From Rhytidiadelphus loreus (Eukaryota; Streptophyta; Bryopsida; Hypnales; Hylocomiaceae), in assembly GCA_947034895.1 (NCBI GenBank), contig OX344764.1, positions 20,646,001-20,710,000 on the forward strand: DNA of 64,000 bases, read 5' to 3'. A model generated the notes under the pieces. That model was not told where the DNA came from, searched no databases, and was given only the letters and a program-made list of their open reading frames with translations. Shown here one piece after another: positions 1 to 64,000 of this stretch. Numbering within the stretch: position 1 is the first letter of the stretch; every line of letters starts with the position of its first letter. Both the position numbers and the translations under genes were made by a program.

Positions 1-938
1 TCCTACTACAAGGATTCCTTGTCTTCCCTATCATCCATCGGACGCCAAACGTGCTCCTTGACGTTTAAGGGTTAAGAGCTCTGGACGATTGCTGGAGCAG
101 CTCAAACCATGCACAAAAGATTTGGAACTAGTGAAGGAAGAATGTGGTAAAAATACCCGAGGTCCATCATTCACTGCAGTCGCATCCGCTTGAAGCTGCA
201 GAAAGGGAGGTGCTCGGACACTTTGGTTCTGAAATTCGCAGAAGATGAGTTAGAGCAAGTGCCCAAGTGGCCAACGTGGTTGATTCCATGTCCTTAGGAG
301 TTGGAACATATCACTTAGGAAGCTTCAAGGTTAGCAAATGAAAGTAGAAATCATGTCCGACATTTATGGAAGTTCCTATTAGCTTCCAAAGTGAGAATTC
401 TATTTTAGCTTGGGCACTAAGGAGATAAATGAAGACCTCTGGCGTGGCACTTGATCTGAACGAAGGTTGACCACATACGATAATCAACCAATCAATTCCA
501 CCCTAATCAGATATCTCCAAAAACAGTGCGGGAGGCAAGTACTAACATACCGGAGCCAGTCCGTCGTCAACCGCACTCACTTGAGCCGGGGGAATGACAT
601 GTGCTCCAATTATCGTATCCTGAGAATTCGCAAAATAACAGAGTTACACGATTAAAGCTACTTCATCGATTACATTGAGAGAATGAAACCTATTAATTTT
701 CAGCTCCACTATCAACGAACAAAGTCTGATTTCTCCAGCAACAGCGAGGGAATTATGTGGCAAAAATACCTGAGAAGCACCATTGATCGCATCTGCTTGA
801 AGCGTCTGTGCGAAGGCATGTCCTCCGATTCTCGAATCCTGAGAATAGTAGAAATTACATTAGAATGCAAATTCAAAAGAAGAGCTCCTTCATCATTCTA
901 AACGGAGATTGAGAAAGAAAATTAGGTTAAATTTTGAC
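1..938. other. no gene recognised; diverged internal repeats
   Basis: I see no convincing gene here. Three loosely similar blocks lie at about 140-260, 530-655 and 750-880. They share the order of 'atgtgg(t/c)aaaaatacc', 'cgcatc(c/t)gcttgaag' and 'tcgtatcctgagaattcgca' type segments, so the stretch is a decayed tandem or segmental repeat. It lies just past the stop codon of the minus-strand kinase, so part may be its 3' untranslated region. Confidence 0.4.
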
Positions 939-2783
939 CTACAAATTCAGCCGTTCACAGATTTCTGTAACAAATATATGGTCTGTCAGTAGTGAAAGGT
1001 GTATCTGATCAACTGGTTTACAACAAGGGCACGGGATATAACGACAGCGGACCTGATCTAGCGTGGCGTAAATGCTTTCGAGTCGAATGGTGACCTCTGA
1101 GAACTCGGGTCGAGCGGAAGGCTCACGATGCCAACAACTCTCCACAAGCCTCAGCAAGTCCGAGTCGTTCCAAAAATTAGCTCTGCCGCAGGCTTCTCGG
1201 AGAGGCGGTCTCAAATTGCCTGCTATGACGCCCTCCTTTAAAACTTGACGACTGGAAACACCTTGGTATGGTACAAGCCCTGGGACGCCATCCTCTGCAA
1301 CAAGAAGACTTTGACATTCTTCGTAAGGCACGAGACCTGTTAGGACCTGAAATGCAATAATGCCGAAGCTGTAGACGTCGATTTTCTTAGGAAACTCGAT
1401 TTGCACATTCCTCTCAGGGAAAAGTTTTTTCTCCAAGAGTTCCGGTGCAGCGTACATTGTCGTCGCTCCGCCCGGATTAAAGGCAGAGCTGGAATTCAGT
1501 TTCAGGATCCTGGCGCTACCAAAATCGGCAACCTTGACAAGGAACTGAAGGACATCTCCTAAAACCTCACACTCGCTTACAAGGATATTCTTCGGTTTCA
1601 GATCCCCGTGTATCACAGGTTCGGCCAAGTCATGCATGTGTGCCATGGCCCTTGCAATGTGCAGTAAAATGTCAAGCGAATCCAGGCGGGAAAAGGGCGA
1701 CTCGCTGCGAGCTCTCTCACGGACTCTATCCTCAATCAAAAGATCAAGATCGCGATCCAGTAACTCCATCAACAGAGAGAGTTGCTTCTCATCTGTGGAC
1801 ATGGACATCCCAAAGCTGTATACAACGTGCGGATGGAAAAGCCTTAGCACAACTTCAAGTTCTGTGTCGAAGGTGTCTTTCCTGTTGAATAATTTCCTGG
1901 CAAACATACCTCCACGCCACGATATCTTCCAAACAGCCGCTTGGCTACCTCTTCCAAAATTGCGGTTCTGCACCTGCACATCGTCAGGTCGGATATTCCA
2001 AAATGGTCTCGAACTCGTGTCTTCGTCACCATCTGTTTCATGCAACTGGTCTGCAATAGCGGATTGTGCTTCTCTCTCCTCCCACTCGTTCAACTTCTCG
2101 ACCAACGACTTATCTTCTGACACCGCAGCCTCAAGAAATGTCGAAGGGAAATACAACCTCTTGCTTGCAAATTCACGAGCTGCCTCCTCTCTAACAGCTT
2201 GGAGCTTCGGCCAGTACGGATGGCATGGCACAACGATACTACGGATGGTGATGCTCGAGATTTGTGTGGTACGCGGTTGCTGGATCGCTTCATTGGAAAA
2301 GAAAGCTTTAGGATGCTTGTTACAGGTGATAACTGTTCTAAGCCACTGGCATTTAGAAACGCTTAGAAAAAATTCCTCAGAACAATTTGCAACTAGACAA
2401 AGATCTTTCAAGCGCTGCACTTGCGTCCCTCTGAAATCAGAAAAACACTCTTCTAGTTCTTGAGACAGCCTTACAAACTGAGATCCATTAAGCTCGCTAC
2501 AACCTTCAATTCCTAACCACTCAATCTGCAGCGTTTCGCATAATCGCTCATTACCGTCGATGAAATTAGGAGTGCCGAATGATACTCCGCTTCTTCGTGA
2601 ACCCTGGGCAAGCTCAAGATGGTGCGACATTGTGTCTGGGATCTGACAAGTACTCCAGTCAAACCTCTTGATCGAAATATAAAAAACAGTTCCTCCGTTG
2701 CGACTGCTCACTTCGGAAGAGGCGAGGGCTGAGGACGCTAGGTTCCATCTCGCCTTAAGGGCGTGCACCGGAATACAGGGCAC
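939..2783 (-). CDS. TKL-like protein kinase with a long N-terminal region
   Basis: An open frame of about 614 codons ends in a complete protein kinase domain. Visible motifs, counted from the open end: glycine loop GRGSQAAVWK near residue 277, the ATP lysine in FARKLF, catalytic loop HGDLKPKN near 391 (HGD replacing HRD), DFG near 418, APE near 446 and DVYSFG near 468. The catalytic residues are therefore all present. The first ~270 residues match no domain I can name; a helical N-terminal module of the plant MLKL/DUF1221 kind is possible but unproven. The frame opens with GTG and has an upstream in-frame stop without an ATG between, so either the first ATG (2633, MSHHLEL) is used or a 5' exon is missing. 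It is divergent from the similar kinase at 5366-6850, which also has HGDLKPKN. Confidence 0.75.
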   Translation of the reverse strand: MPCIPVHALKARWNLASSALASSEVSSRNGGTVFYISIKRFDWSTCQIPDTMSHHLELAQGSRRSGVSFGTPNFIDGNERLCETLQIEWLGIEGCSELNGSQFVRLSQELEECFSDFRGTQVQRLKDLCLVANCSEEFFLSVSKCQWLRTVITCNKHPKAFFSNEAIQQPRTTQISSITIRSIVVPCHPYWPKLQAVREEAAREFASKRLYFPSTFLEAAVSEDKSLVEKLNEWEEREAQSAIADQLHETDGDEDTSSRPFWNIRPDDVQVQNRNFGRGSQAAVWKISWRGGMFARKLFNRKDTFDTELEVVLRLFHPHVVYSFGMSMSTDEKQLSLLMELLDRDLDLLIEDRVRERARSESPFSRLDSLDILLHIARAMAHMHDLAEPVIHGDLKPKNILVSECEVLGDVLQFLVKVADFGSARILKLNSSSAFNPGGATTMYAAPELLEKKLFPERNVQIEFPKKIDVYSFGIIAFQVLTGLVPYEECQSLLVAEDGVPGLVPYQGVSSRQVLKEGVIAGNLRPPLREACGRANFWNDSDLLRLVESCWHREPSARPEFSEVTIRLESIYATLDQVRCRYIPCPCCKPVDQIHLSLLTDHIFVTEICERLNL

Positions 2784-3639
2784 ATTTGCACCATAGCAAA
2801 GGACTCAAAGAGCGAGCGCATCAAAATAGGAAAAATAGCGCAAGGAAATAGCAATCGAGAAGGAAGAGAAAGTGCGCAAGAACTGAGCGGGATAAACCGA
2901 GAGGAGCAAAGCTGGGCATCCTAGCAAATTGACGTCGGAACTGACGGTTTGGACCTTAATAAGAAGCAATTGAACAACGACATGCGGCATCTGCGAGTTA
3001 TCGTTTTCCCGATTCACTTCTTGTTGTCTGACCCTAGCTACCTTATAAAATATACTTTGTTCAAAGCCTAAATGGTAAGCTCAAGCATCAGTCCGCAACT
3101 CCGCGTTGGCAGATATTGTTCACCTTCAAGTGTTGACGTGAGTCAGGTCCGCATCTACACAAAATAGTGAAATTAGATTGCCTTAGTGCACCTCCAATGC
3201 AACACGGGAAGAAACACTGGAACGGTGCCAAGGGGTTTTATAACGAGTTTTTGCAAAAATCCGCTCCCCAATGCAACCAATGGCATTTTCCTCCATTGCA
3301 CACTGGATAGCCGGAGGCCGGAAGGATACGGGGCAGCACGCTGATGGTCACATCTCCTTCCCGACAACACCTTTAGCAACTTTGCTTTGTTGTCTACTTT
3401 AAAAAAAGGAGGCCTGCATTTCCGTTTTGCACGGACCGGAGGCTGGATGGGTGGCGGACCTCCAGAAACTCCGAACAGTGCAGTGGATGGGTGCGGAAAT
3501 CGGAGGTCCGGTTGCCTAATTACGTTTCTTTGGGATCGTCATCATTCCGGTCCTCAAAGTCAAGGCAAGCCATCTTCTTACTAGGAGTCTATATTCTTAC
3601 TAGGAGTCTATAGCAGAAATGGGCAGAGTTCAGACAGGA
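2784..3639. other. intergenic, no gene seen
   Basis: This is the region between the two divergent kinases, nearest the minus-strand gene, and should hold its promoter and 5' leader. I recognise no gene. A short exact tandem duplication of 'tcttactaggagtctata' sits at about 3575-3612. Confidence 0.4.
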
Positions 3640-5365
3640 ATCGGAATTCGGAAGTTTCTCATCGTCTGGTGTTGTCAGAATGTTGCGAACTCTGAGCAGG
3701 TGGTGTGAAGACGAGGTTCTTACGAAGCATGTACACCGCAGCCGATGTATTCAGGGTGTGTTCACTGAGTATGGCAAATTTCTTGTTCATCTGTGCGTGC
3801 AGATGAACGAATTTATAATAGGGTCTGAATTGCTAGAAGATTTTGTAGACAGTATTCAAGTTTGCTTTCCTCTATTGCGCTTCTTAGGGTTAGAAGTTGG
3901 GATGCGCTTCTGTTCTGATGTATGTAATCACTTATACTGATTGTGTTATGGAAGTAGAACCTTACAAGAAGGGTCGATTTTTCCAGATTCAAATTTTGCG
4001 GTATGCATTTTTGCTTACTCTGTTTCTCAACATCCTCTGTTCTTTCTCTGTAATCTTTCAGATGTAATTGATAATCGTATGAAAGAAGTTCAAGTTGACG
4101 CTGAGCTAGTAGTCGAGAATGTTCTTGAACGCCGTTCTTCGTAACGATGCGGAGAACGTATGTTGAGGTCATGGACCGATTAATGGCAACGTTTTGTACT
4201 CTAATTCAACGTGATGGGCTGTTGCAGGTAGGGCCTGCTTTAGCAAGGCTTAGCAGCGTGCTTGTGATGGCGCCTAATGGAAGGCAACCGCAACTCAATT
4301 ATATCAATTTCGACTCATAGCTGCATTCATACGTGACTCCGTTTTCGAAGGTGGTTCAAATTCTGCCGTTCGTGTCATTCTCGGGTTCACGTGCCGAGTT
4401 GGGTGGATTGGGGAGCCCTTTCAGTATGAATATCATGTGTTCCCTGTCTGCCTGGGTTTGGAAATAGCATAGTATGAAATGCTGATGCGTGTGTGGCTTC
4501 TTTTGACAACTCTCAGTTGGGCTACATTCACAACGGCAGGCACCAATTGTGGCCATCATCAAGACAAGGTTGTAGGCTTCGAATTTAAAAGATCTAACTT
4601 AGCCTGAGGAGAGAAAGACGGTCTGCGAGGACATCAGGGACCCATGTTGGCGATCGGACGTATTTTAGGTGCTCAGTCGGGCGAAGCTTTCACCCGTATG
4701 ACCTGCTCTTATGCTGGTGTCAAGTATTCGTGACCGTCTGGACTAGCAGGTTGCGTGCAGGTAGCGATCTGTGGTGACCATCTATTGCGTTTCTTTCCCG
4801 GCAAGGCGTCTCTTCAGGTTGGTAATTAGCAGGTAGAGATTAGAATATAGCAATAATTTTGGCAGTAGAATCTTTTGGGATTCAAGTGTAAAAACTGCCT
4901 TGAAGGGAGGAGCTTGAGCTGTACTGAGTTTCGTGTTGAGGTTATCGTTCAATTCAGCAAGGGATCTGGTCACCAATTCTGTATCGAGGCATCTGAGTTT
5001 CCAAGTGATTTGTTTCGAAGTTACAGTTCATTTGGGGAGCTTTGGAATTCGTGAAGACGCCTCTCGGAAAGTTAGAAGTGTAAGTGGAGAGTGGTGCAAA
5101 TCATGGACACCTCAATTTTGGGTAACTCGTTTAGTTTAGTTTCTCTCTATGGGTGGTCTCATGCCGAAAATTTAGCTAGGTCGATCTACATAGCGATTGT
5201 GGAATAAACCAATTTGCAATTAGGACTACGCGGCGGTCACATCCGCCCCCTCTTTCACCTTCAAACCTCAATCGGTAAGCACGCCATATTTCCATCTCTC
5301 CAAAACACTTGATTATGATCACGGCATGTAGAATCTCATCTTTCTAGTTGTAGTGAATTTGTGAA
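3640..5365 (+). other. coding-like fragments upstream of the plus-strand kinase
   Basis: Several short stretches read like exons: 3680-3873 (MLRTLSRWCEDEV, then HSRCIQGVFTEYGKFL-like text rich in helix-forming residues), 4080-4140 (EVQVDAELVVENVLERRSS) and 4147-4320 (TYVEVMDRLMATFCTLIQRD). The second and third are in different frames with a stop between them, so either an intron or a frameshift separates them. They could be 5' exons of the kinase at 5366 or the remains of a separate gene. I could not build a consistent splice chain. Confidence 0.3.
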
Positions 5366-6850
5366 TTGAGCTTGGAATTGTTGCACACTTCGCAGAGACT
5401 ACTACGACTAGCATCATCACACCAATCGAGTAGTAGCAGCCCTGAAGGCTCTTCAGAACCAGCGCCATATCCATCCCATGTGTTGCTTGAATTTCCAGAT
5501 CCATCCCATGAATACTCCTCGCAGACATCCGATTGGGACGTGAGTTTCGTCGGCGTTGCGATGGCGAACTATGGAAGTACACCCAGGGATAATGTCTACC
5601 ACGAAACGGATGGAGCTGTGGCCTCCTTTTCTGGCCAGGGCGAGATGGAAGAGCATATTGCAAGGTCCATGAAGAAGGTCCAATCGAAAGATTTGAAAAG
5701 TGGGCGTCTGATTGGCAAAGGTTTTTCTAGCATTGTGTATGAGACGACGTTGGAAGGAAAGAGTTACGCCAGGAAAGACTTTCTACGAGTACCGAGCGAT
5801 ATCTTCGAAAGAGAAGCAGCTGCTCTCGTAGGTCTCGATCACCCGAATGTTCTGCAAACATATTGCTGGACTGTTGACGAAGGAAGCTGCTCTCTTGTCG
5901 TAGAATTGATGGACGATGACCTTCTAAATTTGATGCAAAAGATAAAGGACTCACGGCGAAAGCAATCTTCTGGTTCAGTTTCTGCCTCTCAGACGACCCA
6001 TTTGATCGATCTCCACAAGTTCATTAAGGACGGCAGAAATGCTCGAACAGCTACTGTTTCAGAGTCTGCTGCTGCGGCGCCACTTGTTTATCCTTTCGAC
6101 CTGTCAGAAGCACTTAAAGTTATGGTGCAAGTCGCACAAGGCGTGAAGTTCCTGCACGACAAAGGAGTGGCACATGGTGACCTAAAACCGAAGAATATTC
6201 TAGTCGCGTCGAATGGAAAGGTCTCTTCAAGCTCTTTCGACGAAAACATGGCTTTTAAGGTGGCTGATTTTGGTCTGTTTTGGACGAAGATGAAGAGCAG
6301 GACTTTGGTTTCACGTCGGGCAAGGAATTATGAAATGGCTCGATGGCGAGCGCCAGAGCTTTTGGAGTTGACAGGTCTGAGAGAGATCGAGCACGAGTCT
6401 TCCACGGACTCCGATTGGGATTCAGATTCAAGTGACGAAACGATTGGTGAACTCACTCAAAAATTTACTTTTAAGGACATGGCAAGGGCTGATATTTACA
6501 ATTTTGCTTGAACATTCTCACAGATATTGACTGGCGAGGATCCATATCCAGAGTTGAGTCTGAATGACTTGGTGAGAGGAATCCTCGGTGGTTTGCGACC
6601 TGGATTGCCACCTACATGCCCTGCACAACTAAGTTGCCTTCTGAAAAGATGTTGGGGCGAAAAGACTGAACGACCTAGTTTTGAAGACATATTCAGCGAG
6701 CTGAAAGACCTGCAAGCATCGCTCACAGGATCAGGTGCCCTGCTAGAACTTTTTTTTGATACATTGAAATGTGATGCATATATCATGCACGATAAGAATG
6801 AGAGTTATAACCACGTTGCGGCGGAGACCACTTTAGTCGGACGATCGTGA
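5366..6850 (+). pseudogene. TKL-like protein kinase interrupted by a single in-frame TGA
   Basis: The frame encodes a full kinase domain, but a TGA at 6509-6511 splits it. Before the stop: LIGKGFSSIVYE (glycine loop), SYARKDF (ATP lysine), VAHGDLKPKNILV (catalytic loop), VADFGLF and RWRAPELLEL. The stop falls exactly where subdomain IX (DIYNFA-x-TFSQILTG) continues. After it the same frame carries the helical C-lobe and ends with the subdomain XI signature CWGEKTERPSFEDI, so spacing is conserved and only one codon is wrong. No GT-AG pair would remove the codon without damage. A good internal start is the ATG at 5561 (MANYGSTPRD); the frame is open upstream to a TTG, so an upstream exon is possible. 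As written the product lacks its C-lobe helices and should be inactive. It may be a pseudogene, a null allele or a sequencing error. Confidence 0.7.
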
Positions 6851-6917
6851 GCATTGTACCTCATTTTTTTGTGTTTGTCATGTCAATACAGATGCTGTGG
6901 TGAATTGCGAGGGTAGT

Positions 6918-9900
6918 ATGACTGAGTCATCTGCTTCACCGATAGATACTTTGGAACTTGAGCTGGTCCCTGAAAATAGTGCAGCCTCTGGGCAATCTGG
7001 TGGAGGACCAGAGAGTTCATCAGTGTGGGAAATCGATCACACAGCTGACGTACCTATTGGGCCCGAGGACATTCAAGGTGATTCTTATAATGCATTATTG
7101 TATTCCTGATTGTTTTATTATTTTCGGGGCTAGTGATATTTCTTTAATAGTTTTGTTGAGTTACTAGACTTCTCATTTGTCTGTAGTGAACATTTCTCGG
7201 CTCTGTGATTTCTTGGAGTAGGCATTTTCCAATATCCACTTTGGTTTATTAGTTGTACAATTGAGATACTCGGTTGATTCTGTGAAGTTCATATGCCATA
7301 GCTCATTTCGATAGCGAAATCTTACTATTGATATATGCCGTCACCTAACAGACAGTCCCAAGGGAACACTTGTGCTCAAACCACAAAGGAAAGCTTCAGG
7401 TATTAGCAGTTTTATACGGAAAATGATGAGTATGAGCAATGTGAAGAAAGAGAGGAAAGGCAGACCTCTCGTGTTTTCTTTTTCCGACATCAAGAGAATG
7501 ACAAATAATTTCAACGCGGGGGATATCATACATCGGGAAGGGCGTTACAAGGTGCGGCACAATCTTTACTGGGTTTCTAATATCATCTATTACTTTGGAG
7601 CTGTTTTAAAGCAGTCAAGTCTGGTTATTTCTTTCCATGCTGATATCTGCTACTGAAATCCTGCAAGTACGCTAGAAACATGTAGACTAAACGCATTGGG
7701 ATATGTTGATTTCATGATTTCACGTTATCTGGGTATGTATGTGAGCTTAAGCAGGTATACAAGGGTATACAGGCAGGCATAGGTGCCACGGTTGCAGTAA
7801 TGAGATTGCGATTTGATTACGAAGGAGATTTTGAAGTGTTCAAAATGGAGATAGAGATGGTGTCCCAGGTATGCCACAAATATGTGGTGGCCTTGGTGGG
7901 ATATTGCCAAAAATCCTTCCCAATCCTCGTCTATGAGTACCCAGACAATGGTTCCTTATTTGATCACTTGCATGGTGAGCTTTAGACCTTTAATCTCGGA
8001 ACTTTAATAAGAAATTTAAGCTTTGATTCTGTAGTTATTTGTGCTCTAGGGTTTGGAGTTGTTGAGGGATGTGCTAAACTTGCCCATGCTATAAAAGGTT
8101 CCTCTAACACAAGTGTACATATTGGAAGTTTCAATGTACCCATAGTGAACAATGAACGTTTTATCATTTAAGGGTGGGGATGAATTTGGAGCACTCCCAA
8201 GTTCCAACTTCAAAAAATTCATGAGTAATTTAATAAGAGTCCAAAAAAATTATGAATCAAAGTGGGTAAGATGCATCTTCTTCTCATTCTTTGAGTAAAA
8301 TTTATTGAAATTGGTATGAGACTTAGAAGGATGCTTTATGAACACCCCACCTTAGGAAGTGCATCCTAAGTTTGATTGACTTTCAAGATCACTGAGGAAG
8401 ACTAGCTTTGACAATTGAATCCAATGATAAACCAGGCACTTTGGCAAAAAGGAGCACGCTCAATTGGAGGAGGCGCCTTCACATTGCCCTGAATGCGGCA
8501 CAAGGTAATATGGCTTACACTTACCAAGTTGTCATTTGTATTCATTGCTTAGTGAATCTACTATGAATCATTTCTATTGTGTGAATAATTCATGCCACAA
8601 TCATGTGTAGGCTAGGGCTTTGTTGATTAAACTTAGGGTTTCTTTTGATATTACAAACTTACAACTAGGGCCAATAGATGACAAGTCGCTCCAAATGGAC
8701 TACCATGCATTGGGCTTTGTTGTTGGCTGTATTGCCCAAAAAGGAAGCCCATTGCAACCTCTATGTCTATATGTTGTACTTAAAACATTCAACCTTATAA
8801 TTGCAGAGTGAGACGTCAGTTTATCCAAATTGATGAGTGACTTGTGAATGTACAGGCTTAGAGTATCTGCATACGGGGTGTAGTCCAAGTATCATACACA
8901 GGAATGTGAAAAGCACCAACATTCTACTAACTCCTGAATTTGATGCCAAAGTGGCGGACTTTGAACTGGCCAAGTTAAGAAGTGAAACTGAAAACACTAT
9001 AAGAATGACAACTGATGTCATGGGCACCATGGGCTACCTCGATCCAGAGTAAGTTATCTAGAGGTCTCCATGTATCAATGATTGCCTTCTTTGTTTTCTA
9101 ACTTGAGCATGATTGCTAGGAATGGGGTAGTTCTGGAACTCTACAATAGACCTTGGAAAGCAGTTCTTATAGTTACAAGTGTAGTTATGCTATTAGATGG
9201 TCTGTTTTGTAGAAATGGTAAAAGAAATGGAGAGTGAAGTCATATGTGCATCTTTTCCAAATGAGTATGTCTTTATGTCTTTCAAATACTTTCATTTCAA
9301 GATTTGGTATTTTGCAGGTACTATACATCTTATTGTGTATCTACCAAAAGTGATGTATATAGCTTTGGAATTGTTCTCTTGGAACTGATCACCGGAAGTC
9401 TGCCCATTGATCTATCCATGTTGAATGTGGGAAGAAATCCTTGTATCACCCATTGGGTCAGTTGCTAATTCTTTATCCTGTACAATTTGTATTTCACAAT
9501 ACTCGTTGAAAGTTAGAGTTATGCCAAATAATTAGAGATTATCCTTTATTTGTCATTTGAATCTATAATATGATCATATTTGAATGTCATCAATTGCCCT
9601 TTGTTCTAGGTACTAGGATTGCTATAAATGTAAGGTTTCAACTGAGTGACTAATACTACACCAATTCAATGGAAATATGGAATTATGCCATTACAATAGA
9701 TATGAGGTCAAGATGAAATACACTAGTAGCCCTCCAATCACTTCTAAAATATGAAAAGAATATAGGAGCATGGGATACATGTTCTATTAAACCATCTTTT
9801 ATAGGGAAATATTTGCAGAATGAATGTTATATTGATTTTTTGTAAAAATAGGTTTGTATGAAATTTTCATGTTTTTACATTGGAGGGGATAGGAGAGATG

Positions 9901-10413
9901 AAATTGATTCTACAAGAAAGAATAATCATCTATTATATTGAATAATTTTAGGGGCATAAGTAACAACCAACAATTGCATTCAATAACTTCATTTTGCACT
10001 TGAATATTAACTCTCTAGTCTTTTGTGTGAATCACTCAAAGCTATCTTCATGAAAAAAAAGGAACTCCTTAAGGCAACACTTGAAAGTAGGATACATAAT
10101 CTATCACCCACCTAGCATGGTAATAGTTTTTTTAGAGTATGGAAGAACTAAGTTTATGACCATAGTGAACTATATTATTGATTGTCATTTAAATTTGTTT
10201 TTACAGGTTTTGAAGGTTCTCCATGTCAACGACATTGATTCAATATTAGCACCTATAATAAAAGCTTCAAATCCTAATATGGAATCAGTATGGAAAGTTG
10301 TAGAAATTGCCATGCGAAGTGTAAAACTTAGAGCTGTGCATAGGCCTACAATGGCAGAAGTGGTCCAAGAGCTTCGACATGCTTCAACAATAGAAGTAGG
10401 ATCAATTGTATAG
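6918..10413 (+). CDS. receptor-like cytoplasmic pseudokinase, seven exons
   Basis: I join exons 6918-7077, 7352-7551, 7755-7974, 8436-8504, 8856-9048, 9318-9456 and 10207-10413. All borders are GT..AG and all phases agree, giving about 395 residues. The order is that of plant RLK kinase domains: [103 protein letters not shown]. The catalytic positions are changed: the ATP lysine is Met (VAVMRL), HRD is HRN, DFG is DFE, and the glycine loop is [10 protein letters not shown]. There is no signal peptide or membrane segment in these exons, so it would be a cytoplasmic pseudokinase acting as a scaffold or allosteric partner, if expressed. The ATG at 6918 is a choice; the gene begins only 68 bp after the preceding broken kinase and could be spliced to it, though I found no strong junction. 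Confidence 0.75.
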
Positions 10414-13400
10414 TTACCTCAATTCTTTTGGGGAAGTTTAGACATTTTCTAGGTATGAAATGGGATCCTGAAGCTTCCCAATCCCAAGGTAGGTGAATAA
10501 TGGTGTAATTTAACAAAAGTTTACATAGTTGTTGCCTTAAACTTTATATTGTGCATGTTGACATTGGACCTTTTTGCATTGGTTAACCTTGAAAAGATAT
10601 GATGGTATGTTTGATTGAATATAGTTGTTCTACCCAACATCAAAGTGGAAGAATTTGAGGTTTCAAGTAAGTTCTTATGTTCAATATATAGTGCTATTCA
10701 AAAACTGAGCTTTAGATCCTAAGATGGAAAAAACTATATAGCTTTATAGCTAGAATAGAGAAGGGATATTGCTTAGTCTTTAATGTGATTGCAATAGCAA
10801 GGGATAAAGCCTTCCAAGAGTTGTTTGGTTCCAAACAAGGAAGAAGTGAAGGCATTTTTTAATATTGTTTTTTATGTGTATTGATGATTGAATATACTCG
10901 AGGGGGTGAACAAGTTGGAGACCTTGGTTGAGTTCATTCTCTTGCAATATTCAATCTATTTACAAGTAGTATGGTTTTCAATAAAACTAGATAGTTTCAA
11001 GATATTTTAATAAAGTCATAGAGAGCTTACCAATGAAAGACATGATAGGGAAGGTCTCCCTTTAACCCTCCAAGGACAAGGATGTCCAATTTTGACCTCA
11101 TCTTTTATTGAGCCAATTTGAGTAGGCCATTTGTAGCCTCTTAATTGTTCAATTTGCTTTATCTTTTGACAAACTCATGTAATGCTCTTCATTGATTCTA
11201 TTGACATAAATGTAGCTCATTTGAATTATATTTTTCACAATATGATCAATAGAATTGATCTTTAATTATTAAACTTGAAATGCTTTGTCTTTATGGATTA
11301 ATCACATGTACCTCTTTAATTTGAAAGATTTTGTTTTGTTGTTTAATATATTTTGGTTCTAGATCAAAAAGATTTTGAGATTGAAGGTTTAGAGAGGATA
11401 GAAGCATGACCCCATTTGAAGACCCTATGGTGTCTTTTGGAATTCTAACCTTCATTGTCAATTTTTTTTTAATAATGAGACATTCAAATGTGATTATTAA
11501 TTCACAATAAGTGTGTTCTTTTGGCTTGTGGACATGACATGGTCAGTTTCATTCAAGCTCCTTTATGCAAAGTATGAGAGAAAATGTAGAATCAGGAACC
11601 TCCATTCAAGATTTTTTTCAAGGTATTCTTTTGTAAATATGTATTATATTGGTGTGCATAGGTTTGTAGCAATTGTGGTTGGTCTTGGGATTTTTAAAGC
11701 CTACACAACTCCAAATAGGAGACACTTTTTGCATTGTGAACCTAGAGTTGCACCCTATTTTTCTCACCTACCCGTAATTAGTCTTCGAAACAATCTTCAA
11801 AGTATTCAATTTCAAAGGAATTATAATTTAAAATTGGATAAAAGATTGCAATAGAATGGACTCAACCATGTGCTTTAGCACCTAAGGCATGCTTGGCCAC
11901 CTTTCCAATGATATCTCTCAATGTACTCCAAGAGCAACTTTTAGAAATGCCTTCAACTCTTTCTTGTCAAAATCAGGTTTGGAGGCTTATTACTTAGAAG
12001 CACATGCAAAACAAGACTAAAGTTGTGAGCTTTATTTCTTTTATTTGTTGGGTGCATATGAAATGAGAATTTTGGTGCAATAGGAGAGCATAAGAACAAC
12101 CAATTGTTCTTTGTTGGGTTGGACCATTGGAGGCTTTCACTTGTCTAATATGGTAGCAACATCTAAAGGCCAAGATTTAGCTTAAAGTAGACTTGTAATG
12201 TCTTGTCTTTTAAGATGTTACATGAGTTGACATAGATCTCCATGAATGATTTGTTTCTTTGAGATCCCACAACAATGTTTGAAAGACAATGATGTCATTC
12301 TACAACATAGGCCAAGATGACTAAAACCTCTCTTAAGCAATAAAAGACACTTCTAGATTTCACTTTTACTTTGAAGTTGGAGTAGATTACAAGATTTAAG
12401 TGTCAATTGTTAAAACACTATTTTCAAGTATAGATGCCATTTTCAAATGTTGATTGTATTTCAATTGTCTCATGAATTTTTTTTCGACTTTCAACCCCTA
12501 AATACCCAAGTCTTTCCAAGTGTGTTTTTCCATCACCAAAAGATATGAAGATAAAAGGCCTAACGTGCATAACCCCAATTAATTTATAGTTTCTCAAAAT
12601 CTATTCTATAATTTTTTTAAATGAATTTCTAATGTGTGTTTTTCTCCAAGATCTAGTGTTAGTATTTGAGGTTCATTTCCAAGAGCCCTCAATACTATAG
12701 AAAGTCAAGATTACAATGGACACCCTTGCACAAAATCTTGAATAATAGAATCATCATAATCAATCATTTTCAAAATTGGATTTTTGATGCTAAAACTAGA
12801 CTTCAAATTTTTTTTTTCAAAAATATAAACTACTAAAAATAACAACTTGTTTAGAGTTTATTTAACTTCAAAGTATTGTCGACCCCAAAATTTGATGCCT
12901 TGGGCATTTAGAGGTTAATAGATAAAATCATTTTGGAGGACCAAATTCATTGAAAAATTAAGTGAGGAATTACATTAATTGAAACAATTAAGTTAGAAGC
13001 TCAAATGAGAATAGAAATTAAGTAAGGAACCACATTAATTGCAAAATATAATTAAAAAGCTAATTAACTAAGAACATGAATCCAATAATGAAGTGGACCT
13101 CAAAATCAATTGTAGAAATAACTACGGAGCCAATTAATTTAAACGATGAACAGAAGAGCAAATTAATTAGGAGTATAATCTAAGAACCAAAATGTACCTC
13201 AACATTAATTGAGGACCTCCATTAACTATAGAAATTAACTAAGGCACTAATTTAATTGCCAAAAGTAATGAATAGCCTAATTGGCATAACACTTCAACAC
13301 ATGACCTAAATGGATGAAAATGAAAAGGATGAACAAAATGCGGAAAAAGAAGACAAGTTTTCATTTCATCCACTAGGGAGTGAGTGATAATTTCCAATTC

Positions 13401-13499
13401 AAACCCCTCATAGCTATGTGGGGTCAACTGAACTTGACATTGTCTCGGAACTATACTTGTGCAATCGACTTCTTTGCTTGGTGCCGCTCCTTGCCTTTG
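10414..13499. other. AT-rich intergenic DNA, no gene seen
   Basis: About 3 kb of AT-rich sequence follows the pseudokinase gene. Open frames are short, start with non-ATG codons and show no domain. The part at 12890-13260 repeats 'aattaa(t/c)tgaggac/aagaacc' phrases at irregular spacing, which looks like a decayed short repeat. Confidence 0.45.
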
Positions 13500-13860
13500 G
13501 GGAATGCTGGTACGCAAGTAGAGATTTAGGAGTAAGGATTTGTAATATTGAAATTTTGTATAAAAAGTGGAAGAAAATTAGAAAAAGGATGAAGAATTGG
13601 ACAAACTTTAAGAAAAAATGAATGAAATTTTTGGAAAAAATAAATAAATTGTATGAACTTCATGAAATTGATGAAAAAGGACAAAAAAATTGTATGAAAA
13701 AAATTGTACAAAAAAATTGTATGAAAGAAATGGATGGAAAAAATAGATGACATAAATTGATGGAAACAATGGAGGAAAAAATAGGAGGAAAAAATATGAT
13801 GAGAAAAATGGATGGAAAGAAATTATAGTGGATGACAAAAATGATTGACAAGAGTTGGGG
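13500..13860. repeat. purine-rich GGATGAAA-type tract, copy 1
   Basis: A head reading 'gaatgctggtacgcaagtag' is followed by about 300 bp of degenerate units on the theme GATGAAAAA/GGATGGAAA. On the complementary strand this creates artificial Phe/His/Ser/Pro-rich open frames. The same head-plus-tract plan recurs at 27205 and 33940. Confidence 0.6.
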
Positions 13861-14054
13861 AAAATGGGTGAAGATTGAAGACAAGAAAACTATAATATTC
13901 AATTCAAAACTCTCCAAAATAAAAGACGGCAGTTCTTTTTGCATCATCTTTCCCATAGATGTTGCTTCACACACTACAAGAAATCAGCCCCTTTTGTGAT
14001 TGAGCAAGATGACTTCATGTCTGGTTTGACTAAAGAATGACTACTACCTCTGTA

Positions 14055-14119
14055 CACTACAATAAAACATGGTAAAAAAAATCACACTCAATTTTGAGTG
14101 TGGTCTTTTTTACCATGTT
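14055..14119. repeat. partial CACTA-type MITE terminus
   Basis: The sequence starts CACTACAATAAAACATGG and holds the palindrome around 'cactcaattttgagtg', as in the fuller copies at 14382, 15730 and 18007. Only the terminal hairpin is present. About 80 bp upstream (13973) 'cactacaagaaatcag' resembles another CACTA-type end. Confidence 0.45.
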
Positions 14120-14381
14120 AGTGTCGACAGAGTATTGAGCCTTTAAAATCACTCCATCGTCTAGCCACCTTGAAGCTGAAACTATAGATGCCATTTTCTC
14201 CTCCACGTCGAACTACTCAAGAATTGACATCGAACTGATGATAATAACTCCTACTACTACAAACATCTGAGCCGACATCTTTACTTCTTAAAATGCAAGC
14301 CTATATATCTACAATGGCAACGATCTCTGCTGCCCTAAATGCAAGCCTATGGACAATGACAATGACCACTTTTTTCGATAG

Positions 14382-14705
14382 TACTGTAAAAAAATATGGT
14401 AAAAAAACCCCTTGAGTGCGGTTCTTTTGACCATGTTTTCGTGCATGTGCACGTAGTTGGCCATTAGCTTCTTTTGCAAGTTTCCATTGTAATTTTTAGA
14501 ATTTGGAGGCATGTAATATACCGTTGAAAAGGTCTTCTTAATACCTTTGCAATGGTATATTATACGTCGTCAAATTCTAAAAATAGTAGTCAAAAATTGC
14601 AAGAGAAGCTGATTGCGCGCGTAGTAGGCCTGCACAAAAACGTGGTCAAAAGAACCGCACTTTAATTTGAGTGCGGTATTTTTTTTACCAAGTTTTGTTA
14701 TGGTG
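14382..14705. mobile_element. CACTA-type MITE, copy 2
   Basis: The ends are inverted copies of a CACTATAACAAAACATGG-type terminus (left end diverged to TACTGTAAAAAAATATGG). Inside each end lies an AACCGCACTC..GAGTGCGGTT inverted repeat, then a second inverted pair around 'aatttttagaattt'. ATAG flanks both sides. No coding capacity. Confidence 0.6.
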
Positions 14706-15407
14706 ATAGACATACGCAACATTCTACAAAATCCTACGTAGTTCGCAATGTTGCCTTGCTTGAACGTTGGTGTTTTTTGAAACATGCAATCCGTCCGTAG
14801 AAGTAACCAAAGAATCATTTGTAGTACTATAGAATGGGAAATAATCGGTGATGTACATATTGTTGAACTAGAATAGAGGTGTGAAACAAAAAATAAACGG
14901 TGATGCATTGTTGAACAAGTGTATTGCAGGTAGACATCCTACACAGCAGGAAATGAGAAGGCAACACCCTTGGCTATGTCTCACATACACACAAAAGCTA
15001 ACAAGCTATCGAAAACAGCAACAAAGCAAGAAACAAGAAGACTAACAACACCCCTAAGTCTCTGGTTTAGGATTCCATGTATCACAATCTAAATAAAGAT
15101 ACACTATCAAAAAAGGTGATCGTTGTCGTTGTACATAGGTTTGCATTTAGGGTAGTAGAGATTGTTGTTGTTGTAGATATATAGGCTTAGAAGATGATTC
15201 GGATTGATAAGAACAAAAACAATTGAGTACAAATGTGTATAAAGAGTATAAAACCTAATACAAAAAGTACTAAAATGTGAATAGAGAGTTGGAGAGGACC
15301 GTAAGCTATTTTGAAACCAAAGTTTTTAAAACTATCTACAGGTTCCAAAACTAAAGTTCATTGATAAATTGATAAGTAAAACCTCCTAGAATAGAACTAG
15401 ATTGATC

Positions 15408-15722
15408 TCAAGTAACATTTAGCCTCCCTAGCTGTTTGAAACTTAGAAACTCTGAATTTCTGAAACCTTTGACCTCCCTCTCACATTCGTGCCAACTACG
15501 GTAGAATTTTGGATGATAGCCATGCCTAATAGCGTAATACTTCTTTGTGTTCACCGCACCATTTGATGTAGAAATCGCATCATGAAGCTCAACCTCCGTG
15601 TGAGCTTCATATTCCATTACGTAAAGATTGGTTGAACTTTGTAATTTGGATAATTGTCCTAGGCAGAAGTCGAAGAGTCGTTGAAGAATTGTCAAGAGCA
15701 AAGCAAGCATCAAAATCTCCAC
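15408..15722 (-). pseudogene. RNase H1 N-terminal (viroplasmin-like) domain fragment
   Basis: The C-terminal part of this ~104-codon frame reads KKYYAIRHGYHPKFY, SWHECEREVKGF and SFKQLGRL. This is the pattern of the RNase H1 N-terminal hybrid-binding domain, also found in the caulimovirus inclusion-body protein family (YYAV..G..PGIY.SW.EC..QV.GF). No RNase H catalytic domain follows. The fragment stops 8 bp from the MITE at 15730, and decayed transposon sequence surrounds it. It is probably a relic of a transposon-associated or host RNase H1-like gene. Confidence 0.5.
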
Positions 15723-15729
15723 CTACAAG

Positions 15730-15965
15730 CACTATAATAGAACATGGTAAAAAAAATACACTCAAAATTGAGTGCGGTTTGTTTTTCCACAATTTTGTGA
15801 AGGTCGACTACGCACATAGTCAACTTCTTTTGCAATTTCCGAAAATTGCAGTGGGAAATTGCAAAAGAAGTTGCAAGCCCACTTCGTGCGCATGCACAAA
15901 ATCATGGCAAAACAAACTGCACTCAATTTTGAGTGCGGTTTTTTTTACCATGTTTTGTTATAGTA
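15730..15965. mobile_element. CACTA-type MITE, copy 3, with AAG duplication
   Basis: The left end is CACTATAATAGAACATGG and the right end is its inverted copy with a final G to A change. The element is flanked by AAG on both sides (15727-15729, 15966-15968), the 3-bp duplication expected for CACTA elements. Subterminal arms contain the CACTCAAAATTGAGTG palindrome, and the middle has a 'cttcttttgcaatttcc' inverted pair. Confidence 0.75.
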
Positions 15966-16349
15966 AAGGGAACCACACCTCTAAATCATTAATCGCATGA
16001 ATTGTCTTTAAATCTTGACAACTTGATACACGTTGTCATATTCATATTTGCGGTTTGCATTTGTTATTGCATGTATCTCTCACCTCAGCGCAAAACATAT
16101 GACCATAGGGCATACTTTCGGAGATACCACCTTTGAATCCTATTATCTTGATGAAGGGGGTGTTAATTCAATACACCTCGATATAACTTCCATTCATTAC
16201 ACATTCATCCATAGTCATAATACCTATATATAAGGTTCCTTCACTAACTGTTTGATTTACTCTTTTGAGTTTATCTATATATGTATTGACTTGCTTGCTC
16301 TGTTATAATGTCATTTTCTTTATATTTTGTATGTTTGTTGTCATTACGT

Positions 16350-17165
16350 CTCGGGGGGGGGGTCATTTAGAGTGTCCATTAGAAACCACGTGCGAACAAA
16401 ACTTTGGACCCTCTATATACTTTTTGAATTTTAAATAAAACAAAATTAAAAAAATATGGTCAATTTTGTTAAAATGGCGGTATTCCGCATGCCATTTTAA
16501 TGGAATATTTTCTACAAATGGAGAATAAGTGTGCCACGATAGGGTCATACATGTGCCAATTTTATGCCTAGCACATTCAAATCACTCCTAGTTTACGCAT
16601 TTCCACTCCCCTCAGACAATCTTTCCATTGTTTTCATTCTTTCAATGGTTTCATTTTTTGCCATTTTAATGGAATACCGCCATTTTAACGAAATTGACCA
16701 TAAATATGAATAGATTTTCCTACTTTGAAATTTTATATTTTGAATTATTGATATTTTTCTTTGTTAATAATAATTATTTACAAAATTTTGAAGTAAAAAG
16801 ATACACTGTAGAACTAAAAAATAACTTTCACACCCCTATATTATATAAGAAAAAATTGTCTAAAAAATGAACAAAAAATTCCTAAAAATAACTCGTTATT
16901 GAAAGTTCATTTTGAGTTGAATATTGACTCAATGGTCATCTAAATGTGTCCTCTATAATTATTTGAGTTGGGAAAATGCCATTTTAGTTCATTTTCAACC
17001 TCTTCTAGAAATCATTTCATATTTTATTTAAGTTGGAAATTTTGGCAATAGAAAGCTATAGTCATTATTAAACAATGCTCAAAATTTTAGGCTGAAATTA
17101 TAGTTTATTAGAAACCACTTGTTTGCATGTGGTTTGTTATAGTAGAACTAAGTGCACCCCCCGAG
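16350..17165. mobile_element. non-autonomous hAT-like MITE, copy A (contains a nested MITE)
   Basis: The ends are CTCGGGGG..GTCATTTAG and AAGTGCACCCCCCGAG, forming a short inverted repeat. It is flanked by CATTACGT and CATTATGT, an 8-bp duplication with one C/T change. Without the insertion at 16456-16701 it is about 566 bp and aligns end to end, inverted, with the copy at 52735-53311. No coding capacity. The G-run near 16352-16362 is longer than in the other copy. Confidence 0.8.
16456..16701. mobile_element. 246-bp MITE with long inverted repeats and 4-bp duplication
   Basis: The ends read ATGGTCAATTTTGTTAAAAT and its inverted complement, extending through GGCGGTATTCC. AAAT flanks both sides; deleting the element with one AAAT restores the sequence of the uninterrupted host MITE at 52735. 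A second copy lies at 63694-63940 with TAAT on both sides. The 4-bp duplication is clear, but I cannot name the superfamily. Confidence 0.8.
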
Positions 17166-17173
17166 CATTATGT

Positions 17174-18006
17174 GATTTGGTTTAATATATTCATCTTTCC
17201 TAAAATGCTTAAAATCTAACACTTGCAAGTACTGTAGTATACTGACTTCTTTGAAACCAAGAACTAGACTTTAAAATTTCCTTTTTCTTTTGAACAACCT
17301 ATTCAAATGACAACAATTGCAATAGATAAAATAAAAAAGACTTATAATTTGTGTTAACACAATAATAGTGTTCACTTGTTTGTTTCATTCAACAAATTCA
17401 AGCAACCCGATTGATTGTTAGTTCTCCCTTTGCCACTCTCTGAAATCATGTTTGTGTGTATATGAGACGAGACATGACTACAGACATTATTGTAACACGA
17501 ATATGAAACCACAAGGTAAGACCTCAATCGTAACTGACAATGAAGGATGACTCAGAGTAGATTAAAGAGAATTCATTTGATAGAATGGAGAGAACACATC
17601 AAAAACAACAGTTCATTCCATGATAACCAAGTACAAATTACTTTGAAAATCCTTCTAATACACATGAACAACCAAATCAAGAAATGCATGCAACGGTAGA
17701 CATAGCGAATGGGCTAGAATAACCGAGTACAAAATTGTACAAAGAGTATTCAACTCTACAAAATGTACGTAATTGTATAAAAATTATCTCTTAGTATCCA
17801 AAGTCTTGTTCCTCCCTAAGCCAATGTAAGCTGTCACTAATAGTAGCTAGGTTGTCCTCACTTATGTCCTAGGTAACCTTTACGCCTTCCTAGCTTTGGA
17901 ATCATAACAAATTTACCATGCACCACAAGATGAGCATCAATATGGGCTAGTTGATAGTTATCTAGATATATATATCCATTGATCCACTTCTAATAGTATG
18001 TACCAA
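17174..18006. other. AT-rich intergenic DNA, no gene seen
   Basis: No gene, domain or repeat boundary is visible between the MITEs that end at 17165 and start at 18007. Confidence 0.4.
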
Positions 18007-18337
18007 CACTATAACAAAACATGGTAAAGCAAAACTGCACTCAAAATCGAGTGCGATTTGTTTTGCCACAATTTTGTGCATACACGCGTAGTGGGCTTGA
18101 AACTTCTTTTGCAATTTCCGACTGTAATTTTAAGAAGTTTAGGGCGAGTGATATACTATTGGAATGATATTTTTAAGACCTTTTCAACGGTATATCACAA
18201 GCCTTGAGATTCTTAAAATTGCAATTGTAAATTGCAAAAGAAGTTGACTATGCCTATAGTGGGCCTGCACAAAATTGTGGCAAAACAAACCGCACCCAAT
18301 TTTGAGTGCGTTTTTTTTACCATGTTTTGTTATAGTG
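18007..18337. mobile_element. CACTA-type MITE, copy 4
   Basis: It starts CACTATAACAAAACATGG and ends with the exact inverted copy, CCATGTTTTGTTATAGTG. The inner arms carry a CACTCAAAATCGAGTG-type palindrome and a 'cttcttttgcaatt' inverted pair, as in copies 2 and 3. I see no clear target duplication: CAA flanks one side and GTT the other. Confidence 0.65.
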
Positions 18338-18339
18338 GT

Positions 18340-19370
18340 TTCAAGCACATTTGAACCCGTTACAAACCTCATACTTTCTTCTGGAGCACTAGAGAATATA
18401 AAACTCCACTCCCTCGATGTTGCCCTCTATAGTAGGGACAACAAAGTTGTCACCTAGCCTAATGAGATTGCCAAATTCCTCGCCTTACACGGCCTCCTCC
18501 CAATCTTTGTCATTTGGAACATTGTAGTCCACCATGTGGTCAGGAACTTCTCGGAGATCATATTGCTTTAGCTTGAACAAATTCTAGTTCTCAACAAGAG
18601 ACTTGTTCACGCAATTGACAAAATTGTCGTCAAGGCAATAGGTACAGAAGCACAAGAATTTGCAAACAAATAGTTGCGTTGGGTCTGCTACAACAAAGGA
18701 GTAGATTGAATGGAGGAATTGAGAACCTTGGATAGTCTTGCAATGGTAACTACGCTCCCTTGTAATATCCTTTGATACTTCCCAGAAGTATCATTAGATG
18801 GTTTTTCAGGCCTCTGAGAGACCGTTTGAGGGTTGTTCCCTCTACAGTGAAGGACGGCCAATTGTCAAAAAATTAAAATTAAAATTAAAATTAAAAAATT
18901 CTTCAAATGCAAAAAGAAGTTGAAATTTTTTTTCTAGAAATGCGATGGTAGTCTCTTGGCCACGTAGGACTGCTGAGGTGTTAAACCAGCAATCACGTTC
19001 CCTAGGTTCTCACAATAGTAGAACCCGTAGTCTCTAGAAGGCTCGTAAAACCATCTAATGCTTTGAACTTCTTTGATGCTAGTCTTCTTGAAGTTCATGT
19101 TGATAGTCCCTCCCATTGTCTAGTTCAAGAAAGATACCACATCATGAGCGTTTTGCATCCTCCTCCACATGTTGTGTAGCTAGGACTACCTTAGAGCATG
19201 CTTCACGGCAACACCAGCTCCGTCCCACTCTCCCTTTCCATGACCTATTCAAAAAAAAATTCAATTCATAGTACAATCATTTGTCAAGCCACGATATCTG
19301 GCCACAAAATAAAAAAGTCCGACATCCTTGAGCTAACCCGCATAGCCGTCGGACCATATTACATGGTACT
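18340..19370 (-). pseudogene. decayed transposon-type gene with GHGKGEWDGAG signature
   Basis: Reading the minus strand from about 19370 down, translation gives WSDGYAG, LFYFVARYRGLT and then GHGKGEWDGAGVAVKHALR (19190-19250), followed by IRWFYEPSRDYGFYYCENLG (around 19000-19060) and, lower down, LREVPDHMVDYNVP, WEEAV, GDNFVVPTIEGNIEGVEF. The pieces are separated by in-frame stops and frame changes. A 'W.DG..GQ.K ... GKG..DG.G..VK' pattern is typical of a DDE-type transposon-derived family found widely in eukaryotes; I do not have a firm family name. A related but weaker tract lies at 22880-23160. Confidence 0.45.
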
Positions 19371-21158
19371 TTGGTTGTATCCCTGTACAACAATATATGT
19401 ACAAAAATTAGTACATTTTGTATCATTTTTCAATTCAATACAAAATCAATACATTTGGAGCAATGTCAAATCGTACCTTCGGACTCTAACCATTTCCAAT
19501 GTTCACTACCAAAAGAATGCGATCCAAATGAAGATAAAATCAACAAAAAAATGTGTTGATTTTGTCTTGGTTAGGAACAATTGGTTCAGACCTCACAAGA
19601 ACATGTTTATGTTGGTTTTGTATGTCTTGCTCATAAAAATTAATTAAATAAAAATAAAATAACATCTTTTTTGCATGAAACTACCCTCTATAAGGGACTG
19701 TTAACCACAAGGAACTATCTCCCACTACCACCGAAGTTCGAACCTATCACCTCTCAACTACTAGCTGAACATGCACCATGGTTGAAGTTTCTTGTTCACG
19801 CTACCAGATAAAGGAGTTCTTTAAGCATGTTTTTTAGTCAAAAAATGCATACTTAAAGTGCAAGTCTCTTAAGTAATTTTTACTTAAAATGTTGTCTCTA
19901 GGACATACTTTAAAGGACAATACTCAAAGTCACAAACTTGTCTTTTAAGCACTTTCTACCATGTCTTTTAAATTTATCATTTTCCATAAAGCAAAAGGGA
20001 GGCTTTAAAGTGCAAATTTAAGTTAAATATGCATACCGAAAAGTCATGGATTTGCATTAATATACAAGGATGTCATCCTTTCAATACATAATTTTCTAAC
20101 TTTTAAGTCATAGAATCTGAAATGCTTACTATCAAAGTTTCTCTTCAACTCCTTGGCTACCCTTCCTCATACAAAATGCATTATCTACGTGTAGTAAATT
20201 CCGTCCTTATGCAACACCATGAGATTCCATAGGAAGTGAATAAATAAAATGAACTAAACAAGTCACCACCTCCATACAATGCAGGACACTAGATCCTTCA
20301 CAGTTGGGCCAAAGTAGTAAAAAATCAAACATCTGAAAATACAAAGTACACAGGTAGTCACAAGTAAGAATGATATATAGGCTCCACAAAATAACCTACA
20401 GACTCTCCTTTGACAAGGAAGCAGGTCTTTTTCCAAGTTCATCTTTGGTTGTATCCATGAACATAACCAAGAAATCTTCCTACATTTTACAATTGTATTA
20501 AGCGAATTAATTATATTAAATACAAGCAAAACTAAAAGGACTAGTTATACTAAAAGCATTATAGAAAATCTTTTCCCTCAATTAGTGATGGTTTGCATAC
20601 CAAAAAGGTGTACCATCAAATTTAGAGAAATCCAAAGCATCACATCATGGACTAAACTACCATGTGTAGGAGTTGGTGCTAGTGGCTAAAACAAGTTTGG
20701 AACACATACCTTTTTGATGAAGAAATAATGTTTCACAGAGCGCAACCTTCCTACCAGGTTCAACTGCAATCACGGATGAAGAGACAGGCATATTGGCACA
20801 TTTGATTTCAAGAACAAGTGTTTCTTAAAGAGAAAAATTTGAAGCATATACTAATCTAAAGAAGAGCTCTTAAACTAGAGGCAAATGCATGGTTTATCAA
20901 ACTATGCTTGAAGTGTGATCTTGCTTCAACAAATTAGCTTTTAACCATGTAATTTCCACATGTCAGAAGGATTCAATTTGCGAGTTCCTAAAATACAACA
21001 TTCTTCCTAGGTTTTAGTAATCACATTAAATGAGAATTGGGCAGATTTACTCTTAATGAAAAGTAAAGCAAGGTTTAGAAAATTTGGTCAGAGTACATGT
21101 AAAGAGCTTTTAAAATTTTAATCCATATAGAAAATAAAAGAAAGTCATGATCCTAACC
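19371..21158. other. AT-rich DNA, possible decayed exons
   Basis: No intact gene. On the minus strand around 20420-20470 a short stretch reads MDTTKDELGKRPASLSKE, and around 20730-20810 another reads SSVIAVEPGRKVALCETLF before a possible GT donor. These could be exons of a decayed gene that also includes the piece at 21159-21275, but I cannot assign them. Confidence 0.25.
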
Positions 21159-21275
21159 CTTTTGCATATGCACATAGTTTCCATTGATCCCCACCATGGT
21201 AGCCAACAACTCGTCTACGATGATAAGTTCCCGAGGATACAAATTTGGTTCAATTACACATTCTGGAGGGACAAA
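21159..21275 (-). pseudogene. possible gamma-tubulin complex protein (GCP2-like) exon
   Basis: The minus strand reads CVIEPNLYPRELIIVDELLA followed by TMVGINGNYVHMQK and then a stop. The spacing of EL-x-VDELL-x3-VGI-x-G-x-Y resembles a conserved segment of gamma-tubulin complex component 2, as I recall it. The exon is short, neighbouring exons are not recognisable, and an RPL9 relic lies 1 kb away on the same strand. Treat the family call as tentative. Confidence 0.3.
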
Positions 21276-22328
21276 TAGAGTCAAGCAATATCCAACTGCA
21301 AAACTGCCAAAACAACTTTTAAAGGACTAGTCTCAAGGAATAGAAGTGATAATTTACCATGGTGGTGTATTTGAGCTTCATTGGCTATACAGAATTACAC
21401 CGAATTGAACATGTACTCATCCCTAATAAGATTCAAGAGGAAAAACATTTGAACCCACCATTATAGAAGCTTCATACAATCAACAATACCTAAATAGATG
21501 GACAATATCCATTGAGCTTATGAACATTCTCCATGTTCCTGCATGAGAAGACTGAATTGTCAGGATAGGTAGTAATTTCTAAAAAATTCTTTTTTTAATA
21601 CCTGAATACATGACCTAAGCAATATTCAATCAGGTGTATGTAATTCTACCTCAACAAGAGATATAGCAACATGAGATTAGAAACTTACTTCCTAGACACA
21701 TGCTCCTTTGAGTATGAGGGCGCACATTTATCTTTATTCTGGAATGCGTAACTGACCAAAAAATATCAGTTGTTGAACTAGGAGTAACTTGCAAAAGTTA
21801 TTCATCATAGCTAGAAACACCAACAGAGTTCAACAAGAATGTACGGAATCAAAGACTTCCATATAGATAAGTATAAGATTCAATTGTAGTAGATATAAGT
21901 TTGAAAAAGTAAGTTCCATACTAGAAAAATGTGATGGCTAGTCAAATACGGATCCTGGTTGCAAGGCAAAACGGATCAAAATCCACTTATATGATTACTT
22001 CTGAAAAAACATCCCATGAAACGAAATCCTCCAACTCCTACAGCAATGCAATGCCAAGCCATATAAATCACTAATCGCATTCCAAAAGAACCGAGCCCTA
22101 ACCCTCATCAAACTCCCAATCCATCAAGCACCTCGGGTTCTGACACCATCGCCATTCACTTTCCGTCAAAAAAAATAAAAACATGAGCATCAATTGAACA
22201 GCTATACGCATTCAAAAGGAACAAAACGGCATACGGTGTCACGCTTTGGCCCTACAACATCAACCCGTCAGTCAACATCCTAAAACCCAAAAGAGGCCCC
22301 GATCAAAAGCGACATGCAAGTGATGTAC

Positions 22329-22529
22329 CTTCTTCTTGCCCAAGAAGTTCCTGATTTTGATGTTGTCCTTATTGGCGCCAATGCTGGCATTGATAGGGAA
22401 ATCCGCATACACGAACCTCCTTTTGTACTTCTAGCTCTGGGTGACGCCAGTGATGAGGTTGCTCACATGGCTGATGGTAGTGCAAATGGTGGCCATCGTC
22501 TTGCGGGTGCCGAACCAAACATCAACCTT
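22329..22529 (-). pseudogene. RPL9: ribosomal protein L9 (uL6) exon, interrupted by TAG
   Basis: The minus strand reads [32 protein letters not shown], a TAG at 22431-22433, then [17 protein letters not shown] and [11 protein letters not shown]. This is the middle of cytosolic 60S ribosomal protein L9, in the known order: VWFGTRK, H..NLITGVT, FVYA.FPINASI, IRNFLG.K. The AAG/GTACAT border at 22328-22329 looks like an exon end with a retained intron, so the copy is probably genomic rather than processed. The stop and several unusual substitutions show it is not functional. I could not find the other exons. Confidence 0.7.
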
Positions 22530-23299
22530 GAGGCAACAACATTGACCTACACCTAGTTGGCATTCTACGATTTAATAATACCATCTGTAACGTCTATTGT
22601 TTTCCCCTCATTATTCTCCAAGGCCTTGTAGAGAATTCCATTTCTTTCCATGTAACCACAAGTAACAAAGTATGTAGCTAGATTCATGACATCATTCTTC
22701 AAGAAAGGTCTCACATCCGGCAAAAAAATCATACAACATAAAGGAATATTGATTTTTGATTTTGCTCTTGATTAATACCTCAACCGCTCAAGACAAGAAG
22801 AAATGTTCACAATCTCTTTTTTTCAAAAAGACATGCAATTGTAACTCCAATTGATCTTCAGAAAAAGGCTAAAGCATTAAGGGAGAAATGAGGCCTTTGA
22901 GAGATTGTTTGGCCATGGTTCTCTATGTTGTGAACCATGGTCGGACAGTCAAATTATTTAATGATAAATATTAAAAAAATATTAAAAAGAAGTATTAAAA
23001 TATTTAAAAATATATTTAAAAATTAATTAATGCAATCCAACGTGGCAGTCTCTGTGCCATGTCAAACTGCTGCTTCTGCGACATTCCCACAGTCCAAAAA
23101 CATCAGGGAACTTGAGGTTTCTCAATAGCTTGAAAAATCTTCTAATGTAATTCTAAATTTCTTTATATCAACATCTTTGCAATTACATCCAAATGAAAAT
23201 TAATATGTAATTCAACATAGTAGCTGTTAATTAGTTTAAGAAGGCAAAAGAAATTTCAAAACTCAATCAAATGTAGCATATGTTGCAAGCAAATTTAAT
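22530..23299. other. AT-rich DNA, no gene seen
   Basis: Contains a low-complexity TTAAAAATATTTAAA stretch near 22965-23030. The text at 22886-22960 resembles 18815-18860 (GAGGCCT.TGAGAGA..GTTTG), so both are copies of one dispersed repeat. Confidence 0.35.
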
Positions 23300-26010
23300 T
23301 CCCTCAAAGTGTAGCTGTTAATAATTGGGGTATAGGAAGGAAAACAATTTCAACATGTAATCTCCATTCTAGCATATAGAAGAAAAAAATTTGCAGTCTC
23401 CCAAAGTATAGCTGTTAACAATTCGGGGGTAGCAAGGTGAAAATTTTAGCATGTGATCTACATTGTAGCATGTAGAAGAAAAAAATTGTGGTCCCAAAAA
23501 CCACAGCCATTAATGGTTGGGGGTAGTAAGGTGAAAAAATTTAGCATGCAATACATAGATTCTACTATAGGTGAACAAAAGGAACAATGGAAAATAATTA
23601 TTTTGAAGTATGTCGAAGAATAAATAAAATGAAAAGAAGAAATTGCCGAATTCAACAAGAATTAAATGAACAAATTGTTGTAAGAAAAATATTTTTTTAA
23701 TACAAGTCAAAATGTTCAAAGACCATGTACGACCAAATAAATTCTTCATGACAAACTAAAGGAAATTTTACAATAACACTTTGTGAGGATGGAGGATACA
23801 GAGGTGGTTTTTATAATGAAATCCATTGTTCCTTATGAGCCCTCAAAGGATATGGGATAATTTGAAGATTTAGCTTCCACTAATCTTAACCATTAATATA
23901 TCCCACATGGGTTGCTTCACCTCCTATCATCCAATTTATAAAAAGATCTTATCTTCTTTAATTTCTCAAACATCCAAGCAAGTGACTCTTGAAGTTTTGT
24001 GATGAACATTTTGGATTTTTTCAATATAATGTTGATTTTCCAAAATATTCAGCATGAATGTGCCAACCTTGTCCTTCACTTATGGTAGTATGTAGGAAAA
24101 AAATTCAGTCTTGAAAACCCTAGCCGTTAACGACAGAGGAGGTAACCAGGTCTATAGATGAAGTGAAGGTGGATCCTCTAAAAGCGTAGCCATTAACGGC
24201 GAGGGGGAGCAAGGTCCATAGAAAAAACAAAGTTGGTTCTCTAAACCCCATCCGTTAATGGCAAGGGTAGCAAGGTCTATAGAAAAAACAAAGTTGGTTT
24301 CCCAAACCTCTAGCTATTAACAACGGGGGAAGGTAGCAAGGTCTATAGGAAAAAATAAGTTGAATCTCCAAACTTCCCGCCGTTAATGGCGGGGGATAAC
24401 AAGGTCCATGGAAAAAAAATTGGATCTCCAAACCCTTCGTTGTTAATGGCGGGAGGTAGCAAGGTCAATAGGAAAAAAAAAGTTGGATCTCCAAACCCCC
24501 CGCCATTAACAGAGGAGGGTAACAAGGTCCATAGAAAAAAAATTGGATCTCTAAACCCTCCGCCATTAACGGCAGGGGGTAGCAAAGTCCATAGAAAGAA
24601 AAAAGAGTTGGATCTCCAAACCCTCCGCCAATAACAGTGGAGGGGGGATAGCAAAGTCCATAAAAAAACAAAAGTTGGATCTCCAACCCCTGGGTTGTTA
24701 ACGAATAACGACAGGGGGGTAACAAGGTCCATAGAAAAAACAAAGTTGGATCTCCAACCCCACCCCCCGTTAACGGTAGGGGGTAACAAGGTCCATAGAA
24801 AGAGAAAGTTGAATCTCCAAACCCTTTGCTATTAACGGCGAGAGGGGTAGCAAGGTCCATAGAAAAAAAAGTTGGATCTCCAAACCCTTTGCTATTAATG
24901 GCGGGGGGTAGCAAGGTCTATAGAAAAAACAAAGTTGGATCTCTAAATCCTTGGCCGTTAACGGCGGGGGGTAACAAGGTTCATAGAAAAACAAAGTTGG
25001 ATCTCCAAACCTCCCGCCATTAACGACGGGGGGTAGCAAGGTTCATAGAAAAAACAAAGTTGGATTCTCTAAAAGCATAGCTATTAACGGCGGGGGGTAG
25101 CAAGGTCCATAGAAAAAACAAAGTTGAATCTCCAAACCCCCAGCTATTAACAACATGGGGTTGTAAGGTTCATAGAAGTAGCGAAGTTGGATCCTCTAAA
25201 AGCATAGCCGTTAACAGCAGGGGGTAGCAAGGCCCATAGAGAAGCAAAGTTGAATCCTCTAAAAGCGTAGCCGTTCATTAGAGAAATTTTGAAGCCTTAG
25301 GAGGGCCACTAGAAAGGAACATGAAAAGTCTATTAGTAGTGAAATAGGTTGACTGACAATTATAACTGCAGTGTATTGTCAGCTTGTGTGAATTTCAACG
25401 TATGCTCGCCGAAATAGTCAGAAATTGCAAATTTTTTTTAAATAATTTTTTTAAGATTACATTTTTTTTTAAAATTTACTCATAAATTTCGGTTTCTACA
25501 CCACTCTCGCTACAAATTCAGTTGGGCGGAAATAGGGGGGAAATGAATTTTTGAGCAAAAAAAAGTAAATTTCAGGGTACCTCGAAGGGTTGTAGAGCAG
25601 CCCTTCGAAGGCCTGAAATTTTCTCTAATGTAATGACATGGGGTAGCAAGGTTCATAGAAAAAACAAAGTTGGATCTCCAAACCTTTAGTTGTTAATAGC
25701 GGGGGGTAGCAAGGTTCATAGAAAAAGCAAAGTTGGATCTCTAAACCTTTAGTTGTTAATAGCGGGGGGTTGTAAGGTTCGTAGAAGAAACAAAGTTGCA
25801 TCCTCTAAAAGTGTAGTTGTTAACGGCGGGGGGTAGCAAGGTTCATAGAAGAAGCCAACTTGAATCTTGTGAAGCGCAACCATTAATGGCAGGGGGGGTA
25901 GCAAAGAGTATATGAACTGCAACGTTTGACTAAGTCCTAACATTTGTTGCCCTAAATCGGAGTCCTAAATCGGAACCTTCAAAACCGCAACCGTCAACAA
26001 CTGGGGGTAG
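23300..26010. repeat. ~62-bp hairpin minisatellite
   Basis: The core at about 24110-25275 and 25631-25920 consists of tandem ~60-65-bp units of the form GGATCTCCAAACC, CCGCCNTTAACGGCGGGGGG, TAGCAAGGTCCATAGAAAAA. Each monomer contains an inverted repeat CCGCC..GGCGG around TTAA(C/T), able to fold into a hairpin. Degenerate edge units extend down to ~23300 and up to ~26010. A different element at 25276-25630 interrupts it. The many open frames across it, on both strands, are by-products of the repeat. Confidence 0.8.
25276..25630. mobile_element. 355-bp insertion with CATTAGAGAAA inverted ends
   Basis: The left end reads CATTAGAGAAATTTTGAAGCC-like sequence and the right end is its inverted relative (GGCCTGAAATTTTCTCTAATG). 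It splits the hairpin minisatellite. The ends suggest a CACTA-related short element (CACTAGAG type with C to T drift). I could not define a clean target duplication. No coding capacity. Confidence 0.5.
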
Positions 26011-27204
26011 CAAGGCACCTTAAAATCTTTGAAATCTAAATATTTAAGGCTAAATTTCAAGATGCTATTTTAGTTTTTAGGTCATAAACAACTCAATATG
26101 CATCTATTTCTTACATACTACATACCGTTGGAATTGTGTTTCCGAAGTGCACGAAATGATATAAAGTTGCAAAATTTGCTTCTAACAAAAAATTACACAT
26201 ACATTCAAAGTTAATATCAATTGGAATAATTATTTCTTTACCATTTTGTTTGAACTTCTTAGCTCTGCAAGAGATGGATTCAACCTTCACAATATTTTTC
26301 CCAACTACTTCACATGAAATAATACTTTCATGTGTCAAATTCCTTATTGTGCTTGACATATCAACTACAATGATTTGAAGCAATCGTCTAATCATTCTAA
26401 CTCTTAACAATTGCCTTCTACTCGAATAACAAAAGCTATTTTTCTTCCTCTTCTTTTTCCTACCCTCAATTCGAGTGTCCAATACTAACAATGAAAAAAA
26501 AAATTCTTGCATTTGAAATAATAAACTAATAAGGCATTACAATATCAACATCCTCTATAACATATCACCCACTTCTGAGAACATGCATTTCTACATACTA
26601 CTTCAATTCACTCTACAACTCCTTATATTTTATGAGACTTCAAAAACTCCTCTTCAAAAAATTGCAATTTAATTTTATCAATAAGTGACGGCTTATTTTC
26701 TTTGTTATTCATTTTATCATCATCAAATACAAGATCTTCAAAGCTATTTCTAAATATACAATAATAATTGCAAGCATATTGTGCATTATCAATGAATGAT
26801 GATTCATTATCTCTTGTGTACCAGTTTTAACAATACTAACATGGTTTAATATAGATTGATATGCCTTTAATATTATTATTCATTTATTATTATTTATTTA
26901 CATATTGATGTCATGCAGTATGTCGCTGTATCTACCTCCATCTCATACGTTCTTCATATATCTTTTTCTATATCAAATCTTTATATGATACGTAATAACA
27001 AGCATTTAGATCATCAATCCAATTTTAAATTTTACTACATTCATGATAAATTATTAAATTTCCTTTCGTTTTCAAAAATCCTATAAGTCTTACATTTTTC
27101 TTTATATCCGCACCCCTTGCACTTGCAATGATCATTACTTACTTCCTTTTGCTTTCTAATGCTGCCACTTGTTTACAACTTCCTTTAATACTTCACTGTG
27201 GCTA
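26011..27204. other. AT-rich DNA, no gene supported
   Basis: A minus-strand ATG frame (26111-26512, 133 codons) is rich in Lys/Arg/Ile and matches nothing I know. Around 27090-27140 the minus strand reads a short Cys-rich phrase (HCKCKGCGYKEKCK). Neither is enough to call a gene. Confidence 0.3.
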
Positions 27205-27850
27205 GTATTGGGGGAATGCTAGCATGCAAGCGGGGAGCAGGGAGCGCAAATTGGTGAGCAGGGAGCGGGTTTTTTGTGATTTTCAAAAATAAACTAACCA
27301 AAACAGTATAAAAAATTGGATGACAATTTATGAAAAAGTAGGTGAAGAATGGATGAAAAAAATAGATGGAAAAAATTGGATGAAAAAATTGGATGAAAGT
27401 AGTGGATGAAAGCAGTGGATGAAAGCAGTGGATGAAAGCAGTGGATGAAAGCAATGGATGAAAGCAATGGATGAAAGCAATGGATGAAAAATATGGATGA
27501 AAAATATGGATGAAAAATATGGATGAAAAAAATTGGAATGAAAGAATTGGATGAAAGCAATGGATGACAATTGCTTAAAAAGTTCAATGAAAAGTGAATT
27601 GGGAATGGCTATGTAGGGGATGAAAGAATAGGGTGAATGCTTAAGACAAAATGGGATGAATGCCCAATTAAAGAAATGGATGAGTTCAATGGAATTTTTT
27701 TTATGAATTACATTAAAATTCTGGTGACGACAGGTGAAAAGATTGTAATGAATGGGGTTGAAAATGGATGAGACTAGATGAAAATAGTAGAAGATAGTGG
27801 GTGAAACTTTTGGATAGTTAGAATGATGAAAAATTCCATGGTACATGTGT
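27205..27850. repeat. purine-rich GGATGAAA-type tract, copy 2
   Basis: The head 'gaatgctagcatgcaagcgg' is followed by 'ggagcagggagcgcaaatt' and then tandem 9-14-bp units such as GGATGAAAGCAAT and GGATGAAAAATAT (27350-27580), decaying toward 27850. Long minus-strand frames here are repeat artefacts. Confidence 0.65.
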
Positions 27851-28343
27851 AGGTGGATGTACTCATATGACAAGGAGGTTTAGGGTGTATACAAGAAGGG
27901 TGTTAGAGTCAACATAATAATAAGTATAAAAACAACATCAACTACTTTACAGAAATAATAACTTCTAATAGGCTATCCTATGACTATAGTGGATGGAAGT
28001 TTGATTTAAAACATCCTTATAACAATAAAACTCACATACACTTATGACACTTACGAAACTTTAAAGTGCATAGAGGCTAGTCCATGTTGTTTGCACATTC
28101 ATTGATAGAATTTCCTTTTGTTGGGTAAACAAACACTTATTTGGAGTGTATTGTTGTACAGATTTGGTGGAAGCAAGCAAGGACAAAAATGGAATGGACA
28201 AGGGGTTGAAGTCACATGATTACCTAAATGGAAATGAAATGCACTTAGAAATTATAAGGACGGCACATTTATATGGAAACATCTTCATTCAAGAGTTTGG
28301 TAAACACAAAGAATATTCCTGTGCAGCAAAAAAGAAAATATCT

Positions 28344-29580
28344 TCACTCAATATGACTTAGTATCCCACTAAGAAGGACTGCCTTCACTTCATTGAAGCT
28401 CGCAGCGTGAATAAAGGCATCAAAGGCACACTGTAGATTGCAGACGACCGTAAAAACATAGTACAAATGTTTACAATTTGCCCAAGTTCCACGCTTTCCC
28501 AAGCACTTCAATTTCATCTCTTTGAAATTAGGGCAGGTACAATCGGGAAATGTTGAAATGTTGAGCATATACTTCTCCGTCCGAGGCTGCACACCGGATA
28601 TTAGGGAAACTATGCAACCAAATCCTGGATGGGGGACCATGGTTACCCTTTCTATGTATGCATTTAAAGTCAAAGATGAAGCACAGTTGTTATAATGCTT
28701 GATTGTTGGAGCCTTTAGGTTCCGTCTGATAACCTTCCCTGCTTGAGTTGTAGGATACACATCTGGAGTAGGTGGAACAAGGTAGGCCCGTACCGATTTG
28801 ATTCCTGCTTCTCCACCAAAAAGTCTATGCGGTGAAATCAATTGTCATTGTGGAAGCTCAAATCCAGCGGCCTCCAGTGATAAAATCTCGGCTTTTGATA
28901 GTTTGGTACCCATTTGAACGGGCCAAATGGACGGAACAGGTGGTACAGATAACACCCACTTCCGTCGATATCCTTTCACACACCGTTCGATGTTGTCATT
29001 GCAAAAGAAGAATTGCATACGATCATTACAATTTTTTTTGTAATTCACCATCATACCTGTGTATGTCGGTGCCGCTGTAGGTTGGTTGTTTTGAACTATT
29101 TGGGTAGTGCACTTCTTCCTCGTAATTGCTTGGTCGGCAAAACATGCCTTCGCGGATGTTTTTGGTAATCTGGCAATATGCCATTGAGTTTCGTCACACT
29201 GGCTCTCCTGGATACATGACACGTGAGTAGACCGGTGACTACATTCGGGGTCTAAATTGTGATCATTCGTCAAGACATCATGCATTTCCACATCCACAAT
29301 TGGTGAGTCGTCTTCCCTAATGGGATTCAGAAGTGCTGCACTTGTTGATGCTCTTGAGGATCTAGTCTGAATGCGGGGATGGGAAAAATTGACTTTATCA
29401 GGCCTATGAGAATTCTGCTCGCATCCGAGTGGCATGTCTGCCTTGCGCTTGTGAGACCCGAAGACTTCTTCACCTTGAAGTTGAGGTTCCCTATTCACGA
29501 ATTCCTCAACTTCAGGAATGCTTGAAATAGCTTTTGCCACGCATTGATACCAGATTGAGATATTGAAAGTTGTCAGGCCC
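28344..29580 (-). pseudogene. Mutator-like transposase C-terminal part, SWIM finger, one TGA
   Basis: Two frames (29540-28845 and 28841-28344) are the same reading frame split by one TGA at 28845-28847. The joined text is collinear with 36300-35114: GEEVFGS, HRPDKVNFSHPR, AKACFADQAITRKKC, QFFFCNDNIERCVKG, RRKWVLS, LPQ-stop-QLISPHRLFG, VPHPGFGCIV. It ends in a SWIM zinc finger, CTCPNF....GTWANCKHLYYVF (CxC..CxH), typical of MULE transposases. The related copy has Arg at the stop position, so CGA to TGA is the simplest explanation. The upstream DDE-bearing exon is not recognisable, so this copy is also 5' truncated. Confidence 0.7.
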
Positions 29581-30785
29581 TAAATTATCGGACACCCTCA
29601 ACTGTTCTTAGTCTGTACATTGTGAACGGCAATTGAAAAAGTACTGTTAATTCAAATTCATAAAATCATGAAGGGCTAAATTCTAGAATAAGCGCCATTC
29701 ATGCAACCTGTTAGCATACACGATCTTAGTAATCAATGGAGACATTCACTATCAAGAGAAGGAAAGCTTATTCTATTATCACAGCAGTCGATGCATTAGT
29801 AATGAATGCTATAGGTAGCAGATGTATGTCGCAGCTAATCGAAGGCCGGATGTATAGCAGTGGTATATCAAGCTGATGGTGACACGATTAAAATATAACA
29901 AAGAGCGCCCATCCATCCAAAGTGGATCAACATTGTATCATCATTATCTTGATAATGCGATGCCACTGACAGATTGAATCCAAATCATCTGCGACGGCTT
30001 CTAGGTGTGCCATTATACTCCGTAGTAAACTGTAACAATATTCATTAAAGCATCGTGTCTAGTTTACTACATACTTCAACATTAACAGTAAACGGGAGGA
30101 GAGTCCCATAATGAATAATGGATTTAAGAACCAACAAATATTATGGATCATCGACTAGAACTGGAATAGGCATTTGTAAGATGCAATTTAGAGAGTCTTA
30201 GTAGTATATTGATACTATTAAAAACACCTATAGAAACTAAAATTACAAAACGGAAATGATAATTCATATTAGATCTAATGAAGGAATTGAAATTTATTTA
30301 TATCAAACGGGATTATTATACCACTATTGTAATCTAGAGACCCTCATTAGAAATTGCATTCCAAATTACCCATTCACATTGTGAATGTGGCAAACAATTC
30401 AAGGAATAAACAAGTGTTTAGTACACCCACATTCATTGTCAGGAGGGTCACAGAAGACCCAATCAAATGTGGAGAATTTGAGGAGTGAATTACATGGTGG
30501 ACACTGACAAGAATGTTAATCATTTAATGGTTCGTTAATAGTCAGGGACGTGGATAATCATTGAGAGTATCGAGACAATTAATTTTGCCGACGCACCGTA
30601 TCAGGGTTGACACTATATTTTATCACGGGTCTCGCTTCATTTACGACTGGAAACGATATCCATTGCCCACGTCTTAGAACTATGAAGAATCATTGAAGTG
30701 TTTCATGACTGTCGATGATGATGATAAAGCCGCCACCGGAGCCGAAGACCAAACCAGACGGATTATTAACAATTGAAAGTAATGA
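29581..30785. other. no gene seen
   Basis: Upstream of the truncated Mutator-like copy. I found neither the missing DDE exon nor terminal inverted repeats. Confidence 0.4.
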
Positions 30786-31180
30786 GTGACATTCCACACA
30801 GGTGAACATAATTCCGTCCGTAGTCCAACCCATGCTGCCAGAGAGAAACCAGACTTGACTACCAAACCTAAGATATGGATATATATGGATTACTCGGCCG
30901 CCAAAGTCCTTTCCGAACTCGGGGCGCCAGATAACCCAGCGACTGTGCCGTCCCGATACCCAAGTCGTTGCCTACCCTTGCTTCAACGTTTTTGCACTTC
31001 GTCACTTCATCTGGATGCTTAGCTTGTCGTTTCTGTACATGGCTAAACTTCTATTTCTTTGGTTCAGGGAACTCCCGATGGACCGCCAGGGTTCCAAACT
31101 CAGATCATGGCGCCACCAACAGGATGCCCTAGACGCGGATGCTCAACCTCCGATAGTGCAGGGCATTGGATAGGAGGTAT
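30786..31180 (+). other. coding-like segment before the satellite
   Basis: Base composition turns GC-richer and two short frames look exon-like: 30786-31022 (KPKIWIYMDYSAAKVLSELG; starts at GTG) and 31070-31165 (MDRQGSKLRSWRHQQDALDA). The second resembles MADRKLRSRK at 40982 in its start (DR..KLRS) and in lying just before a satellite that carries CTCGGTRCCGAG. Possible first exons of related genes; no partner exon found. Confidence 0.25.
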
Positions 31181-31299
31181 GGCCACACACTCTCGTTGCA
31201 ATTTTTCGCAATCCTATTGCGAGCAATTTGTAGCGCTAGGGATTCCAGTATTGTTTTTTGTGAGTTGGGGAGGCATGATCTTTCCAGTAGAAAAGGCTT

Positions 31300-33950
31300 G
31301 CCCTTGCAGCCAAGGGTGGCCCTTTCGGTTTGAATCGAGGGTCAGAGGCTGTGCCCTACATGTTTACGAAACTGGTCTCGGGTGCTTAAACACATTTGTA
31401 TGCTTGAATCATTGTCCCCCTCGAGATTAGCCCAAAGCTTCTAGCATTTTATGTTTTTTTCTTTTGGATCGAGATCTGAAACTAGCCACCAGTTAAGCTT
31501 GACCTTGCGGCCGAGGCTCGCGATCTAGGTCCCGAGAGGGGGGCGATGGCTCTGCCCTGTGTGCTTACGGAACATGTCTCGGGAGGAAGAGCACGTTTGC
31601 ATGTGTGAATTATCGTCCCCTTGGGGTCAGTTCGTTGCACCGTGGATTTTAGTATTGTTTCTTTGGAGTTGGGGAGGCAAAAAAATTCCACCAGCTACGC
31701 TTGATCAAGCGGTCGAGGCAGGCCTTCTGGCTACCAATAGGGGCCGGAGTCTCAACCCTCTATGCTTACAAAACTGGTCTCGGCCGATTCAGCACGTTCG
31801 TGTGTTGAAGATGCGTCCCGCTTTTAAGATGAGGCCCAAAGCTTCTGGCATTTTTTATTTTTCTCCGTTTGTGTCGGTTCTCCAAGTGGCCACCAGCTAT
31901 GCTTGATCAGGGTGCCGAGGATGGCCCTCTCGGTACTGAGAGGGGGTCTGAGGCTCAGCCCTCTATGCTTACGAAACTGGTCTCGGGTGAGTGTGCACAT
32001 TTGTACGTTTGAATCATCGTTCCCCTTTTAGGATCAGCCCGAGCTTCTAGCATTTTTTATTTTTCCCGATTGTGTCGGTTCTCCAACTGGCCACCAGCTA
32101 TCACTACAAGAACTTTCCTGTACGCAGTGACAGAAATTTGACAAAAAACTATCAATTGGGGTGTCAATTCGGATGTGTTGATTCGGACACCAAATTGTCA
32201 AATTACTGTCAACACTTTGTCAATTCTAAGCTTAATTTGGTCAAAATTTGAATTTTTTTTGTCACGGTAGAAGAGACTGATTTTTGGGCTAATGGCCAAA
32301 ATTGTTTCCAAACAAGTAATTAATTAAGCATTATCGATTAAAACTATTAATCATCATAATTAGACTTCACATTCAAATTCTTACTTTCAAATGCCTTTTC
32401 ACGCGAGTAAATTTGTTAAAAGAAGACAAGTTCTTTATACAAAAAGGGAAGTGGTAGGTATGGCAACCCATATGGGATATATAGATTGCAGGAATTTTTT
32501 TAAAAGTGGAGTTTCAGACCTCATTTAAGCATAGTATTATACATTTTTCTAAAAAACTTTGAACTAAGAAAGGTTGGTAAATCAGTTTAAGTTTCACCTC
32601 CAAAAATCCGTTTCAAATTTAAATCCTCCAATCAAAAGTTATGGGAAAAATTCTATAACTTTTGATTGGAGGATCTAAATCTGAAACGGATTTTTGGAGG
32701 TGAAACTTAAACTAATTTCCCAACTTTTTTTAGTTCAAAGTTTTCTGAAATTTTTTATTTTACTATGCCTAAATGGGCTCTGAAATTTCACATTCAACAA
32801 AGTTCCTATGTTTTGATTATGAGCGGTCAAACCCATTATCCCATAATTTTTGAGGATTCTTAATGGACAATACATTTCTCTATAAAAGAAACCTCTTTAG
32901 CTTCTAACCTCACAAAATTAAGTTGACAAAAATTTGAAGAATTGACAATGATAAGTTGTAAATACATTCATATTGTCATTTTTGATAGTTTTGTGTCAAA
33001 ATTTTGTAGGTTTGAACCTGATTTCCTTGTAATGTATGCTTGATCAGGCTGCCGAGGATGGCCCTCTTGGTACCGAGAGGCGGTCTGAGGCTCAGCCCAG
33101 TATGCATACGAAATTGGTCTCGGGAGCTTGAGCACATTTGTATGTTTGAATCATCGTTCCCTTTGGGGATCAGCCCCAGCTTCTGGCATTATATATTTTT
33201 TTCTGTTTGTGTTTGGACTGCTACATGCCACCATCTAAGCTTGATCAGGGTGCCGGGGATGGCCTTCTCGGTCCCGAGAGGGGGTCTGAGGCTCAGCCCA
33301 ATATGCATACGAAACTGGTCTCGGGAGCTTGAGCACATTTGTATGTTTGGATCCACGATAGCCTTTTGGGATCAGCCCGGGATTCATTCATTATATTTTT
33401 TTTTTCTGTTTGTGTTTGGACTGCTACATGCCACCATCTAAACTTGATCAGGGTGCAAAGCATGGCCCTCTCGATACTGAGAGGGGGTCAAAGGCTCAGC
33501 CTAGTATGCATACGAAACTGGTCTCGGGTGAGTGTGCACATTTGTACGTTTGAATCATCGTTCCCCTTTTAGGATCAGCCCGAGATTCTGGCATTTTTTA
33601 TTTTTCACGTTTGTGTCAGTTCTCCAACTGGCCACCAACTATGCTTAATCAGGGGGCCGAGGATTTCCCTCTCGGTACCGAGAGGGGGTCTGAGGCTCAA
33701 CCCTCTATGCTTACAAAATTGGTCTCGGGTGCATGTGCACATTTGTATGTTTGAATCATCGTCTCGCCTTTGGGATCAGCCCGGGATTCATTCATTATAT
33801 ATATTTTTTCTATTTGTGTTTGGTCTGCTACAGGCCACCATCTATGCTTGATCAGGCTGCCAAGGACGTCCCTCTCGATACCGAGAGGGGGTCTGAGGCT
33901 CAACCCTTTATGCTTACAAAATTGGTCTCGGGTGAGTGTGCAACGAAGCT
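31300..33950. repeat. ~200-bp satellite with a perfect 20-bp palindrome
   Basis: Tandem units begin at about 33043, 33239, 33444, 33643 and 33846, giving a period of ~196-205 bp; more diverged units fill 31300-32100. A unit contains CTTGATCAGGGTGCCGAGGA, CCCTCTCGGTACCGAGAGGG (perfect palindrome), GGCTCAGCCC..ATGC.TACGA, CTGGTCTCGGG, and GGCCACCAGCTATG. A CACTA-type element at 32102-33034 splits it. The open frames inside it are repeat artefacts. Confidence 0.8.
32102..33034. mobile_element. non-autonomous CACTA-type element, 933 bp, TAT duplication
   Basis: The left end CACTACAAGAACTTTC and right end GATTTCCTTGTAATG are inverted relatives of the plant CACTA terminus CACTACAAGAAA. TAT flanks both sides (32099-32101, 33035-33037). 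Removing the element and one TAT rejoins GGCCACCAGCTATGCTTGAT, which is the normal satellite text seen at 31884-31905. Inside, a large inverted repeat (about 32578-32645 against 32655-32725, around TCCAATCAAAAGTTAT) could form a long hairpin. It has no transposase. Confidence 0.85.
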
Positions 33951-34720
33951 AGTATACGAGCGTCGAGCATGAGCATGGAGCGTAGAGCGTAGTATTCGGA
34001 GCGTGGAGCTTCTATATAAAAAAAAGAGAGGGTAAAACTTGATGAAATGGGTTGTAGGATTGAAAAAATTAATTTAGAAATTGGATGAATGTGGATGATA
34101 AAATGTGATTCATTATATTATAGGAAAAAGATGAAAAAAATAATTCAGGAAATGGATGGAGGTGGATGAAAACATTGTATGACATTTTTTTAGGGGAAGA
34201 GAGGAGAATTCTTGGCAGAATTGCAAATGGTCTTGGGTGAAGGAAATTTTATAAAGTAGATGAAGGTTGATGCAAGTGTTGTGAAGAGTAGATTTTAGGG
34301 AAATGATGGAAGTATATAAATTTTGTGGGATTGAATTCGATCTCAAGAAGTGGATGAAATTGTATGTTAAAATGAATGAATGTCATTGGAAAAAGGAATG
34401 AAAGTAGATGGAAAAAGTAGATGAAAGTAGATGGAAGTACATGGAAGTAGATGAAATTAGTGGATGAAAATTGATTAAAAAAGTAGATGGAAGTAGATGA
34501 AAATAATGGATGAAAGTATATCCCAGAAATGGATGAAAGTAGATGAGCACAATGGATGAAAGTATATGACATAAATGAATGGAAAGAGATGTGAGAATGA
34601 ATGAATGAAGATTACAAAATGGATGATGATGGATGGAAAGTGGGGATGCACGTGACTTGAAGAAGTAGATGAAATTGGGTGGAAATGTGAATGAAAGTCG
34701 TTCAGACATTTTCTGGGTTT
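33940..34720. repeat. purine-rich GGATGAAA-type tract, copy 3
   Basis: It begins in the last satellite unit with 'gaagctagtatacgagcgtc' and 'gagcatgagcatggagcgta', then runs through ~600 bp of GTAGATGAAAGTAGATGGAA and GGATGAAA-type units. It shares head and tract with copies at 13500 and 27205. Minus-strand frames here are artefacts. Confidence 0.65.
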
Positions 34721-35113
34721 TGGGTTGAAATCAATTGCTAGTGACTTGCAGAAATAGGGTAGAAGGGGGATATTAGGCAAGGGAAGTATATCAGAAGTAG
34801 CGGTTTAGGAAGACATTGCAATTCCCCATCTAGTACTTTCATTCGTTTAGGACTTACATTTGAAAATTGCTTAGTAAATTATGGATTTTGAATATTGCCC
34901 TTGGATGACAAAATCAACATACAATAAAGAAACTAACTTGGCAATTACATGAAGACTTAAACCATGCATGTTATTCATCAAATCAGAAATGAAGTAGTGA
35001 CCCTTGTTGTCTCACTACAATATATAATAAATTAATAACATCTACACATATAAATGTTATGGTTGACACAGTGGAAAGTACTGGAAATCCTCGTGTCACG
35101 ATTGTGCAATTTA
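34721..35113. other. no gene seen
   Basis: AT-rich DNA between the purine tract and the 3' end of the Mutator-like gene. No inverted terminal repeat was recognised. Confidence 0.35.
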
Positions 35114-38100
35114 CTACATAGCTGTACTAGAATCCAGGACTCCGCAATCAAGCAATCTACGGACTTCATTGAAGCTGAAGCTTGGAGCATGAATAAAGAC
35201 ATCTGCAATTGAGTCTAAGTGGCAAATGACTACAAATAAATAATAAAGATGCTTGCAGTTTGCCCACTGCCCCCTTTTTCCTAAAGCCTTAGTTGCCATT
35301 TCTTTGAAATAAGGGCACGAGCATTCTGGAAAAGAATCTACAGTTAAGATGTATTAACATGAATGTGGCTCCCCACCGGAGTTTAACTTCACAATGCAGC
35401 CAAAGCCTGGATGGGGAATCACTATCACTTGACAGATAGAGGCCTTCAAAGTGAGCGCCGAAGCACAGTTGTTTGATTGTTTTACTGTAGGTGCGCTAGG
35501 GTTTCTTCGAATTTTTTTACCTGACCTTGTGTTTGGGTGCTCTTCGGGAAATGGTGGAACTTGGCAGTTCGATACATATGATTGTCCATCATTGATTCCA
35601 AAAAGTCGGCGGGGTGAGATTTCAGGACGTTGAGGGAGACGGAAGCCGGCATTCTGAAGTTGCAGTATCTCTGCAAGTGTTAAGTTTGTCCCAGACCTCA
35701 CTAGCCAAATGGTAGGTACGTCAAGTCTCGAAAGAACCCACTTCCTCCTTGAACCCTTGACGCATCGCTCGATGTCGTCATTGCAGAAAAAAAATTGATG
35801 CCTCTCAATTTTATTTTTCTTGTAATTGTCCATGTTGCTGGTATAAGTGGGTGCAGTTGTCCCCTTATTGCATTGCACAATCTTTGCAACACATTTCTTT
35901 CTTGTGACGGCCTGCAATGCGAAGCACGCCTTTGCCGAATTCTTAGACAAGCGAGTAATGTGCCACTTAGCCTCATCACATACTGTTTCTTCAACATGTA
36001 TCACTTGAAAGGTCTCCGAAGTACTAGGTGCAGTTGTATGTCCTAAAGAGTACTCCACCTGTACTTGTTCATTGCTTGGAAGTGGGACATCCTCATAGAT
36101 AGAGTCTAAGTGAATCACCGTTGCAGTAGCTCGAATCGTCCTCACATTCTTGCGTGGTCTCGAGAAGTTCACTTTGTCAAGACGATGCGAATCGTGTTGT
36201 GACCCTGGTGGTAAATTAGGCATGCGACCTTCAGATCCAAACACTTCTTCTCCTTCGAGATGGGGATCCCGCGTGCAATATACACCAACACCCGGTACCG
36301 TTGCCATGGCATCGTTTAATCCTTTTGGATTTCCAGTGCGTTCAGTATATCGTTGAGCAACACGAAGGAGTAGCTCTTCTTTTTCGGGACCTGTTCCTGG
36401 ATTCTCTCCCTTCAGAAATTGATAGTATCGAACCATCTGCATGAACGCACGCACATAGTCATCCACAGTCGCTACATACAGGTCATTCCCGCGATTCCCG
36501 GACTGCTGTAGCCATTTGTTGTGAACTGTCTCGGCTAGATTGCAAGATGGCATCTCCGCCAATTCTTGTGGGGAGAGATCCTGTAGTGTATCACATTATT
36601 AATAAAGATAATTGTTAAATAACATAGTTCTAGAGCACGATGTGTATATTAGTACAGGAAATGAGTACAACAATTAGGAGACCAACAATACAACAACATA
36701 AGAAGAGCACAAGGAATGAACATTATGTTGCTGATTGCCAAAGTAGAGTTAGAAACAATCGAGCCAATTATATGCAGAGTTTTGGTTTCCTGAAAAATGA
36801 TAGAAGATCCTAAAGATCCCTATTATAGGGGTGGTGCGCTGTCTAGGTTGTCTCGGCCCCGAGATCAGTGTACGAGCCAACGACATTGTGCACATCAATT
36901 ACTAGAATAAATCCTAATTTTTCACTGTTGAAAAGCCGTCGGCGCAGGGATGGTGCTAATTCAAGGATCATCTCGGGACCGAGAGGAACTTTGGATACAA
37001 GAACATCATGCACATGAACATGTAGAGTATGCAAATAACAACCTGCCATACGACATACGTTTGAGAATAATATCGACACAATGTAATTCACGTATTTGTA
37101 ACAGACAGTGTAGTTCAAAAAGTAAGAGAAACTTACTAGGTGCATAAAACCTCCCCATTGTCTATAACGGAAGTGCCAAAATGATAACCACAAATCTAGT
37201 CGTTGAACCCCTTCAGAAGTTGTTGCACCCGAAGAGTGCCACCAAGCACGAATTGCATGGTAGTGAATTTCTGAATCGCTAGAGGAAGCGGCGTCTTTAT
37301 ATTGCTTGCACAGCCTCCGGTGCTGATCCTGCATGTTAGCTCGAATATCAGCTTTTGTGTGTTTCTCTAAAGACTGTGTCCAGTGAAATAGGCACGTGCG
37401 CTCTCTGTTGAGCATGGGTTGTGACGGATCGCCACTTCCATATATTTTCCTGACTGCATTCCAGTTTGCCTGTGCACTATCCGCCATGAACCCCTTGAAA
37501 TATGGTAAAGCAATACCGTGCTTGGACATCACCGCGTTCAAATTTGTCCAGAAATGGCATTGAGCAACTGTATCCTCAGATTGCATGTCACACACTACAA
37601 TGGTCATTACACGGCAATAGATTGGATCGTAAACGTGGCATCCTAATGTCGTCCACTGCTTAACACGCTTCATATGATCAAACATCATCCAAGAATCTTG
37701 CAAGTCACCACTTGGCTGCATCCTTGTCACTAAGTCTACGCCACTACCTGGACCAACTTCAGACATTTTGAATACGTAAACCTTGTCTGTTTCAAAGCCT
37801 TGTCCCGGGAATTTGTTCTCCTGTATGTAAGCCCAATTGTTGCATCCCCTGAGCTTCGTGATACTATCCATGCATCCAAAGCGTCGAAAATGCTTGAAGG
37901 TCGTCACCTCATTTCTAATGCTTGGTGAACTCAAGAACTTGCATTTCTCCAAGATAGGCATGAGCTCTTCTAAACCGAACTGCGTAGGTGGCACTCCTTC
38001 AGGTCTGAGGAGCATCTCCCCAACTAATTCCTTGCTGGCCTCGAGGACAATAGCGGAATTTTTTGCTGCTGGATTCCTTTCGACCTGGTCCGAAATTAGT

Positions 38101-39266
38101 GATTTAGTCTTCTCTTTGAAATCACGGTAGTCACCATCTTTCACCGGGTGCGAGTGAAATCCAAAGTGAGCACAAGCACGACGGACGTCGCAGTTCCCGA
38201 CGACATAATAAATTCTTGCTAGGCAACTTGCAACACATGTAGGAACGGCTGAACAACTCTTGCAAGTGATAGACGATCCCGGAGGAGGACTACAAGAGGC
38301 CTGGAATGGAGTAGGTGAAGACCCTTCCCATTCGGTTTCATTCACGATTGAAACACGGTGCTTCCGATGCAGGTACTCGCAAGAGGAGTTGTCGCAACGA
38401 AGGTGGCCTACGCATGAAGCTAATCGAAAAGTAAGTCCGTCTTCATTTTTTATATTTGTAGTGTGAGTATTGGCCCAGACATGACCGTCATGGCGTCTCT
38501 CCATTCCGCCTAAGAGCTTCGCTTGAGTACTCGAATTAGAGGGTTCTAAAGGTGGTAATTCAAAAATCACATCACCATTAAATACTGGTGGAACATAGTT
38601 CACCTGGTGAATAGGAATAGTGTTGTAATCGACCTTCTTAAAAGGATTCTGAGATCCTTTACTATAACAGAGCTTGCGAAGATAAGGAATGATTGATAAC
38701 CCTATACAATTTGATTCCGCAATTGTATCAAGAAGAGGCACGGAAGAGGAGCAACTACCTCGAAATAGAGGAGACGCACTATGTTTAAATAGCTTCCTAG
38801 GAGGTGAGGCGTCGTCCGAATCGCTACTTTCTAGTGCTATTACATTTACAGCGGGCTCAATCTTCACACGAGTAGGCAAGCCAGTGAGGAGAGATCCAGT
38901 ACTAGGAAAAGTCTCGCTACTCCCCGCCACACGCGGTAGTTCGGACAAACCGTATGCTATGTATTTTCCGGAACGCAAATGCCACTGACGAAGAGATCCT
39001 TCCGTAAGATGGTCCTGGCCAATAGTATGAATTATGTCTCCAGTAGAAGAGTCAAAGACTTCTTCATCAATATGAATAGTCTTCTCCGATAATGAGAAAC
39101 GAACACTCAATCGAAATGCACTAACGACTGCATACCCTTGGTCTCCTACAGGAAAAACTACAGGCACAGTCTTCCCATCTGCTCTCACTACCGCAACTGA
39201 GGTGGACACCATGGTGGCTCCCTTTGAATGAAATGACAAGAAAGTCACTTCATAGAAGACTTTCAT
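35114..39266 (-). pseudogene. Mutator-like transposase gene, two exons, SWIM finger cut off by TAA
   Basis: Exon 1 is 39266-37137 (710 codons) and exon 2 starts at 36580. The intron has GTAAGT and ACACTACAG borders and keeps phase 0, joining FMHL to DLSPQEL. Exon 1 holds an N-terminal region, a Cys-rich patch (CKSCSAVPTC) and a MULE-like catalytic region: MMFDHMKRVKQWTTLG, CHVYDPIYCRVMTIVV, FMADSAQANWNAVRKIYG and CLFHWTQSLEKH. Exon 2 begins PSCNLAETVHNKWLQQ and runs to a TAA at 35354-35356. The same frame continues to 35114 with a SWIM finger (CSCPYF..GQWANCKHLYYLF), so one codon has turned into a stop; the related locus at 28.4 kb has Lys there. A start at MVSTSVAVVRADG, 17 codons in, is also possible. 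Terminal inverted repeats were not found, so it could be a domesticated or dead copy. Confidence 0.7.
36838..37000. repeat. CTCGG..CCGAG palindromes in the Mutator-like gene's intron
   Basis: Two palindromic motifs, 'tctcggccccgaga' (near 36850) and 'tctcgggaccgagag' (near 36971), lie in the intron. Each is followed by similar text ('catc(a)tgcacat'). They resemble the palindrome repeated in both satellites of this window. Confidence 0.4.
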
Positions 39267-40720
39267 GTGAAGATGGAGTCGAGGTTGTCATATGCGAGAA
39301 ATGAATGGTAGAATAATGTAAGGACATTAAATATATGCAGATGGAAGAAAGATTGACGGCCATTTAAGGGATATATTTGATGACAGAGCCACTTGTACAT
39401 TAATTTCATTAGGGCTCTCACTAATGTATCCGACAGCAGAAATGTAAATGGCTGTAGATGTAGGCGCTACTTCATTACAATATTAAATAGCAACTTATAT
39501 AATGTACAATAACAAGTGCTAGAATTGGTTCTAGGGTATAATGTAGATAATCAAGAATTATGAAGAACCACTTCAGACATTACTAATTCATGGATTCAGG
39601 ATGGAGAGGATATTGCTCAATGCGAAGATTGCCGAATTTCCATATTTCAGATGAATGGAGAACAATTGGGATGTTCAGATGAATGGAGTAATAGTGAATC
39701 TGTCATTATGGTGACTCATGAATGCACTTCTCAGTGACGAGAATTGATACCAAGGCGTTAAGTAAATTATCATGGCAGTGAATAAGGAGTCAGATATTAT
39801 TCAAATAACACCACATTTCTGGAACCTTTATATTGGAGCGGACAGAAGAATCTCCCAGTCATTTACAGTCACCCCAACAAATGCTCGGAAAATCGTGCAT
39901 GACTATTTATAAGTGACGTGCCATTTTCATGTTCAGAACCACTGATCTAAAGTGGATCATTCTAGAATAATATTATTGGGGTGAAGGTGATCGTAGTGTA
40001 TAGTATGTAGAAATAATGAACGCTGATGCAGTCGGGTCCAGAAGGTGGATTTCAATCTGAATTCTGAGAAATTCAGCACATATCCAATCCAGTGAAGCAA
40101 GTAGATAATTTGATGACACGTGAGATAGACCATCCAATAACAATCAAGGAACGGTATATTTTCAATTTAGGACAAATGAATAGGTCCAAGTGCGATCCTG
40201 TGATCACGAACCTCAAACTGAATGTAGATGTGTTTGGCATAATGGAGAGAGCCCATAGTGCAATTTAAGTTTACATATGATCCAGGCATTGCTTTTCATA
40301 TATTCTACAGAGTTGGAGTCCATGTGCAGAATAAAAGAGAGATGAGCATCTGCCTTATGCCCTTATGAAAATAGCCAAATATCATTTTTTAGATCTTCAT
40401 AAATGTCAAGCTTGGAATGAAAATTACCTACATTCCGTTTCACTTGCTTCTCCAAATAGGCCTATCTTTCGTTAAATGAAGGCCCCACATACCATAGAAC
40501 AGGTGATTGCAAATGGCATCTAATATAATTATCACATGCAATATGATAACTGAATAATTCAATTTCTGATTGGTCATAATCAATTGAGATATATAATGTT
40601 TTGATATTTCATACAGAAATATCATTATCCTACCATCAGTCAACGAATTCCGAAATAAAAGGAAGGAATGGTTCAGTGTGACAGAATTTAATTTGATAAA
40701 GTGGATCCGGAAGAACATTC
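39267..40720. other. no gene seen
   Basis: Upstream region of the Mutator-like gene, presumably with its promoter. No domain, repeat or terminal inverted repeat was recognised. Confidence 0.4.
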
Positions 40721-40939
40721 ATGGATAGTTCAGGGTCTTCCACGTGTCCCAGTCCGCATCAGCTACGTAGGCTCAAGGGAGTCTACAGTCTCCCAACTAA
40801 GTCGATATCCTTGCCATCCAGGGAAACCCTAAAGGAGCCCGATGAACTCCCTCCTCCACCGCGCCGCCATTCTACAGAATTATCAAAGAAGTACTGTCTG
40901 GTCAAAGGTCCCCGTTTCGCAATTCAGTTCATGCTCTAG
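40721..40939 (+). CDS. small ATG frame, unknown (possible upstream exon or uORF)
   Basis: An ATG opens a 72-codon frame (MDSSGSSTCPSPHQLRRLKG, Ser/Pro-rich, with PPPPRR). Codon use looks plausible and it lies 43 bp before the candidate exon at 40982, but no domain is visible. It could be an upstream open frame or an alternative first exon. Confidence 0.25.
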   Translation: MDSSGSSTCPSPHQLRRLKGVYSLPTKSISLPSRETLKEPDELPPPPRRHSTELSKKYCLVKGPRFAIQFML

Positions 40940-40981
40940 TGGTTCATTCTTGTGCTCTTGTCGACGATCAGTCTATCAGTG

Positions 40982-41074
40982 ATGGCGGACCGAAAGCTCA
41001 GATCAAGGAAAGCGACCTCGGTGTGTGCAAGTGGTGCAGACGGAGAAACGGAAGCATCGCATCCACCACTTGAG
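40982..41074 (+). CDS. candidate first exon of a small unknown gene
   Basis: ATG at 40982 opens MADRKLRSRKATSVCASG..., 31 codons ending CTT GAG before a GTAATT donor at 41075. The phase (0) matches the acceptor TTTCTTGAATTTAG at 63214, where GAG GGG ACC GTG continues in the frame of the small gene at 63215. If spliced, the 22,140-bp intron contains the whole satellite and the giant hAT element. The product would be about 159 residues of unknown function. This is inference from splice signals and frame only. Confidence 0.35.
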
Positions 41075-41154
41075 GTAATTTCAATTCATTGATACTTGAA
41101 TCCCCACAGTCGGAAATGTCTGCACAAAAAAATCGCCTGCTCTTTTTTTTGGTT

Positions 41155-42591
41155 GATGCGTGTGGTTTCGCTGGGGGATCAGCTGTCCTTCACGCCCCCC
41201 AGCGCCTTGTTTATTGTTGATGTGCTCATGTTTTGGCGGGCATCAGTTGGCCTTCACGCCCCCGATGTGCAGCCAGCGCATTCAGTCCACCAGCATCTCG
41301 GTGCCGAGAGGGCCAGGCGCGGAGGTGTTGTCTGCCCACCCACCAGCTTGCATTGGGGGATCAGCTGTCCTTCACACCCCCCAGTGCCTTGTTTTTTGTT
41401 GATGCGTGTGGTTTCGCTGGGGGATCAGTTGGCCTTCACGCCCCCTTGATTTGTTTTTGAATTCTGAGCGTGAGTGAAGGCGAGGATCAGTTGGCCTTCA
41501 CGCCCCCTTCATTTGTTTTTGAATTCTGAGCGTGAATGAAGGCGGGGATCAGTTGGCCTTCACGCCCCCTTCATTTGTTTTTGAATTCTGTGCATGAGTG
41601 ATGGCGGGGATCAGTTGGCCTTCACGCCCCCGGTGTGCAGCCAGCGCATTCAGTCCACCAGCATCTCGGTGCCGAGAGGGCCAGGCGCGGAGGTGTCGGT
41701 CTGCCCACCCACTAGCTCGCATTGGGGGATCAGCTGGCCTTTACGCCCCCCCACGCCTTGTTTTTTGGTTGATGCGTGTGGTTTCGCTGGGGGATCAGTT
41801 GACCTTCACGCCCCCCAGCGCCTTGTTTATTGTTGATGTGCTCATGTTTTGGCGGGGATTAGTTGGCCTTCACGCCCCCTTGATTTGTTTTTGAATTCTG
41901 TACGTGAGTGAAGGCGGGGATCAGTTGGCCTTCACGCCCCCTTGATTTGTTTTTGGATTCTGAGCGTGAGTGAAGGCGGGGATCAGTTGGTCTTCACGCC
42001 CCCGGTGTGCAGCTAGCGCATTCAGTCCACCAGCATCTCGGTGCCGAGAAGGCCAGGCGCAGAGGTGTCGGTCTGCCCACCCACCAGCTCGCATTGGGGG
42101 ATCAGCTGGCCTTCACGCCCCCCACGCCTTGTTTTTTGGTGATGTGCTCACGTTTTGGCGGGGATCAGTTGGCCTTCACGCCCCCAGTGTGCAGCCAGCG
42201 CATTCAGTCCACCAGCATCTCGGTGCCGAGAGGGCCAGGCGCGGAGGTGTTGTCTGCCCACCCACCAGCTCGCATTGGGGGATCAGCTGGCCTTCACGCC
42301 CCCCCACGCCTTGTTTTTTGGTTGATGCGTGTGGTTTCGCTGGGGGATCAGCTATCCTTCACGCCCATCAACGCCTTGTTTTTTGTTGATGCGTGTGGTT
42401 TCGCTGGGGGATCAGTTGGCCTTCACCCCCCGGTGTGCAGCCAACGCATTCAGTCCACCAGCATCTCGGTGCCGAGAGGGCCAGGCGCGGAGGTGTCGGT
42501 CTGCCCACCCACTAGCTCGCATTGGGGGATCAGCTGGCCTTCACGCCCCCCACGCCTTGTTTTTTGGTTGATGCGTGTGGTTTCGCTGGGG
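41155..42591. repeat. CpG-rich satellite, left part
   Basis: About 18 monomers share GGGGATCAGTTGGCCTTCAC and GCCCCC. Short monomers (~62 bp) end in TTTGTTTTTGAATTCTGAGC-type or GCGCCTTGTTTATTGTTGAT-type text; long ones (~118 bp) carry GTGTGCAGCCAGCGCATTCA, CATCTCGGTGCCGAGAGGG and CACCAGCTCGCATTGGGG. The array breaks at 42591 at the hAT insertion and resumes at 60505. The open frames here are artefacts of repeat length. Confidence 0.85.
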
Positions 42592-42810
42592 CAGGGTTGA
42601 CGAATTGGAGCGTCCAGCCCAAAATCACGTCCAAAAAGCGGACGTCCAGACGTGACGGACGCGGGGGACGCTGGGTAAAACGGAGCCGTCCGTCCGATTT
42701 ACCTCGGGGTAAATTCCGGCGTCGGAATTCCGACGCTGCCTTGGCCGTCCGAATTCCGACGCTGCCTCAGGCCGTCCGAATTCCGACGCAGTCGCAGCTG
42801 TCCTTCTGAA
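42592..42810. promoter_or_regulatory. left terminal region: TIR and CCGTC(C/G)GA cluster
   Basis: After CAGGGTT come GCGGACGTCCAG, GACGGACGC and a TTTACCTCGGGGTAAA inverted pair. Then follow three copies of CCG(T)CCGAATTCCGACGC-like motifs, including GGCCGTCCGAATTCCGACGC. By analogy with the subterminal repeats bound by hAT transposases, these are candidate transposase-binding sites. Confidence 0.65.
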
Positions 42811-43160
42811 TTGCAACCCTGGTTGAAACAGGATTAACAATCATATCATCATGATCCTCTAGCCTTTCAAAAGCATTTCAATTACCACAAGTATGAAGCC
42901 AAATTTTTTAATTTTTTTCATCATCTTGCAATATATCATGCTTCATTGTAGAAAAGCAACATACAAATGACACAATCAATTGATATTTTGGGTTGAAATC
43001 ATCTTTGGTTAAGTGCCCCCTTCAAAAATAATGGTATTACCACCATCAATAAGTTTAGGAGTATTACAATCAAAGTCTCTAACAATCAATTGTCAGTACG
43101 ACAATTTGTGCTTTATGTAATATGAGCACATGAACATTTAAGCCTATGTCCTTTCTATTT
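42811..43160. other. AT-rich spacer and 3' region of the hAT gene
   Basis: Between the left terminal cluster and the transposase stop codon. No gene; likely the 3' untranslated region. Confidence 0.4.
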
Positions 43161-46100
43161 CTAAGGATTGTAATCAAAATCTCCTTTCACCTCTGCCCCA
43201 CTACTCTCACACCCATTTCCCAATCTTGCGTCTTCGTCGTCGGATGTGTCTTCCATATCATCTGATGAAGAGCCTAGACATGTCGTTCTTCCCTCTTGTA
43301 CTTGCGTGGATGAAAGGCTTCTTCTTCGTTTGTCCTTTTTGAGTTCTTCTTTTACTCTTAATAAGGATTTCCCATTTTGTTTCTTAATGCCAACAACACT
43401 TTTCATTTTCTTCTTTGAAACATGTGGACGTGCATCAAGAGGGTTTCCAATGGCTCTTGTTTTTTTCAACGGGGATATTGCAAAAGGTTGCATGACTCTC
43501 TTCTTATTGGCTCTAGGTGATCCCCCGCCCTCTAATTTTATTGTTGAGGGCCCTCCACTGCCTCCATGAATGATTATCTTCGGTGAGATTAAAGATTGTG
43601 GTTTAGGCACTGACATTGTTGGGGGCCGTCGTGGTGGTGCATTACGAGAATGTCGAATGAACATTGAAGCCAATGTCTCATCCTTGTCATCGTCCGTGGA
43701 CGATAAAATACCTTGACTAGGCTGCCTTTCTTTTGAAATATTTGCAATCCGTTTTCCAAGCCCTAAGCTCCTAACGCCATCCAAAATTTGACTAGGGGTT
43801 TTCAATTGTGCACGTGGAGGGATGCTAGATGGTGGTACTTCAAAATCTTGCATGAGTTCCTTCTTGACTTCTCCATTGATGCACAAAATTGGACTTCTAA
43901 ACCCCACCACACATAGATCAACATTCTTCTCCGCTTCATTTGCCTTAGGGATTGGAATACTTGGGTAACCACTGTTCGCACTTGCCAATACAATGGTTGA
44001 CTCAACACTCGTGTTGCCAACGTTCATTTTGACATTCACCTCCCAAGGCTCACGTCCTCCCGTGCCGATGTGTTTGTCATTTTCTTCCGCTTGCAACACT
44101 CCTCTAAACGGAGACTCAAGTAGAAAAAGATCTTCATCCATTCTTTGCGTCCCATCATTGGGAATCGTTCTCTCATTGGCCTCTACATAAGCGTCTTCTT
44201 TTTCCGATAGAACTTTTTCGCTACTCATGAACCCACTTCCATCCACAAATCTAGCTATGGAAGGTACATCTTCATCATACCCATCATTATCCTCATCCAA
44301 TGGAAAGTCATAGATGTCTCGATCATTGGCTCGAAGATCTTCATTGGGCCGACTTGGACTATCGAACATTTCATCATCAAAATTGTGCCCGTCGTAATTC
44401 ATGGCATCTTCGTCATCCAATAGAGGCCCAACTGACCCACCATCCTCCTCGTCGTCCGAGATAAACCCCTCTGAATCTTCCGAATCCACATTGTCATCGT
44501 ACCACTTCTTCTCATCCTTTTCCTTTGATGCTGCCAAGACCTTGGAATTGGTGTACACATACACCAAGTCTGCCGCCCTTTGCGTTGTCAACTTGTTCCG
44601 AGATTTGTTGTGAACAAAAGAATAACTACTCCAATTTCGTTCACATGAAGACGAGGATACCGGTTGTGCCAAAATTCGCTTGGCTATTGGAGCAATGAGC
44701 TTCCCACATGCACTTTCAAAATCCCACCAAGCATGCGCCGACAATTGTTGCTCATCCGGATTCAACATGTTGTGAAACGGAGGTTCCCTATGACGGAAAG
44801 CTACAAATTCTTTTACCACCGAGGCGTACTCTCCTTGTTTGCAAATTTTCATTAGAACACGCTTGCATGCGTCCATTGCATCTTGGTTGTCGGCTAGATC
44901 CTTATCATGCAGAAGGTATGGATTCAAAAGAGCTTCTGCATAATGTAAATCTATCTCCCCCATTCCACGGCGTTTGAAAAAGGATCGCTCCAATGGTTCG
45001 GCGAGGTTTGTTGCCAAACAAAAAGGAGGCCCTTCTAGGCTAAGGACATGTTTCTCTAAATTCCTCATAATATGCAACACCTTACCCATGCATGGCGTCT
45101 TTGCATCCAAATCACGTAGACCATATACAACGGGGGCCACCAATTCTCGCAAATTTGTCCACCGGTCCCAATAATGCTCCTCTAGAATGAACCTCTTCAC
45201 ATCACGAGACTTCGTGCGAGATTTGGCTTTGCCATTGTCGTTGAGTGTATTCACATATGCCACCCACTGTGGATCCACCACACTTTGTTGCAATGCTCTT
45301 TTGACTTCCAACAAACGATCAATCATGATAAACACGGAGGCAAACCTTGTTTCCACCGGCTTCAACAAACTGTACTTTGTCTCATACTTCCGAAATATAG
45401 CAAGTGGCATGTGTCTTTTCTTGAAGAAATTCACTACGGTTTGGGCTCTCTTTACCGACTCTTCAATCCATTTCTCCTTTCCCCAATCTTTGAGCAACAA
45501 ATTCAAGGCATGCACCACGCATCCTTGAAAAAAATGTGTGGATATTTAGTGGATACCAAATTCCATGCTGCCGGATTCACTAGAGCATTGTCTGTGCTCA
45601 CTTGCACCACATTCGTAGGATCCACCTGCTCTATGAATTTTTCTAAAATTGTGGCCAAATATTGTGTTGTCTTTTCCACCCCACTAGTATCCACCGATCC
45701 AAGGAATTGCTCACCCGCTGAAGATACAAGCATGGCATTAATCAGTGGACGGTTTGTAACTAAGCTCCATCCATCAATGGACAATGTTGCTCCAAACTTC
45801 CTGACGCTGTCTTCGGTCCTTCTATGCACCTTCCCCACGACATTTGCCTTGGCTTGATCAAGCAATTTATGCCGTAGATCATGATATGATGGCGGAGTGT
45901 AGGCCTTACCATACTTGGAGGTTTTTTTCACCGCTTCTCTGAAAGCTACGTTTCGGGCCACTGAAAAGGGTATATTTGCCGCGTAGAAGAAATTGGCCCA
46001 CACTGCATTCAAATTCTGTTTTTTGGTTTCTTGAAAGCCATCCAAAAGCCTACTTTGTGTTGGAGGCCTATTGCTTGAGGCCCTGCGAATGTCACGTCTG

Positions 46101-46483
46101 CTACATGTTTGCATACTTGGAGTTACTTCGGAACCCCCTCCAACGACTTCTTCCGGTGTTGTACAAGAATCTTCTTGCGTAGAACGTGGCATGCCCCTCC
46201 CATTTGACATATCGCTTTCAACCATAGGCAAGTTGTTGACATTCACATTTCCACGAATAGGTCTTTGTGGAAATGCCCCATTGCATCGAAGAAATAGACT
46301 TCGAGTTTCCGCTGACAATTTCGGACACAAACTCACTCCCCTATCACGAGAACCAGGAATCGATTCATATCCTAAGTGACTCAACATACGGCTCGTTTTC
46401 TTTGAAAACACGTTGTCGCAAGCCTTGCATTGTATTTTACTCGCCGAAAGGACGACATACCAAGAGGCAAGATCCTTGCTCAT
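43161..46483 (-). pseudogene. hAT transposase with one frameshift
   Basis: The first frame (ATG at 46483 to 45503) holds a BED-like zinc finger (CKAC, SRMLSHL, LCPKL; Cys19, Cys22, His36) and a DUF659-type RNase H fold start (LSIDGWSLVTNRP, VSTDNALVNPAAW). The second frame (45518-43161) continues GCVVHALNLLLKDW and includes the C-terminal hAT dimerisation signature (WWDFES, PVSSSSCERNWS, NKSRNKL; about 44520-44720), then a ~440-residue acidic and basic tail. The two frames join at a run of seven A on the plus strand (45528-45534); one more base would make HIFFQGCVVHALN, the expected family text. So this is either a one-base deletion, slippage or a sequencing error. The total would be about 1,110 residues, longer than most hAT transposases because of the tail. 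A CCGTCGGA cluster lies just upstream. Confidence 0.85.
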
Positions 46484-46799
46484 GGTCACAAGTTCCAAAC
46501 TTGAACTTCTTCAAATTCGCAAGTTCTGGAAAATGTAAACACAAGTGAACCAATGTTTAAAATTGGGTTTACGGTCGTGCACAAAGCCTTGAAATTCAAG
46601 GCCCCCCTTCCACCAAACGATGCATTACCAAGCAAGGGACACAAAATAAATTGCAGCTCCTAGCCCTTGGAAATCGTAGTGTTCAATGGATTTGGAGTGC
46701 CTTCATACGCCTTGTTTCTTCTACTTATACTTTGTAACTGAATACAGGTGGTGCTGACCGTTATTCAGAAAGATGAATTTTAAAAACAATATCAACGGA

Positions 46800-46970
46800 C
46801 TCATTCTCCCCAGAATGGCCCGTCTGATTTGACCATCCCGTCCGAACATTCCGTCGGATCGGGCCAGCTCGTCGGAACAGGCCAGCTCGTCGGAACAGGC
46901 CAGCTCGTCGGAACAGGCCAGCCCGTCGGAACTGGCCGTCGGATCAGCACGTCCGATCTTTTTATCCGGA
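46800..46970. promoter_or_regulatory. CGTCGGA cluster upstream of the hAT gene
   Basis: Tandem GGCCAGCTCGTCGGAACA units (17 bp, three in a row) are followed by GGCCGTCGGATCAGCACGTC, with CCGTCCGAACATTCCGTCGG before them. It lies 300-480 bp upstream of the transposase ATG. Same motif as at the element ends and before the other three genes. Confidence 0.65.
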
Positions 46971-47578
46971 TTCGGGACTTCTCGTAGTTCAGTTTCAAAT
47001 AGAACTGTTTCACACTTTCAGCAAAAGTGTCCAAGGCTTATCCAAACATTTGGACTTGCCTTCTTCCAATCGGGGAGATCGCGGGTTCAAATCCCGGCTC
47101 TGATTAATACCTTCAAGCATGTGAGAGGTGCACAACACTAGTTGTGCAAAGCAATACTAACAAGTTTGTAGGAATTGATTAGAGCCTTTTGTGCCAAAAA
47201 ATTTTGGAGTTCATATTTTTGCAATGAAATAATGTTACAATGGAAAAAATACTACATATTCTATGAACAAATCATTATATCATAGCGAAAGAAGAAAAAG
47301 CGACATTTGACCAACCGATTCAACAAACTAGCATGCATTGAAAGATCCATACATATCATGAACATTGGAATACAAATAAATAAATATAGTTATATATTTA
47401 TATATATTTATATATATGTATATATAAAAAAGACATACATACGTAGATATTAAAGGCAAAACAAGACATGCCGTGATTACAATTATTTACTACTATTTTC
47501 ACCTCGTGACATTAAAACAAAAGTCTATCGAGTATAGAGTTCTATTTCTTCTATTGCAATAGACCTATTGGTCCATTT
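46971..47578. other. spacer with AT microsatellite
   Basis: A short TATATATTTATATATATGTA microsatellite lies at about 47385-47435. A tRNA-like box at 47085-47100 is discussed under rejected items. Otherwise no gene. Confidence 0.45.
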
Positions 47579-50500
47579 CTATTTAATTCTATCATTGTTG
47601 CCATCTCCCGAACCACCAGACAGACCAGAGGACCCCTCTGTATTGCGTTGCGCCACTTGAGCGGCAATCCTTGGACTTCCGCAACGAGAAATTCCCCCAG
47701 GGCTTGTTGAGCTTAAGAACCGATTTGATTTGGTTGCCCTGTCCACAACGACAAATTGTCGTATTGTTTCCGGTGAATAGTCATCGTCATCTTCAATCTT
47801 CCGCTTCTGTTTGCGCTTCGGAGTCAAATCCACATCCATCGCCTTTAAGGCTCTCAGAGCAGCATCCACTCGATTTACCAACACATTCACCATATGGTCA
47901 TCACTAGGGTTGTTTACCCTAAACCCTTCGGTGACTCCTTCCAATAGGAACGCCCTTCATTGACCTATGATGTCAGCCACCCTCCTATCAAATGCCCCGG
48001 CCACCTCCACGAACGAATCCCCTTTGTTTGATTCTCCATCCGTTTCCACCTGAACACGAATTGATGCAGCTTCTTCCAGCTTAGATAAGAACAGTGCCTT
48101 GCCTATGGGAACGTGATTATATGCCTCGTATTGTTCACTGAAGCCAAGAGGATGCTCCACCTCTATCCAATTGCCATCTGGCCCTTTCTGTACTTCTTTT
48201 TCGGGAAACCGGAAAAATTTATGGTGTTGCATGCTCCAATGTCCTCCCATACTGCGACAAAACAATTCACGAGCCTCGCCATCATCAATGGCACGAGCCC
48301 GCAACTCCACTTCCATATTTTGGGTCATCCACATGAAGAAATCCATCGGTTGCATGGATGCATCATACAATTCATGCTTCTGTTCCTTTGGATCCCATAT
48401 GAGGGGTTTCCCCCAATGCGAATAATTCTGAAATTTGTATGGCCCTTGGTCAAGTGGAAGAGTCCATCTATTGTATTTGTGGCCGGGGGGCATACCTTCC
48501 AAGATGCCAAACATCTCGTAGAACCTCGGACTCAAAGGAGAACGGCACTCGGCACAAGCGGATCGAAACAGAGATGCTTGCACAACGCATTTGATATGAA
48601 AAACGTGGCGACAATGGCCCATGGTGAAGGCTCCTTCACGCCCAAAAGGACCTTGGCAAATGCTACAATGACCCTTCAACATTTCATTGCCTAGATTAGA
48701 ACCATACACAACTATCTTCTCGTTCTTCTTGATGTGTGCTGAAAGCGTTGTGTAAGGAGTCCATCCTTCTCCTACTTCAAAAGTCCAATTGATGTCGCGA
48801 TTGTGGGCTAGCGATTCCTTCTTGGCGTGGTTCAACCGCTCGTACATGGCATCCATGTCTCCCCAATATGTCATTGGCATAGACCCCCAAGAATGTTGCT
48901 CGACCGCACTTTTGAATTTCTTCAAAGTAGCCTCAACGACATTGCAATCTTCATCCGACTTCATTGCAAGGGTGCAAACCCCGATCATTGCCCGAGATGC
49001 TAAAGACGGTTTGTCTTGAAGTTGTTGTATCCATGTCAACCACCGAGACTTCGATCCGCTCGCCGGTAGACATTCATCCATGTTCTCCACTCGTTTCATC
49101 CGGTCCAACCTCGATTGAAGAAGGGCATTTTCTTGGTTTACCTCATTCAATCTTCGATTCAACTCGCTCCAAGTTGGAACCTCATCCACCTTTCTGGTCT
49201 CAAGCTCCTCCACTGCTTTGGCCTTCTCAAATGGAAGAGAGAGTTGATCGCTTTCTTGAGTTTCTTGCGACCTCGGTAGTTGGATCTCCACTGTAGAGAG
49301 GCTCTTTTCTTCATTTCGTTCCTTCAAATATTTCTCGCTATACTTCCTCTTGGACGCCACCAATTGCCTTCCCAATGACTCACAATTTTCAACGACCCTT
49401 CCATACTTTTTACTCCACTCGTCATTCTTCTGCTCCAGCTCCACGATTGTCTTCAAGTAGTTGTACTTCTCATCAAAAAGTGTTAGCGCTCTACTAGCAA
49501 ACTTGTGAAAAGTCAATCCACCCTTCAATAGTGGATGCGATAATGTGGATAAATTTCTGGCCAATTCCATAGCCAACGGGGCCATTTCCGCTACAGCTTC
49601 AGCAGAACATGTTATTGCTTGAGCGGATGTCACAAAATCGTGAAGCCCAAGTTTGTTTTCGGTTGCCGTAGAGCACTCGGCCTCGTTCACGGGTTCACCT
49701 TCTCTCGATCCATCCATTTGAGGTGGGTACTCAACTCCGCACCTAAGTATGATTTCAAGATGCTCCGGATTTGGGATTTGACCCACATATTGCAATCTTC
49801 TTGAAGTTAAAGTGCACAAGAGCGGATACTTGCGCACAATCTCCTCGCCATCAATATTGGAGGTCGTTGCCACGTTTTGAAGTCGCTCTACAAACAGACT
49901 TGACGGTTGAACTTCACGGATCGGGCTCAATATTGGACTAGGTGGCGTTGGCGAGTCCACGTTTGGAGGAACGTACTTCAAACTATCGAGAGCATCGCTG
50001 TCTATAAGCCGTTCAATTGTAGCATTTGTTCTTGCAACTTTGTCTTCATCCATGTCTTCTCGCGACGAGGAAGAGGAGGCAACTTCTTTCACGAGGTTGT
50101 GCTTGTTTGGAGCAATGCTTTGCTCACCCGTGATTGGTACATGAACCGAGGTGGGTAAACAAGTCTCCGGATCCTTGAAATTGACCTTCCGAAATACACC
50201 TCCCGAAGAGGCATTGGTGGCCTCCGCTCCTAGTTGTGTGGGGTCCAACTGTACTGTGTCGCCTACACCCTGTGAAACCTTCATTGTAGGCGTTCTAGTA
50301 TTTTTTAATACTATTTTAGATTCAACCGTTTGTGCCCCGTGGTTGTATAAATCGGGAATATCCTTTTGATTTTTCGGAAGTTGAAGCGGCAATTGCGATG
50401 TCGTTGGAAACGTGCTCCAATCCACCTTCCGACCCAATATGAGTTCTGCATACACCATAGATGCCGTGCTGTAATTTATGTATCCTTTACTCCTTGCCTT

Positions 50501-50833
50501 GTTGCCGAAGAGGGCCTTCCACACCTCGTCTGATCGATGTACAAAATGACTATCCTTGCAAGTCCACGGCTTACAATTGAAATATCTTGTGTGGGTTGCG
50601 TGGCAATCCCGAGGCCACAACTTGTCAATGTGGTACATTTTGACAAATTGTTTGCACATTTTAGAGCTCCAATATTCAGCCTCCACTTTCTCCCAGTCAG
50701 GCTCCGCTTTGATGTTCGGATCATCTAAAATGTCATACTGCAACACATGTCCAGCCCCCCTTGTTTTAATTTTCTTCGGTGGAGGTTGTGTTGAAGTCGT
50801 CCCAATAGCCCCTCCATCACCTTCCGCGGCCAT
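47579..50833 (-). CDS. large RING-finger protein (hAT cargo), in-frame TGA near the 3' end
   Basis: ATG at 50833 opens a 958-codon frame to a TGA at 47957. Residues ~54-142 form a domain shared with the gene at 54217: MCKQFVKMYHIDKLWPRD, then SHFVHRSDEV, INYSTASMVYAELIL, VDW. Leucine-rich coiled-coil-like stretches lie near 453-520 and 553-580. A RING finger spans ~722-763 with C-x2-C (CSIC), GHCRHVFHIKC and C-x2-C (CAEC), the metal-ligand pattern of RING E3 ubiquitin ligases, which bind E2 enzymes. After the TGA the same frame stays open for about 125 codons to 47579, including the basic PKRKQKRK (nuclear-signal-like) and a Ser/Gly-rich tail. The stop may be a recent CGA to TGA change, or the natural end. 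E3 activity is inferred from the RING only; what it targets is unknown. Confidence 0.75.
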
Positions 50834-51039
50834 GCTTGGTACTTTGAATTGAAGAGCAATTCAAAGTAAAAAATTCGGTCAATTGAAATATACGTGTAGG
50901 TAATTTAAATCTGCCAAAGTCACACCGTAATAAAATATGTTGGACCCCTTCTCTCCACCAAGTAAGAGCAACTAGCGCCAGAGGCAACAGCAGCACATCT
51001 GACTTGGCAAGCTTGGAGAGAAGAAGTGAAAAGAAATGA
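50834..51039 (-). other. 5' leader of the RING gene
   Basis: Sequence between the ATG of the RING gene and the motif cluster; likely its 5' untranslated region and core promoter. No distinct box recognised. Confidence 0.35.
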
Positions 51040-51385
51040 AGGGCCCGTCCGATCATATAGCCGTCCGAAACCAACCCTAATACCGGTTCGGTTCCGGACC
51101 GCGATCTGTCCGACTTTGGGCCGTCGGATCGGACCTGGTCGTCCGATCGGGTGGACCGAACAGGCCGTCGCCGTCCGATCAGGCCGTCGGAAGAGGCCGT
51201 CGGATCCGACGTCACCGGCCAATGAGGCCGTCGGATCGAACGCTGCCGTCGGATCAAACACGCCGGGGCCGTCGGAAGACCAAGTTTCGGAGTCGCCTGC
51301 GCCCACTCAGGCAGACCGAACAAGCCGTGGCCGTCAGATCAGGCTGTCGGATCAGGCCGTCGGATGGATTTTAGGTCTTCAGGTC
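51040..51385. promoter_or_regulatory. CCGTCGGATC cluster upstream of the RING gene
   Basis: More than a dozen motifs of the form CCGTCGGA, CCGTCCGATC and TCGGATCAGGCCGTCGGA occur in 345 bp, in both orientations. This is the densest of the internal clusters. It lies 200-550 bp upstream of the RING gene's ATG. Confidence 0.7.
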
Positions 51386-52726
51386 TCCGATCAGGCCATC
51401 GTCTCCTCTGCACGGACCTGCTGAACTGTCATCCTCCAGCTGTGTACACACTGTTCAAACAACGGATCCTTGAAATAGTTAAATCACTGTAAAAAATAAT
51501 CAATGAAATGTAGAAAGCATCCAATGTGTGAAAGCTTATTGTTCATTTTCTTCCCTACATTGTGAGATTGTTTTTAATGCTAAACCCTAGACCCTAAACC
51601 CTAAACCCTACAAATTATTAAATTTCCATATAAAATATTCACATGCTCAACAAAAAATTGGTGCAGCATGCGGCATCACTTTTACGATTTCACCGAGTAT
51701 TCCCACCATCCCAATATCCACTAGTAGCAATTTTGGCTCGCCCTCTATACATGGTTACATGGATACATTATTACATTGCAATTTGAAGACATTTATTTTT
51801 TTGGATCCACAAAGTACATGACTTCTTCTATGATTTTAAGATATGATTTAAAAAGTCAATGTGGAAATGTTGGTTGAAAATTGAAATGTAATTTGAATGT
51901 AGAGACCATTGTGTAATTGATCCATTGAACTTGTAGTCTACATGTGATAATTTAAATGTACTATACATGTGAACCTTGTCAACTAATTAGTTCTTCATTT
52001 CTATGTTTCCGGGTATGAATTATTACATGGCACCGTGGAAATTCATAAAGTGAAAGGTTGTCCCACAAAATTGACAACTGAATATGATGATGAGATGATC
52101 ACTCATGTACGAGAATTAATAGAAGGAGAACGTCACATATGATCATTTGAAAGTTTTTTATTTACTTGTAAAATGTACTACTCATTCATGAATTCATGAC
52201 ATTGTAATATGGAAAAAATTTCACCATATACCCTATATTGATATATTTTTTCATTTCATTGAGAAGGGGGAGAGAGGGGCCAACTTGAAGGCCTTCACCA
52301 ATTTTTCTAAAGTTGAATTCATTAATCTATTAATTTAGGTTTCATTAATTATATGTATGACGAAATGTTAAGCTTTCATACCTTGCAGTATTGCACAAAA
52401 ATATATTATATTATAGAATCATGGATAATCTCTTTATTCAAGTTCTAGCCTATTAGAGCATGTTCTTGAGTGTTGCCAAAATAAATCTATAAATCGATAG
52501 AGTTCATTTCTGCATGCAATTGCTAGTGAGATTGATAACTATTAACTAGAGAAGAAGTTCTACATGTTTTTGTGGAACTGAAAGAGAGTGGGCACATTTG
52601 AGCAAAAAATAAATATTTCTTCAAATAAATTATGGAAAGGTAGTTTTTCTACTTTTACATGGTCAACAATTATGGAATCTCTCTTTCTTTACTCAAAAAA
52701 TGCAGTTGTAAGTGCCCCATAAGGCC
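51386..52726. other. central spacer with telomere-type repeat
   Basis: This is the middle of the giant element, between the outward-facing gene pairs. At 51581-51610 lies an interstitial AAACCCTAGACCCTAAACCC run (about three to four CCCTAAA units); in plants such 'telo boxes' can occur in promoters. The rest is AT-rich with no gene seen. Confidence 0.5.
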
Positions 52727-52734
52727 ATAACCGT

Positions 52735-53311
52735 CTTGGGGGGTGCACTTAGTTCTACTAAATTACTATAACAAATCACGTGTAAACAAGTGGTTCTCTA
52801 ATAAACTATAATTTCAACCTAAAATTTTGAACATTGTTTAATAATGACTATAGCTTTCTATTGCCAAAATTTCCAACTCAAATAAAATATGAAATGATTT
52901 CTAGAAGAGGTTGAAACTTGAAAATAAACTAAAATGGCATGTTTTTCAATTGAAATAATTATAGAGGACACATTTAGATGACCATTGAGTCAATATTCAA
53001 TTCAAAATGAGCTTTCAATAATGAGTTATTTTTAGGAATTTTTTGTTCATTTTTTAGACAATTTTGTCTTATAATAGAGGGGTGTGAAAGCTATTTTTCA
53101 ATTCTATAGTGTATCTTTTTACTTCAAAAATTTGTAACTAATTATTATTAACAAATAAAAATATCAATAATTCAAAACATAAACTTTTAAAGTAGGAAAA
53201 TCTATTCATATTTTTTTAATTTTGTTTTATTTAAAATTCAAAAAGTATATAGGGGGTCCAAAGTTTTGTTCGCACTTGGTTTCTAATGGACACTCTAAAT
53301 GACCCCCCGAG
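52735..53311. mobile_element. non-autonomous hAT-like MITE, copy B, nested in the giant element
   Basis: Ends CTTGGGGGGTGCACTTAG and CTAAATGACCCCCCGAG are inverted relatives. ATAACCGT flanks both sides exactly (52727-52734, 53312-53319). It is 577 bp, uninterrupted, and aligns inverted with the copy at 16350-17165. Its presence dates it after, or at least within, the giant hAT. Confidence 0.85.
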
Positions 53312-53319
53312 ATAACCGT

Positions 53320-53689
53320 AGTTCATGAATTTCTACAATTATTTCAAGAAAGCGAATTAGAGGATGTACATGATTTATTAAAAAAATTACGCATTTCGAA
53401 GCAATGGGATCCTAATTTTTCAAGGGCATAGCCAAACCCTCATGAATTTGGGAATTCAAAAATTCCATACTTCTTTCTTCTTCTTATTTTCCTTCTACAT
53501 GTTATACAAGGGTTTAGTGTGTTACAAGCAACATTTTAGATCGTACGGTTCAGTCCCCAAATTTTTTACGTGCTCACAGGGGGGGCCAAAAAAGGGTACG
53601 CTGAATTGCCCCCTTCGTTGCCCCTGCTACAGGGCAAAGCCTGCAATTTTGAAAGGGGCAAAACTTCCCTTGTTCTCCAAAATTCTCCT
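53320..53689. other. spacer, no gene supported
   Basis: A short ATG-less frame runs through here (53442-53810) but has no domain. It lies between the nested MITE and the motif cluster. Confidence 0.3.
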
Positions 53690-53900
53690 CGCCGGACGGC
53701 CCCTCCGCCCTTCCGATGCCCCGTCCAACTTTCCGACGCCCCGTCCGATCTGTCGACGCCCCGTCCGAGCTGTTCATCCGCATGTCGGTGCGTCCGCACT
53801 TTCTCGGTGACCGTGCGATCCATCGTGCGACAATTTCGGGCCGCACGATGGGGGCATCGGAAAACAGGCCGTCGGATTCGGACGGACCCTAAAGCGCCGT
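53690..53900. promoter_or_regulatory. CCGTCCGA cluster upstream of the UIM gene
   Basis: Repeats of TTCCGACGCCCCGTCC and GTCGACGCCCCGTCCGA, then GGCCGTCGGATTCGGACGGA and GCCGTCGGAAG. It lies 320-530 bp upstream of the ATG at 54217, facing the similar cluster at 51040 across the central spacer. Confidence 0.65.
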
Positions 53901-54216
53901 CGGAAGCCATAAATAGTGTTTCCGACGCCTCATTTTTCCACAGCCGTTTCCCTCCTGAAGTGGGTTTTCCAGTGCCTGATGTGAATCTGTGGCTCTGCGC
54001 GCCCCTTTCGGTTTGGTGTGTGAACGGTTGTGCTTGGATACTTGGTGGTTTTAAGTGATTTGGTTTGAATAATTTCTTGTATGCGAGGAATTGTGAATTA
54101 GAAAACCGTTTCACTCCATTGCATTTGAATTTTGAAGTGAGAAGAACTTGGTGCACTTGGTGCAATATTTTGGGAAAATTCGGACATCAATTATCTTCAT
54201 TGTAATCAAGGTTATC

Positions 54217-55221
54217 ATGTCTCGCCCTAAACCATCAAGTAAGAGTAAGAAAGGGAAATCTCAAGATATGAATTGGGTTGACTGGGAAAACCCTAATTGC
54301 GTAGCTGAAGATGGATGGGAAGAAGAGCCAAAGAAAGTTTGGGACTGCACCACATGCAAGAAGTACGTGAAGATGACTCACCTCTCTAAAATGTGGTCAC
54401 GAGAACGTGCTGAAGGCCAAGTTCGTCGATGGGAAGGACAAATGTCCACATGTACGAGCCGACACTTTCTTCACCGTTACGAAGAAGTAACACGTTCAGT
54501 GGGTTTACATGACTCCAAACCTAATATAATGAACTATTCTAACATGGCTATGGTTTGGGCAGAGATTGTACTCCACAAAGATGTGGATTGGCGTATCATT
54601 TATGGGAAACATGTGGATAGTTTGAATCGGAATGATGCAATGATTTATACTAGCTGGACTGCTACAAGTGATTGCCAGCCAGAGTGGTCCAATCGAGGGC
54701 AGTTTGGATTTCCTGCAGTTGTGGTGTCACATGGAGAAGATGAATGGTCGAGTGACGGTGATGAAGGTGAAGCTCCAGCACCAGTGACATTGGGAGAGGA
54801 GCACGAGCGTAAAAAAGATCGAGAAGACATTGAATACGAACAACAAATGCAAGAAGCGATGCGTAGAAGCGTAGAGGACCGTGGTCGACAAGATGGGTAT
54901 GATGGATTCTACCAACGTGACCGTGGTGCATATGACCCACTACATGGGTCCTATGGTTCACACTATGGCCATGACCCCCAACATGGCTCTCAAAACGTTG
55001 GAGGCTCTTATTATGGCGGTTCAACTCAAAGAGGATCACTCCACGGTGATTCAATTCCTCCTCCAACTTTTGGAGGTCATTCCTCCGCAAATTATGGACA
55101 AGGAGGTGGGCAAAGCGGATATGTTCCCGACTACTATGGCGGAGGACCATATCTCGGTGTTTATGGTGGTGGTCCTACAGGCCCAAGTCAGAGAGATGAC
55201 ACGGATTCAGATTCCGAATGA
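54217..55221 (+). CDS. protein with RING-gene N-terminal domain, candidate UIM and Gly/Tyr-rich tail (hAT cargo)
   Basis: ATG at 54217 (MSRPKPSSKSKKGKSQ) opens 334 codons; the longer open frame upstream lacks a better ATG. Residues ~41-135 match the N-terminal domain of the RING protein: CTTCKKYVKMTHLSKMW, SRHFLHRYEEV, IMNYSNMAMVWAEIVLH, VDW. Here the first part has CxxC, so it may bind zinc together with later Cys/His. Residues ~205-222 (DIEYEQQMQEAMRRSVED) fit the ubiquitin-interacting motif pattern, an acidic start then hydrophobic-x-x-Ala-x3-Ser-x2-acidic. Residues ~225-325 are Gly/Tyr/Ser/His-rich (GSYGSHYGHD, GGSYYGGS, YYGGGPYLG) and look disordered. It ends acidic, DDTDSDSE. Together these suggest a partner or reader in the same ubiquitin process as the RING protein. 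Function is inference. Confidence 0.75.
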   Translation: MSRPKPSSKSKKGKSQDMNWVDWENPNCVAEDGWEEEPKKVWDCTTCKKYVKMTHLSKMWSRERAEGQVRRWEGQMSTCTSRHFLHRYEEVTRSVGLHDSKPNIMNYSNMAMVWAEIVLHKDVDWRIIYGKHVDSLNRNDAMIYTSWTATSDCQPEWSNRGQFGFPAVVVSHGEDEWSSDGDEGEAPAPVTLGEEHERKKDREDIEYEQQMQEAMRRSVEDRGRQDGYDGFYQRDRGAYDPLHGSYGSHYGHDPQHGSQNVGGSYYGGSTQRGSLHGDSIPPPTFGGHSSANYGQGGGQSGYVPDYYGGGPYLGVYGGGPTGPSQRDDTDSDSE

Positions 55222-56639
55222 AGCCAAATCAAACACTAATACACTATTGTATTGTTTGTCTTATAATATGGGCTCTAAATTTAGATTTAGTTGTTTTCCA
55301 TACAATGATGCAATATAGAATGTAGCAAGCATAGTGTAATGGTGTCAATGAGTGGTCGTCCGTCGTCACGTACAATGCAAAACCGCTACAATTGCGATGT
55401 ATTGAAATATATTATTAGAATGATAGATTTCTCATGTTCATGGTATTATTGAATGCCATTGCTATGCAATGGATCAAGCCATGGTGTTTTGGAAGCTAAG
55501 TATAGCAATGGCCCAGCTTTTACCATTATGTTTTTGTTGGTGTCCGTGCGCAAATTTTTTTGCACCATAACCTATTAACTTCAAAATGGGTGAGACCGAG
55601 CAACCCAAAAAATCCACTAGAAATTTGAATCAAAAATGATTTTTTTTTTTCTTGTATATTATATTGGATTTTTCTAAATGGGATGCTTTGATTCATTCCA
55701 AATTTCCAATTGGATTCATGATGCGAAAGTTATGGATTTTCTTGTTTTGTGGGCTATCATAGGATTATCTTGAAAGAAATTCTTTTCTTCCACTTGGAAT
55801 GCTAATTCATGATTTTAAGTTACAAACTTTGAATGTTCGTATCGTGGAAAGTATAATCTAAATGAAAAATTTCATTATATCATTAGCTTGAGTGAAGAAT
55901 ATTGCATGCAAATTCTCCATTTGTTTCAAGCAAAAAAAAAAAGAATATTGGATGCATTGGTTTAAAAGAAATATTTTTATTAAAATAAATAAAAATCTCT
56001 ATATAAACTCTTCGAAATTGTTGCAAAAATGTGAGTCCGAAAATGGGCTTCTTAGGAAGTAAAGGATTAACCCTTTAGGGCCTAAGGAGCCCCAAGCAAA
56101 CTCTTGAATTCTTTTGGAATCAAATTTCATATCAAAATTTTATCATTTAATTTAAGTTATTATTTTTCACAAATAACCATTCATGTCTTCTATCAGATCT
56201 GAATTTTTAAAATTTTTTGGGAAAAAAATGAAATTTATAAGATTTTCTAGAGTTTCTATCTTTGAAAAATCGTAGTAATTACAAAAGAGCTCACTTTACA
56301 ATGAAATTTTTATAGAAAATAGGAAAAATTATAATGAACATTATGGTGAAGTTTTCATGCTCCCTTTCGTTATATACAAATAAATTTGATAGAGAAACAT
56401 GTCCCACAGTGTATTTTGAAACTTTCTAAATCCCAACTTCAAATTGCCATAGATAAGTCATTATTGCTCCAAATTTGATGGCCAATGGCTCATTGGAAGC
56501 GAAATTCCCGTGCCCTCACATCTCATTTACACCTCACAGTCAAATGAGGTTAGGAAAGTGTTTTAATTTCCAAAATTCTGTTTAAAACGACCAAATTTGG
56601 CATGCTCGGCCCCCCTAAAGGATTAAGGGGTGAAAATAC
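55222..56639. other. AT-rich spacer between the UIM and kinase-like genes
   Basis: No gene. The phrases CCTTTAGGGCCTAAG (near 56080) and CCCCTAAAGGATTAAGGGG (near 56610) recur in similar form at 59470 and 59865, so the two right-arm spacers share short repeats. Confidence 0.4.
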
Positions 56640-56880
56640 CATTTATCGTAGCCATCCGATCTGTCGGCTTGCCGCGCCATCCAATCTGTCGAACTGCCGC
56701 GCCGTCCGATCTGTCGTCCTGCCGCGCCGTCCGATCTGTCGCACGGCAGCCTGTCCGCCTCGCGGGGGCCGTCCGATCTGTCGGCCGCGTCGTGGGCGTC
56801 GGATTTCCGACGCGGACCGTGCGTCGGAAAAGGGCGTCGGAAAGGTATAAGAGAGTCGGACGGGCCCGTCCGATCCTCAC
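56640..56880. promoter_or_regulatory. CCGTCCGATCTGTCG cluster upstream of the kinase-like gene
   Basis: Four or more near-tandem units of GCCGCGCCGTCCGATCTGTC are followed by GGGCGTCGGATTTCCGACGC and GCGTCGGAAAAGGGCGTCGG. A candidate TATA-like 'gtataagaga' follows at about 56845. The cluster lies 200-450 bp upstream of the ATG at 57085. Confidence 0.65.
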
Positions 56881-57084
56881 TTTTGTTTTCCCCCTTGCAT
56901 ATTGCAAGAGTGAAGCGGAGAGCTTGGTGGTTCATGCCCCCATTGGTTCCTCTTCTTGGGAAAGCAAGAGTGCAATTTGGGGGCCCCTTATTGCCATTTT
57001 TTTCAGTTTTGGTTCGAGTTTCACTTGAACTTGAAATTATCATTTCATTTTGCGAATATTCATTCGTACAAGAAGTTCATCACG

Positions 57085-58545
57085 ATGCCACGAACAAAGA
57101 AGGCTGCAAAGAGGAAACAAATGGAGCATGAAGGAGGTTCACACAATGAGGCAAGTAGGGACATTCCCTCTGATGCATGCAAGAGATTTTTGATCAAGTT
57201 GATCATCAATTTCTATGAGTCGGAAACGACGATGTCACTACACAACAAATACGTTAGGTACAACGAGGAGTGCTCGCAAAAATTCAAGGCGGACATGTGG
57301 CAACTGATGATGAATGCGCTTAGCGTTCCGGAATGGCACCATGAGACGGAGAAGAAAGGCTTTCCAAAATTCTTGGAGAATAGGGTCCACGATGCATTGT
57401 GGAATGCATCAATGGTGCTAGCAAGGTACGGCTCTCAATATCGGGAAAATGATGAGGATTTTCGTGAAGTCATTCTGAAAGCTGACTTGTTTGTTGCACG
57501 ATGCAAGCCATTTGCAAAGAGCCGTAACAGACGAGGATCTTCGGGTTGGTGGAATAGCACTAATGGAGTGGCTGAACTGGATCGGGGCAGACAACACCTC
57601 ATAGCGCTTCCCGACACAGCACGAATAATCGCTCAAGACCAAAAAACCATGAAGGGTGGATATGCAACAATTCGTAGGGTTCGAATTGAAGGGTGTCCAG
57701 GGATAGCTACATTTTGGGAGTTTGCAGCAAAGCTATCCAATCAACACCGCACACAACCTCATCTTGCGAGATTGGAACACCAGAACGAGTCAATGGCAGT
57801 GCGGATTCCACATCCTGGAGTTATACGGTTTGCTGCAGTTCATGGAACAACAAATGAAGGGTATTCGTATTGGTGGAGTGGCGGAACACTACGGCACATG
57901 ATGCACTTGGATAATGATTATCCAAACAACATTGCCATTCGGTTGCACTATTCGAGGCCAACAGAGGTAGAGTTGATTGAAGCTTACCGTCTCGGACGAT
58001 TTAGGAAGAAGCGCACGCAACTCGCATGGGCATTATTGCACATCATGAATGCGGTGCACATTTCTGGACATCTTCACAATGACATCTCTCCAGACAACAT
58101 AATGTTTCACTTTCCTGAAGACGAGTCACACGTGTACATTGGAGTCCGCGATTGGGGCATGACTACCGTAGCTTCTGAACCAATGAAGTCTTTGTACACG
58201 TTTACATGTGCGAGGGACATGGAGGAGGCTTTGAGAAAGAAGTGGTGGGTGGACCCGAAGATTGCATATGTGCACAAAAGAGATGCAGATGGGTCAATCA
58301 TTCCAAATCTATCACGTGCATCAGAAGAATATGCGGTTTGTAAACTCGCTCAACGCATCAACAAGGATTGCATGTCTGAAGAATACTACAAGTTGCATCG
58401 GGAATCAGCTGAACTGACGAAGTTGAGTCACCACGTTTTGGCCCTTATGTTTCACTCATACATGGAGCGGCCTTGCAGTGAAGGTTCGAATTACCGTGGC
58501 GGTTTGTCTTACATCATCAATTTCTTTTCCGGTCGGTGCAATTGA
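57085..58545 (+). CDS. divergent protein-kinase-like protein (hAT cargo)
   Basis: ATG at 57085 opens MPRTKKAAKRKQM, a basic nuclear-signal-like start, and 486 codons in one exon. The first ~180 residues are helical and unassigned. A kinase fold follows: GGYATIRRV as a glycine-loop-like start near residue 191, VRIPHPGVIRF (like the HPNI-type strand), a WWSGGTLRHMM hinge, HLHNDISPDNIMFHF as catalytic loop near 331 (Asp333, Asn338 present) and VRDWG in place of DFG near 356. The APE motif is not evident, and the ATP lysine cannot be assigned with confidence. The catalytic Asp, Asn and metal Asp survive, so activity is possible. It is the last gene before the right end. A captured and diverged host kinase is the simplest origin. 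Confidence 0.7.
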   Translation: MPRTKKAAKRKQMEHEGGSHNEASRDIPSDACKRFLIKLIINFYESETTMSLHNKYVRYNEECSQKFKADMWQLMMNALSVPEWHHETEKKGFPKFLENRVHDALWNASMVLARYGSQYRENDEDFREVILKADLFVARCKPFAKSRNRRGSSGWWNSTNGVAELDRGRQHLIALPDTARIIAQDQKTMKGGYATIRRVRIEGCPGIATFWEFAAKLSNQHRTQPHLARLEHQNESMAVRIPHPGVIRFAAVHGTTNEGYSYWWSGGTLRHMMHLDNDYPNNIAIRLHYSRPTEVELIEAYRLGRFRKKRTQLAWALLHIMNAVHISGHLHNDISPDNIMFHFPEDESHVYIGVRDWGMTTVASEPMKSLYTFTCARDMEEALRKKWWVDPKIAYVHKRDADGSIIPNLSRASEEYAVCKLAQRINKDCMSEEYYKLHRESAELTKLSHHVLALMFHSYMERPCSEGSNYRGGLSYIINFFSGRCN

Positions 58546-60149
58546 CTTGTGCTGGATGAGCACTTTCGTCATTCATATTAGTAGTTCAACGTACTTTATA
58601 GTAGCATAGAACTATAGAGGTATGTAGTAAATATAGAATGAGGATGTACGCGTGCACACTATATAGTGCCTAATTATGCAATGTCAATGTATGACCATAT
58701 ATGTGGAATATGATAATTATATATTTTGAAAGTTCGGTGTATTTGAGTAAGTAATGCTTATGATTTTTTGTCACATGAAACTATGAAAGATACATATGAC
58801 TTGAATGAAAAAGGCACTACTTGTTGTTGTTGAATGCTGAGGTGGCAATTAGCAAGGGTGTGTGGAGATTGTTTTCATTTTAAGCTTTGTAAACCCCATC
58901 GTCCAAGCAGCTTCAAACTTCAGAAGGTCATAGGAATCACAGATTTTGAAATTTTCCCAAACAAAAATTTCTTGCTTGTCAAATATAAGTATGCCTTTGT
59001 ATCCATTGTTCGGATTTTCAAAATCTCAAAGTATGTGGTGGGAAAACTGATTCAAAGATGACTTAGTGCATTGTCAATATTTGGGACATTGTGGCATAAT
59101 GGCATTGCAAAATTTTTTTGGAGGTGTTAGGTGTGTTGGATTTCTTTGAAAATTGGTATGCATATGCCCAACTTCAATACCTACAAGAAAATTTTTAATT
59201 TTATGGTGTGTAGTGCAAAAAAATTGAGCATGAGGCGGTCAAAGGCATCTAAAATTCTGGGGCATAGTGAAAAAAAAAAAAAAGAGACTTTGAATGCAAA
59301 TATCTCTTTATCCGTAGGGTGAAAACTCCCAAAAGTTTACCACACCCTCTCATACAAGTTCACTTCAAGATCTTACGGTTACATTTTCAAAGAAAACATT
59401 TTCACAACATCGTGAATGATCGTAGCTGGAATGGCATTTTTCAGTGATTCTGGACCCAAAAAATGGCTCGGTCCTTTAGGGCTTAAGAAAGAAATGGTTA
59501 GAATAAAAATGCGTTGAATTCTATAGTTGGGAACAATACAGAATTTTTAAGAATTTTAATTTTTTCCGAAGTCAAATTACTTTCATGAGATCAAATGGGG
59601 ATTCTTTCAGTACTCCCTAAAGTACAAGAATGGGTTAATTTTTGGGCCTAAATCCTTGTTAATTAAAAAAATGACATTTCTATAAAACCCTAAAAAAATA
59701 GTACCATCATGCATTTCGACACTATTTAGTATTTAGACCTTGACCCTTTTTCTTTTTCTTTTTGTTAGAATATTTTCCATGACCGTCAATAGGGACCTTA
59801 AACAAAACTTATTGTATACCGAAGTTCAACAATGGGTTCTATTTCTTTTCATAGCTCATTTGAACCCCTAAAGGACAAAGCGTCCCTTCCGTTGACAAAT
59901 GGATTTCAGGTTGATACCTATGGGCTGAATTTGTCTCCTGATTTTCTTAAATTTTTTTTTAAGATAGAAAAATGGAAAACCAATGTGAAAATATAATTTT
60001 TTTCTCAATCGGTACCCCTCTACAAAAGTTATGCCCATGAAACTCAAAACTTGGGAGATCGGGCAACACAAAGATGTTTCAGAATTAAAATTTTTTATTT
60101 CTAAATTTTTTTAACTCATACATTATACTTTTGTCAAGGAAAAGGGCTG
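58546..60149. other. AT-rich right-arm spacer, no gene seen
   Basis: 3' flank of the kinase-like gene up to the right terminal cluster. Contains short homopolymer A runs and the recurring CCTTTAGGGCTTAAG phrase. No domain recognised. Confidence 0.4.
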
Positions 60150-60504
60150 GATTAAACCACACCGTCGGATCAGGCCGTCGGATCGGATGTGGCCATCTGA
60201 TCAGACCGTCGGAAGAGGATATCCGATCAGCCCGTCGGATTGGACCTGGCCGTCGGATCGGATGTGGCCATCCGATCAGACCGTCGGAAGACCATACCCG
60301 ATCGGACCGTTCGATTAGGCCGTCGGATCGAACCTGGCCGTCGGAAGAGGTCGTCTGATCAGGCCATCGGATCGGGAGTGACCGTCCGATCGGCCAAGCC
60401 GTCAGAAGTTAACTTTTTATTTACCCTAGGTAAAAAACAGAAAAACTGGACGTCCGGGGGGTCCGGACGCGGATGCTGGACGTCCGGACGTCCTGGTAAC
60501 CCTG
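60150..60504. promoter_or_regulatory. right terminal region: CCGTCGGATC cluster and TIR
   Basis: At 60160-60410 about fifteen motifs such as CCGTCGGATCAGGCCGTCGG, GGCCATCCGATCAGACCGTC and GACCGTCCGATCGGCC occur. Then comes a TTTACCCTAGGTAAA pair, GGACGTCCGG repeats and the terminal GGTAACCCTG. It mirrors the left end in plan (motifs inside, GGACGTCC palindromes and CAGGGTT outside). Confidence 0.7.
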
Positions 60505-63115
60505 CGCTGGGGGATCAACTGTCCTTCACGCCCCCCAGCGCCTTGTTTTTTGGTGATGCCTGTGGTTTCGCTGGGGGATCAGTTGGCCTTCACGCCCCCT
60601 TGATTTGTTTTTGAATTCTGAGCGTGAGTGAAGGCGGGGATCAGTTGGCCTTCACGCCCCCTTGATTTGTTTTTGGATACTGTGCGTGAGTGATGGCGGA
60701 GATCAGTTGGCCTTCAAACCCCCGGTGTGTAGCTAGCGCATTCAGTCCACCAGCATCTCGGTGCCGAGAGGGCCAGGCGCGGAGGTGTCGGTCTGCCCAC
60801 CTACTAGATCGCATTGGGGGATCAGCTGGCCTTCACGCCCCCTAGCGCCTTGTTTATTGTTGATGTGCTCACGTTTTGGCGGGGATCAGTTGGCCTTCAC
60901 GCCCCCTCGATTTGTTTTTGAATTCTGAGCGTGAGTGAAGGCGGAGATCAGTTGGCCTTCACGCCCCCTTGATTTGTTTTTGAATTCTGAGCGTGAGTGA
61001 AGGCGGAGATCAGTTGGCCTTCACGCCCCCTTCATTTGTTTTTGGATTCTGTGCGTGAGTGATGGCGGGGATCAGTTGGCCTTCACGCCCCCGGTGTGCA
61101 GCCAGCGCATTCAGTCCACCAGCATCTCGGTGCCGAGAGGGCCAGGCGCGGAGGTGTTGGTCTGCCCACCCACCAGCTCGCATTGGGGGATCAGCTATCC
61201 TTCACGCCCCCTAGCGCCTTGTTTATTGTTAATGTGCTCACGTTTTGGCGGGGATCAGTTGGCCTTCACGCCCCCTTGATTTGTTTTTGAATTCTGAGCG
61301 TGAATGAAGGCGGGGATCAGTTGGCCTTCACGCCCCCTTCATTTGTTTTTGGATTCTGTGCGTGAGAGATGGCGGCGATTAGTTGGCCTTCACACCCCCG
61401 GTGTGCAGCCAGCGCATTCAGTCCACCAGCATCTCGGTGCCGAGAGGGCCAAGCGCGGAGGTGTTGGTCTGCCCACCCACCAGCTCGCATTGGGGGATCA
61501 GCTATCCTTCACGCCCCCTAGCGCCTTGTTTATTGTTGATGTGCTCACGTTTTGGCGGGGATAAGTTGGCCTTCACGCCCCCTTGATTTGTTTTTGAATT
61601 CTGAGCGTGAATGAAGGCGGGGATCAGTTGGCCTTCACGCCCCCTTGATTTGTTTTTGGATTCTGTGCGTGAGTGATGGCGGGGATCAGTTGGCCTTCAC
61701 ACCCCCGGTGTGCAGCCAGCGCATTAAGTCCACCAGCATCTCGGTGCCGAGAGGGCCAGGCGCGGAGGTGTTGGTCTGCCCACCCACTAGCTCGCATTGG
61801 GGGATCAGCTGTCCTTTACGCCCCCTAGCGCCTTGTTTATTGTTGATGTGCTCACGTTTTGGCGGGGATCAGTTGGCCTTCACGCCCCTTTGATTTGTTT
61901 TTGAATTCTGAGCGTGAGTGAAGGCGGAGATCAGTTGGCCTTTACGCCCCCTTCATTTGTTTTTGGATTCTGTGCGTGAGTGATGGCGGGGATCAGTTGG
62001 CCTTCACACCCCCGGTGTGCAGCCAGCGCATTAAGTCCACCAGCATCTCGGTGCCGAGAGGGCCAGGCACGGAGGTGTCGGTCTGCCCACCCACTAGCTC
62101 GCATTGGGGGATCAGCTGGCCTTCACGCCCCCTAGCGCCTTGTTTATTGTTGATGTGCTCACGTTTTGGCGGGGATCAGTTGGCCTTCACGCCCCCTTGA
62201 TTTGTTTTTGGATTCTGAGCTTGAATGAAGGCGGGGATCAGTTGGCCTTCACGCCCCCTTGATTTGTTTTTGGATTCTGAGCGTGAGTGAAGGCAGGGAT
62301 CAGTTGGCCTTCACGCCCCCGGTGTGCAGCCAGCGCATTCAGTCCACCAGCATCTCGGTGCCGAGAGGGCCAAGCGCGGAGGTGTTGGTCTGCCCACCCA
62401 CCAGCTCGCATTGGGGGATCAGCTGGCCTTCACGCCCCTTAGCGCCTTGTTTATTGTTGATGTGCTCACGTTTTGGCGGGGATCAGTTGGCCCTCACGCC
62501 CCCTTGATTTGTTTTTGAATTCTGAGCGTGAATGAAGGCGGGGATCAGTTGGCCTTCACGCCCCCTTCATTTGTTTTTGGATTCTGTGCGTGAGTGATGG
62601 CGGGGATCAGTTGGCCTTCACGCCCCCGGTGTGCAGCCAGCGCATTCAGTCCACCAGCATCTCGGTGCCGAGAGGGCCAGGCGCGGAGGTGTCGGTCTGC
62701 CCACTCACCAGCTCGCATTGGGGGATCAGCTGTCCTTCACGCCCCCTAGCCCCTTGTTTATTGTTAATGTGCTCACGTTTTGGCGGGGATCAGTTGGCCT
62801 TCACGCCCCTTTTATTTGTTTTTGAATTCTAAGCGTGAGTGAAGGCGGGGATCAGTTGGCCTTCACGCCCCCTTCATTTGTTTTTGGATTCTGAGCGTGA
62901 GTGATGGCGGGGATCAGTTGGCCTTCACACCCCCGATGTGCAGCCAGCGCATTCAGTCCACCAGCATCTCGGTGCCGAGAGGGCCAGGCGCGGAGGTGTC
63001 GGTCTGCCCACCCACTAGCTCGCATTGGGGGATCAGCTGGCCTTCACGCCCCCAGCGCCTTGTTTTCTGGTGATGTGCTCACGTTTTGGCGGGGATCAAT
63101 TGGCCTTCACGCCTT
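60505..63115. repeat. CpG-rich satellite, right part, with ~308-bp higher-order unit
   Basis: About 35 monomers continue the array interrupted at 42591. Long (~118-bp) monomers recur at about 61080, 61388, 61695, 62000, 62309, 62617 and 62920, a spacing of 303-309 bp, each followed by three short ones. The order is: long, GCGCCTTGTTTATTGTTGAT type, GAATTCTGAGCGTGA type, GGATTCTGTGCGTGA type. Frames across it encode repeats such as QRIQSTSISVPRGP and are artefacts. Confidence 0.85.
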
Positions 63116-63214
63116 GTTTTGCAGAGAGGACGTTTTTGGTTGGTCGGGGGCTGCCAAGTCAGCTCCTATTTTTTATCGGAATATTTCTGATGTTTCATTG
63201 TTTCTTGAATTTAG

Positions 63215-63601
63215 GAGGGGACCGTGCCTCCGGCTGCCATGGCGGTGGTAGCGGCATGTGGGAGTCAATCGGGAGGAGTACTTGAAAGCAATGAGGAAAT
63301 GAATCCCCCACAGCCGCATCCGATTCGACGCGTAGTAAGTTTGGATAATCTTATTAGGGATCTTGATGAGGGCATGGACGAAATGTATAGGGAGGGACTT
63401 CTGGCCCTTGATGTATCGTCCTACACCTCTGTGGGATCGCGAGATGAGAGGATTCACTTCCTATTAACTAGGGATATGTACTTCCTTGATCCTGTTGATG
63501 TTGACGAGGTCACATTCGCTTCTGATCTAGATCAGGACATTCTTGTTCTATGTTGTGGTCAGTATAGGTCCTTGGATCACATGTGCTTCGCATGTGCATG
63601 A
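63215..63601 (+). CDS. small unknown protein, candidate last exon
   Basis: The frame continues from an acceptor (TTTCTTGAATTTAG) at 63214: GAG GGG ACC GTG CCT CCG GCT GCC ATG. An internal ATG at 63239 (MAVVAACGSQSGG) could serve as start if there is no upstream exon. The protein is acidic: IRRVVSLDNLIRDLDEGMDE, SRDERIHFLLTRDMYFLDP, VDVDEVTFASDLDQDILVLC. No family is recognised. It would join in frame with 40982-41074. The stop is at 63599-63601. Confidence 0.4.
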   Translation, partial: EGTVPPAAMAVVAACGSQSGGVLESNEEMNPPQPHPIRRVVSLDNLIRDLDEGMDEMYREGLLALDVSSYTSVGSRDERIHFLLTRDMYFLDPVDVDEVTFASDLDQDILVLCCGQYRSLDHMCFACA

Positions 63602-63693
63602 CGGAGCCTATTAATACAGACCTAGCTTGCATGTGCATTAGCTTCCACATTATATGTACATCATATCTCATTTGCATCGCATAGTTTGGTAAT

Positions 63694-63940
63694 ATGGTCA
63701 ATTTCGTTAAAATGGCGGTATTCTGCATGCCATTTTAATGGAATATCTTCTACAAATGGAGAATAAGTGTGCCACAATAGGGTCATACATGTGCCAATTT
63801 TCATGCCTAACACATTCAAATCACTCCTAGTTCACGCATTTCCACTCCCCTCGGACAATCTTTCCATTGTTTTCATTCTTTCAGTGGTTTCATTTTGTGC
63901 CATTCTAATGGAATACTGCCATTTTAACAAAATTGACCAT
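63694..63940. mobile_element. 247-bp MITE, second copy, TAAT duplication
   Basis: The ends read ATGGTCAATTTCGTTAAAAT and its inverted complement. TAAT flanks both sides. It is about 90 percent similar by eye to the copy at 16456-16701, with matching internal arms (GCATGCCATTTTAATGGAAT). No coding capacity. Confidence 0.8.
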
Positions 63941-64000
63941 TAATCCTCTAATTGGATGGCGTTCACTGTTTTGTCGTATTTCAGACGTCTCTACGGACAC

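Follow-up and report, generated by a model that had tools for sequence, protein, structure and literature searches.

The 64,000-nucleotide stretch of Rhytidiadelphus loreus DNA analysed here (hereafter, the window) contains a single inserted unit at positions 42592-60504, with an exact length of 17,913 bp (17.9 kb). The unit begins with CAGGGTT, ends with AACCCTG, and is flanked by a perfect 8-bp duplication, CGCTGGGG. Its terminal inverted repeat spans just 7 bp, CAGGGTT, and is followed by subterminal GGACGTCC-type repeats. The insertion site lies within satellite arrays. When the flanks are joined without the element, they form a normal satellite unit: the joined sequence (240 bp) matches other satellite units of the window across the junction, the best match having 92% identity over the full 240 bp. 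The joined-flank junction is crossed by 39 matching pieces; each real junction is crossed by one match, which is itself. The precise borders given in the original prediction (i.e., the two ends, the perfect duplication and the restored satellite unit) were all confirmed on re-check.

The element carries four genes, which encode a DUF659/hAT transposase, a coiled-coil RING protein, a small protein and a very divergent kinase. Each of the four consists of one open frame, with a matching promoter array upstream. The features of the element are presented in Table 1.

Table 1. Features of the inserted element and its target site, in window positions.
Feature	Position	Strand	Remarks
Left target-duplication copy, 8 bp	42584..42591		CGCTGGGG
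Left terminal repeat CAGGGTT	42592..42598	+	CAGGGTT in 10/10 copies shown in the end comparison
Left-end array	42691..42788		7 CGTCSGA sites
hAT transposase gene	43161..46483	-	Weak BED finger, DUF659, hAT dimerisation domain, ~450-aa tail ending SSGAEVKGD; no intron seen
Transposase promoter array	46839..46956		8 CGTCSGA sites
RING gene	47957..50833	-	N-domain, coiled coils, RING-H2-like finger
RING promoter array	51046..51364		12 CGTCSGA sites
Central AT-rich spacer	51431..53689		GC 0.32; separates two divergent gene pairs
Small-gene promoter array	53732..53927		7 CGTCSGA sites
Small gene, 334 aa	54217..55221	+	N-domain as in RING protein, Gly/Tyr/Ser-rich tail; open in window copy
Kinase promoter array	56703..56873		9 CGTCSGA sites
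Divergent protein-kinase-like gene, 486 aa	57085..58545	+	Window copy ends ~13 residues short of relatives
Right-end array	60163..60389		9 CGTCSGA sites
Right terminal repeat AACCCTG	60498..60504	+	
Right target-duplication copy, 8 bp	60505..60512		CGCTGGGG

Three of the four genes (transposase, RING and kinase) are damaged in the window copy. The transposase frame is broken near 45.50-45.55 kb; longer frames are found at other loci, where frames of at least 1,106 aa are stop-free across the matched stretch. A Pfam scan of seven frames of the window element placed the hAT C-terminal dimerisation domain of the transposase above the curated cut-off (PF05699, E 5.2e-9), and its BED zinc finger below the Pfam cut-off (PF02892, E 0.007). 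The catalytic residues of the hAT superfamily are D, D and E. The IDGW, TDNA and CERNW stretches of the transposase are present and, judging from sequence only, largely conserved. In the RING gene, the window copy has a premature in-frame stop at 47957-47959, and the homologous frame is open further on. A profile of the RING protein compared with PDB sequences matched two RING fingers and nothing else, and the full-length model was set aside, given its mean pLDDT of 49. The small and RING proteins have a common N-terminal domain (hhalign probability 99.2, E 3.4e-19). The predicted model of this N-domain has a confident core, yet it found no structural match in the PDB (Foldseek, with a second look at the 11 highest-ranked chains); hence, a DNA-binding role for the domain is a guess. 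The kinase profile had no match among PDB sequences at E 0.001.

The host genome (407 Mb in 489 contigs) was searched for further copies with the same ends and genes, as the original prediction had proposed. The left end is found at at least 40 loci, window included; these derive from 52 matches, obtained by scoring 40 of 311 candidates, after removal of 11 weak self-like matches and merging of one split locus. Twelve of the 39 other loci were read, and ten of these twelve copies keep at least 80% of the window element, with identities of 95.7-97.3%. We refer to the window element and its close copies as family A, and to a sister element of the same genome, described below, as family B. The N-domain also has a third family, which is more divergent. 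Both ends were readable in nine family A elements. In eight of these the 8-bp duplication is perfect, and all eight differ: CGCTGGGG in the window, GTTAGCGT in copy c1, TTCGACAA in c4, TTAAATAT in c5, GATGTATG in c6, ATACGGTT in c8, GACTATTG in c10 and ATTGATGT in c12. In the ninth, c11, the duplication matches at 7 of 8 positions. For the remaining four of the 13 family A elements (c2, c3, c7 and c9), the right end was not found within the stretches read. Satellite arrays are error-prone in assemblies, and the site lies in such arrays; nonetheless, an assembly artefact or a chance composite of neighbouring repeats has a negligible probability, and this explanation was rejected, given that the other loci share the ends and body of the element, while each has its own flanks and target duplication. 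The element is thus a member of a repeat family, and not a composite.

Each of the 13 family A elements examined has damage in at least one of its four genes. Variation within the family resembles what a burst and subsequent neutral decay would leave: the ratio of nonsynonymous to synonymous changes (N/S) is near the neutral expectation for singletons and weakly lower for shared changes (Fisher p 0.065), which include eight stops. This test speaks against claiming selection inside the burst. The many insertions and the burst pattern of family A would agree with actual transposition of the element.

The family B element, of which one was read, has 14.2 kb, 1 kb of this length being unread. It carries the same four genes as family A, with one gene moved and flipped. 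The RING frame is interrupted close to its start, and the ends of this one element show no matching target duplication. In comparison with family A, dN/dS is 0.34 for the small gene, 0.19 for the kinase, 0.33 for the RING gene, and 0.36 and 0.23 for the C and N parts of the transposase, pieces shorter than 60 aa and small-RING cross-matches through the common domain being left out; the ratios are rough, since dS between the families is 0.64-1.44. These values indicate the gene set is under purifying selection between the two families. Plant DNA transposons are known to capture genes (PMC8903248), and the neutral-looking decay inside family A would also suit a Pack-type capture, in which the three extra genes would have come from the host as chance passengers. 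However, Pack-type elements hold host-gene fragments without constraint, whereas here the sister element has the same gene set with dN/dS of 0.19-0.36, each of the four genes is one open frame with its own matching promoter array, and the RING and transposase genes appear to occur together on foreign contigs, so that capture is very unlikely. The claim of a giant hAT with three non-transposase genes is therefore supported by the many copies, their target duplications and the sister element with the same genes.

The linkage of the genes was also counted genome-wide, for the transposase and the small gene. A correctly oriented small-gene locus lies within 40 kb of 50 of the 57 transposase loci in the host genome, and 36 of these 50 pairs are spaced 8.0-9.2 kb apart, against 0.27 expected by chance. 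Outside the host genome, the relatives comprise 9 RING, 49 kinase and 160 transposase proteins. Among the matches listed (119 of 120 transposase rows, one row without contig being left out), three RING-transposase pairs are on foreign contigs of exactly equal size, at 17,649, 45,926 and 7,321 bp, with 0.07 expected; going by these contig sizes, the two genes appear to co-occur there. The single kinase-transposase coincidence of this kind is within chance.

Teratorn is a piggyBac-like element fused with a herpesvirus. A similar fusion of a hAT with a virus would agree with the multi-gene content, and transposon-virus fusions exist (PMC10175614), but genes for capsid, polymerase or packaging were absent from the seven frames scanned with Pfam, and alignment-based scans found no relative of the RING or kinase proteins in viral contigs, nor in prokaryote genomes. 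Such a fusion is highly improbable.

The word CGTC(C/G)GA forms six arrays in the window element, one at each end and one upstream of each of the four genes. Of its 62 sites in the window, 55 are inside the element, and 52 of these are in the arrays, which total 1,648 bp (9% of the element). All six arrays are present in the seven elements checked (the window element and six copies), with sizes that vary from copy to copy. They are GC-rich (0.59-0.66) and partly tandem, with CpG observed/expected of 1.2-1.5. TATA boxes adjoin word sites in three of the four promoters of each family, the transposase promoter being the exception. In the family B element, the ends and all four promoters have mainly CCGTCCGC, with 32 sites in five arrays: one shared by the left end and the small promoter, three at the other promoters, and one at the right end. 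This word has no site in the window element, and at most two in shuffled family B sequence. Given the family B element retains 5 CCGTCGGA and 4 CCGTCCGA, the change of word from A to B is incomplete.

The composition of the arrays, their partly tandem structure and their unequal sizes among copies are what would be seen if the four-gene hAT were real and the arrays were neutral CpG-rich minisatellites, or were bound by host factors, with no element-encoded reader. Neutral minisatellites, however, are not expected at both ends and four promoters while almost absent elsewhere, and block shuffles preserving local composition gave at most 9 CGTC(C/G)GA sites against the 55 of the element. Likewise, a single host factor poorly explains a word changed across all family B arrays within the same genome. 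We thus regard this explanation as rather unlikely, and consider it fairly probable that a protein encoded by this giant four-gene hAT reads a family-specific word.

By analogy with VANC in VANDAL elements, an element-encoded DNA-binding protein most likely coevolves with the word, driving transposition and expression. The transposase would move the whole unit by cut-and-paste, leaving the 8-bp target duplications, and the three extra genes would be long-standing components of the element. Candidate readers are the BED finger of the transposase and the N-domain common to the RING and small proteins; in family A the word read would be CCGTC(C/G)GA, and in family B chiefly CCGTCCGC. With the word at either end of the element and in every gene's promoter, one factor could both build the transposition complex and switch on all four genes; alternatively, the same factor may keep the four genes unsilenced. 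The RING protein and the kinase, if enzymatically active, may act on host or element proteins through ubiquitin and phosphorylation signalling, and so counter silencing. More tentatively, as a possibility somewhat short of probable, the element may hold a regulon in which factor and word coevolve as a family-specific code, the word being both transposition site and switch of the four genes, a kinase and an E3-like protein among them, and the related families of one genome being insulated from each other.

Elements of the hAT superfamily (Ac/Ds, Tam3, hobo) have CAGGG-type ends, 8-bp duplications and subterminal repeats, and usually span a few kb. The window element agrees with these in its CAGGGTT/AACCCTG ends, 8-bp duplications, subterminal repeats, and dimerisation and DUF659 domains; it differs from the usual hAT in its size (17.9 kb, and 14.2 kb in family B), its three conserved extra genes, and the word also present at each internal promoter. 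The 8-bp rule is also given in PMC12730594. The same source describes hAT7 of rust fungi, which carries a TET/JBP dioxygenase gene discussed in relation to silencing; it is likewise a hAT with an extra gene, although the gene is different, the hosts are fungal, the duplications have 7 bp rather than 8 bp, and promoter arrays are not described for it in the text consulted. ToxhAT of wheat-pathogen fungi (PMC12506042; hAT by name) is also large (14 kb), bounded by terminal inverted repeats and equipped with a non-transposase gene, yet it is single-copy with unrelated cargo, whereas the present element belongs to a many-copy family whose gene set is under purifying selection. Given these two elements are in print, a hAT with an extra gene is not in itself unprecedented; the four-gene set, on the other hand, was not met in the literature searched. 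A term search of the main text of a 2019 review of giant eukaryotic transposons returned no occurrence of the word hAT (PMC6431247).

In Ectocarpus and further algae, giant KDZ and EnSpm elements exceed 10 kb, carry accessory genes, often have a broken transposase, and occur in long-haploid hosts (PMC12477816). The window element resembles these in size, accessory genes, broken transposase and a host with a long haploid phase, but the algal elements belong to different superfamilies and carry different genes. VANDAL/Hiun elements of Arabidopsis have dense arrays of short words in non-coding regions, the words differing between related families (PMC5735166). Dense family-specific arrays in non-coding regions are likewise found in families A and B (one element in B), as are accessory genes. 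Unlike VANDAL elements, which have a Mutator-like transposase and VANC, the window element has a hAT transposase, and no VANC-like or Mutator-type domain was found in the frames scanned with Pfam.

With these elements from a plant-like genome, hAT joins the superfamilies that include giant elements with several genes. They also offer what appears to be an independent parallel to the VANC/VANDAL recognition code. A kinase relative bearing the name of the moss Ceratodon purpureus represents a cluster of 126 member sequences; therefore, element genes may count as host genes in moss catalogues. The natural contrast between the two families, CCGTCGGA/CCGTCCGA versus CCGTCCGC, offers a direct test of whether binder and word coevolve. 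The element-borne kinase and RING genes are under purifying selection, and their targets would reveal the host pathways needed by the transposon.

The window element is delimited by CAGGGTT and AACCCTG ends, has a length of 17,913 bp and is flanked at both ends by the 8-bp target duplication CGCTGGGG, in agreement with the original prediction. Its removal restores a satellite unit, as had also been proposed: the joined 240-bp flanks match the window's other units across the junction (best match 92% over the full 240 bp, 39 junction-spanning pieces), and each real junction has a single spanning match, namely itself. The surrounding satellite has interleaved periods. A second AACCCTG defines a 230-bp inverted-end unit within the element's left end, which has no target duplication of its own.

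Coordinates of features in the window and in stretches fetched from the host genome
Feature	Location	Strand	Remarks
Element left terminus	42592–42598		CAGGGTT
Element right terminus	60498–60504		AACCCTG
Satellite around element	41172–42591; 60505–63113		periods 62, 182, 307, 372 bp
Inverted-end unit	42592–42821		second AACCCTG at 42815–42821
Transposase frame break	near 45.50–45.55 kb	−	window copy
RING premature in-frame stop	47957–47959	−	window copy
Protein-kinase frame	939–2804	−	Pkinase E 1.8e-30
Protein-kinase frame	5357–6511	+	Pkinase E 9.9e-22
Open frames	28845–29579; 35354–36595; 36843–39287	−	no Pfam match
Tandem array	24115–25904		63/127-bp units
Tandem array	33035–33942		203/404-bp units
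Family B element	C1:235902–250101		CAGGGTT to AACCCTG, 14.2 kb
Third N-domain gene	L034:1–1659 (G000:C1:71861016–71862674)	−	frame of at least 553 aa, continues past stretch end

That this is a giant hAT with three non-transposase genes is borne out: RING, small and kinase-like genes accompany the transposase, in the order transposase (−), RING (−), small (+), kinase-like (+) from left to right. The transposase matches DUF659 (E 5.9e-25) and the hAT dimerisation domain (E 5.2e-9) in Pfam, and has a long, acidic tail with SSGAEVKGD-type last residues in 10 of 13 aligned relatives. The RING and small proteins have in common an N-terminal domain (N-domain) roughly 115 residues long (hhalign E 3.4e-19, probability 99.2). 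Its predicted fold is helical and compact, with a core that is modelled confidently, and no PDB match to it was found. The element's kinase has a weak Pfam score and no PDB relative at E 0.001; it nevertheless retains K216, D333, N338 and D356, residues expected in an active kinase and invariant in alignment A2. Elsewhere in the window lie two ordinary protein-kinase frames, unlike the element's kinase, further tandem arrays, and three open frames, the first two of which have a common C-terminal stretch (IERCVKG.RRKWVLS, by eye) that suggests another repeated gene family.

A search for more copies with the same ends, as originally advised, yields at least 40 left-end loci in the 407-Mb host genome (best 40 of 311 candidates; 52 matches, with 11 weak self-like matches left out and one split locus merged). 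The right end likewise has at least 40 loci (best 40 of 2,028 candidates; 42 matches, with one left out and one merged). Of the 40 scored left ends, 15 are paired with a scored right end. Given first-look candidates number 2,028 for the right end versus 311 for the left, the right end alone may be common to many elements. Twelve of the 39 other left-end loci were fetched, ten by rank and two for their more divergent ends. Ten hold at least 80% of the element (68% in copy c2, 8% in c9), at 95.7–97.3% identity to the window element. Among the nine elements with both ends readable, including the window's, eight have perfect 8-bp target duplications and one matches at 7 of 8 positions. Moreover, of 57 transposase loci across the genome, 50 are accompanied by a properly oriented small-gene locus no more than 40 kb away (0.27 expected); in 36 of the 50 the distance is 8.0–9.2 kb. 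Because of these copies, target duplications and genome-wide linkage, the four-gene element is a transposon family (family A).

In the window copy, a break disrupts the transposase frame, RING has a premature stop past which the homologous frame is open, the kinase is about 13 residues short at its end, and the small gene is open. All 12 other copies have at least one gene damaged or missing, as scored outside the RING and kinase gene ends and the transposase middle. Genome-wide, frames of at least 1,106 aa that are stop-free in the matched stretch (i.e., the C-terminal part) occur at 10 of the 57 transposase loci. Assembly errors are a possible source of part of the damage. For changes private to one copy, N/S is about 2.65, near the neutral expectation, with 200 synonymous and 531 non-synonymous changes (41 of them stops). 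The ratio is somewhat lower for shared changes, with 49 synonymous and 90 non-synonymous (8 of them stops; Fisher p 0.065). These ratios indicate that family A went through a burst and that its copies are now decaying, which by itself does not demonstrate selection on the extra genes.

Among the best 120 of 2,219 candidates scored in a genome search with the small gene, 96 loci have 73–100% identity and 24 have 67–69%, of which 23 are stop-free in the main match. One of the 24, taken as two stretches with a 1-kb gap between them, is an element of a sister family (family B) that also holds transposase, RING, small and kinase genes. Its order as read is small (+), kinase (−), RING (+), transposase (+). 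When the element is reversed, its ends are similar by eye to those of family A, and its order becomes transposase, RING, kinase, small (inverted), versus transposase, RING, small, kinase in family A; the comparison indicates that one gene has moved and flipped between the families. No matching 8-bp duplication is seen in the flanks of this one element, whose RING frame has a break close to the start. Between families, dN/dS is 0.34 for small, 0.19 for kinase, 0.33 for RING (696 codons), and 0.36 and 0.23 for two parts of the transposase, with dS of 0.64–1.44. Values of 0.19–0.36 show that purifying selection acted on all four genes during the divergence.

The right end of family A copy c4 (L016, L033; G000:C1) contains a nested 5,653-bp element with CAGGGTT and AACCCTG ends, its own duplication GATCAGCC, GCGGACGG arrays and no ORF of 120 aa. 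Its ends resemble those of family B (82% over 161 bp, 73% over 204 bp), and it is likely a non-autonomous family B derivative. A third, more divergent N-domain gene (28–33% identity to RING-family proteins) is perhaps from another element family.

An enriched-word count in the window element yielded CGTCGGA and CGTCCGA (i.e., CGTCSGA). The element contains 55 of the window's 62 sites, and 52 of these are concentrated in six arrays that together span 1,648 of its 17,913 bp: the left end, the transposase, RING, small-gene and kinase promoters, and the right end. With start codons of our choice, 35 sites fall in the 500 bp upstream of one of the four starts, 16 are no more than 500 bp from an end and 4 are elsewhere. 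Full shuffles average 2.1 sites and 250-bp-block shuffles 3.5 (maximum 9 in both; 200 shuffles each). The six arrays are present in all seven elements examined, namely the window's and six copies, in which site numbers vary. Since the word came from family A, family B is an independent test. There, CCGTCCGC occurs 32 times, versus none in the window element and at most 2 in 100 shuffles, in five arrays: the left end with the small promoter, the kinase, RING and transposase promoters, and the right end. CCGTCGGA occurs 20 times in A and 5 in B, and CCGTCCGA 16 and 4 times. In both families, TATA boxes adjoin the word in the promoters of the RING, kinase and small genes; none was found beside it in either transposase promoter. 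By eye, the kinase core promoters seem homologous, with the word changed in place.

In VANDAL elements, according to PMC5735166, VANC21 binds YAGTATTAY, a word densely arrayed in non-coding DNA, and VANC6 recognises a different word in other families. Dense, family-specific arrays are a feature in common with the four-gene hAT. Because one element within the same host genome has a changed word at each end and in every promoter, we propose that it coevolved with an element-encoded binder; it is also possible that a host factor binds the arrays or that they spread neutrally. Under the coevolution proposal, a protein unrelated to VANC would read each family's word. The transposase would be the simplest candidate, as it must bind the ends, and the N-domain proteins (RING, small) would be alternatives.

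Protein database searches gave 9 RING relatives, 49 kinase relatives (two records named from Ceratodon purpureus) and 160 transposase relatives (best 120 listed). RING and transposase relatives form three pairs on equal-sized contigs versus 0.07 expected (5e-5 of 20,000 trials), although equal size is not proof of a same contig; kinase and transposase relatives have a single such coincidence (not significant, 0.28), and RING and kinase relatives none. A four-gene hAT was not found in the literature searched, which included PMC5735166, PMC12730594, PMC12477816, PMC6431247, PMC12506042 and PMC9247546; most subscription papers lie outside it, and absence from print is not thereby established. One kinase relative, P0044, is KC19_VG055000 of C. 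purpureus and represents a cluster with 126 members. Genes of such elements may be listed as host genes in moss gene catalogues.
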